Positions 1 to 64,000 of a stretch of DNA of 64,000 nt are shown piece by piece. Both the position numbers and the translations under genes were made by a program. How positions within the stretch are numbered: the first letter of the stretch is position 1; every line of letters begins with the position of its first letter. The DNA lies in the IMG/VR virus record IMGVR_UViG_3300046810_000170, positions 1 to 64,000 of that record, one strand, 5' to 3'. The notes under the pieces are model-generated. The model did no database searches, was not told the origin of the DNA, and saw only the letters and a list, made by a program, of their open reading frames with translations. Origin of the DNA: a virus.

Positions 1-1
1 C

Positions 2-1549
2 AATGCCCGCGAGCCGACTGCGCCAGTGGCGCCCGAAGGTTATGACCACTCGTCCTTTCTTCTGCAGGAGAAGGAGCATCTCGACGAGCTCCGCTCTCAG
101 GCCGACCAGCTCCACGGCTGGCTGGCGGCGATCGAGAAGAAGGCGCCGGTCAAGCCAACCGATCCTCATGGTGTGGGATCTGCGATCGTGCAGGAGCTCC
201 TCGACGAGCAGACCGCTCGCAAGGTCCAGCGCCAGGTTCTCGAGGGCGAGCTCGCTCGCATTCCCGCAGCATCTGGGATCACACTCGAGGATCTCGCCAC
301 CGATCGCGAGAGCCACAAGCTGGCTCAGGCCTATCGCGCCCGCCGGCAGTTCCAGAGCCTGCACCGGAAACCGGAGTGGGACCAGGCTCATCTGGATCAG
401 AAGCGTCTCGACCTGGAAGCGATGAATAACCAGAAGCGATTCAACCACCTGGTCGAACAGCTGAAGGATCTTCAGGAGCAGGGCGAGCATGCCTGCCCGT
501 CGTGCGACCACCACTGGCCAATCGCTGGTGATGCCTTGGACAAGGTGAAAGCCGAGATCAAGCAAGTCAGCGCCTTACCTCGCATGTACAACATGAATGC
601 CCTGACTGAGGAGAAGATCGACGGCTACCAGCGTATACTAGACGCTTGGAATCGTGTGGCTGAGGAATGGGAAACCGTCCACCAGCACGCTCCGGACACG
701 GAGCCGAAGGTCCGCTGGACGCTCGAGGAGATTACCAAGCTCGAGCATGGGCTCTCGCTGCAGGACCGCCGCGCCGAGATCGTCGCTCAGCTCGACGCTA
801 CGAAGACCAAGGATGAGCCTGACTACGCCAAGATGCTTCGTGAGGCTCAGCAGTATGAGGCTCAGCTCGCTGTCTGGTCCAGCCAGGTAGCCGAGTTCGA
901 AGCCTGGGAGACGGAGAAGGGCCAGAAGCTGGTTCAGCTCACCATGCTCGACATGGATCTTCAGGGCTACCCGGATCTGATTCAGGCTCTGAACCAGGCT
1001 CAGCTCTACGAGCAGCAGTTGGTGGTCTACAGCTCGCAGCTGGCCGACTATCAGCGACTGATCGACCAGGTGGTGGCTTATCGCACTGACGCCGACGAGT
1101 GGTCCAAGGTGAAGGACGCTCTCGTGATCCTGCGGTCGAAGATCAAGCAGTATCTGGTTCCGAGCCTGAACAAGGTCGCAAGCAGCCTCCTGTCTCACAT
1201 GACTGGTGGTGAACGTCAGTCGATCGTCGTCGACGAGGACTTCAACATTCTCGTCGATAATCAGTCGATCGACACCCTGTCAGGTTCCGGCAAGGCAGTG
1301 GCGAATCTCTCGCTGCGAATTGGCCTTGGTCAGGTGCTGACTAACAACGTCTTCTCGCTCTTCATGGGCGATGAGATTGACGAGTCTATGGACAAAAACA
1401 GAAGCGAGAAAACGGCGACAGTTCTTAGAACTCTCGCCGGTAGGATCTCCCAACTCTTGCTGGTGTCACATAAATCTCCTTCAGCGGATTACTTCATCGC
1501 TGTAGGAGAAAATAGTGAATACCAACTCGAAGACGTCCAGTCTCATTAA
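2..1549 (+). CDS. SbcC/Rad50-like SMC ATPase, C-terminal part (5' end outside window)
   Basis: The reading frame is open to the left edge, so the N-terminal Walker A half is missing. What remains is long coiled coil with a CPSC zinc-hook motif (bases 494-505), then a second coiled coil and the C-terminal ATPase lobe: a signature-like LSGSGKAVANLSLRIGL, a Walker B/D-loop stretch FMGDEIDESMD and a switch histidine in LLLVSHKS. Proteins of this family pair with an SbcD/Mre11 nuclease to process DNA ends; in phages (T4 gp46 type) they serve recombination-dependent replication and host DNA breakdown. The nuclease partner is presumably upstream of the window. The 3' end overlaps the next gene by 35 nt. 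Confidence 0.85.
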   Translation, partial: NAREPTAPVAPEGYDHSSFLLQEKEHLDELRSQADQLHGWLAAIEKKAPVKPTDPHGVGSAIVQELLDEQTARKVQRQVLEGELARIPAASGITLEDLATDRESHKLAQAYRARRQFQSLHRKPEWDQAHLDQKRLDLEAMNNQKRFNHLVEQLKDLQEQGEHACPSCDHHWPIAGDALDKVKAEIKQVSALPRMYNMNALTEEKIDGYQRILDAWNRVAEEWETVHQHAPDTEPKVRWTLEEITKLEHGLSLQDRRAEIVAQLDATKTKDEPDYAKMLREAQQYEAQLAVWSSQVAEFEAWETEKGQKLVQLTMLDMDLQGYPDLIQALNQAQLYEQQLVVYSSQLADYQRLIDQVVAYRTDADEWSKVKDALVILRSKIKQYLVPSLNKVASSLLSHMTGGERQSIVVDEDFNILVDNQSIDTLSGSGKAVANLSLRIGLGQVLTNNVFSLFMGDEIDESMDKNRSEKTATVLRTLAGRISQLLLVSHKSPSADYFIAVGENSEYQLEDVQSH

Positions 1550-1931
1550 GGAAGAACTCAAGCGCACGGGCGGCAATCTCTCAAAGGTCGCTCGTGCTCT
1601 TGGCCTCGATTACCACGCTCTGCTCGACCAGCGTAAGCGGGAGCTCGCCACTCGCAAGGTTGGCATTACCCCGGTCGATGGACCGGAACCGGATGACATC
1701 CGGACGCTCGGCCGTCCAGGCCATGAGCACAATGTCGTCGCTGTAAAGCGCCAGGGCCACGGATGGCCCGAACATTTCGCCGCAGCCATTGCGGACGCCC
1801 GTCAGAAGTATGACGCCGGCTCTCACGAAATGTGCCAGACCACGGAAAACGGTTGGGTCGTCTTGTACCTGATCCCGCGGCTGAAGCCGGCAGGACGCCG
1901 GAATTTCTTCTCCACCATGGTGGTCATGTAA
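1515..1931 (+). CDS. Small protein with Fis-like helix-turn-helix
   Basis: 138 residues. The GTG start at 1515 is chosen because AGGAG (1504-1508) sits at good spacing, although it lies inside the upstream gene. Residues 10-45 (EELKRTGGNLSKVARALGL) read as a Fis/NtrC-type helix-turn-helix; the rest is not recognised. It could be a DNA-binding regulator of the nucleotide-metabolism operon that follows directly (1 nt gap). The N-terminal helix pattern resembles that of the metallophosphoesterase at 14472-15509. Confidence 0.75.
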   Translation: MNTNSKTSSLIKEELKRTGGNLSKVARALGLDYHALLDQRKRELATRKVGITPVDGPEPDDIRTLGRPGHEHNVVAVKRQGHGWPEHFAAAIADARQKYDAGSHEMCQTTENGWVVLYLIPRLKPAGRRNFFSTMVVM

Positions 1932-1932
1932 G

Positions 1933-2442
1933 ATGACCGCGATCCTTCTCTCTTCCGGTCGCAGGGTCGACCCGTTTGCACTCGAGGGCGTAGTCCTCGA
2001 CCTCAACGAACTCATCCCACCGCTCGCGAAACTCTGCCGCTACACCGGCCATGTGAACCGCTTCTACTCCGTCGCGGAACACACGGTCCACCTTGTGAAC
2101 AAGGTGCCCGTGGGCCTGAAGCGTGCCGCAGCTCTCCACGACCTCAATGAAGGTCTCACGAATGATCTGCCGCACCCGTTCAAGGCCGCGTTGCCCGACT
2201 ACGTGTCGTTCGAGGTGGCCGTGCAGCAGCACATCTTCCGGCAGTTCAACGAGCCTTGGGAGAACATGGAGCTCCTGACCCACTACGATCGCCGCATCTG
2301 CGCCGACGAGATGGAGCAGCTTTTCGAGCCCCCGTACATCATCCCGGGTCTCGCCCCGCTCGATGTTCGCGTCGAGGGCTGGGAATGGCGCGAAGCCGAA
2401 CAAAAACTCCGCAACACCTTCAAATTCCTGGGGCTCCTCTGA
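1933..2442 (+). CDS. HD-domain phosphohydrolase (deoxynucleotidase-like)
   Basis: 169 residues. The metal-binding HD pattern is visible: H50 in YSVAEHTVHLV, H69-D70 in AALHDLNEG and D78 in TNDLPHPFK. This matches YfbR-type 5'-deoxynucleotidases and other phage HD hydrolases acting on dNMP or dNTP. It is first in a run of three nucleotide-pool hydrolases before ribonucleotide reductase, so adjustment of the deoxynucleotide pool is the likely role. In diaminopurine phages an HD enzyme (DatZ) destroys dATP, but no PurZ is seen here and the substrate is open. The stop shares one base with the next start. Confidence 0.82.
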   Translation: MTAILLSSGRRVDPFALEGVVLDLNELIPPLAKLCRYTGHVNRFYSVAEHTVHLVNKVPVGLKRAAALHDLNEGLTNDLPHPFKAALPDYVSFEVAVQQHIFRQFNEPWENMELLTHYDRRICADEMEQLFEPPYIIPGLAPLDVRVEGWEWREAEQKLRNTFKFLGLL

Positions 2443-3068
2443 TGACCATGCTTCGCTACAACGCCGGCAAGATTCCGGTTTCGCTCATCCCGACCAGCTT
2501 CTTCGAAGCCATCTTCAACAATGCCTACGAATGCGGTGCTGCTCCGTCGACGAAGCTCCTCGAGCTCGTCGGCCAGGTGTTGGATTTCGGCGCCCAGAAA
2601 TACAACGCACACAACTGGCGCCAGGGTGGCAGCTGGTCGTCTGTCATGAACAGCGCCCTTCGCCATCTCGTCTTCCGCATGATGGAAGGCTTCACCGTGG
2701 ACACCGAGAGCGGCTTGTCCGAGGCGGGCCATCTCGGCTGCAACATCGCGTTCCTGCTCGAGTTCGCCAGTCAGGGTATCGGTGACGACGACCGCTACGT
2801 CACACCAACGGCGCCAGAAGGTCTGGAAGCTAATCCGGAACCGAGCCTGATCTGGGTTCTGAACGAGCTGCTCGCCTTCCGCGATGGTGGCCCGCTCTCC
2901 CACCTGGCAACCGCTGCTTGGGAACTCGCCCGTTGGGTCGAGTACCAGGGCGATCCACAGCCGGCTCCGGACAATGTCGTCAAGTTCCCCGACGCTCCCC
3001 GCATCCCCACCAGTGTCCTGCCTTTCGGCTTCCCTGCCTTCGACGGCGAACAAGTAATCTTCCACTAA
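2442..3068 (+). CDS. dATP/dGTP diphosphohydrolase-like protein
   Basis: 208 residues. The start at ATG 2442 (TGATG junction) is preferred over longer upstream readings. The first 110 residues (RYNAGKIPVSLIP, VLDFGAQKYNAHNWRQGG, HLVFRMMEGFTVD, SEAGHLGCNIAFLLEF) match my recollection of the phage family named dATP/dGTP diphosphohydrolase N-terminal domain (DUF5664), an all-helical MazG-like fold. The C-terminal 80 residues are not recognised. It probably hydrolyses deoxynucleoside triphosphates. Its position between an HD hydrolase and MazG supports this. Confidence 0.7.
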   Translation: MTMLRYNAGKIPVSLIPTSFFEAIFNNAYECGAAPSTKLLELVGQVLDFGAQKYNAHNWRQGGSWSSVMNSALRHLVFRMMEGFTVDTESGLSEAGHLGCNIAFLLEFASQGIGDDDRYVTPTAPEGLEANPEPSLIWVLNELLAFRDGGPLSHLATAAWELARWVEYQGDPQPAPDNVVKFPDAPRIPTSVLPFGFPAFDGEQVIFH

Positions 3069-3080
3069 GGATCCACGCAC

Positions 3081-3608
3081 ATGCAAGCTTCTGAATACCA
3101 GGCCCAGTTCGGCCGCACCCGCGCCCCCGTCTTCTTCCCGCACAACGTCCATCCGGCGTTCGTCGGCCAGCTGATGGAGGCTCGCAAGAAGTCGGCCGAC
3201 ATCATCGACGCCGTGAAGCGGGCTCTGATCTATGGCAACACCGAGCGTCTGAAGAAGACCGACTATGCCAAGGTGGCCGAGAACCCGCTCGACCTCCCGT
3301 ACTTCATGGACGTCGACGAGCTGCATGCCATCCTCGGCATGGAAGGGGAGGTCGGTGAGATCTCCGAGGCCGTCCTGTCGGACGACCCCCGCGATGTAAT
3401 CCGTGCCCGTATCGTCGACGAGGCCGGTGACTTCCTCTGGTACCTCGCGCTGCTCTGCGACAAGTTCGACATCAAGTTCGAGGAGCTGTTCGCCGGCAAC
3501 ATCGCCAAGCTGGCCAAGCGCTATCCGGACAAGTTCACCACGGACCTGGCTGTGAACCGTGACCTGAAGGCTGAGGCCGAGGTATTTGGTTTGGGAGCGG
3601 TCCATTGA
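3081..3608 (+). CDS. MazG-like nucleotide pyrophosphohydrolase
   Basis: 175 residues; ATG 3081 follows an AAGGA site. The MazG core is clear: GMEGEVGEISEAV (E90, E93, E96) and DEAGDFLWYLALLCDKF (E114, D117), the acidic residues that bind magnesium, followed by the usual LAKRYPDKF tail. These enzymes convert NTP or dNTP to the monophosphate and pyrophosphate. Phage versions cleanse the pool or lower (p)ppGpp. About 75 N-terminal residues are extra compared with a minimal MazG. It is followed by a 4-nt overlap with a small gene. Confidence 0.88.
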   Translation: MQASEYQAQFGRTRAPVFFPHNVHPAFVGQLMEARKKSADIIDAVKRALIYGNTERLKKTDYAKVAENPLDLPYFMDVDELHAILGMEGEVGEISEAVLSDDPRDVIRARIVDEAGDFLWYLALLCDKFDIKFEELFAGNIAKLAKRYPDKFTTDLAVNRDLKAEAEVFGLGAVH

Positions 3609-3847
3609 AGCTCTGGCTCATTCTCTACGTCGGCACTCAGATCGGTGGCACCTGGGGTCCGCTGCCCTACGGCATGGATGAGTGCCAGGAACGGGCCAAG
3701 ATCATGATGGTGGATGTGGTCGAGGCTAAGACCAATCCGGCCAAGATCGCCAAGATGAAAGAGGAAAGCCGCTTCGAGGATTTCGAGAAGATCTTCTTCA
3801 AGTGTGAGCAAAACTCCGTCCGTCCGAAGATCACCTTCGTCCACTGA
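3605..3847 (+). CDS. Small conserved-looking protein of unknown function
   Basis: 80 residues starting with TTG at 3605, overlapping the mazG-like stop (TTGA). GGGAG at 3593-3597 supports this start. The N-terminus (LWLILYVGTQIGG) is mildly hydrophobic and may be a weak signal or membrane segment; two cysteines (C28, C67) could form a disulfide if exported. Not recognised. It is the last gene before a hairpin and the ribonucleotide reductase genes. Confidence 0.6.
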   Translation: MKLWLILYVGTQIGGTWGPLPYGMDECQERAKIMMVDVVEAKTNPAKIAKMKEESRFEDFEKIFFKCEQNSVRPKITFVH

Positions 3848-3870
3848 TCCTTCCTGAACCAGACTGCATC

Positions 3871-3900
3871 AGCCCCGCCATGGCACCCGCCGGCGGGGCT
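3871..3900 (+). terminator. GC-rich hairpin between the hydrolase operon and nrdB
   Basis: AGCCCCGCC (3871-3879) pairs perfectly with GGCGGGGCT (3892-3900). No T-run follows, so it may be an attenuator or RNA-processing element and not a full terminator. Confidence 0.45.
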
Positions 3901-3932
3901 CACCACCTAAGACATCCAACAAGGAAAAACTG

Positions 3933-4901
3933 ATGCTTTTCAACGAGCAAGTTGCGCGTAAGCCCAACCTTTATCCGTGGACTGACGACTTCATCCACGC
4001 CATCACCTCTTCACCATGGACAGTCAACGAGTTCTCGTTCCAGTCCGATTTCGACCAGTTCAAGACACAGCTCACCGACCAGGAACGGCAGATCGTCGTT
4101 CGCACGCTGTCCGCGATCGGCCAGATCGAGATCGCCGTGAAGGACTTCTGGGCGAACCTGGGCCGGAACCTGCGTCACCCTGCGATCAAGGATCTCGGCT
4201 ACGTCATGGCGTACACCGAAGTGATCCACAACCAGGCCTACGAGCGGCTGCTCGAGGTGCTGGGTCTGGAGGCGGTCTTCGAAGAGAACCTGAAGATCGA
4301 TGTCGTTCGCGCCCGCGTGAACTATCTCCGCAAGCATGCACAACGTGTCTACGAGGACGATCGCAAGCAGTACGTCTACTCAATCATCCTGTTCACGCTT
4401 TTCGTCGAGAACGTCAGTCTCTTCAGCCAGTTCTACACGATCATGTGGTTCAACCGCTTCAAGAACGTGCTGAAGGACACTGCTCAGCAGGTTCAGTACA
4501 CGAAGAACGAAGAGACGCTCCACGCCCAGGTCGGCATCAAGATCATCAACACGCTGCGCCAGGAATATCCCGATCTGTTCGACTTCGAACTGACCGAGCG
4601 CATCCGTGATGAGTGCATCGAAGCGTACTCGGCCGAGAGCAAGCTGATCGACTGGATGATCGGTGATTACGCCGACGACAACATCAGCGCCGATATCCTG
4701 AAGAACTACGTCTCCACCCGCCTGCAGGACAGCCTCAAGGCCATCGGTATTGCGTCGCCCCTGAACAACTGGCCGCTGATCGAGACGCTCTGGATGGATG
4801 AAGAAGTCTTCGGGACCAACAAGACCGATTTCTTCCACAAGAACCCCGTCGACTACACCGAAAACGACGTCGCATACGACCCGAAGGAACTATTCGCATG
4901 A
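3933..4901 (+). CDS. nrdB: Ribonucleotide reductase small (radical) subunit
   Basis: 322 residues, class I beta subunit (NrdB/NrdF type). The metal-ligand pattern is complete: E66 (IGQIEIAV, the position that is Asp in E. coli), E96 and H99 (TEVIH), E159 (LFVENV), E194 and H197 (EETLHAQ); Y103 sits where the tyrosyl radical is expected. It supplies the radical to the large subunit for making dNDP. AAGGA lies before the ATG. It overlaps nrdA by 4 nt (ATGA), so the subunits are translationally coupled. Confidence 0.93.
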   Translation: MLFNEQVARKPNLYPWTDDFIHAITSSPWTVNEFSFQSDFDQFKTQLTDQERQIVVRTLSAIGQIEIAVKDFWANLGRNLRHPAIKDLGYVMAYTEVIHNQAYERLLEVLGLEAVFEENLKIDVVRARVNYLRKHAQRVYEDDRKQYVYSIILFTLFVENVSLFSQFYTIMWFNRFKNVLKDTAQQVQYTKNEETLHAQVGIKIINTLRQEYPDLFDFELTERIRDECIEAYSAESKLIDWMIGDYADDNISADILKNYVSTRLQDSLKAIGIASPLNNWPLIETLWMDEEVFGTNKTDFFHKNPVDYTENDVAYDPKELFA

Positions 4902-6538
4902 CCACCTGGATTACCGATGACACCCGTAAGTTTCTCTCCCGCGGATATCTGCGGGAGGCAGTGTCCGTAGAGGACCGCATTGCTGAGGTCGGCAAGCGGG
5001 CAGGGGAGATCCTCGATCGCCCTGACATCGGAAAGAAGATCTCCGAGTACCTGATGAATGGCTGGATGAGCCTGTCGTCGCCAATCTGGTCGAACTTCGG
5101 TCTCGCCCGTGGCCTGCCGATCAGCTGCAACAACGTCTTCATGGACGATACCATGGACAGCATCCTGCTGAAGACGGCCGAGATCGGTGCCCAGACCAAG
5201 TACGGCGCCGGCACCTCTGCCTACTATGGTGCTCTCCGTGGACGTGGCGCTGGCATCTCTGGTGGCGGCTCGAGCTATGGTGCTGTCCATTTCATGCAGA
5301 TGGCGGAAACGACAACGTCCGTGGTGAGCCAGTCGAATGTCCGCCGTGGCTCGATCGCCGTCTACCTGCCGGCCGATCACCCTGACATCGACGAACATCT
5401 GACGATCCGCACGAAGGCCAGCCCGCTGCAGAACGTCCAGCCAGCCGTATCCATCACAGACAAGTTCCTGGAAGACGCCTTCGCCGGCAGTGAACGCAAC
5501 CAGGCTGTGTTCGCCAAGATCCTCGAGCGCCGTCGCGCCAACGGTCGTCCGTTCATCTTCTTCCACGACAACGCCAATCGCTTCGCTGCGGACGTTTATC
5601 GTGATCAGAAGCGGACCATCTGGTCGTCCAACCTCTGCACCGAGATCATGTTGCCCTCGACGGCGAGAGAGTCGTTCGTCTGCAACCTGCTCTCCCTGAA
5701 CGTGCTGCACTATGACGACTGGAAGGACACCGACCTGGTGAAGGTGGCCATCTATCTGCTCGACGCCGTCATGTCCGAGTACATCGAGAAGACGAAGGAT
5801 CTGCCGTTCATGGACAGCTCCTATCGCTTCGCTCTGCATCACCGTGCCCTCGGTCTCGGCATCCTCGGCTGGCACTCGCTGTTGCAGTCCAAGATGATCG
5901 CGTTCGAGAGCGCTGAAGCTTCGATCTTGAACATCAAGATCTTCCAGCAGATGCAGGCTCAGTCCTATGAGGCGTCGGAGCTCCTCGGCCGAGAATACGG
6001 TGTTCCGGAGATGCTGATCAACTACAAGCGCCGCAACAGCACCACCATGGCGATCGCGCCGACGAAGTCCTCGGCCTTCATCCTCGGCCAAGCTTCTGAA
6101 GGCATCGGCCTGTTCGAGAACAACTACTTCGTTCCGGATCTGCAGAAGGGCAAGTTCACCTTCCGCAACCCGTACCTGGAGAAGGTTCTCGGCCAGAAGA
6201 ACATGGACAATGCTGAGACCTGGCGTTCGATCCTGCTTCGCGAGGGCTCGGTTCAGCACCTGGACATCCTCACGGACCATGAGAAGGCCGTCTTCCGGAC
6301 AGCCAGCGAGGTCTCTATGGACAAGGTGATCGAACAGGCCGCAGCTCGTGGTCGCTACATCGATCAGGGTCAGAGCCTGAACCTGAAGATGCCGCCGAAC
6401 GTGACGCCGAAGGAGCAGATGCGTCTGACCCTCAAGGCCCACAAGCTCGGTCTGAAGTCGCTCTATTATCAGGAGTCGACGAATCCGGCCCAGGCTCTGG
6501 CTCGATCGAACGAGTCCTGTGTGGCATGTGAAGCATAA
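4898..6538 (+). CDS. nrdA: Ribonucleotide reductase large (catalytic) subunit
   Basis: 546 residues, much shorter than E. coli NrdA (761): the N-terminal ATP-cone is absent, so dATP feedback inhibition is probably lost. Catalytic features are present: redox cysteines C77 (ISCNN) and C262 (FVCNLLSLN), active site N245-C247-E249 (SNLCTEIMLPS), radical-transfer tyrosines 523-524 (SLYYQEST) and the C-terminal shuttle pair CVAC (541-544). A glutaredoxin-like gene at 54704 could reduce it. The gene ends 1 nt before a bidirectional terminator. Confidence 0.94.
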   Translation: MTTWITDDTRKFLSRGYLREAVSVEDRIAEVGKRAGEILDRPDIGKKISEYLMNGWMSLSSPIWSNFGLARGLPISCNNVFMDDTMDSILLKTAEIGAQTKYGAGTSAYYGALRGRGAGISGGGSSYGAVHFMQMAETTTSVVSQSNVRRGSIAVYLPADHPDIDEHLTIRTKASPLQNVQPAVSITDKFLEDAFAGSERNQAVFAKILERRRANGRPFIFFHDNANRFAADVYRDQKRTIWSSNLCTEIMLPSTARESFVCNLLSLNVLHYDDWKDTDLVKVAIYLLDAVMSEYIEKTKDLPFMDSSYRFALHHRALGLGILGWHSLLQSKMIAFESAEASILNIKIFQQMQAQSYEASELLGREYGVPEMLINYKRRNSTTMAIAPTKSSAFILGQASEGIGLFENNYFVPDLQKGKFTFRNPYLEKVLGQKNMDNAETWRSILLREGSVQHLDILTDHEKAVFRTASEVSMDKVIEQAAARGRYIDQGQSLNLKMPPNVTPKEQMRLTLKAHKLGLKSLYYQESTNPAQALARSNESCVACEA

Positions 6539-6539
6539 G

Positions 6540-6566
6540 AAAAAGGCCCCTCACGGGGCCTTTTTT
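6540..6566. terminator. Bidirectional terminator between nrdA and the lysis genes
   Basis: A-rich flank, GGCCCC (6545-6550), loop TCAC, GGGGCC (6555-6560), then TTTTTT. The A-run on one side and T-run on the other make it work for both converging operons. The stop codon of the minus-strand outer spanin lies in the loop. Confidence 0.88.
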
Positions 6567-6850
6567 ATTTGTCCTGTCCGTAGAGCGTCATCTCTCTCGA
6601 TCAGTCGTCGACCACAGGACGACTTCTTTTCGTCCAGGGTGATGAACTCCCCGAACTTGTCGTACACCTGCACCTTCGACATCCGCTTGCCACGCTCGGG
6701 AGGAGGCACTGTCTCGTCGAAACAGGTCCGGATGTCAGCGGGCAGGAGAGGCAGGTTTGCTCTGTCCGTGAGGCCAGATGTTCCACAGCTGCTCAACATC
6801 ATCGCTGTCAAAGCAGGTATCGTCAGGCTTCTTAATCTTGGCGCGAGCAT
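6551..6850 (-). CDS. Rz1-like outer-membrane spanin (lipoprotein)
   Basis: 99 residues with a lipoprotein signal: n-region MLAPRLRSL, hydrophobic IPALTAMM, lipobox LSSC. A PPPE stretch fits the proline-rich Rz1 type. It starts inside the inner-spanin gene in another frame and extends past it, the classic overlapping Rz/Rz1 arrangement. With Rz it should fuse inner and outer membranes at the end of lysis. Its stop codon lies in the loop of the terminator. Confidence 0.72.
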   Translation of the reverse strand: MLAPRLRSLTIPALTAMMLSSCGTSGLTDRANLPLLPADIRTCFDETVPPPERGKRMSKVQVYDKFGEFITLDEKKSSCGRRLIERDDALRTGQIKKAP

Positions 6851-7091
6851 TCGCCAGCTCCTTCTGCAATTCTGTAATCCGACTCTGATCCTGTTCCCGC
6901 TTCACGCGGTCAGCAGAGTCGATCGCTATTCCGAGGTTGATGTCCTTCACCCACTTGGCGAGCTCGGCCGCTTCGTGCCTCTCGTTCGCGACGTGCTGTC
7001 CGTAGAAGTATCCGCCAAAGACCAGGCCTGCTGCCACGGCACAGATCAGGACCGGTTTTGCTAACGGCTCGAGGAGCGTGAGAGGAATCAT
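6735..7091 (-). CDS. Rz-like inner-membrane spanin
   Basis: 118 residues from ATG 7091, overlapping the endolysin stop by 4 nt (ATGA). One N-terminal membrane segment (PVLICAVAAGLVFGGYFYG) is followed by a charged helical region (DRVKREQDQSRITELQKELANARAKI) expected to form the periplasmic coiled coil. This is the i-spanin architecture. Confidence 0.8.
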   Translation of the reverse strand: MIPLTLLEPLAKPVLICAVAAGLVFGGYFYGQHVANERHEAAELAKWVKDINLGIAIDSADRVKREQDQSRITELQKELANARAKIKKPDDTCFDSDDVEQLWNIWPHGQSKPASPAR

Positions 7092-7579
7092 TCCACTCCC
7101 CGCATGCACATGTTCCGCTCCGTCGCTCTGCGCTTCGCCAAGCCCGGGAGCACGACCTTCTTGCCGTTCACTGTCCCCTTGTTCCAGGCCAGCATTCCTT
7201 CGCAGGCGGCTTTGATGTTTCCGGTGCGAAGATAGCGGGCCGAGCTCGAGCCACAGAAGCCCCCGACTCCGATGTTGTAGCTGAAGCTGTCGAAGGCTCC
7301 TCGAGTCTCGACGGGGAGGGCGTCCCAGTTCTTGACGCATGCCGCGTTACCTTGATCGTAGTGGGCCATGCGCTTAACCAGCAGGTCATGACACTCTTGC
7401 CTGGAAAACTTCCGGCCCTGCATGGACTTCGCATTTTCAGTTTCTCCCATGCAGTAGGTCAGCACGCCGACCGCATCGCGGTAGACGTAGCCGACATAAC
7501 CTTCCGCCGGTTCAGCAATGGAGACGCCGATCGCAACAGCAGCACTGGCGATCGTGCCGATGATCGTCTTCTTAGCCAT
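7088..7579 (-). CDS. SAR endolysin, GH24 lysozyme
   Basis: 163 residues from ATG 7579. The lysozyme triad E-x8-D-x5-T is seen as E26, D35 and T41 (EGYVGYVYRDAVGVLTYCMG). The N-terminus (IIGTIASAAVAIGVSIA) is a weakly hydrophobic, Ala/Gly-rich helix without a cleavage site, typical of signal-anchor-release endolysins that are exported by Sec and released when the membrane depolarises. It hydrolyses peptidoglycan beta-1,4 bonds. Overlaps holin (8 nt) and spanin (4 nt). Confidence 0.9.
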   Translation of the reverse strand: MAKKTIIGTIASAAVAIGVSIAEPAEGYVGYVYRDAVGVLTYCMGETENAKSMQGRKFSRQECHDLLVKRMAHYDQGNAACVKNWDALPVETRGAFDSFSYNIGVGGFCGSSSARYLRTGNIKAACEGMLAWNKGTVNGKKVVLPGLAKRRATERNMCMRGVE

Positions 7580-7820
7580 TCTTGGCTCCTGAGATTTTCT
7601 TCTGGGGGATGAGGCGTCCGTAGACCGCGCCGAGGCCGACCAGGCCGTCCAGGATGGAGAAGCCAAGTCGGACGGCCGGCGGAAGCGACGAGCCAGCCAT
7701 CATGGACAGCAGCGTGTCGCAGATCGGCTCAAGCACGACGAGGAACAGGAAGAAGTAGACGCACATCAGCGACCAGGAGTGACGCAGAATCGTCCACCAG
7801 TCGGGGTGCAGCTTCGGCAT
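7572..7820 (-). CDS. Holin
   Basis: 82 residues from ATG 7820. Two hydrophobic segments (SLMCVYFFLFLVVLEPICDTLLSM and AVRLGFSILDGLVGLGAVYG) with a basic C-terminus (PQKKISGAKNG). The N-terminal HPDWWTILRHSWSL recurs, to my recollection, in holins of alphaproteobacterial phages. Beside an SAR endolysin it could be a pinholin-like trigger of depolarisation. Confidence 0.78.
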   Translation of the reverse strand: MPKLHPDWWTILRHSWSLMCVYFFLFLVVLEPICDTLLSMMAGSSLPPAVRLGFSILDGLVGLGAVYGRLIPQKKISGAKNG

Positions 7821-8149
7821 CAGAGCCCCACGAACTTCTTGAGGAGCAGCGGGCCAACAGCGGAGATCACAGCACTGGCAACGGAGCAAAGCGTCACCAG
7901 GCGGACGACCTTCTCATTCAAGGCCGTGTACTTTTTCTCGAGGTCCGTGTGTTGGGCTTTGAGTTCCCCAATGGCCTCCTTGAAGCCATCCTTCACTTCC
8001 TTCACCTGGGTCGAGACGAAGCTGTTACGCTCCTCGAGCACGACCAGGCGCTCCATAAACTCCGCCATTGCAACGAGGCGATCAGACATCTGCCGGACTG
8101 CCGATTCAAGGCCGTCAAGCCGGTGGGTGAAAGCGTCGGTGAGGGGCAT
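7820..8149 (-). CDS. XhlA-like coiled-coil membrane protein, lysis-associated
   Basis: 109 residues. Residues 5-80 form a long amphipathic coiled coil; residues about 84-104 (VTLCSVASAVISAVGPLLL) form one C-terminal membrane segment followed by KK. This is the layout of haemolysin XhlA, which works with holins. Its stop overlaps the holin start (ATGA). The start codon lies just after a hairpin (8152-8171) whose loop contains the ribosome-binding site. Confidence 0.65.
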   Translation of the reverse strand: MPLTDAFTHRLDGLESAVRQMSDRLVAMAEFMERLVVLEERNSFVSTQVKEVKDGFKEAIGELKAQHTDLEKKYTALNEKVVRLVTLCSVASAVISAVGPLLLKKFVGL

Positions 8150-8151
8150 AC

Positions 8152-8171
8152 GGGAACTCCAATTGGTTCCC
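8152..8171 (-). promoter_or_regulatory. Hairpin around the ribosome-binding site of the first lysis gene
   Basis: GGGAAC (8152-8157) pairs with GTTCCC (8166-8171); read on the minus strand the loop CAATTGGA holds the Shine-Dalgarno-like TTGGA, and ATG 8149 follows at once. It may tune translation of the lysis operon. Confidence 0.4.
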
Positions 8172-8229
8172 GTAAATATGGTTACAGTGGCTGGAGGATT
8201 CCCGTTCCGGTTGACTCAGAACGGTTCAG

Positions 8230-8325
8230 TTTGAAGGTTATAAGGGCTGGGCGAAACCTTATAACGGATAATCGGAAAGGCTTAAACCTTATGACGGATA
8301 ATCGCATAGGTTCTGTTATGGAACC
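8230..8325. repeat. Direct and inverted repeats upstream of the lysis operon
   Basis: Two 21-bp direct copies with one mismatch (8254-8274 and 8284-8304; core ACGGATAATCG preceded by AAACCTTAT) lie exactly 30 bp apart. An inverted partial copy GGTTATAAGG lies at 8236-8245, and GGTTC/GAACC arms at 8309-8313 and 8321-8325. The spacing and the neighbouring small DNA-binding-type gene suggest operator sites controlling lysis transcription (inference). The 8150-8315 gap has no gene. Confidence 0.6.
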
Positions 8326-8477
8326 GATGCACCGAATAGTTGTTCAAATTTTTCCCTGATCATCTTAATCAGAAACTCGCTTCCGGACAGTCCATAGGTG
8401 TCGGCCAGGACCGCGAGCTTCTCGCGATCCTCGTCCGTGCCATACGCGATGATGCCTTTGTTTCGGGTCTTGCTCAC
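8316..8477 (-). CDS. 53-residue ribbon-helix-helix-like protein
   Basis: GTG start at 8477 overlapping the upstream stop (GTGA), with GGAG in front. The protein begins SKTRNKGIIAYGTDEDREKL and continues to FEQLFGASVP. A short beta-strand (GIIAYG), a helix (TDEDREKLAVLADTYGL) and a second helix (SGSEFLIKMIREKF) match the MetJ/Arc plan. It sits immediately before the repeat cluster 8230-8325 and is a candidate regulator of those sites. Confidence 0.7.
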   Translation of the reverse strand: MSKTRNKGIIAYGTDEDREKLAVLADTYGLSGSEFLIKMIREKFEQLFGASVP

Positions 8478-8854
8478 CAGGCTATCTCCGTTGCTGCTTC
8501 GATTGCGGCTGGTGTTGTCGCTGCGGCCACAAGATCCTTGGCCACCATGCGTTTGTCTTCGATCATAGGTCCGACGACACGCCAGCTCTCGGCCATAGTG
8601 AGAATGACAGCCGCGGCGTCCAGGAGCGTGACGTTGTATCGCTCAGCGTCGATCGCCACTAGGCGGACCAGGTTCGGGTTTATGTTCGGGTCCGCGCAAA
8701 CCGTCTCTGCTTGGCGTTCCTTCTCCAGGTAGGTCATGGCCTGACCGGCGCCGAGCGTGATGTACCTTCCACGTGCGAGCTCGGCTGCAGCATCGATCTT
8801 GGCGATCGCCGCGGCGCGGATCGGAGTCAGATCCTTCTTCAGATTAAGCTTCAT
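8474..8854 (-). CDS. Distal-tail module protein of unknown role
   Basis: 126 residues, alanine-rich and helical (IRAAAIAKIDAAAELARGRYITLGAGQAMTYLEK...). I recognise the pattern of a small phage protein often found at the end of tail-tip or fibre operons; its function is not established. It overlaps the preceding gene by 11 nt, so it is co-expressed with the tail tip. Confidence 0.65.
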   Translation of the reverse strand: MKLNLKKDLTPIRAAAIAKIDAAAELARGRYITLGAGQAMTYLEKERQAETVCADPNINPNLVRLVAIDAERYNVTLLDAAAVILTMAESWRVVGPMIEDKRMVAKDLVAAATTPAAIEAATEIAW

Positions 8855-9407
8855 CGATCGTCACCTTCACGTAGCGTTCCATGTACGGCCACTTCTCGAG
8901 CACGATGTTGTAGGTCGCCGGCATCTCGGCCTCGAGCTCGAGCTCGCCACCGGTCAGGATAGTGGGATCGCGGTCCACCCAAACGTTGCAAGGATCCGGC
9001 AAGCCAGTCAGCTTGACAGTCTCACCGACCTTGAGATTGATTTCGGCAGGTACATCGAACTTCGGCCGTGCCGTGATCTGTCCATCCAGAATGTAGTCGC
9101 TCTCAATGGCACACTTCACGGATTCCAGACGACCGGTGATGACTATCTGCTGCTCGAAGGTGTCGACTACCTGCTCGCCCAGCTCATCGACGACGGGCTG
9201 ACCTTCAGCGTCGATCCTTGGAATCTGGACCGTCTCCATGATGGGCTGGCCCGTTGTGGGGTCGACGGCGCCGATGTCAGGCAGGGCCACTGGAGGGAAA
9301 TCCAAGTAGGGTCGCCCCTGCTCCTCGAAAGCGGCATGAATGTCGGGGGAGACTGGATCCCAGATGGCGTGAGTGATCCGGCCGTCAGGTAAGTGTTCGA
9401 TAATCAT
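8844..9407 (-). CDS. Distal-tail protein of unknown function
   Basis: 187 residues from ATG 9407 (ATGA overlap with the upstream gene). The N-terminal half is short turn-rich segments; the C-terminal half (about residues 105-187) looks beta-rich with a sentence-like KVGETVKLTGLPDPCNVWVD typical of Ig-like or carbohydrate-binding virion domains. Likely a tail-tip accessory; not recognised further. Confidence 0.65.
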   Translation of the reverse strand: MIIEHLPDGRITHAIWDPVSPDIHAAFEEQGRPYLDFPPVALPDIGAVDPTTGQPIMETVQIPRIDAEGQPVVDELGEQVVDTFEQQIVITGRLESVKCAIESDYILDGQITARPKFDVPAEINLKVGETVKLTGLPDPCNVWVDRDPTILTGGELELEAEMPATYNIVLEKWPYMERYVKVTIDEA

Positions 9408-9781
9408 ACAGCGTAATCCCAAATGAAGTAGCCCATGTAGATCGGTCCCCAGGTGCCCGCGTAGAGTTCCAGCCGATCGTTGAAAACTTGTGCAACCCCG
9501 TTCAATCCCAGGGTCAAATCGTTGAACTGCAAATACATCCATTGATAACCCAACTCGGCCGAGTTGAAGTTGTACGGGACGGTTACCTGGGGGATTCGAG
9601 AGAAGGTCTTGCCAAAAGGGATGACGGTCGTCCCGGTGACGTAGACCTTGCCCGAGATGAGCAGCGTCATTGCTGACCAATCAGACGAGAAGTTCAGGTT
9701 TACATTTGCAGCACTCAGCACGTCCATGCCTGGACGTGATACCTTCAAACCCTCATTGCTGAGCAGCACACGATTAGGCAA
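9404..9781 (-). CDS. Tail-tip accessory protein, third member of a three-gene family
   Basis: 125 residues. The start is TTG 9781 (preceded by GGAG), chosen because it gives an N-terminus (NRVLLSNEGLKVSRPGMDVL) matching the two upstream genes. Beta-rich throughout (WSAMTLLISGKVYVTGTTVIPF). Probably a surface-exposed virion protein. It overlaps its neighbour by 8 nt. Confidence 0.65.
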   Translation of the reverse strand: MPNRVLLSNEGLKVSRPGMDVLSAANVNLNFSSDWSAMTLLISGKVYVTGTTVIPFGKTFSRIPQVTVPYNFNSAELGYQWMYLQFNDLTLGLNGVAQVFNDRLELYAGTWGPIYMGYFIWDYAV

Positions 9782-10175
9782 CGGCGGGCAAGCTCCAAAC
9801 TCGATAGCGGATATATCTCTGGGCCGCACTGCCTGCGGGGGTGAAGCGATTGCCCAGGCTTCCATCACCACCGTTAGGTGATTGGATGAAATAGATTTGA
9901 GTCCAACTCAGATACTGGCAAACAACCTCGTACCAACCGACGCTCTCGAACTCGACGACGGGCTTGAAGCCAAGGTTCGGAATGTTCACGACGGTTGGTG
10001 TGAAGCCACCGGCGGTTTGAGGAATGACCCCACTCTGGACCACCTGCACCATCTTGGTGTCGACCCGAAGCAGAAAGTCGCTGTCCAGTGTGGCGGTCTG
10101 AACTTCCTTGCCAGGTTTGGTGATCCACAATCCATATTCAGTGCCCCGCTTACCGAGGAGGACGCGACCTACCAT
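9774..10175 (-). CDS. Tail-tip accessory protein, second member of the family
   Basis: 133 residues from ATG 10175 (TAATG junction). N-terminus GRVLLGKRGTEYGLWITKPGKEV parallels genes 10175-10624 and 9404-9781 ([R/N]x(V/I)(I/L)L...xxxKPG). Beta-rich. The alternative start at 10205 would overlap the upstream gene by 31 nt and lacks an obvious ribosome-binding site. Confidence 0.68.
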   Translation of the reverse strand: MVGRVLLGKRGTEYGLWITKPGKEVQTATLDSDFLLRVDTKMVQVVQSGVIPQTAGGFTPTVVNIPNLGFKPVVEFESVGWYEVVCQYLSWTQIYFIQSPNGGDGSLGNRFTPAGSAAQRYIRYRVWSLPAVA

Positions 10176-10624
10176 TACGGTTTCACAATCCAGTAGTCGA
10201 ACCATCCGTACGTGCGGGTGACTCGATCAGGAGGATACCAGGCGGCTGTGGCACCAAATCCCAAGGTCTTGCCTGTGGCGTCATAGCCTCCAGAAGAGAA
10301 GAGGCCACCGATCTGGGCCTGACCGATTATATCGTTGCTGAAGTTGCAACGTGGCGCGACAACCATGGTGGGGAGCTCGTTCGCATCCCAGCTGCCGCCT
10401 AGATAGATTGGTGAGGCCCCGAACCAGGACCATCCGACCATGTCGGCCCATTCCAGGAGACCTTGGACAGTTCCCTGGGAAAGGACACGCATGGCGGTGA
10501 AGTAACGGCTATCGAAGGCCAGCTGCTCCTTGGTCAGGGCAGGATCGAGAACATTGTAACCTGGCTTGGAGGCTCTTAGGACATATGTGCCTTCGAAGGC
10601 GCCGAGGATAATTCTGTTGGTCAT
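10175..10624 (-). CDS. Tail-tip accessory protein, first member of the family
   Basis: 149 residues. ATG 10624 overlaps the J-like stop (TAATG). N-terminus NRIILGAFEGTYVLRASKPG, then aromatic and glycine-rich strands (WADMVGWSWFGASPIYLGG). The order J followed by three related small genes suggests gene duplication of a receptor-facing or tip-decorating protein. Confidence 0.7.
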   Translation of the reverse strand: MTNRIILGAFEGTYVLRASKPGYNVLDPALTKEQLAFDSRYFTAMRVLSQGTVQGLLEWADMVGWSWFGASPIYLGGSWDANELPTMVVAPRCNFSNDIIGQAQIGGLFSSGGYDATGKTLGFGATAAWYPPDRVTRTYGWFDYWIVKP

Positions 10625-13600
10625 TAGTCCGCGATTAGAATCCTGGTGTTGTCGAGCTCGATCCGCATCTTGTTGTTTGCCGATCGAGCCACGCCCGCGG
10701 TCAAATCACCCATGTTTGCGGTGACGGTCGATAGTGAAGACACACTTAGTTTCGCAGCGGTGACAGATCCAGCCGCGAGCTGCTCCGCAGTGACGCTTCC
10801 TGCATCAAGATGATTCGTTTTGATGGCATCGTCCGAGATCTCGGTCGCGCCGAGCGCCAGCGGTGTTCCGAAGACTTCGGTTGACGTGAATACCGAACGG
10901 TTCCCAGACTTGTCGACGGCTCGTGCCCAGACCCAATATTTCACACTGGCGCTCAGGCCAATGATCACGCCACGGGTGCCTGAAGCATTGCCGCCGAACG
11001 TGGACGTCGTCACGTCGTTGACCGTATTGGTGAACAGCTCAATGTACGAGATATCGGAGTCGGACGGATTCACCCAGTTGGCGACCAGGATCTTGAAGCC
11101 AGGTGCGACCGACAGGCTTGTCGGAGGTTCCGGCGGAATCTCGTCACCCACGCCACCGCTCGGAAGCGGGATCTCGAGCATCATCTGGTTGCCGAAGTTG
11201 AGATCGGAATCGTCCTCGAACAAGTCGTAGAACGCCAGCTTGAAGTACCAGGTGTTGTCGGCCTCGAGCGGGATCGCGACGTTGTTGTTCGGTCCCTTGT
11301 AGACGAGGTTGCTGTCATCTGGCGTGAAGCTGTCCGTCAATGAGGCATGGACCACGACGCCGCGGAAGTCGCGGATCGGCGGCACGTCATAATGGACGAC
11401 GGCAGCTTCGTAGAGAACCTCGACGCTCTGGGTGGCAGGAGCTGCCGGTGCATCGTTCTTGACGGCCAGTGTGACGAAGTCGGACCTGAACCCGAACTGG
11501 TCCTCGGTCGCGATGGCGATCTTGAAGGCACGACGAGGCGTTCCACCGCCGTCGTTCATATTGACCGTGTACTCGTAGGTGTACCACGTGCGGTCGAGGA
11601 TTTCCTCGCGGATCACGAGATCGCTCAGATCGCGGATCTGCATGATGTACTGCTTGAAATAGTCGTCCTTCGATGCACCCCATTGGAAGAGCGGCGAACG
11701 GCTTTCGAAGTCCGTCTCGGTCGGCTCGTCGATCATCCGGAGACCGGCGATCCCGTCTACCACGCGGGTGTCGCCAATCAGGCGGTGCTCGATAATGGCC
11801 GCTGCAGAAGCGTAGCCGTTCACGTCGACAGCCGTCACCTCGAAATAATATTCGCCGGCCGGAATGTCGTCCCACTCAAACTGGGGGACCGGGACTTCGC
11901 CAAGCAGCGCGATTGGGCCGTTGTCTCGCGAGCCAGAGATCTTGTATTTGGTGACGGTCTTCGTCGGGCTCGGGTTCCAGGCCAGGGTGAGTGTCGTGAC
12001 CTTGCGGGCGCCAACGGAGCGGCTGGTCGCCCTCACCTTCAGATCCGTGATAGGTTCGGGCTTCTTCTTCTGATCTAGGACGTACTTATCCAGGTCATCG
12101 ATCGAACCAATGTAGCCGTCGACGTAGAGCCACTTGGCTCGGTTCATCTGCATGGCCTGGATTTCGACGTTGTCCGGATCGCCGTCCACTTCCGTGATCG
12201 ACATGACGCGGAACGCGAGCGGTGCCACATCACCATTCATCTGGGAGATGGTGAAGACGGCGTCGTCCGGAAGATCCGGCAAGTCCACAGTGGTCGTCAG
12301 AGCGGTCACAGCGCCCGTGACATTGGTCAGCTCGCGGCTGTCCATCACGAAGTCGCCAGTCGCCTCGCTGATCCGCTGGAAGCCCACCTGGTAGGAGTAG
12401 CCAGGTTCGAGGAAGAGTGGGTCGCGGAGATTGATCGTCCGCTTGCCGGTCACACTCTTCACACGTCCGCTGAGGCCAGCTTCCATGTCCTCATCCGCGA
12501 CGGTGATAACATCATACGGCGTGAGATAGAGACCCATGCGGTTGGTCTTGAAGTTGACCATCATGGTCTCGGTCGTGCCGGTGATCAGATGATACCGAGC
12601 GCGGCGGATCGCTTCTTCTTCGTCGGTGCAGGCGATCGCTTCGAAGTTGAACGGGATGCGACCGTACTTATTAATATGGTCCTGGTCGTAGACACGACGG
12701 CGGTCGTCCTGCCAGCCCAGGTTCTCATTCGTGAACGTGACCGTCAGATCGTTGTGGCGGGTCGAGATCTCGGTGAACGAGTACGTGAAAAGTCCGTCGA
12801 CAACGTTCTCAGGCGTGAAGGCCACGGCGGGATTGAGATCGCGGTCAATCTTGATGACGCCCTGACCATTGCCGTCGTCAAAGAAACGGCCGGCGAAGAT
12901 GCCGCAAATGTAATTGATGGTGTCGCGGCCACCCTTCGGGTCCGAGATCAAACCGTTGAAGGTGAAGCGGGGTTTCCCAGACGCCGTTCGCGTGTCGCAC
13001 CAGACGCCAGCGTCATAGACATCCCACTTGTCGATCACGATCGGGTAGTAGGCATTCATGCCATACCGGTCGTTCAGCACAACATCGTTGGCGACGAAGG
13101 CTGGGTTGTTCGTGTAGGCGAGCTTCCAGGTGCCGTCCCAGACCCCGGTGTAGACACGGGTCGTCGAGTTGTAGTTGGACGGAACACGAACGATGCGGCC
13201 GAGGTAAATGCCTGAGAAATCCGGGATCGACGAGAACTGCTCGCTCGCTCGAGCGATCACCTGGGTGCAGGCGAGACCCGGGAACTTGTAGTTCTTCGCG
13301 GTCACCTCCTGGAACGACTCCCAGGTGATGCTGAAGAAGTTCTCCGTCGTATCGATCGGAGAGGTCTTGGTGACGCGGAACATGTAGGGCTCGTTGGCCC
13401 GAGCGACCGGGATGCGGAGCTCTTTCGGGAACGGTTGAGTGGTCTTCGCGGTGATCGCGATTTCACCATTCGTCAGGACGACGTCACCGCCGGTCCCGTT
13501 CTCACCGAAGGTACCAGGACGGAGCGAGGATCCCGCCTGGATCCAGCTCGAGCCGTTGAAGAAGTATGGACGCTGGGCGCCCGTGTGCAGCCAGTAGTCG

Positions 13601-14430
13601 CCTTGCTCAGGAGCGAAGCCGAGTTGCGGGCCGACGAATGCTCTGGTGGCCCGATCGCCTCCCCATGAGGAAGCCTCGGACCAGGTCCAGCGATTGCTCG
13701 CGAAGTAGAGACCGGCTGGGAAATACCAGTTATATCCGTCCCAGATCTTTGGCTTATAGTTGTTCGAGGTGTCGAACCAGATGCCAGCGTTGGCCGTCGT
13801 GATCGGCTGCGATGGTGCCCAGTAAGTCGGCCGATCACCTGGAGAGGCGTTGATCTTTGCCGGTGTTCCACCAGTCCCATAATAGATGTCGAAGCTGTCG
13901 CCAGAGATTTGCGGCGGGAGTGGATTGACGCTCGGCGTCCGGACGGGTTCCCAATACTGGCCACTGACGAGTTTGTGTTCGATGCGCCAGCGGCCGGTGT
14001 GATTAAAGGTGCCCTTGTCGTTCTGCGTCACCAGCTGGTTGATGACGAAGCGCAAATCAATGTAGTCGATGTCCGTATGGGTGCCCTGCCGGATGATAGC
14101 GACGTTGGGTGCCATCTCGGTGTTGACCGTGGTGGACGCGCCGAAGCCACCAAGACGGGAGTAGATCTCCTCCCCCTGCTCGCTTCCTTTGTAGTCGACG
14201 AGCTCGAAGTTTTCGAAGTTGTTGGAGCCGCTGTCGTCCTGGAGTTGGGTCTCACCGACCAGGTAGGATTTGGCGCCGTTCTCCAGACCTTTGATTGGGC
14301 CTTCGCTGATGCCCAAAAGTGCTTCGACCACATCGGTCGCGAAAAGGGAGTCGGCTGTCTGTTTAGGACTGGAACTAGATCCTCCCTTCGAACCGCTAAG
14401 TTTCCGAAGGGAGATATCTTGAATTGTCAT
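10624..14430 (-). CDS. J: Tail tip / host-specificity protein, lambda J-like
   Basis: 1268 residues. The N-terminal 300 residues (ADSLFATDVVEALLGISEGPIKGL, GAKSYLVGETQLQ) match the start of lambda J-type central tail-tip proteins. The middle carries hub domains and fibronectin-like modules (KVTTLTLAWNPSPTKTVTKYKISG, GEYYFEVTAVDVNGYASAA), and the C-terminus has short repeats (LDAGSVTAEQLAAGSVTAAKLS). It forms the tip that contacts the receptor and closes the tail tube. It is transcribed after I, K, L and M homologues as in lambda, with a metallophosphoesterase gene inserted in front. Confidence 0.88.
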   Translation of the reverse strand: MTIQDISLRKLSGSKGGSSSSPKQTADSLFATDVVEALLGISEGPIKGLENGAKSYLVGETQLQDDSGSNNFENFELVDYKGSEQGEEIYSRLGGFGASTTVNTEMAPNVAIIRQGTHTDIDYIDLRFVINQLVTQNDKGTFNHTGRWRIEHKLVSGQYWEPVRTPSVNPLPPQISGDSFDIYYGTGGTPAKINASPGDRPTYWAPSQPITTANAGIWFDTSNNYKPKIWDGYNWYFPAGLYFASNRWTWSEASSWGGDRATRAFVGPQLGFAPEQGDYWLHTGAQRPYFFNGSSWIQAGSSLRPGTFGENGTGGDVVLTNGEIAITAKTTQPFPKELRIPVARANEPYMFRVTKTSPIDTTENFFSITWESFQEVTAKNYKFPGLACTQVIARASEQFSSIPDFSGIYLGRIVRVPSNYNSTTRVYTGVWDGTWKLAYTNNPAFVANDVVLNDRYGMNAYYPIVIDKWDVYDAGVWCDTRTASGKPRFTFNGLISDPKGGRDTINYICGIFAGRFFDDGNGQGVIKIDRDLNPAVAFTPENVVDGLFTYSFTEISTRHNDLTVTFTNENLGWQDDRRRVYDQDHINKYGRIPFNFEAIACTDEEEAIRRARYHLITGTTETMMVNFKTNRMGLYLTPYDVITVADEDMEAGLSGRVKSVTGKRTINLRDPLFLEPGYSYQVGFQRISEATGDFVMDSRELTNVTGAVTALTTTVDLPDLPDDAVFTISQMNGDVAPLAFRVMSITEVDGDPDNVEIQAMQMNRAKWLYVDGYIGSIDDLDKYVLDQKKKPEPITDLKVRATSRSVGARKVTTLTLAWNPSPTKTVTKYKISGSRDNGPIALLGEVPVPQFEWDDIPAGEYYFEVTAVDVNGYASAAAIIEHRLIGDTRVVDGIAGLRMIDEPTETDFESRSPLFQWGASKDDYFKQYIMQIRDLSDLVIREEILDRTWYTYEYTVNMNDGGGTPRRAFKIAIATEDQFGFRSDFVTLAVKNDAPAAPATQSVEVLYEAAVVHYDVPPIRDFRGVVVHASLTDSFTPDDSNLVYKGPNNNVAIPLEADNTWYFKLAFYDLFEDDSDLNFGNQMMLEIPLPSGGVGDEIPPEPPTSLSVAPGFKILVANWVNPSDSDISYIELFTNTVNDVTTSTFGGNASGTRGVIIGLSASVKYWVWARAVDKSGNRSVFTSTEVFGTPLALGATEISDDAIKTNHLDAGSVTAEQLAAGSVTAAKLSVSSLSTVTANMGDLTAGVARSANNKMRIELDNTRILIAD

Positions 14431-14471
14431 AGACTTATCCGGCGTTTCTTATGTACCGGTTTAAGTGGGGA

Positions 14472-15509
14472 TTAATGAGCTGTTTTTCCAGAGCGCCAGC
14501 GGTTCTGCATCCACTTCAGACGCTCGGCTGCTTCACCAGGATCAAACTCGAAACGGATGAAGTTCATCTCGCTCGTCGCGTAGGGATCGATGAGTGCCAC
14601 AGGGCAATTGTAGAGATCCTTGGCGTCGAGGTTCAGCTCCTCGGCGTAGCGGTCAATCTTCTTGTACGAGGCGACCTGGAGAGCGTGCCAGATCTGCGAG
14701 GATGATGGACGCATGCCATGGGCATAACCCGAGGTGTGGATGTGGCCGGCGACGTAGATGTCGTGGTGATCGCCGTCGAGCTGAGCTGCCTTCGCAGCAC
14801 CATAGGACTCCGACCACATGGACTTACCGCGGAACCCGTGGACCGAATAGATCTTCACGTCACGTCCGTTGGGCAGCTGCAGCTGCAGACGAACCTTGTT
14901 CGACTTGTGGACCAGAGCGTTGTTCGCGAGGATGTGCTTCAGGATGTCGCCACCCTGCCCCCACAGATCGTGGTTGCCGTCCGTGTAATAGAGCCAGTCG
15001 ATCTTCTGGAGAACGTACTCGACCAGTGCCAGGGCTTCGTCCGCCGAGGTGCTCTGTTCCGAGTAGAGACGAGCCAGACGGCCAGCCCAGTTGTTGAAGA
15101 CGTCACCGACGTTGGCCGCATATAGACCTTCATTCCGGCCGTCGAAGAGATTGACGTGCTCGAGCACCTGGGCCAGGTCTGTGCCATCGTCGTCCAGGTG
15201 CATGTCACCGAAGAAGCCAATGCCGATTGGGCCGTCGCGCTTGACGCGAACCGGGATGATTTTCTCCCGCTCGAATTTCTCCCGCTTCTGAGCGAACTGG
15301 TTGATGCGGCGCTCGACCAGGGCTTCGATGTCGATCGAGGGTTTTGGCTCGTCGACAAGCTCGAAGTCGCTGTCGTCCCAGCGTTTCTTCATCCCACGGA
15401 TGCCAGACTCGGAGATGTCGTAGCCCTGCTCCCGCAGATAGCGAGCGGCGGGTCTGAAGCCCCCCGTCATGCCAACTGCCTGCTTGATGAGGTCTTCAGA
15501 TGGACGCAT
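14472..15509 (-). CDS. Calcineurin-like metallophosphoesterase with N-terminal HTH-like region
   Basis: 345 residues. Metal-binding motifs in family order: GDMH (in GFFGDMHLDDDG), GDVFNN, GNHD and GHIH. Residues 5-45 (LIKQAVGMTGGFRPAARYLREQGYDIS) resemble a helix-turn-helix, hinting at DNA or RNA binding. The family includes Mre11/SbcD nucleases and protein or nucleotide phosphatases; substrate unknown. Location between tail genes I and J is unusual, and it might be a late-expressed enzyme and not a virion part. It could be the missing SbcD partner only by family resemblance. Confidence 0.82.
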   Translation of the reverse strand: MRPSEDLIKQAVGMTGGFRPAARYLREQGYDISESGIRGMKKRWDDSDFELVDEPKPSIDIEALVERRINQFAQKREKFEREKIIPVRVKRDGPIGIGFFGDMHLDDDGTDLAQVLEHVNLFDGRNEGLYAANVGDVFNNWAGRLARLYSEQSTSADEALALVEYVLQKIDWLYYTDGNHDLWGQGGDILKHILANNALVHKSNKVRLQLQLPNGRDVKIYSVHGFRGKSMWSESYGAAKAAQLDGDHHDIYVAGHIHTSGYAHGMRPSSSQIWHALQVASYKKIDRYAEELNLDAKDLYNCPVALIDPYATSEMNFIRFEFDPGEAAERLKWMQNRWRSGKTAH

Positions 15510-15517
15510 TAGAGATC

Positions 15518-16087
15518 CTATGGTTTGTACTCGATCGCGTTGATATCGAACGACAGGAAGTGTCCGTAGACGCGGCGCCTGCCGTAGAGGATTGGGATGC
15601 GGGTACCGATCGCCACCGTGTTCTTCGGCGTGCCGAGATAGCCGCTCTTTCGCGTGCTATCCCCTTGCGTGTCGGTCTCAGGCTTCGGGGCCAGGAGTGC
15701 TGTCAGGCCTCCGAGTAGGGCCAAGGCACCAACCTTGATCAGAAGCGAGCCGACGAGCGAGCCAGCGCCCAGCATAAGGCCGACGCCGACAAGTACAACG
15801 CCGAGGAGGATCTGAAGCAGACCACCCTTCTTGCCACCGCTCAGCTGCGGGACGATATGGATGAATTCGACGTCGGGCTCGATCGGCGTGTGGAGGGACT
15901 CCTCCGTATCAAAGCCGACAATCTTGATGCGATGGCGACCACGAACGGGGTCAGGCTGGAAGCCTTTGACCTGGCGTGTGACACCTTCGATGATGTCCGC
16001 GACGGTGTGACCCACCATCTCAATCGGGCCATCATGAAAGGCAGCGAAATAGCCGTGGAGAATGACCTTAATCCGCAACGAGAACAT
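15518..16087 (-). CDS. I: Tail assembly protein, lambda I-like
   Basis: 189 residues. The N-terminal half is a compact domain; a strongly hydrophobic glycine-rich segment follows (LLQILLGVVLVGVGLMLGAGSLVGSLL), the hallmark of lambda I-type proteins, then the conserved end (GTPKNTVAIGTRIPILYGRRRVYG). It acts before J in assembling the tail tip. It overlaps the K-like gene by 20 nt. Confidence 0.82.
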   Translation of the reverse strand: MFSLRIKVILHGYFAAFHDGPIEMVGHTVADIIEGVTRQVKGFQPDPVRGRHRIKIVGFDTEESLHTPIEPDVEFIHIVPQLSGGKKGGLLQILLGVVLVGVGLMLGAGSLVGSLLIKVGALALLGGLTALLAPKPETDTQGDSTRKSGYLGTPKNTVAIGTRIPILYGRRRVYGHFLSFDINAIEYKP

Positions 16088-16388
16088 CTCCGTCCGCGAC
16101 CACGTACTTCGTCACACCATCATTGCCGATGATGTAGTGCTCGAGCTCGGGCCAGTTGATGAACGAATGGAAGTCGCCGGCAGATAGGTTCGAGTCCTCG
16201 CCAGGGTGGGTGTGCCAGCTGGCGGCTGCGACCGGCGTGTAAAGGACGAGATCCTCACCCCGGAAATCGAAGCCCTCAGTTGGCTGCTCGCAGATGTTCT
16301 CGCACTCGACGATCTCGCCTGTCTTCAGGATGAAACCACAGCGTTCCTTGTCGCCCTCATACAAGTGGAGAAGTTCGGAGGAAGTCAT
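16068..16388 (-). CDS. K: Tail-tip protein with JAMM/MPN metalloprotease-like domain (K-like, N-terminal half)
   Basis: 106 residues from ATG 16388. The JAMM zinc motif is present: H59-x-H61 (ASWHTHPGEDSNLSAGD), S69 and D72, with E15 upstream. In lambda K the JAMM domain is fused to NlpC/P60; here the two are separate genes in reversed order of the domains. Expected to help process or assemble the tip. Confidence 0.82.
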   Translation of the reverse strand: MTSSELLHLYEGDKERCGFILKTGEIVECENICEQPTEGFDFRGEDLVLYTPVAAASWHTHPGEDSNLSAGDFHSFINWPELEHYIIGNDGVTKYVVADGDVLVAD

Positions 16389-16845
16389 CGAGTTTCCTTT
16401 TGACGCTCGGGCTAACAATATCGAGGAGGTTCACAGAGCTCTCGGTCTGCTCGAGTTTGACGTCCTTGTGACGGAGGACGGCGAGAGTGGTGTTGCGAAG
16501 CAGAGCCCGATACGACTCCACGGTCGACAGCCGGCCCCAGAGATGATGAAGCACCTGGCCGTTCTCGACGAACACACCCACGTGGTTGGCTACGGGAGAG
16601 TCGATGCCACAGAGGATCACGTCACCTGGTTGGTATTCGGATGGGTGGCAGTCGAGCAAATAGAAGCCGCACTTGCGATAGCGGTTCATGTAGAGGTCGA
16701 GATCGTTGTTCCAGAAATCCTTCGGGCCAGCGTAGTTGGGTAGCTGAATGCCGAAGTTGTCAGCGTAGAAGCCGCGGATCAGGTGGTAGCAGTTCTGGTT
16801 CTTGTAGCTGAACGGTCGGTGCAGCAGGTGCTCATATTTCAACAT
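16357..16845 (-). CDS. NlpC/P60-family tail-tip protein (K-like, C-terminal half)
   Basis: 162 residues. Catalytic Cys19 in NQNCYHLIRGFY and His88 in VANHVGVFVENG mark a papain-fold NlpC/P60 peptidase; H100/H101 may supply the third polar residue. Such proteins may cut peptidoglycan peptides during infection. Overlaps the JAMM gene by 32 nt and the L-like gene by 1 nt. Confidence 0.84.
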   Translation of the reverse strand: MLKYEHLLHRPFSYKNQNCYHLIRGFYADNFGIQLPNYAGPKDFWNNDLDLYMNRYRKCGFYLLDCHPSEYQPGDVILCGIDSPVANHVGVFVENGQVLHHLWGRLSTVESYRALLRNTTLAVLRHKDVKLEQTESSVNLLDIVSPSVKRKLDDFLRTSPLV

Positions 16846-17336
16846 TAGAGCGACACCATCGGGAACTCAGGCGGGATGAACATGCGGCACGGAATCTGGA
16901 AGTTCGCGCCTTCGGTCATGTTGCGGAGCTCGAGCGAGATGCTCTGTCCGGAGATGAGCTCGCGGATGCGGCCGACGTACCACATGCGTTGCTCGAATTT
17001 GTTCACATCCTTCTCGACATGATCGCGGAGGACGCGACGACGGATCACGGTGGCCTGGTCGAGCTGGCCCTTGATCGCGGCCGAGTTAAAGATCCCGAAC
17101 GGGTTCATGACCTGGAGAATTGGCCGGCTTTCCTCGCCGTCCGCCGATCGAGTGTCGCCGGTCATGCGTGTGGCCATGCCTTCGTAAAGCTGTCCCTGCC
17201 ACGTGGTGGTGTTGTCGGTCTTGAAGCGGAAGATGACCGGTTGGTTCTTCAGGATGATCGTGTAGAGATCGACCAGCGCGTCGGCTGTGAGTTTCTGTGC
17301 TTCTTGTTTGTGCTCAAGAGGCGCAGTCGACGTCAT
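16845..17336 (-). CDS. L: Minor tail protein, L-like
   Basis: 163 residues; pattern of phage minor tail L / DUF1833-type proteins: a beta-rich core (WQGQLYEGMATRMTGD), then RVLRDHVEKDVNKFEQRMWYVGRIRELISGQSISLELR. Position between M-like and NlpC/P60 genes matches lambda order (M-L-K-I-J). Sits at the tail tip; in relatives it may bind an iron-sulfur cluster, but only one clear cysteine is present here. Confidence 0.75.
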   Translation of the reverse strand: MTSTAPLEHKQEAQKLTADALVDLYTIILKNQPVIFRFKTDNTTTWQGQLYEGMATRMTGDTRSADGEESRPILQVMNPFGIFNSAAIKGQLDQATVIRRRVLRDHVEKDVNKFEQRMWYVGRIRELISGQSISLELRNMTEGANFQIPCRMFIPPEFPMVSL

Positions 17337-17713
17337 GGCTGGGTCGTGACCTCCATCTCGAAGGATTCGACAGTACCTTGACCGTCCTCAGCGACACGGT
17401 ATTTCAGCGGCTTGCTGAAGCGAACGGTCAAAAGCCCCTTCCCCGGCAAAGGCAGAATGAACTTCTCGAACAGCTTGTGCTTCAGGTAGAACTCTTCCAG
17501 ACGAGCGATGTTGATCTTGGGCATGATACCCGTGAGGACACGGCCAGTCTCGTCCGTGTAAAACTTCATCGTCTTGTAGTGGAGCGTGTACTTTACCTGA
17601 TCAGGTCCGCGAGGTCTGGCTGCAAATTCATAGCCTCGCCCGAGCTGCACCTTTGGAGAGGACTCTGGGTATTCCGTTGTCCAGGTGAAGTACGGGAAAT
17701 CATACGTTTCCAT
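17333..17713 (-). CDS. M: Minor tail protein, M-like
   Basis: 126 residues from ATG 17713 (METYDFPYFTW...). Beta-rich, with the late segment LLTVRFSKPLKYRVAEDGQGTVESFEMEV resembling phage minor tail M proteins. Stop overlaps L start (ATGA). The 5' end lies 120 nt inside the 3' part of the upstream HTH gene, in another frame. Confidence 0.75.
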   Translation of the reverse strand: METYDFPYFTWTTEYPESSPKVQLGRGYEFAARPRGPDQVKYTLHYKTMKFYTDETGRVLTGIMPKINIARLEEFYLKHKLFEKFILPLPGKGLLTVRFSKPLKYRVAEDGQGTVESFEMEVTTQP

Positions 17714-18381
17714 GCGGGTTGATATGGGTTTGATTCCCTTGCAATACAAGGGTTTGCGGTCGCTGCGCTCTTAGTAGATAAACCTTGAGTATTCGTGGTG
17801 CTTTCTTTTTTCCACCCTATCCTCCGCGACAACCAGCCGAGCCACTTCGGGCACAGAAGCCTGATCAGGTTGAAGTCGTTCTTCTCGCCCTTCCGCTTCT
17901 GAATCTTTCGCTCGATCAGCCGCATATCGTGGGCTTTCCGGATCGTCTTCTGAACCATGGATCTCGAGACAGCCGCACGGGCAGCGATGGCGTCGACGGC
18001 GCAACGAATGACAGAGCACTCACCAGCCAGCTTCGCCAATGTTGTGAGGACCGCCTGCTCAGACATGGTGAACTGGGTAGCGATCTCCGGAGGAAGAAAT
18101 CCCGCTGCAACCAGTCCACGACGGCGGGCAATCGACGCCTCCCTCTTCCGGGGCTGTGGCTTCTTCCGCTCGATCTCGGTGAACACCGTGATGATCCGTT
18201 GGTGGATCAGAGTCTGGCGTAGTTTCAGGGCCGCGTCGAGCTGGTGAGCTCGCCGGTCGCTGAGCTCGCCTTTGTGGTGCTGATCCCAAAGGATCCTCGA
18301 GAGATTGGTGCAGACCTGAAGTTTTGTGGCTTTGGAAATAGCACGTTTGAGTTGCAGAGCAACCAATAGGTTTCCCGTCAA
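17593..18381 (-). CDS. HTH protein of rhizobial-plasmid type, inserted in the tail module
   Basis: 262 residues from TTG 18381 (GTGAGG in front). Residues 105-185 (MSEQAVLTTLAKLAGEC..IDAIAARAAVSRSMVQKTIRKAHDMRLIERK..LCPKWLGWLSRR) contain a winged helix-turn-helix. I recall this arrangement in hypothetical proteins on rhizobial plasmids and islands. The last 60 residues are low complexity and run over the start of the tail M gene by 121 nt, as if the original 3' end was lost on insertion. Role unknown; DNA binding likely. It has its own promoter candidate. Confidence 0.65.
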   Translation of the reverse strand: MTGNLLVALQLKRAISKATKLQVCTNLSRILWDQHHKGELSDRRAHQLDAALKLRQTLIHQRIITVFTEIERKKPQPRKREASIARRRGLVAAGFLPPEIATQFTMSEQAVLTTLAKLAGECSVIRCAVDAIAARAAVSRSMVQKTIRKAHDMRLIERKIQKRKGEKNDFNLIRLLCPKWLGWLSRRIGWKKESTTNTQGLSTKSAATANPCIARESNPYQPAWKRMISRTSPGQRNTQSPLQRCSSGEAMNLQPDLADLIR

Positions 18382-18397
18382 AGCTGTACCTCACTTA

Positions 18398-18427
18398 GGT
18401 ATAAGATATCGTTCGAGAAATCGGCAA
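18398..18427 (-). promoter_or_regulatory. Candidate sigma70 promoter for the HTH gene
   Basis: On the minus strand TTGCCG (18427-18422), 18-nt spacer, TATACC (18403-18398), ending 17 nt before the TTG start. One of few independent promoters visible inside the virion module. Confidence 0.45.
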
Positions 18428-18456
18428 ATTTCCCGTTGACACCTGATTCGTTTTAT

Positions 18457-18536
18457 GAGAGCTTTGACCTTGTGAAGGGGCTTCAAGAGCTCTCTGAAGG
18501 TTTGAACAAGCACTGGGCGGCAACCCGGTGCTTTTT
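18457..18536 (+). ncRNA. Two stacked hairpins ending in a plus-strand terminator
   Basis: Arms 18457-18467 and 18483-18494 form an 11-bp stem with one bulged G (18487) and an inner CCTT/AAGG hairpin. Then GCACTGGG (18510-18517) pairs with CCCGGTGC (18524-18531, one G-T pair) followed by TTTTT. No gene is seen on this strand upstream, so a short regulatory RNA ending here is possible. TTGACA lies at 18436-18441 but no good -10 box follows. Could also be two terminators protecting the insert. Confidence 0.4.
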
Positions 18537-18588
18537 CGTTTGTGGGTAAATTACGTCAAGACTCACGTCCCCCGTTGCAAATCAGTGA

Positions 18589-18648
18589 TATTGTGGCCTA
18601 GTGGTTGAGTCGTGCCAACCCCTGAGCAGAAAACGCGCAGGGGTCCAC
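18589..18648 (+). other. Structured intergenic element, tRNA-like D-arm phrase but no tRNA
   Basis: Outer arms near TGTGG/CCACA, a middle GGC/GCC pair and a perfect ACCCCTG/CAGGGGT stem can nest. The phrase GGCCTAGTGGTTGAGTCG resembles a tRNA D-arm, but no T-arm or acceptor pairing fits. It lies 45-100 nt before the secreted-protein gene and could be its leader. The 18382-18676 gap otherwise has no gene. Confidence 0.35.
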
Positions 18649-18691
18649 AGATTAGAATTGTCGATAGATCGTTAAGGTGCTGTTAAGGGTT

Positions 18692-19057
18692 ATGCAGTTT
18701 TTCAGAATTTTGTCCGCAGCAGCGATCACGTTGATCGCCACCACCGCTTACGCTGCCAGTGAGCCGGCACCTACCGGGACTGACAAGAAGGTCGCGGACA
18801 TCATTCGCAAGTCAGCAAAGGATCCATGGTCGGTTCGGGATCTGAAGGCTGGCAAGCCCCACCAGGCGGTCGACAATTTCCGCTATCCTCGAGCATGGGC
18901 AGTCTGCACGACCTTCTATGCGAAGAATAGTTTCGGGGCGTACAGCCAAGGGTTCTACCTGGTGTTCTTCAAGAACAACCAGGTGATCGATGCACTCGGC
19001 GGGCCGGGGATCGCACCTCATCCTGAGTGCGGTCCCCTTCATTCCGTCAAATTCTAG
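18692..19057 (+). CDS. Small secreted protein of unknown function (moron)
   Basis: 121 residues from ATG 18692; the upstream GTG 18677 is an alternative. A Sec signal peptide is clear (MQFFRILSAAAITLIATTAYA, cleavage after AYA). The mature part has two cysteines (VCTTFYAK and HPECGP) that could pair in the periplasm. It is encoded against the direction of the virion genes, with its own leader, and its stop overlaps the tape-measure stop. Such genes are often expressed from a prophage and alter the host envelope; function not known. Confidence 0.7.
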   Translation: MQFFRILSAAAITLIATTAYAASEPAPTGTDKKVADIIRKSAKDPWSVRDLKAGKPHQAVDNFRYPRAWAVCTTFYAKNSFGAYSQGFYLVFFKNNQVIDALGGPGIAPHPECGPLHSVKF

Positions 19058-22000
19058 ATCTGACCCATCGCTACCTGCTGGATCAATTGCTTGATCGAGC
19101 CGCGGTTCTGGATGTTGGCGCTGACGGTAGCGATGATGTCGTTCGGGCCAGACTGTGGGACTTGATCCGGCGAGACAACCCATACGTTGACCATGCCAGG
19201 ATCCTGCTTCTTGTTGCTGTTCGCAGCGAGACCCTGGAGAGCGCCTTCCGAGATCTGGCGGTTGCCCAGGTTGTTGATGTGGGTCAACTTATCCTCACCG
19301 ATCGCCTGGACGGCCGACTGACGCAGAACCATCTCACCAGGCATCAGCTGGTAGGCGCCACCGTCGCGGAACGGAGCGACCGCACCATTGGCGGCTCGGA
19401 TCAGGCCACCAACAGCCTTGCCGCCGACGATGCCGAAGAGACCCTCCCCCAGCTGAGAGAGGATGCTAGAGCCGCCGGATCCACCGCTGAACAGCGACAT
19501 GATGATCTGGTTGGCGAGGGCCTTGGCGATGATCTGCATGAACATCTGGAGGATGGTCTGGCCGAGCTGCTTGAACGCCTCGCCGGCCAACATGGTGCCA
19601 GAGGAAATGTTCATGAAGAACTGCGAGAAGCCGGAAGACAAACCATCAAGCACCTGACCCCAGGCGTTGCCCACCTGGGTTGCCAGCGGGATCATCTTAC
19701 CGGTAGCGTCGATGATGCCGTTCTGCTGAGCCCAGGCTGCGGTTGCGGACTGGATCGCATTGACCGTTGTTGGCCCCTGGTTCGCCTTGGCAGCGTCGAG
19801 GAGGTTGTTCTGCTCCTTCAGCTGGTTGTTCTTCTCGATGAGGTCGTTCTCGAGGGTGCGCCACTGCAGCACCTCGGTGTCACGCGAGCCGTCCGTGTTG
19901 TTCGCTTCTGCGTCAGCCGCCATGCGGCGAACTTCAGCGATCTGCTGCTCGATGAGCAGGACACGGTTGGCAGCTGCCTCACGCTCGCGATCGACCACGT
20001 TCTGCTGAAGCTTCTGAATGTCCAGAGTGGTGTACTTGCTGGCCATGTCGGGCTGCTGGGCAACATCCAGTGCAGCCTTGGCGCGATCGACCGGCCGCTG
20101 CAGCTCTTCTTCCGCGGCTTTGAAATATTCCTCAATCACCTTCTGAAGGTCGGAGTTGAGGTTTTCGTGCAGGCCGTCCTTCAGCTCCTTGAGCTTGTTC
20201 GTGTAGTCGGTCGGGTTGGTGTTCTTGAGCTCGGCATTCTCAGCATCGAACTTCTTGATCTCCTGATCCAGGAGCTGGTCGTGGGCGCTCTGGATCTGTG
20301 ACTGCAGATCCTTGAGCGACTTTGCGTCGTCCGTGAAGCGGACCTGGGTCTTCAGGTTGCCGATACGGGACTTGAGGCTGGTGATCGCAGCTTCTGCCTG
20401 GGCCTCGATACCCTTGTTGATGTTCTCCGTGGCCTGACGTTCGGTCTCTTCGAGGATCTTGGACGTTTCAGCCGAACCGGCGGTGTCCGTGCCAGAAAGA
20501 AACGCCTGGGCGCGAGACATGCGCTTGCCGACGTGGTTGATCGACGGATCTTTGTTTGGCCGTTCGAAGATGTTCATGAACGCCTTCGACAAAGCCTGCG
20601 GATCTTCGGTACCTGCCTTCAGCCGTGCGAAGAGATCCGGGTAGTCACGCATAAGCTCCTTCAGTACGAAATCATACTGAGTGTTGACATCGTTCGCGGC
20701 TGTGCCCTTTTGGATTGCAAAGGACCGGAGCTCGTTCCAGCGTGTGCCTCGCCACTGGGCAACACCATGGGCGGTGCCATGGTCGCCTAGAGCATTCGGA
20801 TTGAACTCGGACTCGACGGACAGGTTCGACGCGATCGCAGCGGCGCCAGCCTTGGAAAGACCGCGGTCCATATAGTGCTTGATCGCAGACTGGGCGCTAC
20901 CAGCCATTGCTTGGCTGATCGGCTCGTTCAGATCGATGCCCTCGAGCTGGACGTCAATGTTGCCGATCTTGTTGAGCTCGCCGCTGAGCTGGCCGGTCAG
21001 CTCCTTGATCTTGTCGACGAGCGCGTTCATGGCTGCACTCGGCGGCGTCTTCTTCAGCTCGGCCGTTGCTTCCTCGATCTTGGTGCGGAGGGTCTTCGCT
21101 GCGTCCTGGACAGCTTCACGCTGGCGCTGCAGCGACTCCTTCTGGAGGTCGAGTTCCTTCTCGTCGTTGGCACGGTTCTGCTCAGCCAACTCGGCCGCAG
21201 CGCGTTCCGTAAACTCCTTCCGCTCCTCCTGCAGCTTCTCGACTGCGTCGGTATCCTTGTTCAGGTTCGCGAGGCGGATGAGCTCATCATAGAAGTTGAT
21301 GATCTGTGCCGTCGTCGTCTTGCGGAGCTCGTCGTAGCCCTTCTTCGCAGCCTCGAACGCTTCGTTGTTCTTGGCACCAGAGATCTGCCGCTGCCAGCGG
21401 GCCAGCTCGCGGTTCTGGTTCTGCTCGGCCTTCTTGACTTCCTTCGAGGTGTACTTCGTCTGGTTGGTGACAGCTTTCTGGCTCGCCTCGTTCAGCTTCA
21501 GCTGCAGACTGGCCAGCGCCTGGTCGATCTGCGACGAAACGGACTTGTCGTCGAGACCGGCGAGGTTGGGGTCGGTCGAAGATTCCTTCGCGAAATCATC
21601 CTTGAACGCCTGGATCGACTTGTCGCGAACGGTTTCCAACCACCGGCGGACGGCGCTGTATGCTTCGATCTTCTCCTCGTCGTTCAGATTCCCGGTCGAG
21701 ATCGCGCTCATCTTGTCGTCGAACGTCTTCTGGATGAACTGCGACTTCTCGCTCAAACGACCAAAGGACTTCGAGCCCTGAATTCCAGCGTCGGCTTCGC
21801 GGCGCAGGATGGTGACGAGATCGGCGTCGGCTGCGGCAGTCTTGGTCAGGTTGGCAACGATCGGGTCGAGCGTGGCCTTCAGCTCCGTGAGGAAGCCGAG
21901 GCTACCGTTGGGGTCGCCCTGGCGCTGAGCAACACCGATCTGTTCATTCACGTACTTGCCGAGGGAAAGGGCCTGACGTGCATCGTGGACCTGGCTGAGA

Positions 22001-24429
22001 TCGCCAAGCGAGATTCGAAGCGCCTCACCGATGTTGGTGCCGAAACGCTTGCTGATCTGCTCGATGAGGTAGTTGTTCGCAGAGGTCTCGATCCCACCAC
22101 CGGCACCACCAACCGCCTGATCGGCCAGACCACGGATGTAGTTGGCTTGAGGACCATTGTGGTCGGTGAGCTTCCCGCGCTGTTCCTTCAGTTTGTCGAT
22201 CTCGCCACGGCGAGCTTCAGCGGCCTCAGCCAGCTCAGCGGCACGAACTCGGGAGGATGTCGCACGAAGGTCGTTCAGCTCACGGATGAGGTCCGTGACC
22301 GACATGGTGTCGTCCTTGATGGACAGACCGAGCTCGTTGAACTGGGCACGGAGCTCATCGATCTTGGCGCCACGCATGATCCGGTCGCCGTCAAGTTCTT
22401 TGCGGCGGTCGATCAGACCTTGGATCGCGGTGTCGAGCGAGCCGATCTTGCTTTCGGTCGCGTCGGCCGCGCCCTTCAGCTCATTGACCTTGGACTCGAG
22501 GTCGTCGATGCTCTTGGTGAGTTCGTCGGTCTTACCCTTCCAGGCAAAGAAGGCTCCCGCCGCCAGGGCGACACCCGCGATGACAAGACCGATCCAGTTG
22601 GTGAGAGTGAGAGCGGATAGGCCGGCGAGGACGCGGCCGAAGAAGCCAACGGCGACAGCACCCTCAGTAGCGGCTAGTCCCACGCCCTTGAACCCAGTGG
22701 CGAAGTTGGCGAGCAGCGGGATCATCAGACCCAGGCTCTTGATCAAGCTGCCAAACAGCGAGACGCCGAGCACGGTTGCGAAGGTGCCGGCGACAGCGCC
22801 GATCGCCTGAAGCACTCCAGGAAATTTATTGAGCCAGGAGAAGACAGTGGTGGCACCGGCGATTATCTGCTGCAGTGTCGCCACGATGGGCTCGAACGCG
22901 GTGAAGACAGAAGCGCCGAGAGTGTTCTTGAAGACCTGGGCGGTGTTGCTCAGCGACTTCATCTGAATGGCGTTCGCCTCGACAGCTGCAGCCGATAGCG
23001 TGAAGCTACGCTGCATATCACGAGCCAGTTCTGTGTTGTTCGCCAGTGCCAGGAAGGCTGCTGCGGAACGGGTCTCGAGAGTTTCGTAGGCCTCGGCTGC
23101 GCCAAAGCCCGCCTTCTTCAGCGTCTCGATAACAGGCAGAAAGCCCTTCGTCTTGACGTTGATGTCGTCGACGGACAGGCCAGCAGCCCTCAACACGTCG
23201 ACCAGTTTCTTGGATGGAGACTGGAGGTCGGTGAGCAGAGCACGGAAGCCTGTGCCCATCGTCGAGGCCTTCACGCCAGACTGGGAAAGAGCACCGAGGA
23301 TCGAGGTCGTCTCCTCGAGCGTCAGGCCAAGAGCTTCGGCGGTCGGGCCGATGTAGTTCAGCGAGGTCTGCAGCTTGTCGACGGACAGCTTCGAGAGGTT
23401 GAGCGCCGCGGTGAAGATGTTGGCGACGTCACCCGTGCGGCTCGTTTCGAGGTTGAAGGCCGTGAGGGTCGAGGTCACGACGTCAACAGCCTGCGACAGG
23501 CTCGAGCCCGTGGCCGTAGCAAACTGCGCGATCGAGCCAAGGGACTCGCTGACCTGGCCAGTGGACAGACCCGCCTGGGCAAGGGCGGTTGCGGCCTGGG
23601 TGATCTGGAGCGTGGTGTACGGAACAGACTGGGAGATCTGCACCAGGTTCTGCTTGAACTGCACCATCTCCTTGTTCGTGGCAGCAGAGATCGCCTGGTA
23701 CTGATGCAGTTCCTTGTCCAGCTCGACGAGGCCGGTTCCGGCGCCCTTGATCGTGTTGAACAGGCCACCGACTGCGGCGTAGTTCAGCATGACGCGACCT
23801 TGGATTCCCATGAGATCGGCGCCGCCGTTATAGTTCAGCTGCTCGAGACGGTTGCGGCTCGACAGGGCGGCGCGACCATTCTCTGCGGCATAGATGGCGT
23901 CGGCACGGCGCTGGTTGGCCAGCGTGTTGCGGGCGCTGAGATAACGATCGTCGGAGTTCGCGATCGACTGGTTGTTGGCGAACGTGGCGTTTTTGATGCG
24001 AGCTGCGACCGCGGCCTCGGTCGTCTTCAGAAGGCTGACGGTCTGCTTGACGATCGCCTCAGTGACGCGGGCTTCTGCAGCCTTTGCGGTGTTCTGAATA
24101 TCGTTGACGAGTGCCTGGGCGGCGACTCGGTTGAGCTGGTTTTCCTGAGACTTCTGGACGCCCGAGCCCTGGCCAAGTTGCTGGTAGCGAGCTCCGAGGA
24201 TCGAGGTGGCACTGCGCTCGGCACGGGCGCGAGCAGCAGTGCCTTTCTCGGTTGCGGCGACCATGTCGCTGAGGAGCTTGGTCAGCTCGAGAATGCCCTT
24301 CTTAGCAGTCCCGAGATTACTGTTGAACTTGGCTGTGACACCGTCGAGTTGTTTACGAACCTTCTCCAGCTCATCTCGAGCCTGGGCAGCGTTCAGTTCA
24401 TAATCAACTTCAAAGGTATTCTCAGCCAA
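19054..24429 (-). CDS. Tail tape-measure protein with internal lysozyme-like domain
   Basis: 1791 residues, start TTG 24429 preceded by GGAGG. N-terminal coiled coil (1-200); TP901-type tape-measure domain at about 240-500 (TLQITQAATALAQAGLSTGQ, SILGALSQSGVKASTMGTGF); hydrophobic stretches about 530-640; long coiled coils 640-1150; a phage-tail lysozyme domain about 1180-1315 (GLSKAGAAAIASNLSVESEF, HGVAQWRGTRWNEL); more coiled coil; and a C-terminal region with hydrophobic runs. It sets tail length (roughly 1.5 angstrom per residue, giving about 270 nm by the usual rule) and helps DNA cross the wall. Confidence 0.93.
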   Translation of the reverse strand: MAENTFEVDYELNAAQARDELEKVRKQLDGVTAKFNSNLGTAKKGILELTKLLSDMVAATEKGTAARARAERSATSILGARYQQLGQGSGVQKSQENQLNRVAAQALVNDIQNTAKAAEARVTEAIVKQTVSLLKTTEAAVAARIKNATFANNQSIANSDDRYLSARNTLANQRRADAIYAAENGRAALSSRNRLEQLNYNGGADLMGIQGRVMLNYAAVGGLFNTIKGAGTGLVELDKELHQYQAISAATNKEMVQFKQNLVQISQSVPYTTLQITQAATALAQAGLSTGQVSESLGSIAQFATATGSSLSQAVDVVTSTLTAFNLETSRTGDVANIFTAALNLSKLSVDKLQTSLNYIGPTAEALGLTLEETTSILGALSQSGVKASTMGTGFRALLTDLQSPSKKLVDVLRAAGLSVDDINVKTKGFLPVIETLKKAGFGAAEAYETLETRSAAAFLALANNTELARDMQRSFTLSAAAVEANAIQMKSLSNTAQVFKNTLGASVFTAFEPIVATLQQIIAGATTVFSWLNKFPGVLQAIGAVAGTFATVLGVSLFGSLIKSLGLMIPLLANFATGFKGVGLAATEGAVAVGFFGRVLAGLSALTLTNWIGLVIAGVALAAGAFFAWKGKTDELTKSIDDLESKVNELKGAADATESKIGSLDTAIQGLIDRRKELDGDRIMRGAKIDELRAQFNELGLSIKDDTMSVTDLIRELNDLRATSSRVRAAELAEAAEARRGEIDKLKEQRGKLTDHNGPQANYIRGLADQAVGGAGGGIETSANNYLIEQISKRFGTNIGEALRISLGDLSQVHDARQALSLGKYVNEQIGVAQRQGDPNGSLGFLTELKATLDPIVANLTKTAAADADLVTILRREADAGIQGSKSFGRLSEKSQFIQKTFDDKMSAISTGNLNDEEKIEAYSAVRRWLETVRDKSIQAFKDDFAKESSTDPNLAGLDDKSVSSQIDQALASLQLKLNEASQKAVTNQTKYTSKEVKKAEQNQNRELARWQRQISGAKNNEAFEAAKKGYDELRKTTTAQIINFYDELIRLANLNKDTDAVEKLQEERKEFTERAAAELAEQNRANDEKELDLQKESLQRQREAVQDAAKTLRTKIEEATAELKKTPPSAAMNALVDKIKELTGQLSGELNKIGNIDVQLEGIDLNEPISQAMAGSAQSAIKHYMDRGLSKAGAAAIASNLSVESEFNPNALGDHGTAHGVAQWRGTRWNELRSFAIQKGTAANDVNTQYDFVLKELMRDYPDLFARLKAGTEDPQALSKAFMNIFERPNKDPSINHVGKRMSRAQAFLSGTDTAGSAETSKILEETERQATENINKGIEAQAEAAITSLKSRIGNLKTQVRFTDDAKSLKDLQSQIQSAHDQLLDQEIKKFDAENAELKNTNPTDYTNKLKELKDGLHENLNSDLQKVIEEYFKAAEEELQRPVDRAKAALDVAQQPDMASKYTTLDIQKLQQNVVDREREAAANRVLLIEQQIAEVRRMAADAEANNTDGSRDTEVLQWRTLENDLIEKNNQLKEQNNLLDAAKANQGPTTVNAIQSATAAWAQQNGIIDATGKMIPLATQVGNAWGQVLDGLSSGFSQFFMNISSGTMLAGEAFKQLGQTILQMFMQIIAKALANQIIMSLFSGGSGGSSILSQLGEGLFGIVGGKAVGGLIRAANGAVAPFRDGGAYQLMPGEMVLRQSAVQAIGEDKLTHINNLGNRQISEGALQGLAANSNKKQDPGMVNVWVVSPDQVPQSGPNDIIATVSANIQNRGSIKQLIQQVAMGQI

Positions 24430-25086
24430 GTGTGCCTCCTACGTCGGCAAATGCCCTGGCGAGTTGATCGAAGGTTTGGATCGCCTCGCTCTCATCAGGT
24501 TTGGAGTTTCCTCCCCCTCCGAGTGCTTCATCGACTACCAGGCGGAACGTTTCGTATTCCTGGTAGTATCCGGCCATACGCTCCTGTGATTTCAAACTCA
24601 CCAGAGTGGTCAGATCCTCGAGGGAGTGCGACCAGTACACTTCCTCGAGAAGGCTGGGCCTGACGCCCAGCGCCCAAATTATGCTGTCGCGGAAGCTAAG
24701 CTCCGCAAGCCATCCATGGAAGACTTGAGGCCCTCGAGTAGGCTTTTGTGGTTTTCCACGTGCTTGGCTGACTTTGCCAAGCGCCGCATGAAAAAACCCA
24801 TGAGGTGCTCTCCAGCCCAGTCGAGAACCGCTTCAACGTCGTCGATGGAGATCTCGATCTCTTCGAGATCCGCGATCGCCTGGACGACCTTGCCGGTGAC
24901 CTTGCGTTCAGCCAGGACGGCCTTCAGAACTTCGGTTCGAAGTTCATCGTCGAGGGACATTGCCGGCACCAGTTCGGGCGAGCCGACTGCGATCGAAAGC
25001 ACGTTCAGAAGTCCATAGGACATGAAGAGTTCGCGCTCTTTGCCGTCCTGAGTAATGGTCAATTTTGGATTGGGAATTTCGGTCAT
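24422..25086 (-). CDS. Tail assembly chaperone GT, made by -1 frameshift
   Basis: Predicted product of 221 residues: 25086..24790 in frame 0 (99 codons), then 24790..24422 in the -1 frame (122 codons). The -1 frame is free of stops from the slip site and runs through GWLAELSFRDSIIWALGV to FADVGGTLG. This replaces a separate 72-residue gene that would need a start inside it. In lambda-like phages the G and GT forms coat the tape measure at a set ratio. The 3' end overlaps the tape-measure start by 8 nt. Confidence 0.8.
24679..25086 (-). CDS. Tail assembly chaperone G (unshifted form)
   Basis: 135 residues, ATG 25086. Helical, acidic middle (IADLEEIEISIDDVEAVLDW), ending ...SSMDGLRSLASATA. It lies between the tail tube and tape-measure genes, the fixed place of these chaperones. 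It is downstream of a strong hairpin that should lower its expression relative to the tail tube. Confidence 0.85.
   Translation of the reverse strand: MTEIPNPKLTITQDGKERELFMSYGLLNVLSIAVGSPELVPAMSLDDELRTEVLKAVLAERKVTGKVVQAIADLEEIEISIDDVEAVLDWAGEHLMGFFMRRLAKSAKHVENHKSLLEGLKSSMDGLRSLASATA
24790..24796 (-). other. Slippery heptamer for -1 ribosomal frameshift
   Basis: Minus-strand T TTT TTC read in frame as GGT TTT TTC ATG (residues GFFM of the chaperone). It fits X XXY YYZ exactly, and simultaneous slip opens the stop-free -1 frame of the GT form. No other good slip site is visible in the overlap. Confidence 0.78.
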
Positions 25087-25110
25087 TTGTGATCCAGAGT
25101 TACAAACAAT

Positions 25111-25141
25111 TGCGCCCCAGTCATGTGGTGACTGGGGCGCA
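25111..25141 (-). terminator. 13-bp hairpin after the tail-tube gene
   Basis: TGCGCCCCAGTCA (25111-25123) pairs perfectly with TGACTGGGGCGCA (25129-25141), loop TGTGG. On the minus strand it is followed by AATTGTTTG, a weak T-rich tail, so it is probably a partial terminator or 3' end stabiliser that sets tube:chaperone ratios. Confidence 0.7.
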
Positions 25142-25164
25142 TATTTGCAAGAGAGTTTGAGGGC

Positions 25165-25965
25165 TTAGCGGTTGAAGAGGATGGCCGCTGCAGGTCCGTA
25201 TTCAGCGTAAAGAGGATCGCTCTCGACACCAGAGTACGGAGTGAACTCAAACGGCAGGTTGCCGAAGTTGTCCGTCTGGAACGCGACACCGAGACCCTTC
25301 GTGATCTTGACCTTCGGCAGGTAGATCGTGAACGGCGCGTTGTCGACCGGTAGGAGGCCGACGATCTTGACCGCGAATTCCGGCTGCACATCCGTGCCAC
25401 CAACGTCGATACGCTTGACCTTACCGATACGGGTACCGATCGGGAACGTGACCGTCGCAGATGGCTCGTAGCCAGCGGCGAGGGTGATCGTGGTCTTGGC
25501 CGCAGCGAAGGCAGACGAGGCGACCTTGGCAATGTGGACCTTATCGTCCAGGCCGTTCTGCAGGAAGATGTAGTCGCCGGCACTCAGCTTCGCACTGATG
25601 TCGGTGCCAACTTCGATCGTCTTGCCAGCCGTTGCGTAGGCGCCGGATGCGATCCAGATGTCGGTGATCGAATCGAACTCAACGCCCGAGGCGTCGAGAC
25701 CAGCTGCGTAAGCCATGTTGCGGAGCGTGTACTCGTAGACTTCCATCGAGCACTTCAGGCCTTCGCCGTTCTTGACGGACATGACGACCGAGTTCTTGAC
25801 GCCCTGCGTGAGCTCGACGAACGTCGGATCAGCGGTCATCTGGAAGTTCTTGACGAGACCGATCGAGTGTTCGGCAGGGTTGAGTTGGTGCAGCTTGTCA
25901 GGAGCGCCAATCATGACGGTCGCCGTAGAAAGAAGGAAGTTTTTGGTCTTAGCGTTGCCAGCCAT
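25165..25965 (-). CDS. Major tail (tube) protein
   Basis: 266 residues, ATG 25965 preceded by GAGGAA. Starts AGNAKTKNFLLSTATVMIG, typical of tube proteins (Val, Thr and Asp rich strands), with an insert GAYATAGKTIEVGTDISAKLSAGDYIF and the ending SDPLYAEYGPAAAILFNR. Located between the tail terminator and the chaperones. It polymerises around the tape measure to form the tube. Confidence 0.85.
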   Translation of the reverse strand: MAGNAKTKNFLLSTATVMIGAPDKLHQLNPAEHSIGLVKNFQMTADPTFVELTQGVKNSVVMSVKNGEGLKCSMEVYEYTLRNMAYAAGLDASGVEFDSITDIWIASGAYATAGKTIEVGTDISAKLSAGDYIFLQNGLDDKVHIAKVASSAFAAAKTTITLAAGYEPSATVTFPIGTRIGKVKRIDVGGTDVQPEFAVKIVGLLPVDNAPFTIYLPKVKITKGLGVAFQTDNFGNLPFEFTPYSGVESDPLYAEYGPAAAILFNR

Positions 25966-26004
25966 GGGTGAGAGTTCCTCATTGTTCAGAACAGGTGTTG
26001 CTGC

Positions 26005-26032
26005 TTGATAAATGAGGAGAGATACTTATATT
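26005..26032 (+). promoter_or_regulatory. Sigma70-like promoter for the Arc-like gene
   Basis: TTGATA (26005-26010), 16-nt spacer, TATATT (26027-26032), about 34 nt before the ATG of the plus-strand gene at 26066. It lies in the only free space between two minus-strand tail genes. Confidence 0.5.
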
Positions 26033-26065
26033 TGCTAGGCACAAGATTATTCAAAATGGTGGGAA

Positions 26066-26269
26066 ATGCGTCGTCTTTCAACTAGCCTTCCAGACGAGTT
26101 ATTTGCACTGCTTGAAGGCAGAGCAGAGATCAATCGTCGATCGATGAACAAGGAAGTCATCTTCCTTCTTGAAGCCGCGCTCGCTGCAGAGCACGGCGAT
26201 AATCTGGAGATCCTCCGGACTGTCATGATTGCCCAGGGCGGGCTCTCGTCTCTCAGCCAGTCGCAGTGA
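26066..26269 (+). CDS. Arc-type ribbon-helix-helix DNA-binding protein
   Basis: 67 residues. RRLSTSLPDELFALLEGRAE gives the strand and first helix; INRRSMNKEVIFLLEAALAAE gives the second helix with the Arc-like RSMNxE pattern. Encoded opposite to all neighbours with its own promoter, so it is probably an independently expressed repressor, for instance in a prophage state or as an anti-late regulator. Its 3' end overlaps the tail-terminator gene by 17 nt on the other strand. Confidence 0.8.
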   Translation: MRRLSTSLPDELFALLEGRAEINRRSMNKEVIFLLEAALAAEHGDNLEILRTVMIAQGGLSSLSQSQ

Positions 26270-26705
26270 CTGGGTCGAAGACAAACTGACATTGAACGAA
26301 TTGGAGAGGGCGGGCATCCGCCCTCGTCATTGGTAGCACAATCGTCCCATCGACAATGTGAAACCATCCCTTCTGCTCGAGCGTCTCATGATCGTAGAAG
26401 GGCACTTTCATCCCCGGCCGCAGCCGGTTGAAAACCTCTCCCACATAATTGCGAAGCCTGAAGAGATTGCTGTCGTCGGCATAGGTCGACACACCGATCG
26501 TGAACGAGCCGTTGAACAACTCAGGCTGATCCTCCGTGAAGGTGATCGCCGTTGTGCCAATGAGGTCGCCTTCTGGCAGCTCCTGGATGTTGGCATGGGC
26601 TTCCCAGTCCACGTATTCAATGTCGACGCCTGGGTATTTGGCTCGACGATCGTCGATGATATCGTTCGAGAAGGCGACGATGGATCCCCAAATGTTCTCA
26701 TACAT
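26253..26705 (-). CDS. Tail terminator protein
   Basis: 150 residues. Layout NDIIDDRRAKYPGVDIEYVDWEAHANIQELPEGDLIG...LRNYVGEVFNRLRPGM...LPMTRADARPLQFVQCQF fits lambda U/gp10-like terminators: N-terminal helix then a beta sheet. Placed just upstream of the tail tube gene as in other siphophages. Caps the tail when tape length is reached. Assignment rests mainly on order and size. Confidence 0.65.
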   Translation of the reverse strand: MYENIWGSIVAFSNDIIDDRRAKYPGVDIEYVDWEAHANIQELPEGDLIGTTAITFTEDQPELFNGSFTIGVSTYADDSNLFRLRNYVGEVFNRLRPGMKVPFYDHETLEQKGWFHIVDGTIVLPMTRADARPLQFVQCQFVFDPVTATG

Positions 26706-26717
26706 ATTAGCAAACCC

Positions 26718-27578
26718 TTACTTGAGGCTGTTCTGGATCGTGGTCGCAACAATCCGCGGTATGCGGTTCAGCGCCCAGAAGGTGAAGATCGGCTGGAGGA
26801 GCGGACGATGATGTCCGTCTACACCACGTAGCTTTCGAAGTGACGGCTTGGAGATCCCGAGGCTCCGTTCGAACAGAACATTCGGATCCCAGTTCGAGAC
26901 TTCAGCGGTATGGGCACCAGGTAGGTTCTTGAGGTTGGCCTTCGGCAAGAAGGCAATCTGGATCTTGCCGACCTTGATGCGCTTCGGAAGATCCTTCGAC
27001 GAGCGGAAGTTCTTCGCGTTGCCCTTCATGTAACCCACTGTGACCGTGCCGGTCTTGGTCGTGATGGTCTTGGCGAGCTGGCGCAGCTCAGCCTGCAGAG
27101 CACCGGTGTGGACGAAGTATTGCCGCGCTCGCTCGCGAGGAGAGTCACCTCGGCCGGCGACAGCTCCGTTTGCCTGGGTGTTCGACTTCTTCATAATGGT
27201 CTTGCGGCTCAGCGCTTCCCAATAGATGACGTCGCCAGTCTTGAGGCTTTCGATCTGGGCCTTACTGGCATTGACAATCGGATTGTATGGCTCCGACCAA
27301 TCGAAATGGATTGCCGTCTCTGCACCCCTACCCTTCATGGCCACATTCGATTTCGTACCAACCATGGTGTTAGCTGCGAAATTAACTGCGGCCTCGAGCG
27401 AGCGCTCCACACGGCCGGTCAGCTTTGCCCGCAACGCCTGGACCTGGACGCGGTCGACAGTTGCGGCTTGGTCCACGGTCTTCACGCCTACCGCCTGGAT
27501 GAACTGGTCGATGCCTTCAGACATCTCAGCGTTGCTGACCTTGCGGTTCCCGACCTTGAAGGTGACCTTGACGGGCAC
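26718..27578 (-). CDS. Neck / tail-completion protein (Z-like)
   Basis: 286 residues starting with GTG 27578 that shares its G with the upstream stop (TAGTG). Basic, with RKTIMKKSNTQANGAVAGRGDSPRERARQYFVHTGALQAELRQLAKTI and a conserved-looking HTAEVSNWDPNVLFERSLG. Size and place between connector and terminator genes fit minor tail Z or HK97 gp10-type neck proteins. Not certain. Confidence 0.55.
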   Translation of the reverse strand: MPVKVTFKVGNRKVSNAEMSEGIDQFIQAVGVKTVDQAATVDRVQVQALRAKLTGRVERSLEAAVNFAANTMVGTKSNVAMKGRGAETAIHFDWSEPYNPIVNASKAQIESLKTGDVIYWEALSRKTIMKKSNTQANGAVAGRGDSPRERARQYFVHTGALQAELRQLAKTITTKTGTVTVGYMKGNAKNFRSSKDLPKRIKVGKIQIAFLPKANLKNLPGAHTAEVSNWDPNVLFERSLGISKPSLRKLRGVDGHHRPLLQPIFTFWALNRIPRIVATTIQNSLK

Positions 27579-28123
27579 TACTGGATCTCCGCGAGATAGA
27601 CACCACGGACGACATCGATACGCTTGACCGTCATGCCCCTGACGATGTCGTTGAGCTCGAGCTTTGCCGCGGTGAAGACGGTGAAGGATTGCTCCTTCAC
27701 ACGCATGGTGCCATCGGCCTGCTCACGGTTCACACGTTCAGGCAGGATCCAGATATCACCAAGCGGCTGTCGGCCGGCGGACTTCGGCCGCTTTGTCAGC
27801 GGGTCGATGACTTGCGTCTCGCGCTCCCAGGCCACCTGCTCGGTGAGTGGGATCAGCATGTGCGATCGGTACTCAGCGACGTTGTAGGCGAAGGAGCCAT
27901 CGTGGTCGGCCACCAGGTAACGGCGCTCGAGGCCGTCGATGATCACGTCGAGGGTCTGGACCAGGCAGTCCGGAGAAACGCGGAGGAGACGACGGGGGAA
28001 GCTGAAATCGTAGCCGATCAGCTTGCCCTCGAGATCCTGCTCGACGGTGCCTTTGAATGGCAGTCCGTCGTCACGATACATCAGGCTGTCGAAACGAAGG
28101 CCGGCGGTTTTCAGGCTAACCAT
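27578..28123 (-). CDS. Head-closure / neck protein candidate
   Basis: 181 residues. Contains FDSLMYRDDGLPFKGTVEQDLEGKLIGYDFSFPRRLLRVS and ends with ELNDIVRGMTVKRIDVVRGVYLAEIQ, a beta-rich end like stopper proteins that plug the connector. The call is by position between the connector adaptor and Z-like genes. Confidence 0.5.
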   Translation of the reverse strand: MVSLKTAGLRFDSLMYRDDGLPFKGTVEQDLEGKLIGYDFSFPRRLLRVSPDCLVQTLDVIIDGLERRYLVADHDGSFAYNVAEYRSHMLIPLTEQVAWERETQVIDPLTKRPKSAGRQPLGDIWILPERVNREQADGTMRVKEQSFTVFTAAKLELNDIVRGMTVKRIDVVRGVYLAEIQ

Positions 28124-28126
28124 TCA

Positions 28127-28846
28127 TCACCCCGTGATTGCGTCAGTGTTCGAGGTGACCAGGAAGAACGACGGCGTGACTTCGTTCTTGGTCACGACCT
28201 GGTCGATGGCTTCCTGGTAGCGCTTCTCGGCTTCGATCTTCAGCTTGTCGAGCTCCTTCAGATCCACGCGGCTGAATTCCTTGACGCCGTTCTTCTCGGA
28301 CTGAGCCATCCGCTGCTTGGCGGATGGCAGCACATCGAGAACAGCTCGCATGCAGATCAGGGTGTTAGCGGCGAGCTCGGCCGTGGTGCCCGAAACGAGT
28401 GCTGCTGCGAGCTCGTCGGCGCCGATTTCACGCTCGACCGTGAGGAACGCGGAGAAGATATCGATGTCAGAGTCCGGGAGCTCGTGCTCCTCGATACCGA
28501 TGAAGGCGCGGACTTGTTGACCAGTTGTGGTGTGGACGGGTTCCGGCACAACGCGGTAAGCGCGATTGAGCTGGACTTCCTGACCCTGGACGGTGAATTT
28601 GACGACGACTGTGCGGCGCTCAAAGCTGCGCGTCGGGTCGATCTGGTGGGCCGACGACGGAACGAGGACCGTCATCTGATAGGTCGCGGAGGTGGTGACA
28701 TAAGGAATGTCCTCCAGCCCTGGCATAGCGGCGCCCGCCTGGTTGCGGACGGTGTATGTTACGGACCCGAGATCAGGGGCAACCGGCCGGTCGCCAACCA
28801 TGAATGGGATGGTCAATGCAGACGGTGTGCCCCCGATGATGTCCAT
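28127..28846 (-). CDS. Head-tail connector adaptor candidate
   Basis: 239 residues. N-terminal 100 residues are beta-rich; residues 110-239 are mostly helical (DIFSAFLTVEREIGADELAAALVSGTTAELAANTLICMRAVLDVL), as in gp6/gp15-like adaptors. It starts at ATG 28846 within a TAATG junction. Function inferred from place downstream of the capsid gene. Confidence 0.5.
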   Translation of the reverse strand: MDIIGGTPSALTIPFMVGDRPVAPDLGSVTYTVRNQAGAAMPGLEDIPYVTTSATYQMTVLVPSSAHQIDPTRSFERRTVVVKFTVQGQEVQLNRAYRVVPEPVHTTTGQQVRAFIGIEEHELPDSDIDIFSAFLTVEREIGADELAAALVSGTTAELAANTLICMRAVLDVLPSAKQRMAQSEKNGVKEFSRVDLKELDKLKIEAEKRYQEAIDQVVTKNEVTPSFFLVTSNTDAITG

Positions 28847-29133
28847 TACTTAACCTTCCGTACCTTCGGAGCCGCAGGTGCGTTCTCGTCGAACTTCGAG
28901 AGGAAGGATGCGATCGCGAGATCGCGGTCTCCAGAGTCGATCCAGAAGGCCAGGAACTCTTCGTCGGTGGCTTCGTCCGGAACATCAGCAACCTTAGTCA
29001 CCTGGCCGAGAGCGATACGGGAGTCGATGAAGCCAGAGCGGGCTACAACAGAGGGACGGTGAGCCTGGATGTCATGCCCAGTGGACATATCCGCCAGCAT
29101 GAAGTCACCAGTGGTCTCAGCAAGAATTTTCAC
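28846..29133 (-). CDS. Small head/neck protein of unknown function
   Basis: 95 residues from GTG 29133 with a strong AGGAGA site. N-terminal ILAETTGDFMLAD, C-terminus lysine-rich (APKVRKVK). Often a similar small gene lies directly after the major capsid gene in phages and encodes a capsid-fitting or decoration factor. Not recognised. Confidence 0.6.
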   Translation of the reverse strand: MKILAETTGDFMLADMSTGHDIQAHRPSVVARSGFIDSRIALGQVTKVADVPDEATDEEFLAFWIDSGDRDLAIASFLSKFDENAPAAPKVRKVK

Positions 29134-29153
29134 GGGGGTTCTCCTAATAGAAA

Positions 29154-29182
29154 GCCCGTCGTCCAGGGTTTGAACGACGGGC
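29154..29182 (-). terminator. Hairpin after the major capsid gene
   Basis: GCCCGTCGT (29154-29162) pairs with ACGACGGGC (29174-29182). On the minus strand TTTCTATT follows. It lies between the capsid gene and a GTG-started small gene and would reduce read-through, favouring capsid excess. Confidence 0.65.
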
Positions 29183-29203
29183 CGGTTGGGTGCTTCTCGG
29201 TGA

Positions 29204-30391
29204 TTAAGCCGAGAAGTCGAAGATCGAGCGGGTGTCTCCGAAGTTCATCTTGTAACCAGCGTTTGTGGTCTTGGTGACCGTGACCGACTGGTTGGTGATG
29301 GAGCGTTCGGACTCCTCGATATCCGAGCCGGCTTCGATCAGCTCTTCCATGGTGTCACCCTTGGAGAGACCAATGAGCTTGCCGACCGGGGCATCGCTGG
29401 CGATCGCGAAGTTGGCAACGCCCTGCAGAAGCGGGATGCCGCCGAGCTGGAAGCCCTGAGCCTGAGCGATCTCAACCTCAGTCTTGCCCTGGAGGGCAGC
29501 GTTCGGCATGACGAACAGCTCGAGCCATTCCAGGTAGGCGTCCCAGTTACCGACAACCGTGTCGATCGGGGTGCCAGCCTTGGCGCGGTTGATCATCCAC
29601 TTGACGAGGGCACGGCGGCTGATCTTGCCAGCGGTTGCACCAGCGTCGAGGCTGGACTGCGTGACGACTGGAGCAGCGGCATTCACGCCGTCACCGTTCA
29701 CGAGCAGAGATACCGCGGCCGAAACCTTGGACATCTCAGCTTCGCGCAGCATGCGGACGAAGTATGGCGTCATCAGATCGAGGCGGGCTCGACGGCCAAA
29801 CTCGTACGAATAACGCAGACCACCACCGTGCTTGAAGATCTGGACCGAGGTCTGGCTGGACCGGATCGTGCGAACCGGTACGCGACCAAGTTCTGCAACC
29901 GCACGAGTCGTCTGGTAGTCGTCCTGCTTGTCATCGATCACCGTCGAAATCATTTCGTTGCCCGAAATGGAACGCGACTGGGAGATCAACGGCTGAACGC
30001 TCTCGAGCTGGCTCTGGCGGTACTTCCAGCGGACCATGTCGTCGACAACTTCCGGGAACAGCGCACGGGTACCGGCGTAGGTCTGGAAGGTGTCGGACGC
30101 GGCGTCGAGGACAACGCCCTGGGCGAAGTCATCACGAACCGGGAGGTTCAGGAAGGCCAGGGAGGCTTCGTAGCCATTCAGGAAGCCGTTGGCGTCCTGG
30201 TAACGTTCGGAGTGCTCGGACTGCGAGGCGTCGATCGCCAGTGTCAGGAAGTCACGCAGATTGAGGCCGAAGTTCTTAGCTTCGCGAATGAGCTTCGCAG
30301 CTTCGCTCTTCGATGCCGCCTCGTCTTCCACCAGGAGTACGCGAAGGGTTTCTACGCCACGACGCTGAACTCGAGTAAGGGATTCGGTCAT
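29204..30391 (-). CDS. Major capsid protein
   Basis: 395 residues. The first 110 residues are helical and probably a delta-like scaffold segment; the rest fits an HK97-fold capsid (VQPLISQSRSISGNEMISTVID, VLVKWMINRAKAGTPIDTVVGNWDAYLEW-like core, ending SVTVTKTTNAGYKMNFGDTRSIF). Position between decoration/protease genes and connector genes is standard. Forms the icosahedral shell. Confidence 0.85.
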   Translation of the reverse strand: MTESLTRVQRRGVETLRVLLVEDEAASKSEAAKLIREAKNFGLNLRDFLTLAIDASQSEHSERYQDANGFLNGYEASLAFLNLPVRDDFAQGVVLDAASDTFQTYAGTRALFPEVVDDMVRWKYRQSQLESVQPLISQSRSISGNEMISTVIDDKQDDYQTTRAVAELGRVPVRTIRSSQTSVQIFKHGGGLRYSYEFGRRARLDLMTPYFVRMLREAEMSKVSAAVSLLVNGDGVNAAAPVVTQSSLDAGATAGKISRRALVKWMINRAKAGTPIDTVVGNWDAYLEWLELFVMPNAALQGKTEVEIAQAQGFQLGGIPLLQGVANFAIASDAPVGKLIGLSKGDTMEELIEAGSDIEESERSITNQSVTVTKTTNAGYKMNFGDTRSIFDFSA

Positions 30392-30430
30392 TTCAAAAAT
30401 TCTCCGTTGAGTTTGGGGCGGCGCGGCGCG

Positions 30431-30829
30431 TTAGACCAGGACGACGACGGCGTCGGTCCCGATGATTTCCGCGACGAAGTTCTTGGTGGCGTCGTTCGCA
30501 GCGGCCTTCTTGACTGTGCCGCTACCGCCGCCGATGACCGTGTCGCCAACTGCGGCTGCATCGCCGTTCTTGATCGGAAGCAGGTTTGCGAACTTCAGAG
30601 CGACGGCGCCGACGAGCTGACCTTCGACCTTGCGATCTTCGACAGTCGACAGACGGCCAACGATCACGTCGCCATCAGCGGCGAGCTTGACCTTGTTCGG
30701 CGCGGACGTGTCGAGCGACACTGCCTTGCCTACGTCAGCAGCGACGATGCCTGCTGCGAGCGTGAAGGTCAGGATGAAGTCTTCGAAGTGGAAACCACGA
30801 AGACTGACTTTGGTGTGGAAGGATGCCAT
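30431..30829 (-). CDS. Head decoration protein
   Basis: 132 residues. GIVAADVGKAVSLDTSAPNKVKLAADGDVIVGRLSTVEDRKVEGQLVGAVAL is the pattern of small beta-barrel stabilising proteins (DUF2190/lambda D-like trimers) placed beside capsid genes. It should sit on the outer capsid surface at three-fold positions. Confidence 0.8.
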   Translation of the reverse strand: MASFHTKVSLRGFHFEDFILTFTLAAGIVAADVGKAVSLDTSAPNKVKLAADGDVIVGRLSTVEDRKVEGQLVGAVALKFANLLPIKNGDAAAVGDTVIGGGSGTVKKAAANDATKNFVAEIIGTDAVVVLV

Positions 30830-30854
30830 GGTAGTTTATCTCCGTGGTGGGTGA

Positions 30855-31964
30855 TTAGCGGGCCGAGCGGAAAGCAGCGGCGTTGCGGGACGGCTGGTTC
30901 GCCAGGTCGGTCGGCTTGTCGCTGGCCTTGCCACCTGCCTGGATCACGAGAACAGCGGAGTGCTCGTTGATCAGGGCGGACAGCTCGGTGACCGTCTTCG
31001 GCAGTTCGACGTTGAGCTTGCCAACCTTCGTCAGGACGCTCTTGGCGACTTCCGAGAGGGCAGCAACGGCAGCATCGCGGTCAGCGGTGACAGCGTTGAC
31101 GTCGACAGCATTGGCAGCGGTCAGCTGGGTGTTCAGATCAGCGATCGTTGCGTCACGTTCGGTGATGGTGGCTTCGAGCGTGGTGACCTTGCCGGTTGCG
31201 TCCGTAAGGTCGCGCTTGGCGTTCGTGAGGTCAGCAGTCGTGGTCGTCAGGTTGGCGACGAGAGTTGCGAGGTCCATAGAATCTTCCTTGGAGGCGGTTG
31301 CGAGCAGGACGAGGGAGTTCGGATCCATCCCAGAGGCAGCGAGCTGCTCGAGGGACTGGCCGAAGTGCGACCGGTCGCGTGAAACGATCCGTGCATTTTG
31401 GGCGCCGCCCTGGCCGACGAGGGACAGCTCGAAAAACTTGTCGAGACCGACCATGCGGGCGTAGACGCCGTTTTTGCCGACCTGGTTTCCGTCGTTGTCC
31501 GTTCCGGACCAGATGTTGTCGGACGAGGAGTCGGGGCCGAAGTAATCAAAACCCGACTTGGAATTAAGCATCTGCTTTGCGAGAACAGAGACAGACACCT
31601 GGTCAACGCTGCCAGCCTCGATCTTGGTCGCCTGGTCATTGGCGGTCGGATCGAGGAAGAAGAGCACGCGGAGTTCGGACTCGACGCCCGTGTCTACGAC
31701 TTCACCATGGAAGACGCGGCCAATTGGGAGCGGCGAGGTGTTGTGCATGATCTGCACGGGGCGAGATTCACGCTTTAGCTCACCGGCCATCTCGAGGAGG
31801 AAGGCGCGATCGGCGCGAGCACCCTTGTAGAGCGGGTGTTCCTTACGGATCGGCAGGGTGTTGAAAGCAATCGCTTCGTAGACGCGCAGACCATCAACAT
31901 CGACGTCACCCGCCGAAGCGGTGAGTAGATCCTTGATGGCCTGTGTTTTTGCGATTTGCTTCAT
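30855..31964 (-). CDS. Prohead protease fused to scaffold region
   Basis: 369 residues. N-terminal about 190 residues: a herpes-protease-fold/S78-like maturation protease; H74 (VQIMHNTSPLPIGRVFHGEV) and a Ser in DQVSVSV are the likely catalytic residues. Residues 225-320 are a coiled coil (LTTTTADLTNAKRDLTDATGKVTTLEATITERDATIADLN), the usual scaffold part. It processes the prohead before DNA packaging. A perfect 12-bp inverted repeat covers its start codon. Confidence 0.78.
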   Translation of the reverse strand: MKQIAKTQAIKDLLTASAGDVDVDGLRVYEAIAFNTLPIRKEHPLYKGARADRAFLLEMAGELKRESRPVQIMHNTSPLPIGRVFHGEVVDTGVESELRVLFFLDPTANDQATKIEAGSVDQVSVSVLAKQMLNSKSGFDYFGPDSSSDNIWSGTDNDGNQVGKNGVYARMVGLDKFFELSLVGQGGAQNARIVSRDRSHFGQSLEQLAASGMDPNSLVLLATASKEDSMDLATLVANLTTTTADLTNAKRDLTDATGKVTTLEATITERDATIADLNTQLTAANAVDVNAVTADRDAAVAALSEVAKSVLTKVGKLNVELPKTVTELSALINEHSAVLVIQAGGKASDKPTDLANQPSRNAAAFRSAR

Positions 31965-31998
31965 CTGTCAGTGGTCCCGTGGGGTTCACTGACAGATG
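31962..31998 (-). promoter_or_regulatory. Perfect inverted repeat covering the protease start codon
   Basis: CATCTGTCAGTG (31962-31973) and CACTGACAGATG (31987-31998), 13-nt loop. On the minus-strand RNA the 3' arm ends in the ATG, and the weak GGGA ribosome-binding site is in the loop. Folding would hide the start. The 31999-32067 remainder shows no gene. Confidence 0.6.
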
Positions 31999-32067
31999 GA
32001 AATTTAGTTTAGGAAGTTCAATTAAAGCATTGAAGCACAATGATTAATTGTGATTCATTACGCTGCG

Positions 32068-32478
32068 TTAGGCCGGTGCCAGGACTTGCGTTGCTCTTTC
32101 CTCGCCAAGCACAGCGGTCAGGAAAGTTTGCAGGTTTCCAAAAAACTCGCTGTCACTTTGGACTTCAGTGGCCGAGTTCCAGATGCCCTGTAGTTTGGCT
32201 GATTGCGTCGACATGGCCGCGCTGGCTGTTTCGGCCTCCTCGTCAGACAGGCGCGTCCAAACCAGCAACTTCGACAGCACATAGGTGGTGATCGGTTCTG
32301 GTTCGACCAGCGGGTCGATCACTCCACCTTCAGCGATAAACTGCGGCCACGGTGGCACGTCGCTATTCACCGAGGGGAGGAAGTATTCGAGCCCGTCGTC
32401 ACCAACGGCTTTGATAGTGGGCTCTTGGCCAGGTATTGGCATCTGCCATTTAGCGGAAACGAATTTGGTGAGTGACAT
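32068..32478 (-). CDS. Tail-fibre-associated small protein
   Basis: 136 residues. Ends the fibre group; helical C-terminal half (SDEEAETASAAMSTQSAKLQGIWNSATEVQSDSEFFGNLQTFLTAVLGEERATQVL). Size and place resemble fibre-assembly chaperones, but no diagnostic motif is seen. Confidence 0.55.
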   Translation of the reverse strand: MSLTKFVSAKWQMPIPGQEPTIKAVGDDGLEYFLPSVNSDVPPWPQFIAEGGVIDPLVEPEPITTYVLSKLLVWTRLSDEEAETASAAMSTQSAKLQGIWNSATEVQSDSEFFGNLQTFLTAVLGEERATQVLAPA

Positions 32479-32480
32479 GG

Positions 32481-33563
32481 TTACATCCTCGCGTTCAAAA
32501 GAATATTGCAGCCGCCATAGGCTTGGCCAGCCGCCGTCGCGGTGACCTGCGGCCGGATCAAGCGGTCTGTGACGGCATTGGTTGCTAGGGCGGTGGCGTT
32601 TGCATATGAGACGCTAGTGTAGCCAGCAGTTGGTGTCGTTCGCATCGGCTCAAATTGGTGTGTGGTGATTACCAGTCCGCCTGCACTCGCGTAGGACGTG
32701 AAGATCAAACAAGAATTGATGTTGAAGAAATACCGTTTGCAATCGCGCAGATCGTTGCCGTATTCCGTCACCTCGAAGGGTGGCGCGATGCCTGTATTGT
32801 CGGGGTCGGCATAGAGCCCGACATCGGCAATGGCGAGGTTCTTATTAATCACCGACGCAAGGTTCGCTTGGCTGGCCAGGCCCACCTTGTTGCCGGTCTG
32901 CCACCCCTGCACGCCTTGATAAGTGGTGCCGCAGGCAGTGCAGAAATGCAACAGCATGCCAGCCGAGCCATCGGTTGCCCATGTGCCGCCTGATATCGGC
33001 GCGGGGATCGGAATATTGAAGGTCTTCCAAACACCCACGGCATCAAGAGTGAAAGGGTACAGGAACGAAACATTGCCTGCTGGATCAGTCACGGAAGCTG
33101 TATAGGTGCCAGCGATATCGGCATAGGCTGAAAAGCGCAGCACCGCGGGTATGGCCTTTGCCGGCGTTCCCCACGCAAAATCCTGCACTCGCTGGCCTTC
33201 AAGGGGTTGGTAAATCTGCCCATAATCGGTAGCCGCCAGTGATGCCTTGGCGACCCCGTAAGATTGCACCAGTGTGTTCTTGGCACGGGCGGGTGATACT
33301 ATCGCTGCCTGTGCCGCCTGCATCGTTAAGCCGCTAGAAGTAATCATCCACTGGTCGACCGGATAGGCACCAACCGTTGAGACGACGCTGGAGCCGTTCT
33401 CTTGGCTCACCTGCATAACAGGGTTGACGACGCGATTACGCCGGTCGGCCGTCTTTACATTGACCGGTGGTAGGCTCCACGCGATACCATCCCATGTGTA
33501 GATCGGCCCGACGCCAGAGTTGAAAACCTGCCCGACCGTGGGGTTAGTTGGAAAGTCGATCAT
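32481..33563 (-). CDS. Tail-fibre protein, paralogous to the C-terminal half of the large fibre
   Basis: 360 residues from ATG 33563 (ATGA overlap). Starts IDFPTNPTVGQVFNSGVGPIYTWDGIAW, a short fibre-attachment module shared with the next gene. Then RRNRVVNPVMQVSQENG and DVGLYADPDNTGIAPPFEV, near-copies of RRNRVVNPAMQISQENG and DVGLYLDPDKTGIPPKWEL in the 669-residue fibre. Both end with NARM. A receptor-binding domain that has been duplicated. Confidence 0.75.
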   Translation of the reverse strand: MIDFPTNPTVGQVFNSGVGPIYTWDGIAWSLPPVNVKTADRRNRVVNPVMQVSQENGSSVVSTVGAYPVDQWMITSSGLTMQAAQAAIVSPARAKNTLVQSYGVAKASLAATDYGQIYQPLEGQRVQDFAWGTPAKAIPAVLRFSAYADIAGTYTASVTDPAGNVSFLYPFTLDAVGVWKTFNIPIPAPISGGTWATDGSAGMLLHFCTACGTTYQGVQGWQTGNKVGLASQANLASVINKNLAIADVGLYADPDNTGIAPPFEVTEYGNDLRDCKRYFFNINSCLIFTSYASAGGLVITTHQFEPMRTTPTAGYTSVSYANATALATNAVTDRLIRPQVTATAAGQAYGGCNILLNARM

Positions 33564-34336
33564 CCGCGCATCCCCTGTACTGCGATGAAGCCTATGAAAC
33601 CAGTTCCCCCGCTTTGGCTCAATTTCAGGGCGTTCCAAGCGTTGCTATTGCTGACAAAGGTCGCCCAAGAGTTGTTCACCCTATTGGACGAGTTGTCGAT
33701 GTAAGCTGACCGGCCCTGCCCCATTTTAAGAGGTAGTGTCGTGTTGAAGCCATAAAGCGTCATATCACCGCCAAAGCCGCTGTTTACCCCAGTGTTAGCC
33801 GGGACTGGATTGGCCACAACCAGCCCGCTTTGGGCGCTGGTGTTGTAGGATGGTGCGCCACCGCTGATGCTGTAAAGCTGGTCGAGCGGAAATGCCCCGG
33901 CCGTCGTTATGAAGGTGCTGCCGTTGTCGGTGCTTGGATTGGCCAAGACCACCGTGTCAACGCCGACCGCACGGCCATCGATTGTAAATTTGATTTCCCG
34001 ATAAGGCGCCAAGTCCCTGACGATGTCACCGATCAACCCGCCAGTGTAGGTTTTGGTGAACAGCGTTTCCCACGATCCCAATGCCGCCGCCGCTGCTGCA
34101 CCGGCCGACTGTACCCACTGTTTGGTGTTGCCGTCATCATACCAGAGGTACTGCTGCCCGTTGCTCGACCGCCACCATTGCTGCCCGATGGCTGGATTGG
34201 AGGGTGGTGTGTCTCCGATGTACATCGGCCCTATCTGCGGCACGATGTTCCACGCGGTGCCATCCCACTGGTAGTTGGTTGAGCCCCCGGTGAACTGCTG
34301 GCCTACGATGGGTGAGGAAGGAAAGTCGATTGCCAT
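33560..34336 (-). CDS. Tail-fibre protein, short
   Basis: 258 residues. Two copies of the VGQQF.G...YQWDGTAWN and IGQQWWRSSNGQQYLWYDDGN modules at residues 8-72; the second occurs also in the large fibre (QLWWKSSTGVLYVWYDDGN). The C-terminal 160 residues are glycine- and asparagine-rich beta structure (GFGGDMTLYGFNTTLPLKMG), probably receptor-facing. Confidence 0.72.
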   Translation of the reverse strand: MAIDFPSSPIVGQQFTGGSTNYQWDGTAWNIVPQIGPMYIGDTPPSNPAIGQQWWRSSNGQQYLWYDDGNTKQWVQSAGAAAAAALGSWETLFTKTYTGGLIGDIVRDLAPYREIKFTIDGRAVGVDTVVLANPSTDNGSTFITTAGAFPLDQLYSISGGAPSYNTSAQSGLVVANPVPANTGVNSGFGGDMTLYGFNTTLPLKMGQGRSAYIDNSSNRVNNSWATFVSNSNAWNALKLSQSGGTGFIGFIAVQGMRG

Positions 34337-36345
34337 TACATCCTCGCGTTTGCTATGACTTTGCCGGTGGTTGTGGCAGTTAGATAGGTGTCACCGGTTG
34401 CCGTTGACGGGAGCGCGATAATGAATTGACGCGTTGAGCAATTCATTGATACGGACGCTGCATTTACGAGGGTGTTGCCACTCTGTGACATGGTTGGTGC
34501 TACGCGCATCGGCTGCGGTAATGGGATGGTGTTGCTGACGCCAGTGCCAGCCGCTGCGTAACCACGGACTTGTATGGAGTTTACCACGCCCTCGGCGGCC
34601 AGCATGAAGTAGTAGCGTAGGCACTTTGCCAGTTGTGCGGCCTCATCTGGTAGTTCCCACTTCGGCGGGATACCAGTCTTATCAGGGTCGAGGTAGAGCC
34701 CGACATCAAAGACATCAAAGGTGTTGCCTGCCGCCACACCATTGAACTGCCCCGGTCCAGCAATAAAGTTTCCGGCCTGCCAGCCAAGTGCGCCGGTGTA
34801 AGTCGGGCCGCAAGCAAGACACCAAACAATTTGCACCCCTTTAGTATTATCGACCGACCAGGTGCCGGTGATGTCGCCAGGGACAATCAAAATCTGTTCC
34901 GTGTCAGTGCCCGCTTGTGCCGCCGAAATAGTGAATTGTGCCAGATAAGAGCGATCCCCGGCCCCATTTTGAACGCTCACGGAATAGGTGCCTGCCGGTC
35001 CTTTGAAGCCGAAACGCAATATCGTCTGTTTGGCATTGGTGGTGCCCCAAAGGAAGTCGGCCACGTCAATGCCTTCAATACGGGTAAATAGCGCCGTATA
35101 GTCGGTTGTCGTCATCGAAGCGTCGATGGTGCCAACCGAGATTTGCAGTCGGTCGCGGCTTCCGTTTGGCGTCTTGGTCTGCACCCGCTGGCCACCGAGT
35201 ACCATTGCACCTGACCACGCCAGAAAGAACTGGTCGACCGGATAGCTGTTCGCCGTCAGGACCTGTGTATTACCGTTCTCCTGGCTGATCTGCATCGCCG
35301 GGTTGACAACGCGATTGCGCCGTTCGGCCGTCTTGCGGACGTAGTTCTGGTCGACGATCTGCGCGTTGCCAGACGTCGCAACCCACTGCTGGGTGTTGCC
35401 ATCGTCATACCAGACATACAGGACGCCCGTGCTCGACTTCCACCACAGCTGTCCATCCTGGAGCGGCGCGGCCGGTGGAGCGTCGTCAGTGTGCGCCCCA
35501 CCAGTGCTAGGCGACCACACGCCGTTCTTACGCATATAGCCAAGCCCATCGTTCGGGGCATCCAGCATGAAGCCTTGAACCGTTGGGGTGGCGGTGGCGT
35601 GAAGGGTGCCACCGCCTCGCGCTCCGTGACCGGTGTCGTCGAAGTTGGCGGCGGGCAGCTTACCTGTCGCGTTCACCAGGTTGAGGAAGTAGGCTCCGTG
35701 TTGGCCATCCAGGAGATCGGCATCTAGCCCACTGCTATCACCATCGACTGTCAGTAGCTTGGCGCGAACGTCGGCCGCGGTATATGCCGATGCGTCCAGC
35801 TTGAACGAGATCGCGTTGGCGAGCTCTGTATCGTTAGAATCGAGCCACGTGCCGATCTCTGCCAGGGTGTCGTAGAGAGCGGGAGCACCAACCTTAAGGT
35901 TGTCGACCGCGGCTTTGACAGCAGCCATCGTGGCGATCTGAGTGGTGTTCGTGCCCAATGCTGCAGTCGGCGCGGTCGGTGTCCCTTGCAAGTGTGCATC
36001 GACAAGAGGGGCGAGGGCCGCAAGGTAAGCATCCAGGCCAGTGATATCCGCTGTCGTGTGGACGTGGACCGTTGGAGCCGCATAGGCCGAGACGTTCTGC
36101 CTAACGCGGAGAGAGCTCCAACCAGTCAGTGTCGTGTCTGTTCCAGCCTGAGCTAGCGCGGGAGTAACAAGGGTTAGAGCAGCCTGAGCTCCGATATTGG
36201 TACGCACTGCGGCAGGATCTGCGAAGTCAGAACCGTTGTTCGCTTTCCGGACGTAGGAAGCCGCATTCTCGATCGCGGTGCGGACACTCTTGAACTCAGC
36301 AGAGAGGCGGCTTGTGAGGGCGACGATCGTATCGGCTGCAAACAT
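34336..36345 (-). CDS. Large tail-fibre protein
   Basis: 669 residues; ATG 36345 (ATGA overlap) preferred to TTG 36348. Residues 60-250 carry short fibre repeats (SYVRKANNGSDFADPAAVRTNIGAQ, LLTVDGDSSGLDADLLDGQHGAYFL), common in fibres of many phages. Residues 280-330 bear the WWKSSTGVLYVWYDDG module, and the C-terminal half is shared with gene 32481-33563. Presumably recognises host surface sugars or protein. Confidence 0.8.
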   Translation of the reverse strand: MFAADTIVALTSRLSAEFKSVRTAIENAASYVRKANNGSDFADPAAVRTNIGAQAALTLVTPALAQAGTDTTLTGWSSLRVRQNVSAYAAPTVHVHTTADITGLDAYLAALAPLVDAHLQGTPTAPTAALGTNTTQIATMAAVKAAVDNLKVGAPALYDTLAEIGTWLDSNDTELANAISFKLDASAYTAADVRAKLLTVDGDSSGLDADLLDGQHGAYFLNLVNATGKLPAANFDDTGHGARGGGTLHATATPTVQGFMLDAPNDGLGYMRKNGVWSPSTGGAHTDDAPPAAPLQDGQLWWKSSTGVLYVWYDDGNTQQWVATSGNAQIVDQNYVRKTAERRNRVVNPAMQISQENGNTQVLTANSYPVDQFFLAWSGAMVLGGQRVQTKTPNGSRDRLQISVGTIDASMTTTDYTALFTRIEGIDVADFLWGTTNAKQTILRFGFKGPAGTYSVSVQNGAGDRSYLAQFTISAAQAGTDTEQILIVPGDITGTWSVDNTKGVQIVWCLACGPTYTGALGWQAGNFIAGPGQFNGVAAGNTFDVFDVGLYLDPDKTGIPPKWELPDEAAQLAKCLRYYFMLAAEGVVNSIQVRGYAAAGTGVSNTIPLPQPMRVAPTMSQSGNTLVNAASVSMNCSTRQFIIALPSTATGDTYLTATTTGKVIANARM

Positions 36346-36668
36346 CAAATCAATCCATTCTCAAACAATGCAACGAGATCCGGGAGCTGCCCAAGTTCAC
36401 CCTGGATGCCTTGGATTCCCTGGATGCCCTGGATGCCTTGATCCCCTTTGTCACCCTTCAGACCCTGGATGCCTTGGATGCCCTGGTCACCCTTGTCACC
36501 CTTGTCACCCTTCAGGCCTTGGATGCCTTGGATCCCCTGAATGCCTTGGATACCTTGGGTACCCCGGTCACCCTTCTGGACGATCTCGACGACTTCAGGC
36601 TTCGCTGGTTCGACAACCTCGATCAGGCTTGGCCCATTCGAGATCTCGACCAGGATGACTTCAGCCAT
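36345..36668 (-). CDS. Collagen-like repeat protein
   Basis: 107 residues. Residues 32-92 are continuous Gly-X-Y triplets dominated by GIQ, with GLKGDKGDKGDQ blocks; the DNA is therefore internally repetitive (36405-36570). Phage collagen-like proteins form triple-helical stalks or fibre tethers. The N-terminal 30 residues (VILVEISNGPSLIEVVEPAKPEVVEIV) probably anchor it to the virion. Repeat number may vary between isolates. Confidence 0.85.
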   Translation of the reverse strand: MAEVILVEISNGPSLIEVVEPAKPEVVEIVQKGDRGTQGIQGIQGIQGIQGLKGDKGDKGDQGIQGIQGLKGDKGDQGIQGIQGIQGIQGELGQLPDLVALFENGLI

Positions 36669-36993
36669 GGTTGATGCTTCCCGCCATCAGGAGGTTGCCG
36701 TGGAGGACCGTCTTCTCCTCGGCCTCGAAGAAACGAACGATCTCGTAGTTCGCCTGGTGGGTCTTGGCGGTGATGGTCTTGGTGATGGCGCTGGTGATGT
36801 GGACCTGGAACTCGCCAACGAGGGCGTCGGTCACCGTGGCAACTATCTCCGTGACGACCTCGTCGCTCTCAATAAACATCTTCAGGACGTCGCCCGTCAG
36901 ATCATAGGCAACGCCGGATGCATCACGTAGCCGGAAGGTCAGCGTTTCGGAGTTGCCGCGCCAGAGGTTGATGTCGCGATACGGGGGCTTCAT
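36661..36993 (-). CDS. Virion-associated small beta protein
   Basis: 110 residues. RDINLWRGNSETLTFRLRDASGVAYDLTGDVLKMFI resembles the N-terminal domain of baseplate upper/DUF2479-type proteins that bind virion or fibre partners. It overlaps collagen-like (8 nt) and portal (4 nt) genes, so it is probably part of the fibre set. Confidence 0.6.
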   Translation of the reverse strand: MKPPYRDINLWRGNSETLTFRLRDASGVAYDLTGDVLKMFIESDEVVTEIVATVTDALVGEFQVHITSAITKTITAKTHQANYEIVRFFEAEEKTVLHGNLLMAGSINHG

Positions 36994-38489
36994 GCGGCCT
37001 CCTTCTTCTTAGCGGCAGGCTTCTTCACCTGCTTGGATTTCGCCATCTTGGAGCCTTCCGGCGCGAGTGAGCGGCCGAGCGGGTCCGAGTTCGGGGTGAC
37101 CTCATCAGCGCGGCTCTCAGCGCCACCCGCGACGGCTTGCATGAAGCCAGTGCCACTCAGCTCCGGAGCACCTTCCGGCGGGAGCCGGTGGTACATCTGC
37201 AAATGGTACTCGAGGTCGCTGATCAGGCCGAGTGAGAGATCGGTCTGCAGACGGGCCTGACGCATCGTGAGCTGAGGCTCGAGCTCGAGCTCCGGACGAA
37301 GCTCACCTTTAACGAAGGAGACTTCGGCAAACCCCTGGTAGCCACCCTGATGCAACATGAAGGAGAACACGTTGCTCAGGATGGCTGACACAGGCGCATT
37401 GAGCTCGTCGGCGTTCATGGCAGCGATACGCGCTTCCACGGAGCCGGTGTTGACCCCCGAGGCACCGCGACCGATCACAGTAGCCATGGTCTTCAGACCC
37501 GCTTGATTCTGTGCGTTAAGAGTCTCGATCACCTTGCTGATGTCGATCCCGGCGCCTGGGGACTTTTCGTTCATGATACCTGGCGTCACCGAGTCCATGT
37601 GGACGAAGGCGGTGTCAGCCCTGATATCCTGAACAGAGTTGCGGATCTCAGCCAGTCGGGCGTTGATCCATTCTGTCTTCTTGGTCTCGTCCGCCTGGAT
37701 GTTGACCGGCATGTTCTTGCGCAGCACTTCTTCGACGACCGTCACCTCGAGGCGCGGATAGCCGGTGTACTGCATGATGCGGTAGAGATCGTTGATCACC
37801 TGCTGGCGAGCGGCGATCGTGTTGATCGTAGAGACGAACGGTGAGTTCGAATAGATCTTGGTCGGGTTCTGGCGGTAGTAGGCGACGAAGAACGTCGCGA
37901 TGTCCAGATTGATGCCGTCCTGCACGCCAGAAACCTTCTGGCGCGGCTTGTATTCCCCAGGCTTCTTTTCGAACCACTCGACGGACGCCAGGTCGACGTT
38001 CCGGAGATCCGAGGGGATCATCTTCTCGTCGTAGATGAGCTCGATCGCCGCGCCACCCCGCATGAGGACCATGTAGCGGATCTCTTCGCACCACTGCTCC
38101 AGGGTCATCTTCATCTGGAAGCCCTTGGTGTAGTCGGTCGGCCGCGTCATGAACTTGATCTTCTGCATCAGCTCGGCCGTTGCTGCGGCGTCGATCTGAT
38201 CGTTCATATCCTTGACGAGGATGACCGGCTGCGTGTTCGCCATGGTGAGATAAGCGTGCAGCGCAGCCGATACATCCGGATCCTGCTCCATAAGGCTGAC
38301 GATCAGCGTGCGGGCGTCGTCGGCCGTCCTGGTGGAGAAGATGTCGTTGAGGTGGTCCTGGTAGGTCGGAGCTGTGAGGACGTTCTGGCTCGTCGACGGG
38401 CTAAAGGTGCCCGTGGCTGCGAAGCCACCCTTCTTGACCGCCTTCTTAGGAGCAATGATCGACAGAACGGCTTTGCCCAAAGAGGCCAT
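36990..38489 (-). CDS. Portal protein
   Basis: 499 residues. Portal-like features: N-terminal DDARTLIVSLMEQDPDVSAALHAYLTMANTQP, the wing-to-stem region with IYDEKMIPSDLRNVDLASVEWFEKK, a crown-proximal helix, and a basic C-terminal tail (SKQVKKPAAKKKEAA). It lies directly after the large terminase, the usual order. Dodecamer through which DNA enters and leaves. Confidence 0.85.
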   Translation of the reverse strand: MASLGKAVLSIIAPKKAVKKGGFAATGTFSPSTSQNVLTAPTYQDHLNDIFSTRTADDARTLIVSLMEQDPDVSAALHAYLTMANTQPVILVKDMNDQIDAAATAELMQKIKFMTRPTDYTKGFQMKMTLEQWCEEIRYMVLMRGGAAIELIYDEKMIPSDLRNVDLASVEWFEKKPGEYKPRQKVSGVQDGINLDIATFFVAYYRQNPTKIYSNSPFVSTINTIAARQQVINDLYRIMQYTGYPRLEVTVVEEVLRKNMPVNIQADETKKTEWINARLAEIRNSVQDIRADTAFVHMDSVTPGIMNEKSPGAGIDISKVIETLNAQNQAGLKTMATVIGRGASGVNTGSVEARIAAMNADELNAPVSAILSNVFSFMLHQGGYQGFAEVSFVKGELRPELELEPQLTMRQARLQTDLSLGLISDLEYHLQMYHRLPPEGAPELSGTGFMQAVAGGAESRADEVTPNSDPLGRSLAPEGSKMAKSKQVKKPAAKKKEAA

Positions 38490-38498
38490 AGAGGTTTC

Positions 38499-40268
38499 CT
38501 AGCGTATTCCGAGAGATGTGGGGGTTCGGACCCCACGCTGCAGCCCCAGTCGTGATGCGTTTTGAACCGGAACGACTACGTTCGAGACGGTGACCTGGGT
38601 GCGAGGATCCTCCTCGCGGTAGTCGATCGCGGTGTTCACGCGGATGGCGTAGAGCAGGTAACCGAGTGAGTGGAAGAAGTGATCATTGCCCGTGAGCTTG
38701 GCCCAGCGGGCGGGGATCTCGTCCTTGGTTTTCTCGTTCAGCTCGTTCTCGATACGCACCATGTCCTGCAGGTGATCGAGGATGATGCGTTCGAGGCGAC
38801 CGTAGCCGTAGAACGAGACCCTCCGCTTGCGGACGGCGCCGGCCACAGCGTCGAGCATGGTCGTGCGGTTGCCAACCAGGTGTGACAGTTGATCGAGCTC
38901 GTCCTTGACGAAGGTGACCGCCGCGGCGCCTGGTTGGCCGGCGTACTGGACAGGGAGGATGCGACCCGCCGACAGGTCACGGATTTCGTTCGCGAGCGGC
39001 GTGTATGGATTGCGGTCCATGCACCCACCCACGACGTTGTATCGGCCGAGGATCGTTTTGACCTCGTCGTAGAGATTGTCCGCGGATACCTGGCGGAAAC
39101 TAAAGACGACTGGCTGGGCCTGGCCAATGGTGGCAAGCGTGATGTGGCAGGTGAGACCGGCGTCGATGCCAATCATTACGGGCTCGAGGCTGCTGACGTC
39201 GGCGCTGCCCTCCCCCTTCATGACGGCGCGGATGTCGACTTCGCTCAGGCGAGCGCTGGCGTCGTTGTAGGCTTCGCCCAGCACCGTGTTGTACCAGCGG
39301 CGCAGCGCGTCACGCTTCTTGTACTTGAGGAGCTGGTCGACGATGTATTCCGGGTTCGCTATGCGGTGAACGCAGAAGGGGCTAACCCTGTAACCGCGAG
39401 AGCGGCGCCCAGGAAAGCGAGGCACCCAAGACCGCAGCGAAGGATCAGAGGTATTAAGACGGCGTCCACAAGCCTCACATCGAACGTAGCCGGCTCTAAG
39501 GTCCAGCTTGTCAGCAAGTTCCGAGTCGATTTCTGAGAGATCGTTGATGTCACTGGAGAGCCCCGGGATGTGGATGAATTTCGGGTTGAACTGCGGGATG
39601 TTGTAGTGGTTGCACCCTTCGCACTTGAGGACGTACTCGTGCTGGTCGGATGTCTGAAACCCCGCGTGGACCCCATATCCTTCGAACGTGGGGGTCGAGA
39701 AGCTTTGTGTGATCTTGTAGTCAGAGCCCTGGAGACGTGACTGGTAGAGAGCCAGCATTTCCTGATCTGCGAGATCGATTTCGTCCTGGAAAAGCGCGTC
39801 GGCGTTGATCGAAGTGGCATCCGATTCCTTGCCCCCGGTGAAGAATCCGAATGACTGGTTGATCTGATAGAGGCCGACTGAGCGCACGGGCTTGTCGACA
39901 GATGCCATGTTGAAGACTGGCTCGTCGTTGATCAGAGGGCCGAAACGTGTCTGAGACACGCGCTTGAACATCACGTCGGTCGGCAGAGAGAAGATCGCGT
40001 TGACGGCAGTGGTTCGGGCCAGGAAACCCGCGAACTTGCGGAGCTGAACTTCGGTCAGGCCGATCTGAGAGCATTTGATCGTCCAGAGGTCCGGATGCAT
40101 GTCGTCGACGATCTGCTGCTGGAACTCATAGCCAGCGAAACTGAACTGCTTCTTTCTCAGATGGGTGTTCTTGATGATCCATTCGGACATCGACATATTG
40201 ATCGAATCTTCCGCAAATCGCTGGCGCAGCTGGGCTCGGAAGTCGGACAAATAGTCATTGCGATACAT
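38499..40268 (-). CDS. Terminase large subunit, lambda gpA-like
   Basis: 589 residues. Deviant Walker A (KCSQIGLTEVQLRK, as in gpA-type enzymes), Walker B (ADALFQDEID), a zinc-ribbon pair CEGC...CEAC at about residues 217 and 257, and nuclease acids starting with MIGIDAG. The gpA type usually cuts at cos sites, suggesting unit-length packaging with cohesive ends (inference). The first gene of the leftward virion operon. Confidence 0.9.
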   Translation of the reverse strand: MYRNDYLSDFRAQLRQRFAEDSINMSMSEWIIKNTHLRKKQFSFAGYEFQQQIVDDMHPDLWTIKCSQIGLTEVQLRKFAGFLARTTAVNAIFSLPTDVMFKRVSQTRFGPLINDEPVFNMASVDKPVRSVGLYQINQSFGFFTGGKESDATSINADALFQDEIDLADQEMLALYQSRLQGSDYKITQSFSTPTFEGYGVHAGFQTSDQHEYVLKCEGCNHYNIPQFNPKFIHIPGLSSDINDLSEIDSELADKLDLRAGYVRCEACGRRLNTSDPSLRSWVPRFPGRRSRGYRVSPFCVHRIANPEYIVDQLLKYKKRDALRRWYNTVLGEAYNDASARLSEVDIRAVMKGEGSADVSSLEPVMIGIDAGLTCHITLATIGQAQPVVFSFRQVSADNLYDEVKTILGRYNVVGGCMDRNPYTPLANEIRDLSAGRILPVQYAGQPGAAAVTFVKDELDQLSHLVGNRTTMLDAVAGAVRKRRVSFYGYGRLERIILDHLQDMVRIENELNEKTKDEIPARWAKLTGNDHFFHSLGYLLYAIRVNTAIDYREEDPRTQVTVSNVVVPVQNASRLGLQRGVRTPTSLGIR

Positions 40269-40442
40269 GTGTTTGGCTATATGGGTAGCCGAGAGTTCAT
40301 TTGCAATTAGTGCGAGACATTCCCAGAAATGGAAGTCGAGAGATATTGCGTAATCTGCTTGAGTTCTTGGAACTGATGCACGGCTCGTGTAGCCAAACCT
40401 CCTCCGGTTTTCTACCTAAGCTCCAACAGACATGGAGCCCAA
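40269..40442. other. Divergent control region beside the terminase gene
   Basis: 174 nt between leftward terminase and rightward genes. Contains GGCTA/TAGCC arms (40275-40279 and 40286-40290) and an inverted pair TTTGGCTA (40272-40279) and TAGCCAAA (40390-40397) about 110 nt apart. Must hold promoters for both directions; cos could also lie here, but neither can be pinned down by eye. Confidence 0.45.
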
Positions 40443-40919
40443 ATGAACCCGAAATATTTTCCGAACATCAGCGAGGACCAAATCCTCCTCGTAAATCGAG
40501 TGTTGCGGAGCATCAGCGAGAACCCTGAATATCTCTCCGACGCTCAGTGCCCCTACCCTCCGCTCGTCAAGGACTTCTTCCTGAAGCAGGCTCGAGCCTC
40601 CCAGGGTGGAGTGGCTGAGGATCTCTTCGAAGGCGACCAAGTGGTGGCGATCGAGAAGCAGATCCAGAAGCTGATCAACGATCTCGAGGACTACGGGCAG
40701 AAGCTCGGCGCCGACGATAACTCTGAGAAGCTGCAGTATTTCAAGACGAAAAACTCCCTCCTCGAGAAGCTCCTGAACAACCTGGAGCGGGCCGCAAACC
40801 TCAAGCAGATCAATGAGTTCAGGTCCACAGTCATCCAGTTCATGGATGAAATCCTCACCAAAGATCAGATCACCGATTTCATGAAGCGTATCGACGGAGT
40901 GCTCACCAATGGCCGATAA
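40443..40919 (+). CDS. Helical protein, possible small terminase subunit
   Basis: 158 residues. N-terminal NPKYFPNISEDQILLVNRVLRSISENPEYL may be a small DNA-binding helical bundle; residues 55-150 form coiled coil (VVAIEKQIQKLINDLEDYGQKLG..LLEKLLNNLERAANLKQI). This two-part plan fits small terminases, and no other candidate lies near the large subunit, but it is on the opposite strand and joined to the primase operon (11-nt overlap). Otherwise unrecognised. Confidence 0.5.
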   Translation: MNPKYFPNISEDQILLVNRVLRSISENPEYLSDAQCPYPPLVKDFFLKQARASQGGVAEDLFEGDQVVAIEKQIQKLINDLEDYGQKLGADDNSEKLQYFKTKNSLLEKLLNNLERAANLKQINEFRSTVIQFMDEILTKDQITDFMKRIDGVLTNGR

Positions 40920-43317
40920 GATTTTCGAAACCCACGCCCCACTCTACTGGGCCGCTGGCTTGCCAGCCATTCCCCTCGTCTTCGAGAACAAGCGCCCCGC
41001 CATCCCACGCTGGCAGATGTACTCCGACGCCTTCCCGACGAAGGAAGATCAGGCTGCATGGTTGCATGCCTTCGCAGCTGGCAACATCGGTCTGCCAATG
41101 GGTCCAGCTGCTGGCCTCGTCGCGATCGACGTCGACTCCGAGGATCCGGTAGTCCTCCAGGTTCTTGATCGCGTCCTGCCGCCGTCTCCGTGGCACCGCG
41201 TTGGTCGTAAGGGTCGGGTCCAGATCTATCGCTGGTCGGGCGAGCGTACCGCTCGTATCAAGGCCGAAGACGGCTCGATGATCTGCGAAATCCTGTCCAA
41301 GGGCACGCAGTTCGTTCTCCCGCCGTCGATCCACCCGGATACCAAGCAGCCCTACACGGCTGACGGCAATCTCTGGGAGATCGCGAAGAACGCTCCTCCC
41401 CTGCCCCTCAATTTCGAGAAGGTGCTGAAGAGCGCCCTGCAGGAAGCTGGGATCAAGGTCTCCACCGGTGGTGGCAACAAGACCGTCAACTTCGTACCGG
41501 CCGGTGCTCGCGATGCCACCATGGTGTGGCATGCCGGTCTGCTGGCTCGAGCCGTGCTCCGCGGCGAGCGTTCGCTCCTCCAGGTGATGGGTGAGATGGC
41601 TGCGTGGGTCGAGAACTATGTCGAGAAGGTGGTCGGGGATCCGCTCACGATCGACAAGGCCCAAGGGAAGGTCGTCGAGTTCCTCGTTCGCGATGTGACC
41701 GGCGAGGCTCGCAAGGCCCTGCCGCTTGGTTGGGATGAGGGTCTGACGGAAGAGGATCTTGTCAAGCTCGGCCTGACCTTCACGGACGACGACAAGAGCT
41801 GGTCGCCGCAGAAGATCATGGATTATGTCTCTCTGGAGTTCGAGCGTCATATGGACGTCCGCTCCGAAGGCCGCAGCAATGCGATCTCGGTCGCCCTGGA
41901 CCGAATTGTACGGACCAACCCGCCGTTGAGCCCGATCGACGAGGCAATCCTCCTCAAGTTCATCGTCAACCATGCGAACAACGGTCTGTCCGTACCAGAC
42001 CTGAAGCGTCAGCTGCAGACCCTTCGCCGTGGTGAAATCCTCGGTGAGACGCACGCCGAGCTCGCGGATGCCTGCCTGGGCTTCCTCCGCAAGTACGGTG
42101 ACGTCCGCTACGACGCCAGCCACTTCTGGCAGTGGCGCGGTGCTGCCTGGGTGAAGTGCCAGGAGCAGGAGCTGCTGAAGATCATCGCGGAAAACTATGG
42201 TTCATATCCGGCCGGCAAGCGCCAGAGCGACCACAACGGTGTGCTCAAGGTCATGAAGGCCATCGCTTCGGAGCCGCTTCGCAATTCGTACGTCAAGGGT
42301 GTCAACTTCGCCAACGGCTACCTGACCGAGAACCTCGAGCTCGTTCCGCACGCTCCGGAATACGGCATGACCTACACCCTGCCCTACCGGTACACACCCG
42401 AGAAGGCCGGTCACATGCCGATGTTCGACCAGTTCCTCAATGATAGCTGGGCGACGGACGCGGATTACGGTGACAAGCTGCTGGCTCTGCAGGAGATGCT
42501 CGGTGTTTCGCTCATGGGCATGGCGCCACGTTTTCAGATGGCGTTCCTCCTGTTCGGTCAGGCGGGTGCTGGCAAGTCCGTGCTCCAGGCCATCATGCGG
42601 GGTTTGATGCCGTTTGGTTCCTCGTCGGCCATTGTGCCGTCTGACTGGTCCGACCGGTTCCTGCCGGCCGAGATGTTCGGCAAGGTCGTCAACTTCGCAG
42701 GCGAGTTGTCGGAAACGCGGCCGATTCCTGGCGACATCTTCAAGAAGGTGGTGTCGGGCGAAGAGATGCAGGTTCAGTTCAAGAACCAAAACCCCTTCGT
42801 TTTCATCCCGGAATGCGCTCACTGGTTCAACTCGAACCACCTGCCGAAGACGAGGGACAGCTCCGAGGGCTTCAATCGTCGCTGGTTGATCCTCGAGTTC
42901 AACAACCGGATCAGCCCCGACAAGCGGGTCATCGATCTGGATGCTCAGATCCTCGAGCACGAGCGCGAAGCGATCGTTGCCTGGGCGATCCAGGGCTACA
43001 AGCGCCTGGTCGATGCTGGAAACTTCACTCTTCCGACCTCGCACCTGGCTCTCGTTGATCAGATGGCGGCGGACAACAACTCGGTTCGTCACTTCCTTTC
43101 GTCGACGGGCACGGGTCTGAAGTGGGGCGCTCAGCACGAGTTCTCGCTGGCCGAGATGCACACCCAGTATTGGCAGTTCTGCATCGCGACTGGCAACTCA
43201 ACTCGGGTGAACATCACGAAATTCACGAAGCTGATGAAGGAGCTGTCGGGCACGTTCCCGTTCGACATCGACATCCGCGGCAAGAACGAAATTTACTACA
43301 TAGGAGTTGGAATCTGA
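40909..43317 (+). CDS. Bifunctional primase-polymerase / SF3 helicase
   Basis: 802 residues. N-terminal prim-pol domain: GLPMGPAAGLVAIDVDSEDP holds the catalytic DxD; FVLPPSIHPDTKQPYTADG is also typical. Residues about 290-500 link; D5-like helicase follows with Walker A FGQAGAGKSVLQ, Walker B-like VVNFAGELSE, and the SF3 motif C ECAHWFNSNHLPKTRD. The ending has a winged-helix-like segment. It primes and unwinds DNA at the phage origin. No polymerase gene is in the window. Confidence 0.9.
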   Translation: MADKIFETHAPLYWAAGLPAIPLVFENKRPAIPRWQMYSDAFPTKEDQAAWLHAFAAGNIGLPMGPAAGLVAIDVDSEDPVVLQVLDRVLPPSPWHRVGRKGRVQIYRWSGERTARIKAEDGSMICEILSKGTQFVLPPSIHPDTKQPYTADGNLWEIAKNAPPLPLNFEKVLKSALQEAGIKVSTGGGNKTVNFVPAGARDATMVWHAGLLARAVLRGERSLLQVMGEMAAWVENYVEKVVGDPLTIDKAQGKVVEFLVRDVTGEARKALPLGWDEGLTEEDLVKLGLTFTDDDKSWSPQKIMDYVSLEFERHMDVRSEGRSNAISVALDRIVRTNPPLSPIDEAILLKFIVNHANNGLSVPDLKRQLQTLRRGEILGETHAELADACLGFLRKYGDVRYDASHFWQWRGAAWVKCQEQELLKIIAENYGSYPAGKRQSDHNGVLKVMKAIASEPLRNSYVKGVNFANGYLTENLELVPHAPEYGMTYTLPYRYTPEKAGHMPMFDQFLNDSWATDADYGDKLLALQEMLGVSLMGMAPRFQMAFLLFGQAGAGKSVLQAIMRGLMPFGSSSAIVPSDWSDRFLPAEMFGKVVNFAGELSETRPIPGDIFKKVVSGEEMQVQFKNQNPFVFIPECAHWFNSNHLPKTRDSSEGFNRRWLILEFNNRISPDKRVIDLDAQILEHEREAIVAWAIQGYKRLVDAGNFTLPTSHLALVDQMAADNNSVRHFLSSTGTGLKWGAQHEFSLAEMHTQYWQFCIATGNSTRVNITKFTKLMKELSGTFPFDIDIRGKNEIYYIGVGI

Positions 43318-43445
43318 TGACTGGACTTGGAAACCTTCTGTATTTTCTTCTGATCTGGGCCGCTATTGGTGCGATCTTGAGCCTCGGAGGTGGAATTTGG
43401 CTGATTTATTGGCTTCTGACCCACGTTTCGATGACGATCTCGTAG
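43317..43445 (+). CDS. 42-residue membrane protein
   Basis: ATG 43317 shares its A with the primase stop (TGATG), with ATAGGAG in front. Almost the whole peptide is one or two hydrophobic helices (LLYFLLIWAAIGAILSLGG, WLIYWLLTHV). Function unknown; small membrane peptides in phages are often inhibitors of host processes or superinfection. Confidence 0.65.
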   Translation: MTGLGNLLYFLLIWAAIGAILSLGGGIWLIYWLLTHVSMTIS

Positions 43446-43548
43446 TCGTCAGGGTCAAAAATCGACGTCCTCCAGGGCGGTTCCGACCCTCAAGCGACGG
43501 AAAAACATAGGGTTTTGGGCCTGGTTCTGGCTCAAAATCGGGTAAAAT

Positions 43549-43571
43549 GGGCGCCTTCGGGCGCCCTTTTT
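43549..43571 (+). terminator. Intrinsic terminator closing the primase operon
   Basis: GGGCGCC, TTCG tetraloop, GGCGCCC, TTTTT: a textbook strong terminator. Confidence 0.93.
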
Positions 43572-43578
43572 CGTGTTT

Positions 43579-43593
43579 GAGTTCTCAGAACTC
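43579..43593. promoter_or_regulatory. Operator-like palindrome, copy 1
   Basis: GAGTTCTCAGAACTC, a perfect 15-bp palindrome 7 nt after a terminator T-run. The same 15-bp sequence occurs at 59659-59673 in the same position relative to a terminator, and variants lie at 45840 and 45937. Confidence 0.65.
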
Positions 43594-43711
43594 ACGCGAT
43601 TCTGGTCTGGATTCTGGTCCGCGGCTGGAAGTAGGAGTCCGGTCATCGAAACCGACCCGGAGCCATATGATAGCAGTCAGAAAAACGAAAAACTTCCCAG
43701 AGTTTCTCTGA

Positions 43712-43787
43712 CCCTATTAGGGCCGAATAGTGTAATAAAATCAGATAATTACGTGGTACCCTTATGTGGTACTTCATGTAGTGACCC
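43712..43787. repeat. AT-rich tract with three short tandem repeats; possible origin
   Basis: Palindrome CCCTATTAGGG (43712-43722), then an AT-rich run (43728-43750), then three near-repeats of 12-13 bp: ACGTGGTACCCTT (43751), ATGTGGTACTTC (43764), ATGTAGTGACCC (43776). AT-rich DNA next to iteron-like repeats beside the replication gene is a typical origin layout, but it could equally be an operator for gene 43938. No gene is seen in 43446-43937. Confidence 0.45.
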
Positions 43788-43878
43788 ATTAGATTGATGA
43801 CAGTTGATCGACAGATCGACGAGGCAAGTGGCCTTCGGGCCACGGGCTTGGGGCGGAGCTGTGTCTCCACTCCAAGTC

Positions 43879-43919
43879 TCCCCCACGGGGGAAGGTTCAA
43901 CACTCTCCCCTGCGGGGGA
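43879..43919 (+). repeat. Pair of C4/G4 hairpins in the leader of gene 43938
   Basis: TCCCC-CACG-GGGGA (43879-43892) and TCCCC-TGCG-GGGGA (43906-43919). Related hairpins occur at 44695-44714 and 60625-60646. They lack T-runs, so they are likely RNA-stability or translation-control elements. Confidence 0.55.
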
Positions 43920-43937
43920 ACGGAAGGGAAAACGGAA

Positions 43938-44687
43938 ATGGCAACGGATACGGCAATCGAGACTGTCGCAACTGCAAAGGCCGCTGGTTATCAGGCAGCT
44001 ACGGTTGCCGCTCGCATCGCGGATATGGATCTCGATGCAGCGGGCAACGCTGAGAAGGCAGCATGGAAGCGTTATCTGACGCTCGCCTTGCTCGCCATGG
44101 CCAAGAACGTCGATAAGAAGAAGCTTATCGAAGCGGTCTTCGGCAGGGGCGGCAAGCCTTCGAAGAACTTCCAGAACATGTGGTCGATTGCGGCGAACGC
44201 CCGCAACACGGTCCTTGGCAATCGCGACTGGGATGACATCCGGTCCATGGCCATCGACGACGCAGTGTCGAACGTGATCCTTTCCATCAACGCCCACATG
44301 TCGCAACTGGGGGTCTCGGGCAAGAACGACTATGCGTCGGTCTGCAACCTGTCGGTCTCCGAAGCGGCCCGCTTCTTTGAGCAAAAGGCAGCGGATAAGG
44401 CAGCGGCCGATGCTGCTGCGGCAGCGGAGAAGGCCGAGAAGGCCGAGACCGACAAGACGGCCGAGACTGAGGCGCAAGCCACAGCGACGGCAACGCCCGA
44501 ACGCACTGCCGCTGAGGCAGCGATCGGCGCCCTTGCTGAGGCAGGGCAGGATGACTTGATGCAGGTCGCGGCCTTCATCGTCTCCAAGATCGAGGTCGAG
44601 AACATGATCCTGATGCGGGATGCATTGGAGAACATGATCGCCAATGCGGCCCGCACGATCAACGGCCCAGCCGCCAACGCGGCCTAA
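43938..44687 (+). CDS. Abundant-looking protein of unknown function, Ala-rich
   Basis: 249 residues from ATG 43938 with GGAAGGG and AACGGAA upstream; the longer reading from 43794 runs through hairpins and is unlikely. Residues 30-150 form a folded helical domain (AAWKRYLTLALLAMAKNVDKKKLIEAVFGRGGKPSKNF); 155-200 is Ala/Glu/Lys/Thr low complexity; 205-249 is another helical segment. No homology recognised. Single-gene unit flanked by structured RNA, suggesting strong regulated expression. Confidence 0.75.
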   Translation: MATDTAIETVATAKAAGYQAATVAARIADMDLDAAGNAEKAAWKRYLTLALLAMAKNVDKKKLIEAVFGRGGKPSKNFQNMWSIAANARNTVLGNRDWDDIRSMAIDDAVSNVILSINAHMSQLGVSGKNDYASVCNLSVSEAARFFEQKAADKAAADAAAAAEKAEKAETDKTAETEAQATATATPERTAAEAAIGALAEAGQDDLMQVAAFIVSKIEVENMILMRDALENMIANAARTINGPAANAA

Positions 44688-44694
44688 GCCTCCC

Positions 44695-44714
44695 GGCTCC
44701 CCCACGGGGGAGCC
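44695..44714 (+). terminator. GGCTCCCC/GGGGAGCC hairpin after gene 43938
   Basis: Perfect 8-bp stem with CACG loop, 8 nt after the stop codon. No T-run. Same family as the leader hairpins. Confidence 0.5.
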
Positions 44715-44826
44715 TCCACCCCCACGGAAGCGCGGCTCACACCCGAACCGCGCCTACACCTACAACCATGCGTCGCATATCGACGCGAGAGCCAAAACCT
44801 AAAAGCGCACAGGAAGGCGTTTGGAA

Positions 44827-45237
44827 ATGATCCGTGAAACGACGAACCCAAAGTACCACCAGCCCGCTCAACATTCGGGTCGGGTCCGGATGCTGCCTGA
44901 CCGGCCAGCAGCTCAGATCTATGATGGCGACTTCGTGAGCGCCGGATCGCGGTCCATGTCCAAGGGCCAGCCTCAAGAACCATTTCGCGATCGACTGCCT
45001 CATGAGGCTCCGAGCCGCGAACCTGAGCCGCGGGACAGGCCGCTCGGGTCGAGCATGTGGATCGTGGATCAGGCTCCCGATGCACCGCTCTGGCTCATTC
45101 GTGATCGAACCACACACGAGATTTTTGCTCGGGTTCGCGGCTCACTGCCGTGGATCGTGGACCAGATGAAGCTGCTCGCCGACCAGCTCGGCGGTCAGGT
45201 TTCAGAATTATACTACCAAAGGGCGAGGGACATCTGA
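44827..45237 (+). CDS. Protein of unknown function
   Basis: 136 residues from ATG 44827, GGAAGGCG in front. The first 75 residues are rich in Pro, Arg and Gln and look disordered; residues 80-136 look folded (MWIVDQAPDAPLWLIRDRTTHEIFARVRGSLPWIVDQMKLLADQLGG). Starts a chain of overlapping small genes. Confidence 0.65.
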   Translation: MIRETTNPKYHQPAQHSGRVRMLPDRPAAQIYDGDFVSAGSRSMSKGQPQEPFRDRLPHEAPSREPEPRDRPLGSSMWIVDQAPDAPLWLIRDRTTHEIFARVRGSLPWIVDQMKLLADQLGGQVSELYYQRARDI

Positions 45238-45458
45238 TGTTTTTGAATACATACCAGCATGGGTACCAGGATGCCATTCGCGGCAATGGCCCATTCTATT
45301 TAGAACCGAGTGACGGGTACCAGCAGGGTTATGATGCTGGTACTCGCTACCGTGCGACCGATCGCATGATGCAGCTCATCGCTCTCGGTGCGCTGGCCAT
45401 CACCATGGGTGGCGTGCTCACCACGTGGATCGCCCAGGGCGTGGCGGTGGCTGTATGA
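45237..45458 (+). CDS. Small protein with one membrane segment
   Basis: 73 residues; ATG 45237 shares a base with the previous stop (TGATG) and has GAGGGA in front. N-terminal FLNTYQHGYQDAIRGNGPFYLEPSDGYQQGYDAG, C-terminal helix LIALGALAITMGGVLTTWIAQGV. Unknown function. Confidence 0.65.
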   Translation: MFLNTYQHGYQDAIRGNGPFYLEPSDGYQQGYDAGTRYRATDRMMQLIALGALAITMGGVLTTWIAQGVAVAV

Positions 45459-45655
45459 CAGAGTTCTGGTATCTGGACTCTGAGGGCCGGATGCTCGGCT
45501 CATTGCAGGCATTCTCGTTTCGCGATGCCCATGCATGGCTCAGCCTGCAGGGCATTGCCTACGACAAGGTAACGAAATTCAAGCCTCGGGTCCGCAAGGG
45601 CCGCGAGCGTCGGATCGAAAAGCGTACTCGTCGGTACGGGGAGCTGGCACTGTGA
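45455..45655 (+). CDS. Small basic protein of unknown function
   Basis: 66 residues from ATG 45455 (ATGA overlap). Begins TEFWYLDSEGRMLGSLQAFSF and ends very basic (KFKPRVRKGRERRIEKRTRR), which may bind nucleic acid. Confidence 0.6.
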   Translation: MTEFWYLDSEGRMLGSLQAFSFRDAHAWLSLQGIAYDKVTKFKPRVRKGRERRIEKRTRRYGELAL

Positions 45656-45819
45656 AACTATACGCAATTGTGAGGGATGGCTTTCCGGCTGGTCTTAGAA
45701 CCAGCCGCGAGCTATCGGACCTGAACCGGAGCCGCGAGGTTGCGGTGGAGATCCGGGGGCTGGATCGGGATCGCGGATTGTTGGTGTTGGACCAGGCTCT
45801 GGTTCGGGTCCGCAGTTGA
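45652..45819 (+). CDS. Small protein of unknown function
   Basis: 55 residues from GTG 45652 (GTGA overlap): KLYAIVRDGFPAGLRTSREL and so on. Overlap coupling supports it; the DNA contains short repeated phrases (CCTGAACCGGAGCCGCGA type) shared with the region 46110-46300. Confidence 0.5.
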   Translation: MKLYAIVRDGFPAGLRTSRELSDLNRSREVAVEIRGLDRDRGLLVLDQALVRVRS

Positions 45820-45839
45820 CCAGTCGGTGGTGGAGGTGT

Positions 45840-45949
45840 GAGTTCTAAGAACTCAGGTAAGCTCAGATGTTAGAGTTGGTCCCCTATTATATATCTCTTC
45901 TTTTTCTTTCTACTTTACTCCAGGGAAAAAAGAATAAGTTCTAAGAACT
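45840..45949. promoter_or_regulatory. Control region with two operator-like palindromes
   Basis: GAGTTCTAAGAACTC (45840-45854) and AGTTCTAAGAACT (45937-45949) flank a T/A-rich stretch containing CTATTATATATC, which has -10-like boxes on both strands. Looks like a repressed promoter with two bound sites 97 bp apart. No gene is seen in 45820-45971. Confidence 0.6.
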
Positions 45950-45971
45950 AAAGAGAGACTAGGGAAACTGG

Positions 45972-46160
45972 TTGCCCTCAAAAACGGGGCCGTTCAAACC
46001 ACCCCTGTGGTCAAATTCGCCCTGCGGCGAGCGCTGGCACCTCCATGGTGCATTCCCTTCGACACCCTCACAAAACGCGCTGGTGACTCGCTGTGAGTCA
46101 ACCAGCACGCATCTGGACCTGATCCAGATCCGCGAACCAGAACCTCGGAGAAAACCATGA
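45972..46160 (+). CDS. Doubtful small gene
   Basis: 62 residues from TTG 45972 with AGGGAAA in front; its stop overlaps the next ATG (ATGA), the local habit. Composition (Pro, Ser, His rich; PSKTGPFKPPLWSNSPCGER) is not convincing. It may be untranslated leader. Confidence 0.3.
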   Translation: MPSKTGPFKPPLWSNSPCGERWHLHGAFPSTPSQNALVTRCESTSTHLDLIQIREPEPRRKP

Positions 46161-46273
46161 CTTGGAAAGCCTTCGCCCTGAGCGACGGTTATTGGTGGAC
46201 CTGTATCCAGATCCGCGATCGATGGACCCCGATCTATCGAGCCGGAAAGGTAGGTCACTGTGTCCGCTTCTAA
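46157..46273 (+). CDS. 38-residue protein
   Basis: ATG 46157, GGAG at 46147-46150. TWKAFALSDGYWWTCIQIRD then RWTPIYRAGKVGHCVRF; tryptophan-rich. Overlaps the next gene by 14 nt, whose ribosome-binding site it carries (GGAAAGGTAGG). Function unknown. Confidence 0.55.
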   Translation: MTWKAFALSDGYWWTCIQIRDRWTPIYRAGKVGHCVRF

Positions 46274-46451
46274 CCAGATCCTGAACCGGATCCGCGAACT
46301 CCAACCCACACTCGGGATGCACCGCGCCAAAGAGATCGCCATAGCCGAGGATCTGCTCTTCCGAGCCCAGACCGCGACCACGATCCAGGATCTGAAGTCG
46401 ATCCTGTGTCAGATCCTCGAACCCCAAACCAAGATCGGACCATTCGACTAA
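46260..46451 (+). CDS. Small helical protein
   Basis: 63 residues from GTG 46260. All-helical prediction by eye (NQILNRIRELQPTLGMHRAK, AIAEDLLFRAQTATTIQDLK). Stop and next start form TAATG. Unknown. Confidence 0.6.
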   Translation: MSASNQILNRIRELQPTLGMHRAKEIAIAEDLLFRAQTATTIQDLKSILCQILEPQTKIGPFD

Positions 46452-46711
46452 TGGCATACGGTGATTACGACGGACCCAACAAGCCCGACAAGGGTAAGGA
46501 AGGCGGCAGCTGCAACCGCACACGCTGCCAGAGCGCACCAGCACTTTGGTACAACCACGGCTCGTACTCCTGGTACTGCGAAGATTGCCGCGTCCAGATC
46601 CAGTTCGACCACATGAACCTGGCTCACTGGAAGCGAGACTTCGAACCTCGCCTCGGTCATCCCATGTTCGAAACCCGCGAACAGATGAATGCAAGGAAAG
46701 CATCAGCATGA
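46451..46711 (+). CDS. Small zinc-binding-type protein
   Basis: 86 residues. C-x4-C (CNRTRC) and C-x2-C (CEDC) with a tyrosine/tryptophan-rich spacer suggest one zinc ribbon; HMNLAHW and HP follow. Might bind DNA or protein. Overlaps ATGA with the next gene. Confidence 0.65.
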   Translation: MAYGDYDGPNKPDKGKEGGSCNRTRCQSAPALWYNHGSYSWYCEDCRVQIQFDHMNLAHWKRDFEPRLGHPMFETREQMNARKASA

Positions 46712-47124
46712 TCAAGATCCAATCCGAATTCGCCATCCTCGACGTGAAGAAGGGTCGTGATGAGCTGTTCAACCACTTTGAACCTCGACCCCGAATGGGG
46801 CCGTGCCCCGAGGAGCTCCGCATCCCAATCATGATCGTCGGCTACATCGACGGGATCCACAGCAAGGATGACGGCGTCAGCCGTGAGTTCACGGTCCAGG
46901 TTGAGAGCGTGAACCCCGTGGGCTGGCAACCAATGGAAACCGCCCCTCTGGACGGTAAGCACTGCATCCTCGCGATCAAGAGCGGTCCATTCGTCTACTC
47001 AATTCAGGGTGCCTTCATGAAAGGCAAGTGGATGAACGCGGCAGACATCCAGTCAGAACCACTGTGCTGGATGCCCAACGTCAAAATCCCCGACCAATTT
47101 CTACCATGGGTGAAATCCGCATGA
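46708..47124 (+). CDS. DUF551-like protein
   Basis: 138 residues from ATG 46708. The C-terminal half GWQPMETAPLDGKHCILAIK..GAFMKGKWMNA..EPLCWMPN has the WxPxETAPxDG...W...WMP frame of DUF551-type phage proteins, whose function is unknown. The N-terminal half (EFAILDVKKGRDELFNHF) is separate and unrecognised. Confidence 0.65.
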   Translation: MIKIQSEFAILDVKKGRDELFNHFEPRPRMGPCPEELRIPIMIVGYIDGIHSKDDGVSREFTVQVESVNPVGWQPMETAPLDGKHCILAIKSGPFVYSIQGAFMKGKWMNAADIQSEPLCWMPNVKIPDQFLPWVKSA

Positions 47125-47348
47125 AGGCGATCCTGAGCCAGGACCACACCCTGACCATTTGGGGCTCGGCCATCACGCTACCGAAGGGCACCCGACTCGA
47201 ACTGGTCAACCGCACTTCCTCTGGGAAGGATGGGATGTGGGCAGTCGAAAGCGTCAAGCTTCTGCAGCAGCTGACGGGCAATGCCCACGATCCAATACAC
47301 CGATACTGCTTCGTACCCACGGAGCTGGCCGAAATTCAGGGACCATAG
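47121..47348 (+). CDS. Small beta-rich protein of unknown function
   Basis: 75 residues, ATGA overlap with the previous gene. KAILSQDHTLTIWGSAITLPKGTRLELVNRTSSGKDGMWAVESVK reads as a small barrel. Last gene of this overlapping set; a 125-nt gap follows with GCAGC/GCTGC arms but no gene. Confidence 0.6.
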   Translation: MKAILSQDHTLTIWGSAITLPKGTRLELVNRTSSGKDGMWAVESVKLLQQLTGNAHDPIHRYCFVPTELAEIQGP

Positions 47349-47473
47349 CCCTCCCTGATACGTAGAGCAGCCACGAAAGTGCTGCGCCGCAGCCCGCCGG
47401 GACTAATAGTCGGGCACCCCCGAGAAGATCCTGAGCAAGATCGAAAACTGCTCCCTCCAATCACAATCAAAGG

Positions 47474-47812
47474 ATGACCATCGTGACGAACGCCGTCCAC
47501 GAATTGCTTACCCGTGCCCAAGACCTGATCCGCGATCCTGAAGCGTGGATCCAGGGTGAGTTTGCCCTCGACTCTCAGGGCTACCTCGCCTCCCCCGAAA
47601 GTGAGCACGCCACCTGCTTCTGCAGCCTGGGCGCCCTCTTCCACGCCGAACCGACGCTCACCGACGATCGGAGGACGGCACGTTCGATACTGAACCGCGC
47701 CTCCAAGCTGGTGGCCGGCTTCGAGATCACTGTCCCCAATTTCAACGACAATCATACCCACGAGGTAGTGATGGCGATGTGGGACAAGGCAAGGGAGCTC
47801 GCACTCGCATGA
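47474..47812 (+). CDS. DUF6197-like paralogue 1
   Basis: 112 residues. Family frame: AQDLIRDPEAWIQGEFA, ATCFCSLGAL, FNDNHTHEVVMAMWDKARELA. Function unknown; the family (as I recall, DUF6197) is common in phages and actinobacterial or rhizobial genomes. The Cys pair, conserved Trp and His could bind a ligand or metal. The codons of DKARELA contain AAGGGAG, the ribosome-binding site for the next copy, which starts in an ATGA overlap. Confidence 0.75.
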   Translation: MTIVTNAVHELLTRAQDLIRDPEAWIQGEFALDSQGYLASPESEHATCFCSLGALFHAEPTLTDDRRTARSILNRASKLVAGFEITVPNFNDNHTHEVVMAMWDKARELALA

Positions 47813-48129
47813 CCACCGACGTCTACAATCTCCTGACCGCAGCTCAGGACATCATCCGCGATCCAGAACACTGGACCCAGGGCACTTACGCTCGAACCGA
47901 GGGCGGACACCCCTGCGGAGCTGAAGAAGGTTTCTGCTTCTGCTCGATCGGCGCTCTGATCAAAGCAGCTGACGGTGACGATCTAGTGCGACAACAGGGA
48001 CGGCTGTTCCTCTACCGCGCCGTCAACTTGATCTCCGGTGAGATGGGTATCGCTGGGTTCAACGATCACAACACCCATGAGGAAGTCATGGCTGCTTGGG
48101 ACAAGGCTAGGGAGCTCGCACTCGCATGA
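47809..48129 (+). CDS. DUF6197-like paralogue 2
   Basis: 106 residues. AQDIIRDPEHWTQGTYA, FCFCSIGALIKA, FNDHNTHEEVMAAWDKARELALA. The region between the two conserved blocks differs strongly from copy 1, so the copies are old or fast-changing. Again AGGGAG in the C-terminal codons precedes the next start. Confidence 0.75.
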   Translation: MTTDVYNLLTAAQDIIRDPEHWTQGTYARTEGGHPCGAEEGFCFCSIGALIKAADGDDLVRQQGRLFLYRAVNLISGEMGIAGFNDHNTHEEVMAAWDKARELALA

Positions 48130-48305
48130 GGGTCACAATCGAACAAACCAGCAGGGGTCCAGTGACCCTTGCTCATGACCCCGTGTCCAAAGTGCTCTCG
48201 AGCTTCCCGGGCGTGTTGAGCCCTCAGGAAGTTGAGAAGCAGATCAACATCATGAAGGCGATCGACGCCCAGCAGAAGAAGGCCGGCAATGAAAACCGCA
48301 TATGA
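48126..48305 (+). CDS. 59-residue protein between paralogues
   Basis: ATG 48126 in an ATGA overlap with paralogue 2. RVTIEQTSRGPVTLAHDPVS and a C-terminal helix LSPQEVEKQINIMKAIDAQQKKAG. Its 3' end overlaps paralogue 3 by 17 nt. Not part of the family; unknown. Confidence 0.6.
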   Translation: MRVTIEQTSRGPVTLAHDPVSKVLSSFPGVLSPQEVEKQINIMKAIDAQQKKAGNENRI

Positions 48306-48642
48306 GATCCTGACTGAAGCCCAAGACCTGATCCGCGACCCCGCTCACTGGACGCAGCAGGTCTACGCTCGCAACCCCGAGGGCTTCGAGCGTAACGCCA
48401 CTGACTCCGACGCCACCTGCTTCTGCAGCCTGGGCGCCCTCCATAGGGTGCTCCAGCCCAGCGTATTCTCGACCACGGATGTACTCGACATGTTTTACGA
48501 GACGCGCCGCTACCTCACCGACGCGACATCGGAGAGCTCACGTTTCAATTACATCCACGAGTTCAACGATGAGCACACTCATGAGCAAGTCATGGCCGTG
48601 TGGGACAAGGCAAGGGAGCTCGCCCGTGCAAACCACGTTTGA
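48289..48642 (+). CDS. DUF6197-like paralogue 3
   Basis: 117 residues. AQDLIRDPAHWTQQVYA, ATCFCSLGALHRV, FNDEHTHEQVMAVWDKARELARA. It has a longer variable middle (TDVLDMFYETRRYLTDATSESSRF). Start preceded by AGGCCGG; the ending AAGGGAG serves the next GTG start. Confidence 0.75.
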   Translation: MKTAYEILTEAQDLIRDPAHWTQQVYARNPEGFERNATDSDATCFCSLGALHRVLQPSVFSTTDVLDMFYETRRYLTDATSESSRFNYIHEFNDEHTHEQVMAVWDKARELARANHV

Positions 48643-48925
48643 GCTCCTCCACGCCGCCCAGGATCTGATCCGCGATCCGAAGAATTGGATCCAGGGCATG
48701 GCCGCAGTCGACGACCAGGGTCTCCCAGTCACCATCAAACGAGCCACCTGCTTCTGCTCCGTCGGCGCCCTGCACAGGGCGGACCAGGGTTACTCCTACC
48801 TCCCCGCGATCGACATCCTCGATAAGCTGGCAGGCGGCAGCATCATCGCTTTCAATGACACCCACACCCACGCCGAGGTCATCGACCTGTGGGACCGCGC
48901 GAAGGAAATCGCCAGTGCAATCTAA
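48626..48925 (+). CDS. DUF6197-like paralogue 4
   Basis: 99 residues from GTG 48626. AQDLIRDPKNWIQGMAA, ATCFCSVGALHRA, FNDTHTHAEVIDLWDRAKEIA. The start overlaps copy 3 by 17 nt. AAGGAA in its end serves the next GTG. Confidence 0.73.
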   Translation: MQTTFELLHAAQDLIRDPKNWIQGMAAVDDQGLPVTIKRATCFCSVGALHRADQGYSYLPAIDILDKLAGGSIIAFNDTHTHAEVIDLWDRAKEIASAI

Positions 48926-49247
48926 TCTTGAAATCCTGACCGCTGCCCAGGAGCTGATCCGCAATCCGGCACATTGGGCCAAGGGTGACTTCGCATTCGA
49001 CGACAATGGAGGTGCAGTCGATCCAACCAGTTCGGAAGCCATCTGCTTCTGCGCCCTCGGCGCGATCGGCCATGTACTCGGCCATGTGCCTGATGATCAC
49101 GACACCTTCGACTTGCTCGGCCGCGCCCTCAATGATCACCGAGTTGGAGCGGTGCCCGAGTTCAACGACCAACCGGTCACGACCCACGCCGAGGTGATGG
49201 CGATGTTCGACAAAGCAAGGGAGCTCGCCCGTGCAACAGCTGCCTAG
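48915..49247 (+). CDS. DUF6197-like paralogue 5
   Basis: 110 residues from GTG 48915. AQELIRNPAHWAKGDFA, AICFCALGAIGHV, then FNDQPVTTHAEVMAMFDKARELARA with three extra residues before the His motif. Followed by a gene of another family that uses the same embedded AAGGGAG. Confidence 0.73.
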   Translation: MQSNLEILTAAQELIRNPAHWAKGDFAFDDNGGAVDPTSSEAICFCALGAIGHVLGHVPDDHDTFDLLGRALNDHRVGAVPEFNDQPVTTHAEVMAMFDKARELARATAA

Positions 49248-49566
49248 CGCCCGCAACAATCGTCACCAGCACTTCGAGAACCTGAACGAATACAACAAGT
49301 TCTGTTTCCCGGCCGAACAGATGCTCGGCCGGTTCTGGATGATCGACAGGGATATCTTCGACGAGTTCCTCGAGATGCTCCCTCCCGCCTACTGCGTCGG
49401 CGGCTTCCGCATGATCGAGATGCTGACCGGCGACATCGCCGCCACATACGTGAAGATCGGTGACCACTATTGGTGTGGGTACACGAGCTTCAAGAAGACC
49501 ACCCCTCACACGCTGATCAAGCACATCGAAGAGGAATGCTCGAATGAAGCTCACCTTCAACACTAA
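49231..49566 (+). CDS. Protein of unknown function, possibly DUF1419-like
   Basis: 111 residues from GTG 49231. MLGRFWMIDRDIFDEFLEML, PPAYCVGGFRMIEMLTGDIAATYVKIGDHYWCGYTSF is distinctive and I associate it with a rhizobial family (DUF1419), without certainty. Coupled to paralogue 5 by a 17-nt overlap. Confidence 0.6.
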   Translation: MQQLPSARNNRHQHFENLNEYNKFCFPAEQMLGRFWMIDRDIFDEFLEMLPPAYCVGGFRMIEMLTGDIAATYVKIGDHYWCGYTSFKKTTPHTLIKHIEEECSNEAHLQH

Positions 49567-49828
49567 GCGCCTCTACACCGCAGAGGGCCAGGTCATCACC
49601 GCGATCCACGATCCGGAGGTGAACAAGGTCCACTTCGCGGACTGGAGCCGGATGTGCAACGGCACAATCGACGGACCACTCCTCGGCCGCTTCAACACTC
49701 AGCGCGAGTTCGCTGAATTCGTGATGCGGAAGTACGACCGCAATCAGTATCAGAACACTCGGGAAGCCTACGAGATGCTGATGATGAACCGCCGGCCTGA
49801 CACCGAACCTGTGGTGATCCAGCTCTAG
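49544..49828 (+). CDS. Protein of unknown function
   Basis: 94 residues. KLTFNTKRLYTAEGQVITAIHDPEVNKVHFADWSR forms a beta-rich start; helix REFAEFVMRKYDRNQYQNTREAYEML follows. Overlaps the previous gene by 23 nt and the convergent zinc-ribbon gene by 4 nt. Confidence 0.65.
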   Translation: MKLTFNTKRLYTAEGQVITAIHDPEVNKVHFADWSRMCNGTIDGPLLGRFNTQREFAEFVMRKYDRNQYQNTREAYEMLMMNRRPDTEPVVIQL

Positions 49829-50112
49829 CGAGGCAGCTGACCCAGGATCCACTTGTTCCCCTCGCGATTGCCACAGCCAATGCACCGCAATCGCGAGGTG
49901 AGTGATCCGAGGTAAGCCCCCTGCCCCCACTTTTTGGCCAGCTCCCATCTCAAGAGCCACGCCTCACGCTCGCACTTCGGGCAGTAACCGCCCAGTGCAT
50001 GCCACTCCGGAATATCGTCAAACGTCGTGTGAACTGGGTCCATCAATGGCCCCAGGTAAAGGATCTCGCCTGCCTTTGGGCGGATCAGATCTACGCCTCG
50101 ACGATGTTTCAT
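49825..50112 (-). CDS. Zinc-ribbon protein of rhizobial type, on the opposite strand
   Basis: 95 residues from ATG 50112. GYCPKCEREAWLLRWELAKKWGQGAYLGSLTSRLRCIGCGNREGNKWILGQLPR gives CxxC...CxxC; I recall nearly this phrase in many alphaproteobacterial genomes. One of only two minus-strand genes in the right third, so probably acquired and separately regulated. The longer reading to 50232 would overlap the divergent gene at 50149 and has no ribosome-binding site. Confidence 0.75.
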   Translation of the reverse strand: MKHRRGVDLIRPKAGEILYLGPLMDPVHTTFDDIPEWHALGGYCPKCEREAWLLRWELAKKWGQGAYLGSLTSRLRCIGCGNREGNKWILGQLPR

Positions 50113-50148
50113 CGTTCTTATTTCGTTCACGCTAACGGAAGAGTCAAT

Positions 50149-50328
50149 ATGTTCGAACTCTCGGACTTCAAACGCGGAGACCGCATCCGCATCCACCCTG
50201 CATCCGATTGGTTCATGCGAGGCGAGACCCATGCCCGCGTGACCGTCCGCAAGTACCTCACCGTCAAAGGCGAGCGCAGCGACAAATCATTCAAGCTGCA
50301 CGTCGACCACGTTCTGGAGATCAAATGA
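50149..50328 (+). CDS. Small KOW/SH3-like barrel protein
   Basis: 59 residues, ATG 50149 with GGAAGAG. FELSDFKRGDRIRIHPASDWFMRGETHARVTVRKYL fits a small barrel of the kind seen in rhizobial hypothetical proteins; nucleic-acid binding is possible. Divergent from the zinc-ribbon gene, with a 36-nt gap that must hold control sites. Confidence 0.65.
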   Translation: MFELSDFKRGDRIRIHPASDWFMRGETHARVTVRKYLTVKGERSDKSFKLHVDHVLEIK

Positions 50329-50801
50329 CCAGCTGGAAACTCGTTCCCCTCGAGCCCACACTCGACATGGCGAAGGCCGCAATCGACTTGGATCCCAAGT
50401 CGGATCTGGACGCCAAGTATCGAGCAATGGTCCAGGCTGCTCCGAACCCGCCTCCCCTGCAGGGGATGCCGCCGACCCAAGATCGACGGCCTTATGATGA
50501 AGAGACCTACCCAGGGTACCTGGATGGCAATCGGGATTGGGCAGGATACAACGACGAGGCGGTTACCTGGCTGGCAGACAACCACGCTCAAATCCGAGCC
50601 AGCTTCCAGCTGATCGAGCAGATGGCCGGCGCCCTCAACTTCATCCTCGCGTTCTACGAACCACAGAACTACCTCGACACCAACGCTTGGACACAAGCCG
50701 AGGCTGGTGGTCGTCGAGCCCTCAAGGCTGCGAAGGACGCTGGCTATTTCGGCGGGAACGCTTCTCAGGCCGCTCCTGAATGTACTCCTCACGAACCATG
50801 A
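50325..50801 (+). CDS. Phage protein of the WKLVPLEPT type
   Basis: 158 residues. The N-terminal TSWKLVPLEPTLDMAKAAID...KYRAMVQAAPNPP is a motif repeated in many phage hypothetical proteins (about 40 residues). The rest is unique (WLADNHAQIRASFQLIEQMAGALNFILAFYEPQ). Its 3' end overlaps the minus-strand gene 50722-51045 by 80 nt. Confidence 0.65.
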   Translation: MTSWKLVPLEPTLDMAKAAIDLDPKSDLDAKYRAMVQAAPNPPPLQGMPPTQDRRPYDEETYPGYLDGNRDWAGYNDEAVTWLADNHAQIRASFQLIEQMAGALNFILAFYEPQNYLDTNAWTQAEAGGRRALKAAKDAGYFGGNASQAAPECTPHEP

Positions 50802-51045
50802 GCATCTCCGCAGCATTGGCTGCGGCGACGAACGCGGCTCTAGCCTGCTCTGGATCTCGGACCCCTTCCATAGCCTCCAGACACATCGTCTGTGCCCTTA
50901 TCCACTCCTTGCCGCGGCAATCATCAGGCCAGCGGTAGAGCAAGCTGTAGGCCAAATCCTCCAGCGTGGAATGCCGGCGCATACTGATGCCCCGGCGCTT
51001 TTCGATGCAAACCAGCACCTCTCGAACGGACAGTCTCTCGAACAT
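50722..51045 (-). CDS. DUF982-like protein
   Basis: 107 residues from ATG 51045 (AGAGGTGG in front). REVLVCIEKRRGISMRRHSTLEDLAYSLLYRWPDDCRGKEWIRAQTMCLEAMEGVRDPEQARAAFVAAANAAEML carries the WP...G..W..A...CL.A..G....AR.AF..AA frame of DUF982, a family concentrated in rhizobia. Function unknown. The antisense overlap with gene 50325 could make the two mutually exclusive. Confidence 0.7.
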   Translation of the reverse strand: MFERLSVREVLVCIEKRRGISMRRHSTLEDLAYSLLYRWPDDCRGKEWIRAQTMCLEAMEGVRDPEQARAAFVAAANAAEMLMVREEYIQERPEKRSRRNSQRPSQP

Positions 51046-51109
51046 TAGCCACCTCTGAAACGAATCAGTGGTGACCATGCGAGGCAATGTCAAGAAAAAA
51101 GGAAAGCTC

Positions 51110-51205
51110 ATGGATGAGCACCCTGACGACCTCCCCTACCCCAATGACCTCGACGAGTTCGACGAGGTCGACATCAACGAAGTTCTCCGGAGCCTGAACT
51201 CATGA
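51110..51205 (+). CDS. 31-residue acidic peptide
   Basis: ATG 51110 preceded by AAAAAGGAA; stop overlaps the next ATG (ATGA). DEHPDDLPYPNDLDEFDEVD then INEVLRSLNS: eleven acidic residues in the first twenty. Could mimic DNA or simply be a leader peptide. An in-frame upstream ATG (51077) would add 11 basic residues. Confidence 0.45.
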   Translation: MDEHPDDLPYPNDLDEFDEVDINEVLRSLNS

Positions 51206-51531
51206 ACACACCTCTCGAAGTCCTCACCACCGGCCGCGAACTGCTCGCGGATCCGAAGAACTGGACGCAGCGAACCCTTGCCCGCAACAAGGCAGGCGAA
51301 TCTGTCGAGCATCCCTGGGATCCAAAGGCCACGTGCTTCTGCTCGATCGGCGCGGTTCACAAGGTGCTGGGTCGGTACCAACTCGACCTGAAGTTCGAGG
51401 TCAAAAGACTTCTGGACCGTGTCGCAGGCGGATGGATGGTGAGTTTCAACGATAAGCACACTCACGCCGAAGTTCTCGAGGCTTGGGACAAGGCGATCGA
51501 GCTGGCCAAATCCGATGCACGTCACCAGTGA
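51202..51531 (+). CDS. DUF6197-like paralogue 6
   Basis: 109 residues, 2 kb from the other five. GRELLADPKNWTQRTLA, ATCFCSIGAVHKV, FNDKHTHAEVLEAWDKAIELAKS. The C-terminus is diverged (DKAIELA) and the embedded ribosome-binding site is lost. Confidence 0.73.
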   Translation: MNTPLEVLTTGRELLADPKNWTQRTLARNKAGESVEHPWDPKATCFCSIGAVHKVLGRYQLDLKFEVKRLLDRVAGGWMVSFNDKHTHAEVLEAWDKAIELAKSDARHQ

Positions 51532-51838
51532 TGGCTCCGCGTATGGCAAGATAAATCCCGGTCTCCTTGCCGAGACGCACAAGCAACAGAGCCTCTTCAA
51601 CACTGAGATGCTCAAGTATCGGGTCCGCGACAGCCGACCGCAGATTGCGATCAGCTTCCACACCAAGACCAACATGCCGGCCGTGTTCCTTGCCGCCGGC
51701 ACGTACCCCGGCCTCGCGAGCGTCGAGGTTCACTCCGCATCCTTCGTCACCGTCTACGTCCCGTACCGATCGGAAGACGACGTCAAGACCATGCGAGCTC
51801 ACTTCCGCGAGCTCTGGCAGATGACTACCACTCTCTAA
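51515..51838 (+). CDS. Protein of unknown function
   Basis: 107 residues from ATG 51515, inside the end of paralogue 6 (17-nt overlap). SRPQIAISFHTKTNMPAVFLAAGTYPGLASVEVHSASFVTVYVPYRSEDDVKTMRAHFRELW is an alpha/beta domain. Unrecognised. Confidence 0.6.
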   Translation: MHVTSDGSAYGKINPGLLAETHKQQSLFNTEMLKYRVRDSRPQIAISFHTKTNMPAVFLAAGTYPGLASVEVHSASFVTVYVPYRSEDDVKTMRAHFRELWQMTTTL

Positions 51839-51851
51839 AGGCGAAATCGTT

Positions 51852-53378
51852 ATGATTGCTTCTCCTGCTGTGAAACCAGCGGGCGGCTTTGTGCTGCCTC
51901 CAGATACCGAACGTTGGGACGACCTCGTCTCCGTGAGCATGCCTCATGGGGAGCTACTGTCCGACGCGGCCTTCGGAATTGAGACCCGATATCGATCGGT
52001 CATCATGTTGACCACGGATGGCGAACTGGAGCTCCAGGGCACGACCTACGTCGGTCTCAAGGAAGTGTCGTCGCTGAACAGCGACTTCTGCCAGAAGATT
52101 CACGTGCTCCGTCCGCCAAAGGACGGAGGCCTGCAGTTCCATGAGGAAGAAGTCGCCACGACGTTCGAGGGGAACCCGTGGCTCCGGCACCACTGGTTCC
52201 GCGAGAACTTCCTCCGCTGGGTCGAGCTCCTGCCACGGCCGAGCGAGACGGTGCCAGGTGCGGTCGCCTACTTCCAGAACCTGGATAAGCGGGCACGCAA
52301 CATCCGCACCCCAATCAAGCCGGGACGCTTTCTCAAGAAATTCTTCGGGGACATTCTTTCCGAAACTGAGATCCATGAGCTGGCCCACGAGTGGGGCAAC
52401 TGGACTGATCTCAAGACGCTGAGGATCACCCAGGACGCCGACGAGATCGAGCAGATCTACAAGGCTCGCCACTTCGGCTCCTGCATGTGGTTCTCGGACG
52501 ACAGCTATGACGGCCCGTGCCACCCTGCCCGTGTCTACGCTGGACCAGACCTGGCCGTCGCTTACATCGGCTCGATCGAGCAGCCCCTCGCCCGTTCCGT
52601 TGTATGGCCCGAGAAGAAGTTTCACACCTCGATCTATGGTGATGAGTCTCGCATGGAAGCGGCGCTCCAGGCTGCTGGCTATCGTGAGCCACTGAGCTCC
52701 AGCTGGCGTGGAGCCAGGATCCAAAAGATCGAGGCGAAGGACGACCGGTTCGTCCTCCCCTACTTCGATTTCTGTGATGGCGTCGACGACTACGGTGATC
52801 ACTTCCGCATCGGGAGCGACATCTGCCACGACGGCACAACCGGTCTCAGCGAGGAAATCGAGCGTAGGCGGTGTGACGACTGCAACGCTCGGATAGATGA
52901 GGACGAGGACTACTACATCTCGTACAGCGAAACGCGGGTCTGCGAGCATTGCTACTCAAGGGGTTACTTCTTCTGCGAAGGTTCGCAAGAGGATTACCCT
53001 GACCATCGCTTGGCGAAAACCGAGACAGACGAAAACTACTCACTGGATCACGTCGAGTACAACAGCGACTGGTTCAAGTGCGAGGGCACTAACACCTGGC
53101 ACAAGAAGGCTGAGACCGAATACGTCGTGGACATCAACGAGGACCACTATACTACAGAGTACGCCGCAGAGCACGGCTACTTCTGTGAGTATAGCGAAGA
53201 ATGGTTCGTCAACGAAGACGAAGACCAGCAAGTAAAACTCGACAATCACACATCGGTAAACATGAAATCCTTCCACAACCGGGAGGACTTCGAGGAATAC
53301 CTGCGTGACATCGGGGCCTGCGTCAAAACCCCGCCGGACCCGAACCAACTCGAACTCCCAATTCAGGAAGCCGCATAA
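51852..53378 (+). CDS. Large acidic cysteine-rich protein of unknown function
   Basis: 508 residues. The N-terminal 330 residues are a folded domain of unknown type (KPGRFLKKFFGDILSETEIHELAHEWGNW, FGSCMWFSDDSYDGPCHPARVYAGPD). The C-terminal 170 carry paired cysteines: CDDC, CEHC, then C/Y-rich acidic segments (FFCEGSQEDYPDHRL, WFKCEGTNTWHKK, YFCEYSEEWFVNEDED), suggesting three or more zinc ribbons. Largest accessory gene here; coupled to the next gene by a 1-nt overlap. Nothing known. Confidence 0.7.
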   Translation: MIASPAVKPAGGFVLPPDTERWDDLVSVSMPHGELLSDAAFGIETRYRSVIMLTTDGELELQGTTYVGLKEVSSLNSDFCQKIHVLRPPKDGGLQFHEEEVATTFEGNPWLRHHWFRENFLRWVELLPRPSETVPGAVAYFQNLDKRARNIRTPIKPGRFLKKFFGDILSETEIHELAHEWGNWTDLKTLRITQDADEIEQIYKARHFGSCMWFSDDSYDGPCHPARVYAGPDLAVAYIGSIEQPLARSVVWPEKKFHTSIYGDESRMEAALQAAGYREPLSSSWRGARIQKIEAKDDRFVLPYFDFCDGVDDYGDHFRIGSDICHDGTTGLSEEIERRRCDDCNARIDEDEDYYISYSETRVCEHCYSRGYFFCEGSQEDYPDHRLAKTETDENYSLDHVEYNSDWFKCEGTNTWHKKAETEYVVDINEDHYTTEYAAEHGYFCEYSEEWFVNEDEDQQVKLDNHTSVNMKSFHNREDFEEYLRDIGACVKTPPDPNQLELPIQEAA

Positions 53379-54265
53379 TGATGGATACCCTCATCGACAT
53401 GTTCTCGTATCAGCGCCCCTCCGGTGGCGTGACCGAGAAACTCTTCGTCAACAAGTACCTGAAGGGGTTCAGAAAGGACGCCTATGGCAACATGGTGCGG
53501 ACGATCGGTGACAAGCCGCGGATCCTGTTCTCCAGCCACATGGACACGGTCCACCGCTTCGATGGCAGGAACCAGTCGCTAAAGTTCGACGGCCAGTTCC
53601 TGACGCAGACCGACGCAAACTGCCTCGGCGCCGACGACACTGCCGGCGTCTTCCTGATGCTCGAGATGGCCAAGGCTGGGATCGAGGGCGTCTACGTTAT
53701 CCACTTCGGTGAGGAGATGGGATGCCAGGGCTCGCGAGCGTTGGCCAAGGACAACCCGGAGTTCTTCGAACACATCGACATTGCGATCGCCTTCGACCGC
53801 ATGGGTTATGACGACATCATCACCCACCAGTGCGGCCGGCGGACAGCCTCCGATGCCTTCGCTCTGTCCCTCGCGGCCGAGCTCGGCGGTAGCTACCAGC
53901 CCTCCGACGAAGGTGTCTACACGGACACCAACGAGTACCCCCACCTGGTCGCGGAATGCACCAACGTGTCGGTCGGCTACTTCCACCAGCACCACAAGGA
54001 CGAGAAGCAGGACATCCCGTTCCTGCTGGCGCTCCGCGAAGCTCTGCTCCAGGTGCGGTGGGAGAACCTGGTCGTCGAGCGGGATCCGAAGGAAGAAGTC
54101 GACCACCGCTACGCCCCTCGTCGTCAACGCGAACCGGCTGATCTCAGCATGAACGACCTCGTCTATGAGTACCCCGAGCTCGCAGCTGAACTGCTGCTCG
54201 CCATGGGCATGACGGCGGACGACTTCCTCATCTCGGTCGAGGAGCAATACGGGGTGGCGGCTTAG
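53378..54265 (+). CDS. M20/M28/M42-type zinc metallopeptidase-like protein
   Basis: 295 residues. Metal-ligand order of di-zinc aminopeptidases: H54-x-D56 (SSHMDTV), D86 or D87 (LGADDTAGVFLMLEM), E112-E113 (HFGEEMGCQGS), D140 (IAFDRMG) and a late His cluster (GYFHQHHKD). The dimerisation lid domain is reduced, so it is shorter than the usual 350-400 residues. Acts in the cytoplasm on a peptide or amide substrate; why a phage carries it is unknown. Confidence 0.8.
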   Translation: MMDTLIDMFSYQRPSGGVTEKLFVNKYLKGFRKDAYGNMVRTIGDKPRILFSSHMDTVHRFDGRNQSLKFDGQFLTQTDANCLGADDTAGVFLMLEMAKAGIEGVYVIHFGEEMGCQGSRALAKDNPEFFEHIDIAIAFDRMGYDDIITHQCGRRTASDAFALSLAAELGGSYQPSDEGVYTDTNEYPHLVAECTNVSVGYFHQHHKDEKQDIPFLLALREALLQVRWENLVVERDPKEEVDHRYAPRRQREPADLSMNDLVYEYPELAAELLLAMGMTADDFLISVEEQYGVAA

Positions 54266-54308
54266 CCTCCTCCCTCCCTTTCCACGAAATACTTAGGAGT
54301 TACTGTCA

Positions 54309-54707
54309 GTGAATATTCAGAACCTGACAATACTTGCGAACCATCTCGACCACGTTCCACAGCCAGCCTTCGCCATGGACTCGTTTGCCCGCGACGAACA
54401 CGGCGATCGGCTCGACCCCCCGGCTCACGAGTGTGCGACGGTCGCGTGCGCCGTTGGCCATGGACCAGGAGCAGGCCTGCCTGTCGGTGATGCCCAGTCT
54501 TGGGGAGAATATGCGATCGACACCTTTGGACTGCTGCCTGGGAGCCCCGAGTTCTCCTGGTGCTTCAGCGGCGGCTGGTACTGGAGAGACGACACACCCG
54601 CCGGCGCCGCCAAGCGGATCCGCCATCTTATCTACCACGGGCTCCCGGCCGACGCTGACGACCAGCTGGAAGGTCATGCCCCGTACATTTTCGGAGCAGT
54701 GCATTGA
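54309..54707 (+). CDS. Protein of unknown function with CGTxAC-like motif
   Basis: 132 residues from GTG 54309. ILANHLDHVPQPAFAMDSFA, HECATVACAVGHGPGAGLPV, SWGEYAIDTFGL, WCFSGGWYWRDDTPAGAAKRIRHLIYHGLP. I recall this plan from other phage proteins with no function. In layout (conserved Cys, then small residues, then helix at the end) it recalls the DUF6197 copies but is not a clear homologue. Confidence 0.65.
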   Translation: MNIQNLTILANHLDHVPQPAFAMDSFARDEHGDRLDPPAHECATVACAVGHGPGAGLPVGDAQSWGEYAIDTFGLLPGSPEFSWCFSGGWYWRDDTPAGAAKRIRHLIYHGLPADADDQLEGHAPYIFGAVH

Positions 54708-54901
54708 AATACATCATCCTGGCCCGCGACGGCTGCGATTACTGCGAGATGGCCAAGGCCATGCTCCCCGACGCGATCGTCCTCTCGGATTTCACGGCGC
54801 AGCTGATCGTCAAGGAAGGTGGCTTCGGCACTTTTCCCCAGATCTTCCACAATGGCAAACACATTGGAGGCTACACTGAGCTCCTCAGCTACCGACCCTA
54901 A
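54704..54901 (+). CDS. Glutaredoxin-like protein
   Basis: 65 residues, TTG start 54704 in an overlap with the previous stop (TTGA). Redox motif C11-D-Y-C14, cis-proline loop TFPQIF and GGYTEL, all glutaredoxin marks; at 65 residues it is minimal. Likely electron donor for the phage ribonucleotide reductase, although 48 kb away. Confidence 0.87.
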   Translation: MKYIILARDGCDYCEMAKAMLPDAIVLSDFTAQLIVKEGGFGTFPQIFHNGKHIGGYTELLSYRP

Positions 54902-55109
54902 GACCTATCGCCTCGGCTCAAATCACGCCGTCTATGCTCCAGGTATCGTGAACTGGGCAATGAGCGGCTACTGGAACAAGCCCGACCGCAAGACGCTCGA
55001 GAAAATCATCTCGGACGGCTGGAAGATCCCAGTCGAAGCGGCTCGGGCTTTGCTCAGCAAGGCCGTGAAGTACGAGCTCGACGGCGAGACCGTGGTGTTC
55101 ACGGTATGA
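54852..55109 (+). CDS. Small protein of unknown function
   Basis: 85 residues from ATG 54852; a CTG at 54876 after GGAGG is an alternative that would reduce the 50-nt overlap with the glutaredoxin gene. Core YRLGSNHAVYAPGIVNWAMSGYWNKPDRKTLEKIISDGWKIPVEAARALLS. Unrecognised. Confidence 0.6.
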   Translation: MANTLEATLSSSATDPKTYRLGSNHAVYAPGIVNWAMSGYWNKPDRKTLEKIISDGWKIPVEAARALLSKAVKYELDGETVVFTV

Positions 55110-55321
55110 ACCCAGAAGAGAAACAGTGGTTCTCTCGGCTGCGTCGAATACTTCGGAACATGCCCACAACGGTCGAGATTCAAGTTCACCAGAATTTCAT
55201 CCAAATGAATCGCGCGGGTGCCCGCTCAGAAACTTTCGAGCTGATCGGTCATGTCGACAATGTCGAAAGCCTGGATGAGTTCAGCACGGAAAGGGTCTAC
55301 CCTTGCAGCGAGAGTATATGA
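55106..55321 (+). CDS. Small protein of unknown function
   Basis: 71 residues, ATGA overlap with the preceding gene. NPEEKQWFSRLRRILRNMPTTVEIQVHQNFIQMNRAG... reads as one helix plus strands. Its end touches the first partition-type repeats. Confidence 0.6.
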   Translation: MNPEEKQWFSRLRRILRNMPTTVEIQVHQNFIQMNRAGARSETFELIGHVDNVESLDEFSTERVYPCSESI

Positions 55322-55348
55322 CGCATGAGCGTTAACGCACGTCAACGC
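55319..55348. repeat. Partition-type repeat cluster 1
   Basis: TGACGCA (55319), perfect palindrome GCGTTAACGC (55329-55338) and ACGTCAACGC (55339-55348). Same half-sites as clusters 2-4. Confidence 0.6.
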
Positions 55349-55480
55349 GGACTGACCGCCGGACATCGCGGTCAGCCCTACTCCTCGAACCCCTACCCTC
55401 GCGGAACGGTGGAGCACCTGGCTTGGAGCCAGGGGCGCAACGATGCGAGGGTTACAAGCATCATGATGCGTCAACGTTGA
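55325..55480 (+). CDS. Ribosome-modulation-factor/CrpP-like small protein
   Basis: 51 residues from ATG 55325. RQRGLTAGHRGQPYSSNPYP then RGTVEHLAWSQGRNDA matches the GYxAGxxGxxxxxNPYPxGTxxxxAWxxGW frame of RMF/CrpP-type proteins carried by many phages. RMF dimerises ribosomes; the phage forms are uncharacterised. Both ends of the gene run into TGACGC/GCGTCA repeats, so codons and repeats coincide. Confidence 0.65.
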   Translation: MSVNARQRGLTAGHRGQPYSSNPYPRGTVEHLAWSQGRNDARVTSIMMRQR

Positions 55481-55484
55481 CGCA
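55467..55484. repeat. Partition-type repeat cluster 2: perfect 18-bp palindrome
   Basis: TGCGTCAACGTTGACGCA, the most complete form of the repeat, overlapping the stop of the RMF-like gene and ending 12 nt before the next start. Confidence 0.72.
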
Positions 55485-55496
55485 GAAGGAGAGTTA

Positions 55497-55709
55497 GTGA
55501 AAATCAAGAGTATCATCGGTCCTGAACCCGTTCATAAGCCCGAGTATCCTACCGCGTGGGTCATCGACTACGACGGCGTCACCGAAATCCGCGAGGTCAC
55601 CGAGAACCTCGGCACCTACGGCATCACTTGGTATGAAGTCTACGCTAGCGACAAGCTGATCGCGAAGATGAACGCCAGCTACGTGGCCGAAGTTCGGTAC
55701 GCTACATAA
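55497..55709 (+). CDS. Small protein between partition repeats
   Basis: 70 residues from GTG 55497 with AAGGAGAG. KIKSIIGPEPVHKPEYPTAWVIDYDGVTEIREVTENLGTYGITWYEVYASDK: beta-rich. Not recognised. It is bracketed by repeat clusters 2 and 3, so its expression is likely controlled by whatever binds them. Confidence 0.62.
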   Translation: MKIKSIIGPEPVHKPEYPTAWVIDYDGVTEIREVTENLGTYGITWYEVYASDKLIAKMNASYVAEVRYAT

Positions 55710-55808
55710 TGCGTCAACGTCAACGTACTCTGACGCAGACGCTTCATGAACCATTATGATGCACGTTAACGTCTCGTAAAGCGTTCCGCCGCATCATGAC
55801 GCTACAAC
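55710..55808. repeat. Partition-type repeat cluster 3, upstream of parA
   Basis: TGCGTCAACG (55710), CAACGTACTCTGACGCA (55721-55737), ACGTTAACGT palindrome (55763-55772), TGACGC (55797-55802). No gene fits in this 119-nt gap; it carries the parA promoter/operator and possibly the centromere. Confidence 0.7.
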
Positions 55809-55828
55809 GTTCATCAGGAAGGACGCAC

Positions 55829-56503
55829 ATGCCTGTTATCGCCGTAGCGAACCCCAAGGGTGGGGCAGGGAAGTCGACCACGACCCTCGTTCTCGCCACC
55901 ACACTGGCCGCTCAGGGCGCCACCACCATCATCCTCGACTGTGATCCGAACCAACCAATCACCGGCTGGCGTAGTGGATCCTCGAAGAACACCGTGATCG
56001 TCGACGGCGACGTGAACGAAAGCAACATCACTTCCAAGCTCGACGAGTACCGGAAGAAATTCCAGTTCGTCTTCGTCGATCTTGAAGGTGTAGCCAGCCG
56101 CCTGATGTCCCGAGCACTCGCACGAGCCCAGATGGTGGTTATCCCCATCCAGGCCAGCCCCACCGACGCCGAGCTCGCCGCCAAGGCCATCCGCCTGATC
56201 CAGGAAGAGGAGCAGGCATTTGAGAAGCGGATCCCGTACCAGATCCTGTTCACTCGAACCTCGCCGGTCATTGCCACCAAGCTTGAGAAAGCGATCCTGG
56301 CGCAGCTGAGGGGAGGGGAGGTGCCTTCCTTCAACAATCACTTGAACGAGCGTGCCGCCTACAAGTCGATGTTCTTCCACCAGCTCGATCTAAACGAGCT
56401 TGACGAGGGAGAGGTCAACGGCGTGCCCCAGGCCCGCGAGAACGCCCTGCGCCTCGCTGAGGAGCTGGTCAACCTCGTGGTCCAGAAGAAAGAAGCAGCA
56501 TGA
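55829..56503 (+). CDS. parA: ParA-family partition ATPase
   Basis: 224 residues from ATG 55829 (AGGAAGG in front). Deviant Walker A KGGAGKST (K10, K15), Walker A' IILDCDPNQPITGW, and Walker B FVFVDLEG. Short, lacking an N-terminal HTH, so it is of the type Ib / VirC1-like class; repression of the operon is then left to the partner. It would position phage DNA so both daughter cells keep it. Overlaps the partner by 4 nt (ATGA). Confidence 0.88.
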   Translation: MPVIAVANPKGGAGKSTTTLVLATTLAAQGATTIILDCDPNQPITGWRSGSSKNTVIVDGDVNESNITSKLDEYRKKFQFVFVDLEGVASRLMSRALARAQMVVIPIQASPTDAELAAKAIRLIQEEEQAFEKRIPYQILFTRTSPVIATKLEKAILAQLRGGEVPSFNNHLNERAAYKSMFFHQLDLNELDEGEVNGVPQARENALRLAEELVNLVVQKKEAA

Positions 56504-56787
56504 CCGGGAAGAACTTGGGCTTTAGTGCCCTCAGCGCAATCAAGCCGGATGTCGACGACGAACCAAAAGTTCCCGATCGCAAGATCGACGAAGTGGCTGA
56601 GAAGCACGGTTTTGTTTCACGCGAGCCGATTCAGAAGGTGGTCCGCCGCAAGGAAGCCGAACCTTCCGCCAACCTCAACATCCGTCCGCCGATCTCCACC
56701 TACAACCGGTTTGTGACCTGGGCGATGGAGCAGCGGCTCTCGTACCCCGAGGCTCTCAAGGAGCTCATGGACCGAGCGAACATTTAA
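56500..56787 (+). CDS. Small partition partner (centromere-binding type)
   Basis: 95 residues. DRKIDEVAEKHGFVSREPIQK then basic VVRRKEAEP and a C-terminal PSANLNIRPPISTYNRFVTWAMEQRLSYPEALKELMDRA, which reads as a ribbon-helix-helix (strand NLNIRP, two helices). I recall similar proteins next to ParA on rhizobial plasmids, named stability/partitioning determinant. Likely binds the TGCGTCAACG repeats and stimulates ParA. Confidence 0.75.
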   Translation: MTGKNLGFSALSAIKPDVDDEPKVPDRKIDEVAEKHGFVSREPIQKVVRRKEAEPSANLNIRPPISTYNRFVTWAMEQRLSYPEALKELMDRANI

Positions 56788-56810
56788 CGCATCTGCGTCA
56801 ACGCACGTCA
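56784..56810. repeat. Partition-type repeat cluster 4, downstream of the par operon
   Basis: TTAACGCA (56784-56791) and TGCGTCAACGCACGTCA (56794-56810), directly after the partner stop and before a terminator. Repeats thus lie on both sides of the two-gene locus. Confidence 0.68.
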
Positions 56811-56818
56811 TTCAATCA

Positions 56819-56845
56819 AGCCCTGGCCACCGCCGGGGCTTTTTC
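56819..56845 (+). terminator. Terminator of the par operon, followed at once by a ribosome-binding site
   Basis: AGCCCTGGC (56819-56827) pairs with GCCGGGGCT (56832-56840, one T-G pair), then TTTT-C-TTTT and GGAG. Nearly identical to 58411-58436. Confidence 0.88.
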
Positions 56846-56858
56846 TTTTGGAGATACC

Positions 56859-57620
56859 ATGTACGACCCCACACCCCTTGTCGAACAAGGGGCACTCTTT
56901 GTCATCAACCATAGTGGTGGCAAGGACAGCCAAGCGATGACCGCGGTGCTCCGCGCCATGATCCCCGATGAACAGCTGTTGGTGATCCACGCCAGCCTCG
57001 GGGAGGTGGAGTGGCCAGGTGTGATCGACCACATCAAGGCGACGACCGAGGGCCTGCCGCTGATCGTCTGCAAGAACGAAAACAAGACGTTCTTGGAGAT
57101 GGTCGAGCGTCGAGGCATGTTCCCGTCGCCGCAGCAGCGGCAATGCACGAGCGACCTGAAGCGGGATCCGATCAACCGCGAGATCCGCCGCTACCTCCGC
57201 GAAAATCCACACTTCGGCGGTCACGTCGTCAACTGCATGGGGCTGCGAGCCGAAGAGAGCTCGAACCGTGCTAAGGCGACCCCGATCAAGCTCAGCCTGC
57301 GCCACAGCATCGCCGGCCGCACATGGTGGGATTGGCTCCCGATCCACAAGATGACGCTCGACGAAGTATGGGAGACGATCGAGGACGCCGGTCAGAAGCC
57401 GCACTTCGCTTACTCCCTCGGCATGACCCGTTTGTCCTGCATCTTCTGCATCATGGCCAGCGATGGTGACCTGACGATCGCCGCCAAGCACAACCCCCAA
57501 ATGTTCGCCCGCTACTCGGAGCTCGAGCAGCGCCTCGGCCGAACCATGATGATGCCTCGCAAGGGCGTCCCTCGAACCCTGGCCGAAATCACCGGCCTCA
57601 CTCCGGAGCTTGCAGCATGA
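56859..57620 (+). CDS. PAPS-reductase/DndC-family ATP pyrophosphatase-like protein
   Basis: 253 residues. P-loop SGGKDS (19-24), then HASLGEVEWPG, QCTSDLKRDPINREIRRYL (PAPS-reductase-like arginine-rich motif) and two cysteines in LSCIFCIMAS. The family adenylates or reduces sulfur donors; phage members are suspected of nucleic-acid modification or sulfur metabolism. No Dnd or cysteine-synthesis partner is seen. The start follows the terminator/ribosome-binding-site cassette. Confidence 0.85.
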   Translation: MYDPTPLVEQGALFVINHSGGKDSQAMTAVLRAMIPDEQLLVIHASLGEVEWPGVIDHIKATTEGLPLIVCKNENKTFLEMVERRGMFPSPQQRQCTSDLKRDPINREIRRYLRENPHFGGHVVNCMGLRAEESSNRAKATPIKLSLRHSIAGRTWWDWLPIHKMTLDEVWETIEDAGQKPHFAYSLGMTRLSCIFCIMASDGDLTIAAKHNPQMFARYSELEQRLGRTMMMPRKGVPRTLAEITGLTPELAA

Positions 57621-57895
57621 ATCTCTACTACCTCTGCGGTCGCGACGACAACGGCGAGGATTACACGCTCCACGTCCGCGCCCCGAACATGCACCAGGCT
57701 CACGGCATGTGGCTCGCCCACTGGTTCGAGGAGTGCCCTGAAGACGCGATCTACAGCGGCCAATTGGTCTCTGGAACGCCAGCTGCGAAGGCTGAAGACA
57801 AGCTCTTGGTCTACGAACTCATCTTCGATCCGAACGAGCTCGGGGTGATCGAGTGGGGCAGGGATGCTATCATCGTGGGGCATGTCGAACCATGA
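57617..57895 (+). CDS. Small protein of unknown function
   Basis: 92 residues, ATGA overlap with the PAPS-reductase-like gene. NLYYLCGRDDNGEDYTLHVRAPNMHQAHGMWLAHWFEECPEDAIYSG... resembles a compact alpha/beta domain of phage accessory proteins. Possibly works with its upstream neighbour. Confidence 0.6.
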   Translation: MNLYYLCGRDDNGEDYTLHVRAPNMHQAHGMWLAHWFEECPEDAIYSGQLVSGTPAAKAEDKLLVYELIFDPNELGVIEWGRDAIIVGHVEP

Positions 57896-58236
57896 CCAAC
57901 GTCTATTCGATCGACGTGAAAGTTTGGGCGACGGCTTACATCCGAGCGGCCACGCCGGAAGAGGCAGTCGAGAAGCTCCGCAAGCTCAGATATGAATGCC
58001 TGCAGATGCCAGTCGACGAGTTCGAAGTGGGCGAGGACCGTGTACCGGTCAGTGAACGCAGCTTCGACGATCCAGAGCTTCCGGAGCTGAGCCTAGCCAC
58101 AAATATGTCGGTGGACAGTGAGTACATCGACAGCGTGGCTCCGGATGAGCTAGAACTGTCACATGAGTCTTTGGGGGCCGAAGCAGACGCATCCTGCCAG
58201 GTGCATCAGGAGAATGGTTCTCCTGACTGGGCATAG
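57892..58236 (+). CDS. Small protein of unknown function
   Basis: 114 residues from ATG 57892 (ATGA overlap). NVYSIDVKVWATAYIRAATPEEAVEKLRKLR is a ferredoxin-like start common to phage proteins; the C-terminal half is acidic and loosely ordered (ELPELSLATNMSVDSEYIDS). Confidence 0.6.
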   Translation: MTNVYSIDVKVWATAYIRAATPEEAVEKLRKLRYECLQMPVDEFEVGEDRVPVSERSFDDPELPELSLATNMSVDSEYIDSVAPDELELSHESLGAEADASCQVHQENGSPDWA

Positions 58237-58299
58237 CCTGGTCCTCAAACTGGAGTTGAGCGATGTGGTTCTTACCCATCAACCTCACTCTTACGATAC

Positions 58300-58387
58300 G
58301 AAAAACCCGCACAGGCTGGCAGGCTGATGTGCGGGTCGTCTTCGTAATCTAAGAGCGGGGGGCAGGATTTCGGTCCTGTCCCTTGCT
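58300..58387 (-). ncRNA. Candidate small RNA with promoter and terminator
   Basis: On the minus strand: promoter (58393-58421), predicted start near 58386, stem GGGACAGGA/TCCTGCCCC region (arms 58359-58367 and 58374-58382, loop 6 nt, outer GAGC/GCTC), then ACCCGCAC/GTGCGGGT (58329-58336 and 58305-58312) followed by TTTTT. About 85 nt. No minus-strand gene lies downstream, so a free RNA is the simplest reading. The 58237-58451 gap has no protein gene. Confidence 0.55.
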
Positions 58388-58392
58388 CCAGC

Positions 58393-58421
58393 AATATAAT
58401 CAACGTTCACAGCCCTGGCAA
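58393..58421 (-). promoter_or_regulatory. Sigma70-like promoter of the candidate small RNA
   Basis: Minus strand TTGCCA (58421-58416), 17-nt spacer, TATATT (58398-58393). The -35 box lies inside the plus-strand terminator stem. Confidence 0.58.
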
Positions 58422-58436
58422 CCGCCGGGGCTTTTT
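58411..58436 (+). terminator. Terminator/ribosome-binding-site cassette, second copy
   Basis: AGCCCTGGC, AACC, GCCGGGGCT, TTTTT, then GTTTTGGAG and the ATG of the next gene. Copy of 56819-56845 with two or three changes. Confidence 0.85.
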
Positions 58437-58451
58437 GTTTTGGAGCCGAAA

Positions 58452-58988
58452 ATGGAACTAAACCAGGCAGCAATTGAAAAGGCAATCGTTGAAAGCGCGG
58501 TGGAGCGCCTTCTCGAAAATCGCGACTACACTCGCCAGATCGACGTCGAGTTCAAATCCCGCATCGACACTCTCTTCAAAGAACAGGCCGAAGTGCGGAT
58601 CCGTGCAGCAATCGACCAGGCGGTCGAAGATGGATTCGACCGTGAGTACCGGCGTGTCGATTCCTGGGGCCAACCACAGGGGGAGGCCACGACGATCCGG
58701 AAGCAGCTCGAAGACGCCGTCTCTGGTTACTGGGAGAAGAAGGTAGACAGTAACGGCAAGGAGACCAAAGACTCCTACAGTTCAGCCATGACCCGCGCTC
58801 AATACGTGATGCTCAAGGCTTGCGGTGAGGATTTCTCCAAACTTCTCAAAGCCGAAGCTGTCACAGTGACCGCCCACCTCAAGGATGGTCTCCGTGCTCA
58901 ACTCCGAGACTTCGTCGACAAGGCACTCAAGGACTTGTTCCATGTCAGGAGCCAGCAGGATCAGGCTGAAGGTCGGCATTATGGCTAA
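58452..58988 (+). CDS. Helical protein of unknown function
   Basis: 178 residues from ATG 58452 (TTTTGGAG in front). Almost entirely helical and charged (AAIEKAIVESAVERLLENRDYTRQIDVEFKSRIDTLFKEQAEVRIRAAIDQAV), with WGQPQGEATTIRKQLED in the middle. Related-looking proteins occur in other phages. Overlaps the alpha-CTD-like gene by 8 nt. Confidence 0.68.
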   Translation: MELNQAAIEKAIVESAVERLLENRDYTRQIDVEFKSRIDTLFKEQAEVRIRAAIDQAVEDGFDREYRRVDSWGQPQGEATTIRKQLEDAVSGYWEKKVDSNGKETKDSYSSAMTRAQYVMLKACGEDFSKLLKAEAVTVTAHLKDGLRAQLRDFVDKALKDLFHVRSQQDQAEGRHYG

Positions 58989-59349
58989 CACCTTCATCGA
59001 CACGCTCGAATTGAGCGTTCGAGCCGGTAACTTGCTGCGGAACAATGGTATTTCGACCGCTGAGCAGTTCCTGACAATTACCTGGCCTCTCGTGAAGAGT
59101 TGGAAGGGTGGCGGACAGCGAACCTGGTTCGAAATTCTCGATCTGCAGAAGATGGTTCATCGCGAGATCAAACGCGAGGAACAGCAGCGGCGCCGGGAAA
59201 CACTACCGGGGAGGGCGCTCATTGCCCTCCGCGCCATTAACGAACTCCTTCCCGAGCTGACCGAGAAGGGTTGGTTCGTTCGCCAGGACAGCAGGAACGG
59301 AAAGTACCGACTGGGTCGGTACGTTGTGACGGAGGATCTCGATGGGTGA
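58981..59349 (+). CDS. RNA polymerase alpha C-terminal-domain-like protein
   Basis: 122 residues from ATG 58981. Residues 6-60 (FIDTLELSVRAGNLLRNNGI, STAEQFLTITWPLVKSWKGGGQ) follow the alpha-CTD frame LSVRxxNxLxxxxIxxxxxL with two helix-hairpin-helix turns. The C-terminal half is basic (REIKREEQQRRRE) and new. It could replace or compete with host alpha-CTD at promoters, redirecting transcription. No catalytic polymerase parts are present. Confidence 0.75.
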   Translation: MANTFIDTLELSVRAGNLLRNNGISTAEQFLTITWPLVKSWKGGGQRTWFEILDLQKMVHREIKREEQQRRRETLPGRALIALRAINELLPELTEKGWFVRQDSRNGKYRLGRYVVTEDLDG

Positions 59350-59629
59350 AATGGCCGACGAAATGATCGACCGGATGATCTTCGGCGTGGCCCATGACCA
59401 CCGCCGCAGCCGGCGACGACCGACCTATCAATCTGGAAGCGGCGACTTCATGTGGAGATCGGCCGAGGGCCTGATCAACATGTACGACATGACGCCCGAG
59501 CATCGCGCTAACGCGATCGAGGTCTGCCGACGCAAGGGCAATTCCGGAAAATTGAAACAGCTGGAGCAGGTCCAGCGAGAAATGAGAAAGGCACGACCCC
59601 AAGACTTCGCAGAAGACATTCCCATCTAG
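59342..59629 (+). CDS. Small basic protein of unknown function
   Basis: 95 residues; starts 8 nt inside the previous gene. GEMADEMIDRMIFGVAHDHRRSRRRPTYQSGSGDF then a helix EHRANAIEVCRRKGNSGKLKQLEQVQREMR. Last gene before a terminator. Confidence 0.62.
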   Translation: MGEMADEMIDRMIFGVAHDHRRSRRRPTYQSGSGDFMWRSAEGLINMYDMTPEHRANAIEVCRRKGNSGKLKQLEQVQREMRKARPQDFAEDIPI

Positions 59630-59654
59630 GCCCGCCCCGAGCGGGCTTTTTTTT
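59630..59654 (+). terminator. Intrinsic terminator
   Basis: GCCCGC, CCCGA, GCGGGC, then eight T. Confidence 0.92.
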
Positions 59655-59658
59655 GCCC

Positions 59659-59673
59659 GAGTTCTCAGAACTC
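59659..59673. promoter_or_regulatory. Operator-like palindrome, copy 4
   Basis: GAGTTCTCAGAACTC, identical to 43579-43593 and again just past a terminator. A GTCCCC/GGGGAC hairpin (59690-59707) follows before the start of gene 59745. Confidence 0.65.
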
Positions 59674-59744
59674 CCGCCGATCACGGATTGTCCCCCAACA
59701 TGGGGACCAACTACCAAAATCACGCAACTTCATCAGGAGATCCC

Positions 59745-60608
59745 ATGAAGAAATTTTTCCTCGGCGCCATAGCGGCGCTGCTCATTTCTGTGCCTGCTCA
59801 TGCCGCAACCATCCGCCTCTGCACTGGCGCCGCGGATCAACCCTACGCCGCAGCTGGCGAACTCATCAAGGACGAAGCCAAGGGGAACGGCCTGGATGTC
59901 GAAGTCGTTAAAGATACTGGTGGTAGCTGGGGCAACGTCCAGCTCTCTCTCCAAGGCAAGTGCGATGCAATTATCGCCCAGCCCGATGCTCTTGCTTACC
60001 TCAAGCGAACCGAGCCGGCCAACGCCGCCAAGTTCCTGCCGATCGCTGACCTTCACCGTGAATATGCAACCGCAGTCTGCGGAAAAAATTCTGGCATTAC
60101 TGACATCGGGGGTCTCGAAAACGACGCGACCAAGTATTCGATCGCTCTTGGCGAGCGTGGCTCGGGCGCCTGGTTGATTTGGCAGAACTTCATCTCGGAG
60201 GACAGCGACTACTCTGGCGTCCGCCCCACTGCCGAAAGTGGTGATGATGCACTCTCGGCCGTCGCCAACGACCAGACGACGTGCGCACTGGTACCGGCTG
60301 CTCTCATCAACTCCGTAATGCGGTCGGCCGACGAGCTTTACAGCGACAACTTGGTCCTCGTCGGTGTCAACGACAAGGACTTCGACGACGCTCCGGATAG
60401 TCAGGGCAAGCCGCTCTACACCTACAGCAAGATCCCCTCGGGCACCTACCCGAAGCTGCAGGGCTGGTTCAGCGGCAAGTCGACCATCTCTTGGCTCGCC
60501 AAGGTCTACGTCAACAAGGACACGCTATCTGACGCCAATGTCCGCAAGACACTGATCCGGTCGGTCATGAAGGCTCGCCAGAACGTCGTCTCCAACTTCG
60601 GCTCCTAA
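59745..60608 (+). CDS. Periplasmic solute-binding protein-like (TAXI/TRAP type), phage-borne
   Basis: 287 residues from ATG 59745 (AGGAGA). Signal peptide KKFFLGAIAALLISVPAHAA. Mature part ATIRLCTGAADQPYAAAGELIKDEAKGNGLDVEVVKDTGGS follows the start of TAXI-type binding proteins, with DAIIAQPDALAYL, LGERGSGAWLIWQNF and TCALVPAALINSVM as the second lobe. No transporter genes are nearby. It may scavenge, block a receptor or change the periplasm. Own operator-like site and hairpin leader. Confidence 0.78.
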   Translation: MKKFFLGAIAALLISVPAHAATIRLCTGAADQPYAAAGELIKDEAKGNGLDVEVVKDTGGSWGNVQLSLQGKCDAIIAQPDALAYLKRTEPANAAKFLPIADLHREYATAVCGKNSGITDIGGLENDATKYSIALGERGSGAWLIWQNFISEDSDYSGVRPTAESGDDALSAVANDQTTCALVPAALINSVMRSADELYSDNLVLVGVNDKDFDDAPDSQGKPLYTYSKIPSGTYPKLQGWFSGKSTISWLAKVYVNKDTLSDANVRKTLIRSVMKARQNVVSNFGS

Positions 60609-60624
60609 CAACCGTCTCTGCGAT

Positions 60625-60646
60625 GGGCTCCCCCGTGGGGGAGCCC
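60625..60646 (+). terminator. GGGCTCCCC/GGGGAGCCC hairpin
   Basis: Perfect 9-bp stem, loop CGTG, 16 nt after the binding-protein stop. No T-run; same family as 44695-44714. Confidence 0.5.
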
Positions 60647-60679
60647 CTCATGGAGCCCGTTGGCTCAGAAGGGTAACTC

Positions 60680-60796
60680 ATGATTTTCGCAATCATCAAC
60701 AATCTGCCTGAGCTGGCGCTCGGGCTGTGCTGGACCAGCATGGTCTGGATCCTCCGTGGCAAGTGGGATCGACGCAAGTCGTTCCTAAAGTTCTAA
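60680..60796 (+). CDS. 38-residue protein with membrane-like segment
   Basis: ATG 60680 with GAAGGG. IFAIINNLPELALGLCWTSM then VWILRGKWDRRKSFLKF: hydrophobic N-terminal half, strongly basic end, as in small inner-membrane peptides. Unknown. Confidence 0.5.
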   Translation: MIFAIINNLPELALGLCWTSMVWILRGKWDRRKSFLKF

Positions 60797-60822
60797 AACC
60801 CAACATCATCAAGGAGATAAAT

Positions 60823-61272
60823 ATGTTTGGTATTCTGAAGAAAGTCGCTGGCGCTGCAACCAAGGAAGTCAAGGCTGAGTACGGCCAGAACAAGGACTTC
60901 CTCGAAGCGGTTCTCGCTGCATCTGCCCTCGTCGCCGCAGCTGATGGCGAAATCGAAGAGTCCGAGCGCCGTAAGGTGATCTCGATCATCTCGAACCACC
61001 CGACACTGTCCAAGCTCTACTCGACGCAGGTCATCGAGTCGACGGCCGAGACCATGTTCAAGCGTGCGAAGGACGCCTCCGGTCGCCAGATGCTGGCCCG
61101 CGAGCTCGACGACGTGAAGGGCAAGACGGATGGCGCCCAGATGGCAGAAGACGCCTACCTGATCGCTCTCGACATCGCCAACTCGGACGGCGAACAGGAA
61201 CCGGCGGAAGCCGATATCCTGAAGAAGCTCGCTGCCCGTCTCGGCGTCGACGCTGCCAAGTTCGAGTTCTGA
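60823..61272 (+). CDS. TerB-like protein
   Basis: 149 residues, AAGGAGA before ATG 60823. Two EF-like acidic loops of the TerB/DjlA family: AADGEIEESERRKVISII and ANSDGEQEPAEADILKKLAARL. TerB proteins bind metal and belong to tellurite/stress systems; phage carriers are known, the function is not. Single-gene unit with its own terminator. Confidence 0.82.
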   Translation: MFGILKKVAGAATKEVKAEYGQNKDFLEAVLAASALVAAADGEIEESERRKVISIISNHPTLSKLYSTQVIESTAETMFKRAKDASGRQMLARELDDVKGKTDGAQMAEDAYLIALDIANSDGEQEPAEADILKKLAARLGVDAAKFEF

Positions 61273-61299
61273 TCCTCCCAAAATCAGAATGACCGCAGA

Positions 61300-61330
61300 G
61301 GCCACCCCATCCGGGTGGCCTTTTTCTTTT
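61300..61330 (+). terminator. Terminator after the terB-like gene
   Basis: GGCCACCC, CATCC, GGGTGGCC, then TTTTTCTTTT, followed by GAGGAG of the next gene, again the terminator/ribosome-binding-site layout. Confidence 0.92.
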
Positions 61331-61344
61331 AGCGAGGAGCTCCC

Positions 61345-62148
61345 ATGAAAATCACCGTCTGGAATGTCATCAGCTACAATGATTGGGTCGGCTTCACGAC
61401 CAACACGTTCACCAAGAAGTCCGAAGCGGAAGCCGAGTTTCGCAGCCGTGTAGAGAGCGATTGGGAGAACCACAAATCGGAACCATTCCCAGCCTCCGTC
61501 GATGAGGCTTACGCCGCGCTCCTCGAGCTCGACGACTACAAAGATCAGCACTCGCTCGAGGACGTCGAGCTGGACTTCACGTCTGCAAGGGTTTCCCGAC
61601 GAGAAATGTTCTCACCCCTCGAAATGGAGGCGGCGCTCTGCTCCTGGGAGTGGATGTTCGAGAACCCGAAACACAAGATCTTCCACGGCGTCTGGGAAGG
61701 CCTCGGCTACGCCGCTATGCGGATGTGCTCGCAGCAGGCCGGCACGATCGTGCTCGCCGTCCACGATCGGATGACTGAGCTCGATTACGAGTTCGTGGAG
61801 GCATACGACTGGGAGTTCGTCCCGGCGGTTCTCATTCGTCTCGACTGGAAGAAGCTCGCCATGGACAACCAATATGCCGGCGAGGCCTACCAGCCAGACA
61901 TCGACGCGATCTTCCAGGACATGCTCACGAGCGACCCTGATCGGTTCGAGCACAACGATCCTCGCACGACCTGGCTGAACCAGGCCCGCGCCGCTGCGAA
62001 GCGTCTCTGGGGCTATCCTGAGCTCCTGAACGAACACCCCGAACTTTTCGAGTCTGCATTCGAGGAAGGGCAGAAGGCTGCCGATTTCGTCGAAGAGCTC
62101 GGCAAGGATCTCAACCTCACCTCCGTCAAAGATTGGAACGGCCACTAA
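61345..62148 (+). CDS. Protein of unknown function
   Basis: 267 residues, GAGGAGC before ATG 61345. KITVWNVISYNDWVGFTTNTFTKKSEAEAEFRSRVESDW; the middle is helical; tryptophan-rich and acidic overall. No family recognised. It heads the last operon in the window with three small genes and RtcB. Confidence 0.68.
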   Translation: MKITVWNVISYNDWVGFTTNTFTKKSEAEAEFRSRVESDWENHKSEPFPASVDEAYAALLELDDYKDQHSLEDVELDFTSARVSRREMFSPLEMEAALCSWEWMFENPKHKIFHGVWEGLGYAAMRMCSQQAGTIVLAVHDRMTELDYEFVEAYDWEFVPAVLIRLDWKKLAMDNQYAGEAYQPDIDAIFQDMLTSDPDRFEHNDPRTTWLNQARAAAKRLWGYPELLNEHPELFESAFEEGQKAADFVEELGKDLNLTSVKDWNGH

Positions 62149-62540
62149 TGACCCAACTACAACTCGGCTTCGCCTCATTCCAGGATGGCACGTTCGAGCT
62201 GATCGTCAGTGATCAGAAAAATTATAAGGAAATCACGCTCAAGGGCTCGATGGAAGGCAACCCTTCGCTCGAGGAAATCGACGCGATCCTTCCTACCTGC
62301 GTCTTCGTAAACGCCGAAAGTCCGGAACTACCCAGCGGCTGGTGCCGGATGTTGCTCGAGGCGAATGCGAGCCTGACACGCGAGGATGGTTTCATCAACG
62401 ACGAAGCAGACGGCTACTTACTCGAGGCCGTCGATCAGATCGCGGATCCTGCCCAGGACGACGACTGCACGCTTTACCTCTTCACCCAGTCCCAGCTGCT
62501 CAAGCTGATGCGGACGATCACTCAGAAGGAGACAGCATGA
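62148..62540 (+). CDS. Protein of unknown function
   Basis: 130 residues; ATG shares a base with the previous stop (TAATG). TQLQLGFASFQDGTFELIVSDQKNYKEITLKGSMEGNPSLEEIDA; acidic alpha/beta. Coupled to both neighbours. Confidence 0.62.
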   Translation: MTQLQLGFASFQDGTFELIVSDQKNYKEITLKGSMEGNPSLEEIDAILPTCVFVNAESPELPSGWCRMLLEANASLTREDGFINDEADGYLLEAVDQIADPAQDDDCTLYLFTQSQLLKLMRTITQKETA

Positions 62541-62884
62541 GCCGCACATACCGCAAGGGTGACATCGTCACCATCCGCGCCGTCGTCGAGCGACATTACG
62601 ACGCCGAGGTCAACCACATTGGTGGCCAGGTCTCGATCAAGGTCGAAGACCATCACCAGACGATCTTCGTGAAGCCTGAGCAGCTCACGATCCAGATCCC
62701 GTTCTTCGCTCCAGGTGAGCGAGTCCAGAAGATCAACAGCGGTCGAACGCCGATCAGGGGCACCGTCGTCGCGAACAGCGAGGACTCTGTCTGGGTCAAG
62801 TTCGACACCGGCAAGCACGGCACGGTTCCAGCGAACGAGCTCGAGGCGCTCGAGGGGAGGGGCCTCGATGTGGCTGCGGCTTGA
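62537..62884 (+). CDS. Protein with two KOW/SH3-like segments
   Basis: 115 residues from ATG 62537 (ATGA overlap). Two related halves: YRKGDIVTIRAVVERHYDAE..VKPEQL and FAPGERVQKINSGRTPIRGTVVANSEDSVWVKFDTG..VPANEL, each a small barrel of the kind that binds RNA or protein. Confidence 0.65.
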   Translation: MSRTYRKGDIVTIRAVVERHYDAEVNHIGGQVSIKVEDHHQTIFVKPEQLTIQIPFFAPGERVQKINSGRTPIRGTVVANSEDSVWVKFDTGKHGTVPANELEALEGRGLDVAAA

Positions 62885-63146
62885 TGATGCCGAGCGACTC
62901 CTCGTGCTCGAAGGGCTCGCTCAATTACCAGGGGCTGACGTTGGAGCACTCATCGAACGTCTTAACGAGCCACCTGATCCTGATACCGCGGCCTTCGCCG
63001 CAGCTGTCAAGACCGATGATGAGCTCGAGGTCGACGTCGACACGGTCATCTCTCGCGGCGACGACGGCGCTTTCGTCATGGCATGGGTCTACGTGACCAA
63101 CGAAGAGGCCGGTGTAGAAACTCCGGAAGAGGAACACGACAATTGA
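62868..63146 (+). CDS. Small acidic protein of unknown function
   Basis: 92 residues from ATG 62868 (GGGGAGGGG). WLRLDDAERLLVLEGLAQLP then GADVGALIERL; acidic C-terminus. Overlaps the previous gene by 17 nt and RtcB by 4. Confidence 0.6.
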   Translation: MWLRLDDAERLLVLEGLAQLPGADVGALIERLNEPPDPDTAAFAAAVKTDDELEVDVDTVISRGDDGAFVMAWVYVTNEEAGVETPEEEHDN

Positions 63147-64000
63147 TTACCGGACACACCCTTATTGAATGGGGCTTCCCGAAAGGACCTGCGTTCGCTG
63201 AGGCACTCGCGTCTGCTCAGTTCATGGAGAGACAAGGTCGAGGGTTCGAGGATATCAAGTTCATAATCATGGCTCAGGCGCCGAAGACGCCCCCTGAGCT
63301 CATCCTGCGGACCAATTCCATCCCGTTCGGCCAGTTCATCGAACCGGAGACTGACGACGAGCTCCTGAACACGACCTCGGTCCTGACCCACATGGACGCG
63401 CTCGTGCGGACCCCGACGATCGAGCGTGCGGCAGTGATGCCTGACGCTTGCCCCTCGGGCTCGGCTCTCGGCACGATCCCCGTGGGCGGCGTCGTCGCAA
63501 CGAAGGGCGCGATCCATCCTGGCTTCCACTCGGCAGACATCTGCTGCTCGATGTTCATCTCGGTGTTCAAGCGCCAGGAAGACGTCAGCAAGGTGCTCGA
63601 TGCGGCTATGAGGGTCACTCACTTCGGCCCTGGTGGACGCCCATCACCGATCCGGTGGAACGACGAGCTCAACAAGCTGGCTGGTGCCTTCGACCGCAAC
63701 CCATTCCTGAAGGGCCTCGAGCAGTTCGCTCTGAACCATTTCATGACCCAGGGCGATGGTAACCACTTCCTCTTCGTCGGCCGGCTTCAGTCGACGGGCG
63801 AGCTCGCTGTCGTCACCCACCACGGCTCCCGCGGTCTCGGCGCCCAGCTCTACAAGCGGGGTAAGGCGGCAGCTGAACGGCATACAAAGATCCACGCTCC
63901 TCGGGTACCGGCACACAACGCTTGGCTCCCCGCCGACACCCAGGTCGGTGACGATTACTGGGCAGCTCTGCAGTCGATCCGTCAGTGGACGAAGATGAAC
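63143..64000 (+). CDS. rtcB: RtcB-like RNA ligase (3' end outside window)
   Basis: 286 residues visible; TTG 63143 overlaps the previous stop (TTGA), with GAGGAA in front. RtcB marks: MPDACPSGSALGTIPVGG, the metal/guanylylation motif D132-x-x-C135 in SADICCSMFIS, GDGNHFLFVG and THHGSRGLG. It joins 2',3'-cyclic phosphate to 5'-OH RNA ends using GTP and manganese; in phages it may mend tRNAs cut by host anticodon nucleases. The usual PDxH is PDAC here, an oddity near the active site. The reading frame is open to the right edge. Confidence 0.88.
   Translation, partial: MITGHTLIEWGFPKGPAFAEALASAQFMERQGRGFEDIKFIIMAQAPKTPPELILRTNSIPFGQFIEPETDDELLNTTSVLTHMDALVRTPTIERAAVMPDACPSGSALGTIPVGGVVATKGAIHPGFHSADICCSMFISVFKRQEDVSKVLDAAMRVTHFGPGGRPSPIRWNDELNKLAGAFDRNPFLKGLEQFALNHFMTQGDGNHFLFVGRLQSTGELAVVTHHGSRGLGAQLYKRGKAAAERHTKIHAPRVPAHNAWLPADTQVGDDYWAALQSIRQWTKMN

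Follow-up and report, generated by a model that had tools for sequence, protein, structure and literature searches.

A probable type Ib-like partition locus that most likely lets a JWF/Seuss-type siphovirus live as a stable plasmid

Type Ia partition systems, such as P1 ParAB and F SopAB, pair a large ParA bearing an N-terminal HTH with a large HTH ParB. In RedRock-type actinobacteriophages, parS-L and parS-R flank parAB, as their names suggest. The accessible part of the source on these phages describes no integrase, an extrachromosomal prophage and two parS loci (parS-L and parS-R), with homologous parA proteins and a diversified parB that its authors consider likely to avoid incompatibility (PMC7157519). 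For ParF/ParG/parH of TP228, the available portion of PMC7308502 presents ParG as a ribbon-helix-helix (RHH) partner with an N-terminal tail carrying an arginine-finger-like motif, which binds the centromere and the operator upstream of the genes. For delta/omega of pSM19035, the accessible text of PMC9499535 describes an RHH centromere protein and a parS that overlaps the copS, delta and omega promoters, thereby serving both segregation and the regulation of several genes.

We analyzed a locus within a 64-kb stretch of viral DNA (the window, meaning the whole stretch analyzed). The locus most likely serves segregation, allowing a bacterial virus to live in its host as a stable plasmid, and we consider it probable that it is an active, type Ib-like partition locus of a phage-plasmid whose partner protein doubles as a regulator. 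By analogy, RedRock parABS and pSM19035 are its functional precedents. Compared by description (PMC7157519, accessible part), the RedRock type likewise has a par locus on a phage genome and no integrase found; however, it has 8-bp direct repeats rather than the 10-bp palindromes found here, and its hosts belong to another phylum. The RHH centromere protein and multigene regulation of pSM19035 are likewise similar, whereas its sites are 7-bp heptads and its extra regulated gene concerns copy number, the slot in the window being filled by small ORFs (PMC9499535, accessible text). TP228 shares a small ParA, ParF being a top PDB match to the window ParA; parH differs in its tetramer boxes with AT-rich spacers (PMC7308502, available portion), and the window has an additional site following the partner gene. 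P1 and N15, named as models in the sequence-only reading, fit more loosely than RedRock or pSM19035, although the plasmid-style persistence that they stood for is supported. Aurantimonas phage AmM-1 and phage-plasmid pAtCFBP5507b carry the same ParA family (61% and 70%, respectively) and partner family on a phage genome, but they have tail-sheath genes and measure 46-48 kb. In the part available, the main text of a paper on the typing of phage-plasmids does not mention Alphaproteobacteria, AmM-1, Methylobacterium or Agrobacterium (PMC12977533).

The window virus, a siphovirus of the JWF/Seuss type, has a genome of ~80 kb in which no tyrosine integrase was found; the window record covers a 64-kb fragment of it, and a near-identical sibling measures 80.5 kb. 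The window ORFs scanned against protein families gave phage structural and replication genes, including terminase, portal, major head, tape measure and central fibre, so virion genes and the locus share one genome, as in a phage-plasmid. The terminase is 39-44% identical to those of seven named phages of the backbone of JWF (Achromobacter) and Seuss (Caulobacter), whose genomes are 78-85 kb, and Seuss has the same gene classes as the window. Unlike the window, none of these seven phages, Seuss included, has a ParA-type gene based on two Pfam models. JWF, one of the seven, is described as UV re-inducible, so lysogeny in this backbone does not depend on the locus studied here. No near match was found in phage records to window positions 45000-64000, nor in plasmid records to the 12.7-kb locus L006.

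The ATPase gene proposed in the sequence-only reading is present, but its start is not at 55796; the conserved start is the ATG at 55829, giving a small ParA of 224 aa (55829..56503, + strand). The protein has a KGGAGKST motif at its N-terminus, leaving no space for a DNA-binding domain ahead of it, and the ATP-binding motif is highly conserved across relatives. A small ParA with a deviant Walker A motif and no N-terminal HTH is a type Ib trait; neither the 224-aa ParA nor its partner, a 95-aa predicted RHH protein, matches type Ia. PHROG 164 (ParA) matched the window protein at 106 bits, and its nearest PDB sequence neighbours were ParF and a chain named ParA (99 bits each with profile A1). 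The Pfam matches were VirC1 (57.5 bits, cut-off 24), AAA_31 (55.7) and CbiA (47.6). That VirC1 is the best of these, and that some relatives reside on plasmids with traA, would suit a VirC1/VirC2-like pair that assembles DNA-processing proteins at a repeat site and segregates no plasmid. We regard such a role as highly improbable: although the broader Pfam VirC1 cut-off is exceeded, the NCBIfam VirC1 equivalog scored 61.2 bits against a cut-off of 313, and the same cassette occurs on phage genomes, with phage structural and replication genes in the window scan (conjugation families lay outside that scan).

The partner gene (95 aa; 56500..56787, + strand) overlaps parA by 4 nt, and a predicted RHH partner directly downstream of parA is a further type Ib trait. 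The protein comprises an N-terminal tail modelled at low confidence, a GF.SRE motif (residues 37-42) and a predicted RHH C-terminus with a DNA-reading strand, NLNIRPP (residues 58-64). The GFVSRE codons (56608..56625, + strand) encode a candidate ParA-activating arginine motif, based on residue conservation: among 91 distinct partners, F38 is conserved in 91, G37 in 88 and R41 in 84. A partner lies beside ParA in 102 of the 105 loci examined, near-copies included, and none was detected in L105, L108 or L111; the four weakest of the 22 viral ParA loci (L021-L024) were left out of this survey. No Pfam or NCBIfam model reached its cut-off with the partner family (Pfam RHH_10: 14.3 bits, cut-off 27), and a PDB search with the partner profile returned one match, to a CRISPR protein (E 0.13), and no ParG chain. 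The structure model has block pLDDT values of 94-97 over residues 61-95. Taken alone, Foldseek with this model gave E values of only 1.7 and above, with ParG at rank 37 (E 7.9); many of the matches are RHH proteins, however, and a second structural comparison gave a best CopG match with Z 4.1 over 41 residues (rmsd 1.4), from which the partner is predicted to be an RHH protein.

The third type Ib trait, a repeat array upstream of parA, is also present. The sequence-only reading had described clusters of the 7-mer TGCGTCA; however, the 10-bp palindrome RCGTYRACGY is the better unit. Using a matrix built from 26 related loci, with the window and its nearest relative L003 omitted, we identified 12 strong sites (score above 11) in the 64 kb, eight of them within 1.5 kb at the locus (starting at 55329, 55339, 55468, 55474, 55711, 55717, 55763 and 56795). 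Among 200 windows simulated with a first-order model, totals averaged 4.0 and peaked at 10, and no 1530-b stretch contained more than two sites. The 7-mer itself is not enriched window-wide (17 copies against 12.7 expected; 20 of 100 shuffles had at least as many), even though six of its 17 copies fall in 55319-56800, and TGCGTCA counted alone was set aside.

Cluster A (55319..55348) consists of a TGACGCA half-site (55319-55325) and the palindromes GCGTTAACGC (55329-55338) and ACGTCAACGC (55339-55348), and it takes in both the stop of ORF 55106-55321 and the beginning of an RMF-like ORF. Cluster B, TGCGTCAACGTTGACGCA, was found where the earlier reading had placed its best palindrome (55467..55484); it holds two 10-bp sites with a 4-bp overlap, just upstream of the ORF starting at 55497. 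Based on the site scan, cluster C1 (55710..55737) contains overlapping sites (55711-55726) and a half-site (55731-55737). The alignment-conserved site C2, ACGTTAACGT (55763..55772), lies 66 bp before parA, where the parA promoter is presumed to be; a scan for consensus promoters found none on the + strand before parA. Cluster D, TAACGCATCTGCGTCAACGCACGTCA (56785..56810, site scan), begins at the partner stop codon and is directly followed by a hairpin and T-run resembling an intrinsic terminator (56818..56849, + strand; -18.3 kcal/mol, 1 of 200 shuffles as stable). As had been noted, repeats overlap coding ends: in each of the ORFs that end at 55321, 55480 and 56787, the stop codon supplies the first three bases of a T[GA]ACGCA half-site.

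This arrangement recurs among loci whose partner has an NLN-type strand. In a leave-one-out analysis of 28 such loci (8 of 36 were dropped for near-identical upstream DNA), the density of strong sites was 13.2 per kb in the DNA upstream of parA and 12.6 per kb in that following the partner gene, compared with 0.13 per kb elsewhere. At least one strong site lies within 200 bp upstream of parA in 26 of the 28 loci, and a site follows the partner gene in 23, the window being included in both counts. L030 and L037 lack strong sites on both sides, and the NLNMRP plasmid loci L026, L027 and L030 have no site after the partner. Outside the NLN group, the 100 bp after the partner contain the locus's own motif in 18 of 59 loci; the 34 downstream copies (20.6 expected, 20 of the 34 from five loci) are a weak excess, and the downstream site was rejected as a general trait. 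A hairpin and T-run of -15 kcal/mol or better also occurs in L004, L005, L009, L012, L036 and L047 and not in the rest of the 28; random control stretches at times reach comparable values. The palindrome GCGTYAACGTTRACGC alone was rejected as a locus marker: a collection-wide scan found it in 50 viral stretches, three of which carry ParA or a partner (TBLASTN within the available flanking DNA), a number near chance expectation by rough estimate. The tandem form occurs in two viral stretches, the near-identical sibling and L189, which has no ParA within the 11 kb covered.

Across 91 loci (excluding identical ParA copies and loci without a partner or with too little upstream DNA), the type of repeat in front of parA covaries with the DNA-reading strand of the partner, with a partial r of 0.376 when ParA and helix identity are held and 0 of 500 permutations as high; shared ancestry is only partly removed in this test. 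By position, residues 57, 58 and 63 show the largest contrasts, with individual residues not singled out. Because of this covariation, the partner very probably reads the repeats. Together with the nearness of ParA to ParF and the PDB ParA chain and the predicted RHH fold, it bears out the earlier proposal of a partition locus. The partner family, the strand-site covariation and the partner-type sites before unrelated small genes are new here; a literature search, with many subscription papers beyond its reach, found no earlier report of the family or the relation. The ~90 natural partner/site pairs offer a short RHH DNA-reading strand that covaries with its presumed DNA site, and, if the reading is true, such phage-plasmids could be sorted into incompatibility groups by their sequence.

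The two small genes reported beside the 95-aa partner are also present. The RMF/CrpP-like ORF (51 aa; 55325..55480, + strand), whose stop codon lies within a TGACGCA half-site, scored below the family cut-offs (Pfam RMF 25.8 bits, cut-off 27.9; NCBIfam Rmf_like_phage 26, cut-off 40). The 70-aa ORF (55497..55709, + strand, GTG start) matched no family in the libraries scanned and has relatives with 46-52% identity on three viral contigs besides the near-identical sibling. Since the same sites occur where the parA promoter is presumed to lie and also immediately precede the small upstream ORFs, the partner may also regulate parA, itself and these genes. Control of neighbouring genes had been suggested earlier; partner-type sites do lie directly before a small gene in four phage backbones, a placement that lends indirect support to control by the partner. 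The same sites would also be expected of a purely regulatory module, in which the partner acts as a repressor of parA and the small genes while ParA has lost its segregating role. The chance of this is very slim, as the ParA ATP-binding motif and the partner GF.SRE motif are highly conserved and cluster D precedes a terminator, not an obvious promoter. More tentatively, the partner could be both a segregation protein and the specificity factor of a small regulon: in each phage of this lineage, exchangeable small genes beside parA would bear the site type of that phage's own partner, their sites would switch with the par cassette, a few ribbon-strand residues would set the site, and partition type, incompatibility and small-gene expression would form one swappable unit.

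For the active partition locus that we favour, the observations are gene order, site clustering, family conservation, site-strand covariation and the circular or plasmid state of relatives; from these we infer DNA binding, ATPase stimulation, segregation and repression. The small ParA ATPase with ATP would bind the nucleoid, and the partner would coat the 10-bp palindromes that precede parA and those that immediately follow its own gene to form a partition complex. Its N-terminal tail (GF.SRE, with an invariant Phe and a nearly invariant Arg) would stimulate ParA, and copies of the virus genome, in lysogens a low-copy circular plasmid without an integrase, would be moved to both daughter cells. 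The partner would also repress or tune parA, itself and the small upstream genes. Such a locus would plausibly explain how siphoviruses of this type are able to persist in bacteria without an integrase.

Consistent with the earlier remark that no integrase is visible, searches for tyrosine integrase (PF00589) and resolvase (PF00239) were empty in the window record and in the near-identical 80.5-kb sibling, and PF00589 was found in 0 of 17 records. As the window record is a 64-kb fragment and these two recombinase families were the ones sought, the virus may possibly carry another integration gene. A role confined to the lytic cycle, in which the locus spaces replicating phage genomes or capsids and lysogens hold no plasmid, is very unlikely. 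Backbone relatives have indeed been isolated by plaques or lysis (TCUP2199 with lytic activity, Lumi with clear plaques; the available parts of their descriptions leave lysogeny open for both), but these phages lack ParA by the two Pfam models, an apparent isolate-genome contig and a complete bacterial plasmid are among the relatives that do carry ParA, and the same cassette occurs on plasmids whose listed genes are non-phage.

The idea of a plasmid-like prophage is supported by relatives, to which the observations of a plasmid state are confined. A sibling contig of 81.5 kb is apparently circular, and sibling G003, inside an apparent isolate genome, is a circularly permuted contig, with circularity in both judged from contigs. 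The complete 85.7-kb plasmid pMaq22A_3p is collinear with the window virus, although its par cassette is unrelated, and in one sibling a different par type occupies the same slot. The window's ParA family also occurs on complete plasmids, some with non-phage listed genes, and its cassette resides on the 46-kb circular plasmid pAtCFBP5507b together with head and tail genes. According to the available part of PMC5081363, an intact prophage related to AmM-1 is a 37-kb plasmid of A. pusense.

The ParA gene (positions 55829-56503, + strand, ATG start) encodes a 224-aa protein that matched the Pfam models VirC1, AAA_31, MipZ and CbiA as well as the PHROG model ParA; in a profile search, the nearest solved structures were ParF and a chain named ParA, with 99 bits each. 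The partner gene (56500-56787, + strand, 95 aa) overlaps ParA by 4 nt, and 10-bp palindromic sites lie around both genes, which bears out the sequence-only reading of a ParA, a 95-aa partner and palindromic repeats. Across related loci, the partner adjoins ParA in 102 of 105 (near-copies counted). Among 91 distinct partners, F38 is invariant, G37 is present in 88, R41 is present in 84, and residue 49 is Arg or Lys in 89. No model scored over the cut-off in Pfam (the window's partner and 10 others) or in NCBIfam (five partners). AlphaFold predicted a low-confidence tail, a helix at residues 26-35 and a confident two-helix C-terminus, and residues 55-95 of this model align with CopG (Z 4.1, rmsd 1.4) and with many other ribbon-helix-helix proteins.

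The repeat unit is a 10-bp palindrome with the consensus RCGTYRACGY. Using a matrix from 26 related loci, without the window and its nearest relative, we identified 12 sites scoring >11 in the 64 kb, eight of them inside 55329-56804; 200 simulated windows contained a mean of 4.0 sites and at most two per 1530-b stretch, so the clustering at this locus exceeds what chance would give. We then scored 28 loci of the NLN strand type, including the window, each with a matrix built without that locus. Site density was 13.2/kb in the 200 bp before parA and 12.6/kb just after the partner, compared with 0.13/kb elsewhere. At least one site occurs upstream in 26 of the 28 loci and after the partner in 23; L030 and L037 have no strong site on either side. 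In 10 of 28 loci, the partner gene stops with the TGA of a TGACGC half-site; the window's own partner gene stops with the TAA of TAACGCA. Of 111 distances from one site to its neighbour, 54 measure 6 or 10 bp. Successive-site spacings of up to 40 bp are even in 106 of 111 cases, and non-overlapping spacings (≥12 bp) are even in 45 cases versus odd in 5, both figures being inflated by shared ancestry among the 28 loci. A strong tandem cluster of partner-type sites also occurs at ~5741-5760 of another viral contig (L189), with no ParA within the 11 kb examined. In the phage-plasmid pAtCFBP5507b, a partner-type site pair (~43360-43380) lies upstream of a resolvase gene, suggesting a link to multimer resolution.

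The best evidence that the partner may bind the repeats is covariation between the repeats and its predicted DNA-reading strand (residues 58-64). When loci were grouped by this strand, repeats differed between strand types, with exceptions in every group: NLN(I/M)RP mostly with GCGTYAACGC, L(A/S)MR with GCATGCA-like, QIN(I/L)K and similar strands mostly with AGCTAYC-like, QAFVRAP mostly with GATAGCA or GCAATCA, and S(V/I)KGP mostly with GCATGGC or GTACCAA. Based on 91 loci and 3870 pairs with ParA identity <80%, motif similarity correlated with strand identity at a partial r of 0.376 after ParA and helix identity were removed, which takes out ancestry only in part; none of 500 permutations was as high. 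The helices gave 0.104 in the same test (4 of 500 permutations as high). Residues 57, 58 and 63 showed the strongest per-position contrast, with lower values at 60 and 62; the test thus singles out no deciding residues. A tree of ParA nests the A-strand pair L014/L016 within the N-strand group (support 95/90), although a single origin may still explain this.

In the window, the site cluster at the partner stop (56785-56810) probably does not serve as an operator for the next gene, because a strong terminator hairpin lies directly beyond it. Not every other locus yielded a hairpin of this kind. In L003, an extra gene directly follows the partner, and a strong site starts instead 8 positions past that gene's stop.

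Upstream of parA in the window and its siblings G002, G003 and G015, one or two small ORFs have partner-type sites immediately in front of them. These ORFs form four sequence groups with no significant similarity between them: a 70-aa type (window and G002), an RMF-like type (window), one in G003 and one in G015. The window's 51-aa RMF/CrpP-like ORF scores under curated cut-offs, and its 70-aa ORF matched no family among the libraries scanned. Relatives of the latter (46%) occur at 3001-3198 in two other viral contigs (L137 and L138), with no ParA or partner match in the 6 kb examined from each. G015 is close to the window in its terminase (80% identity, no more distant than G002 and G003) and common flanking genes (peptidase, 54%; ORF 59688, 73%; ORF 60727, 81%), but its ParA (46%), partner (37%) and GCAATCA-type sites diverge; the par type therefore differs in the same slot. 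The sites before the small ORFs of G015 are of its own type, which suggests, from four backbones, a small number, that the partner may govern whatever gene fills the slot. The locus is flanked by PAPS-reductase-like (56859-57620) and glutaredoxin-like (54704-54901) genes, possible redox or sulphur cargo.

All structural features of type Ib partition that were open to checking are present in this putative partition locus, which by analogy would work like a type Ib locus. ParF/ParG offer a parallel to ParA and the partner (PMC7308502), and par loci with a type Ib layout are described in mycobacteriophages (PMC3585329) other than RedRock and its kin, for which a parABS system that has a pair of parS loci and a diversified ParB is established (PMC7157519). 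For pSM19035, it is established that the partition sites of a ribbon-helix-helix protein double as promoters of several genes (PMC9499535).

The window, bases 1-64000 of a 64,058-b record, is a fragment of a ~80-kb siphovirus encoding a central fibre J, a 1791-aa tape measure, portal, terminase, major head protein, ribonucleotide reductase and primase. The terminase of the window shares 40-46% identity with those of Seuss, JWF, 2-1, Lumi, KB12-38 and pMaq22A_3p, and 83% and 78% with those of G002 and G003. The relatives of ParA, the sole basis for a host assignment, suggest that rhizobia may be the host. The complete circular plasmid pMaq22A_3p (85,702 b, Methylobacterium aquaticum MA-22A) carries terminase, tape measure, holin, primase and nrdJ genes, and of the 25 longest translated matches between it and the window, 24 follow a single order. 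The ParA-type protein that this plasmid encodes (AAA_31, 41.6 bits; CbiA, 46.6) shares only 21% identity with the ParA of the window across 117 aa, and the gene after it has no match to the partner family of the window. A long palindrome (51618-51660) lies right behind the partner gene of this non-homologous cassette.

The statement that no integrase is visible held for the tyrosine type, which was not detected in 17 of 17 ParA-bearing records searched; it was likewise not detected in 12 of 13 siphovirus-set records, the exception being KB12-38. Nine of the 17 ParA-bearing records gave a resolvase, whereas G000-G003 and G015 gave none. ParA was found in pMaq22A_3p and in all six records of the window's own group, five of which were picked for having ParA and two of which are the same virus, and in none of seven named phages of this backbone. 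JWF is described as temperate and believed to integrate (PMC3899368), and two later papers again call it temperate (PMC9228384, PMC9959647). Reports elsewhere describe an intact prophage related to AmM-1 that is carried in plasmid form, a plasmid prophage of Ochrobactrum with two ORFs for partition, and pLM21S1, a phage-plasmid of Sinorhizobium (PMC5081363, PMC5492332, PMC5537653).

Among the siblings, G002 (81,516 b) has an exact 127-b direct repeat at its end. G003 (80,450 b) starts and ends within the fibre gene, at window-equivalent ~14.1 and ~14.3 kb, and therefore lacks a chromosomal flank; the number in its name is presumably the kind that IMG assigns to isolate genomes, a convention that holds for L011, whose ParA matches a named Rhizobium contig. 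The window's record (base 64058) and its sibling G001 (base 1) end at the identical base, with 99.99% identity over the 11.9 kb compared; this shared end may mark a physical terminus of the genome or a common assembly break.
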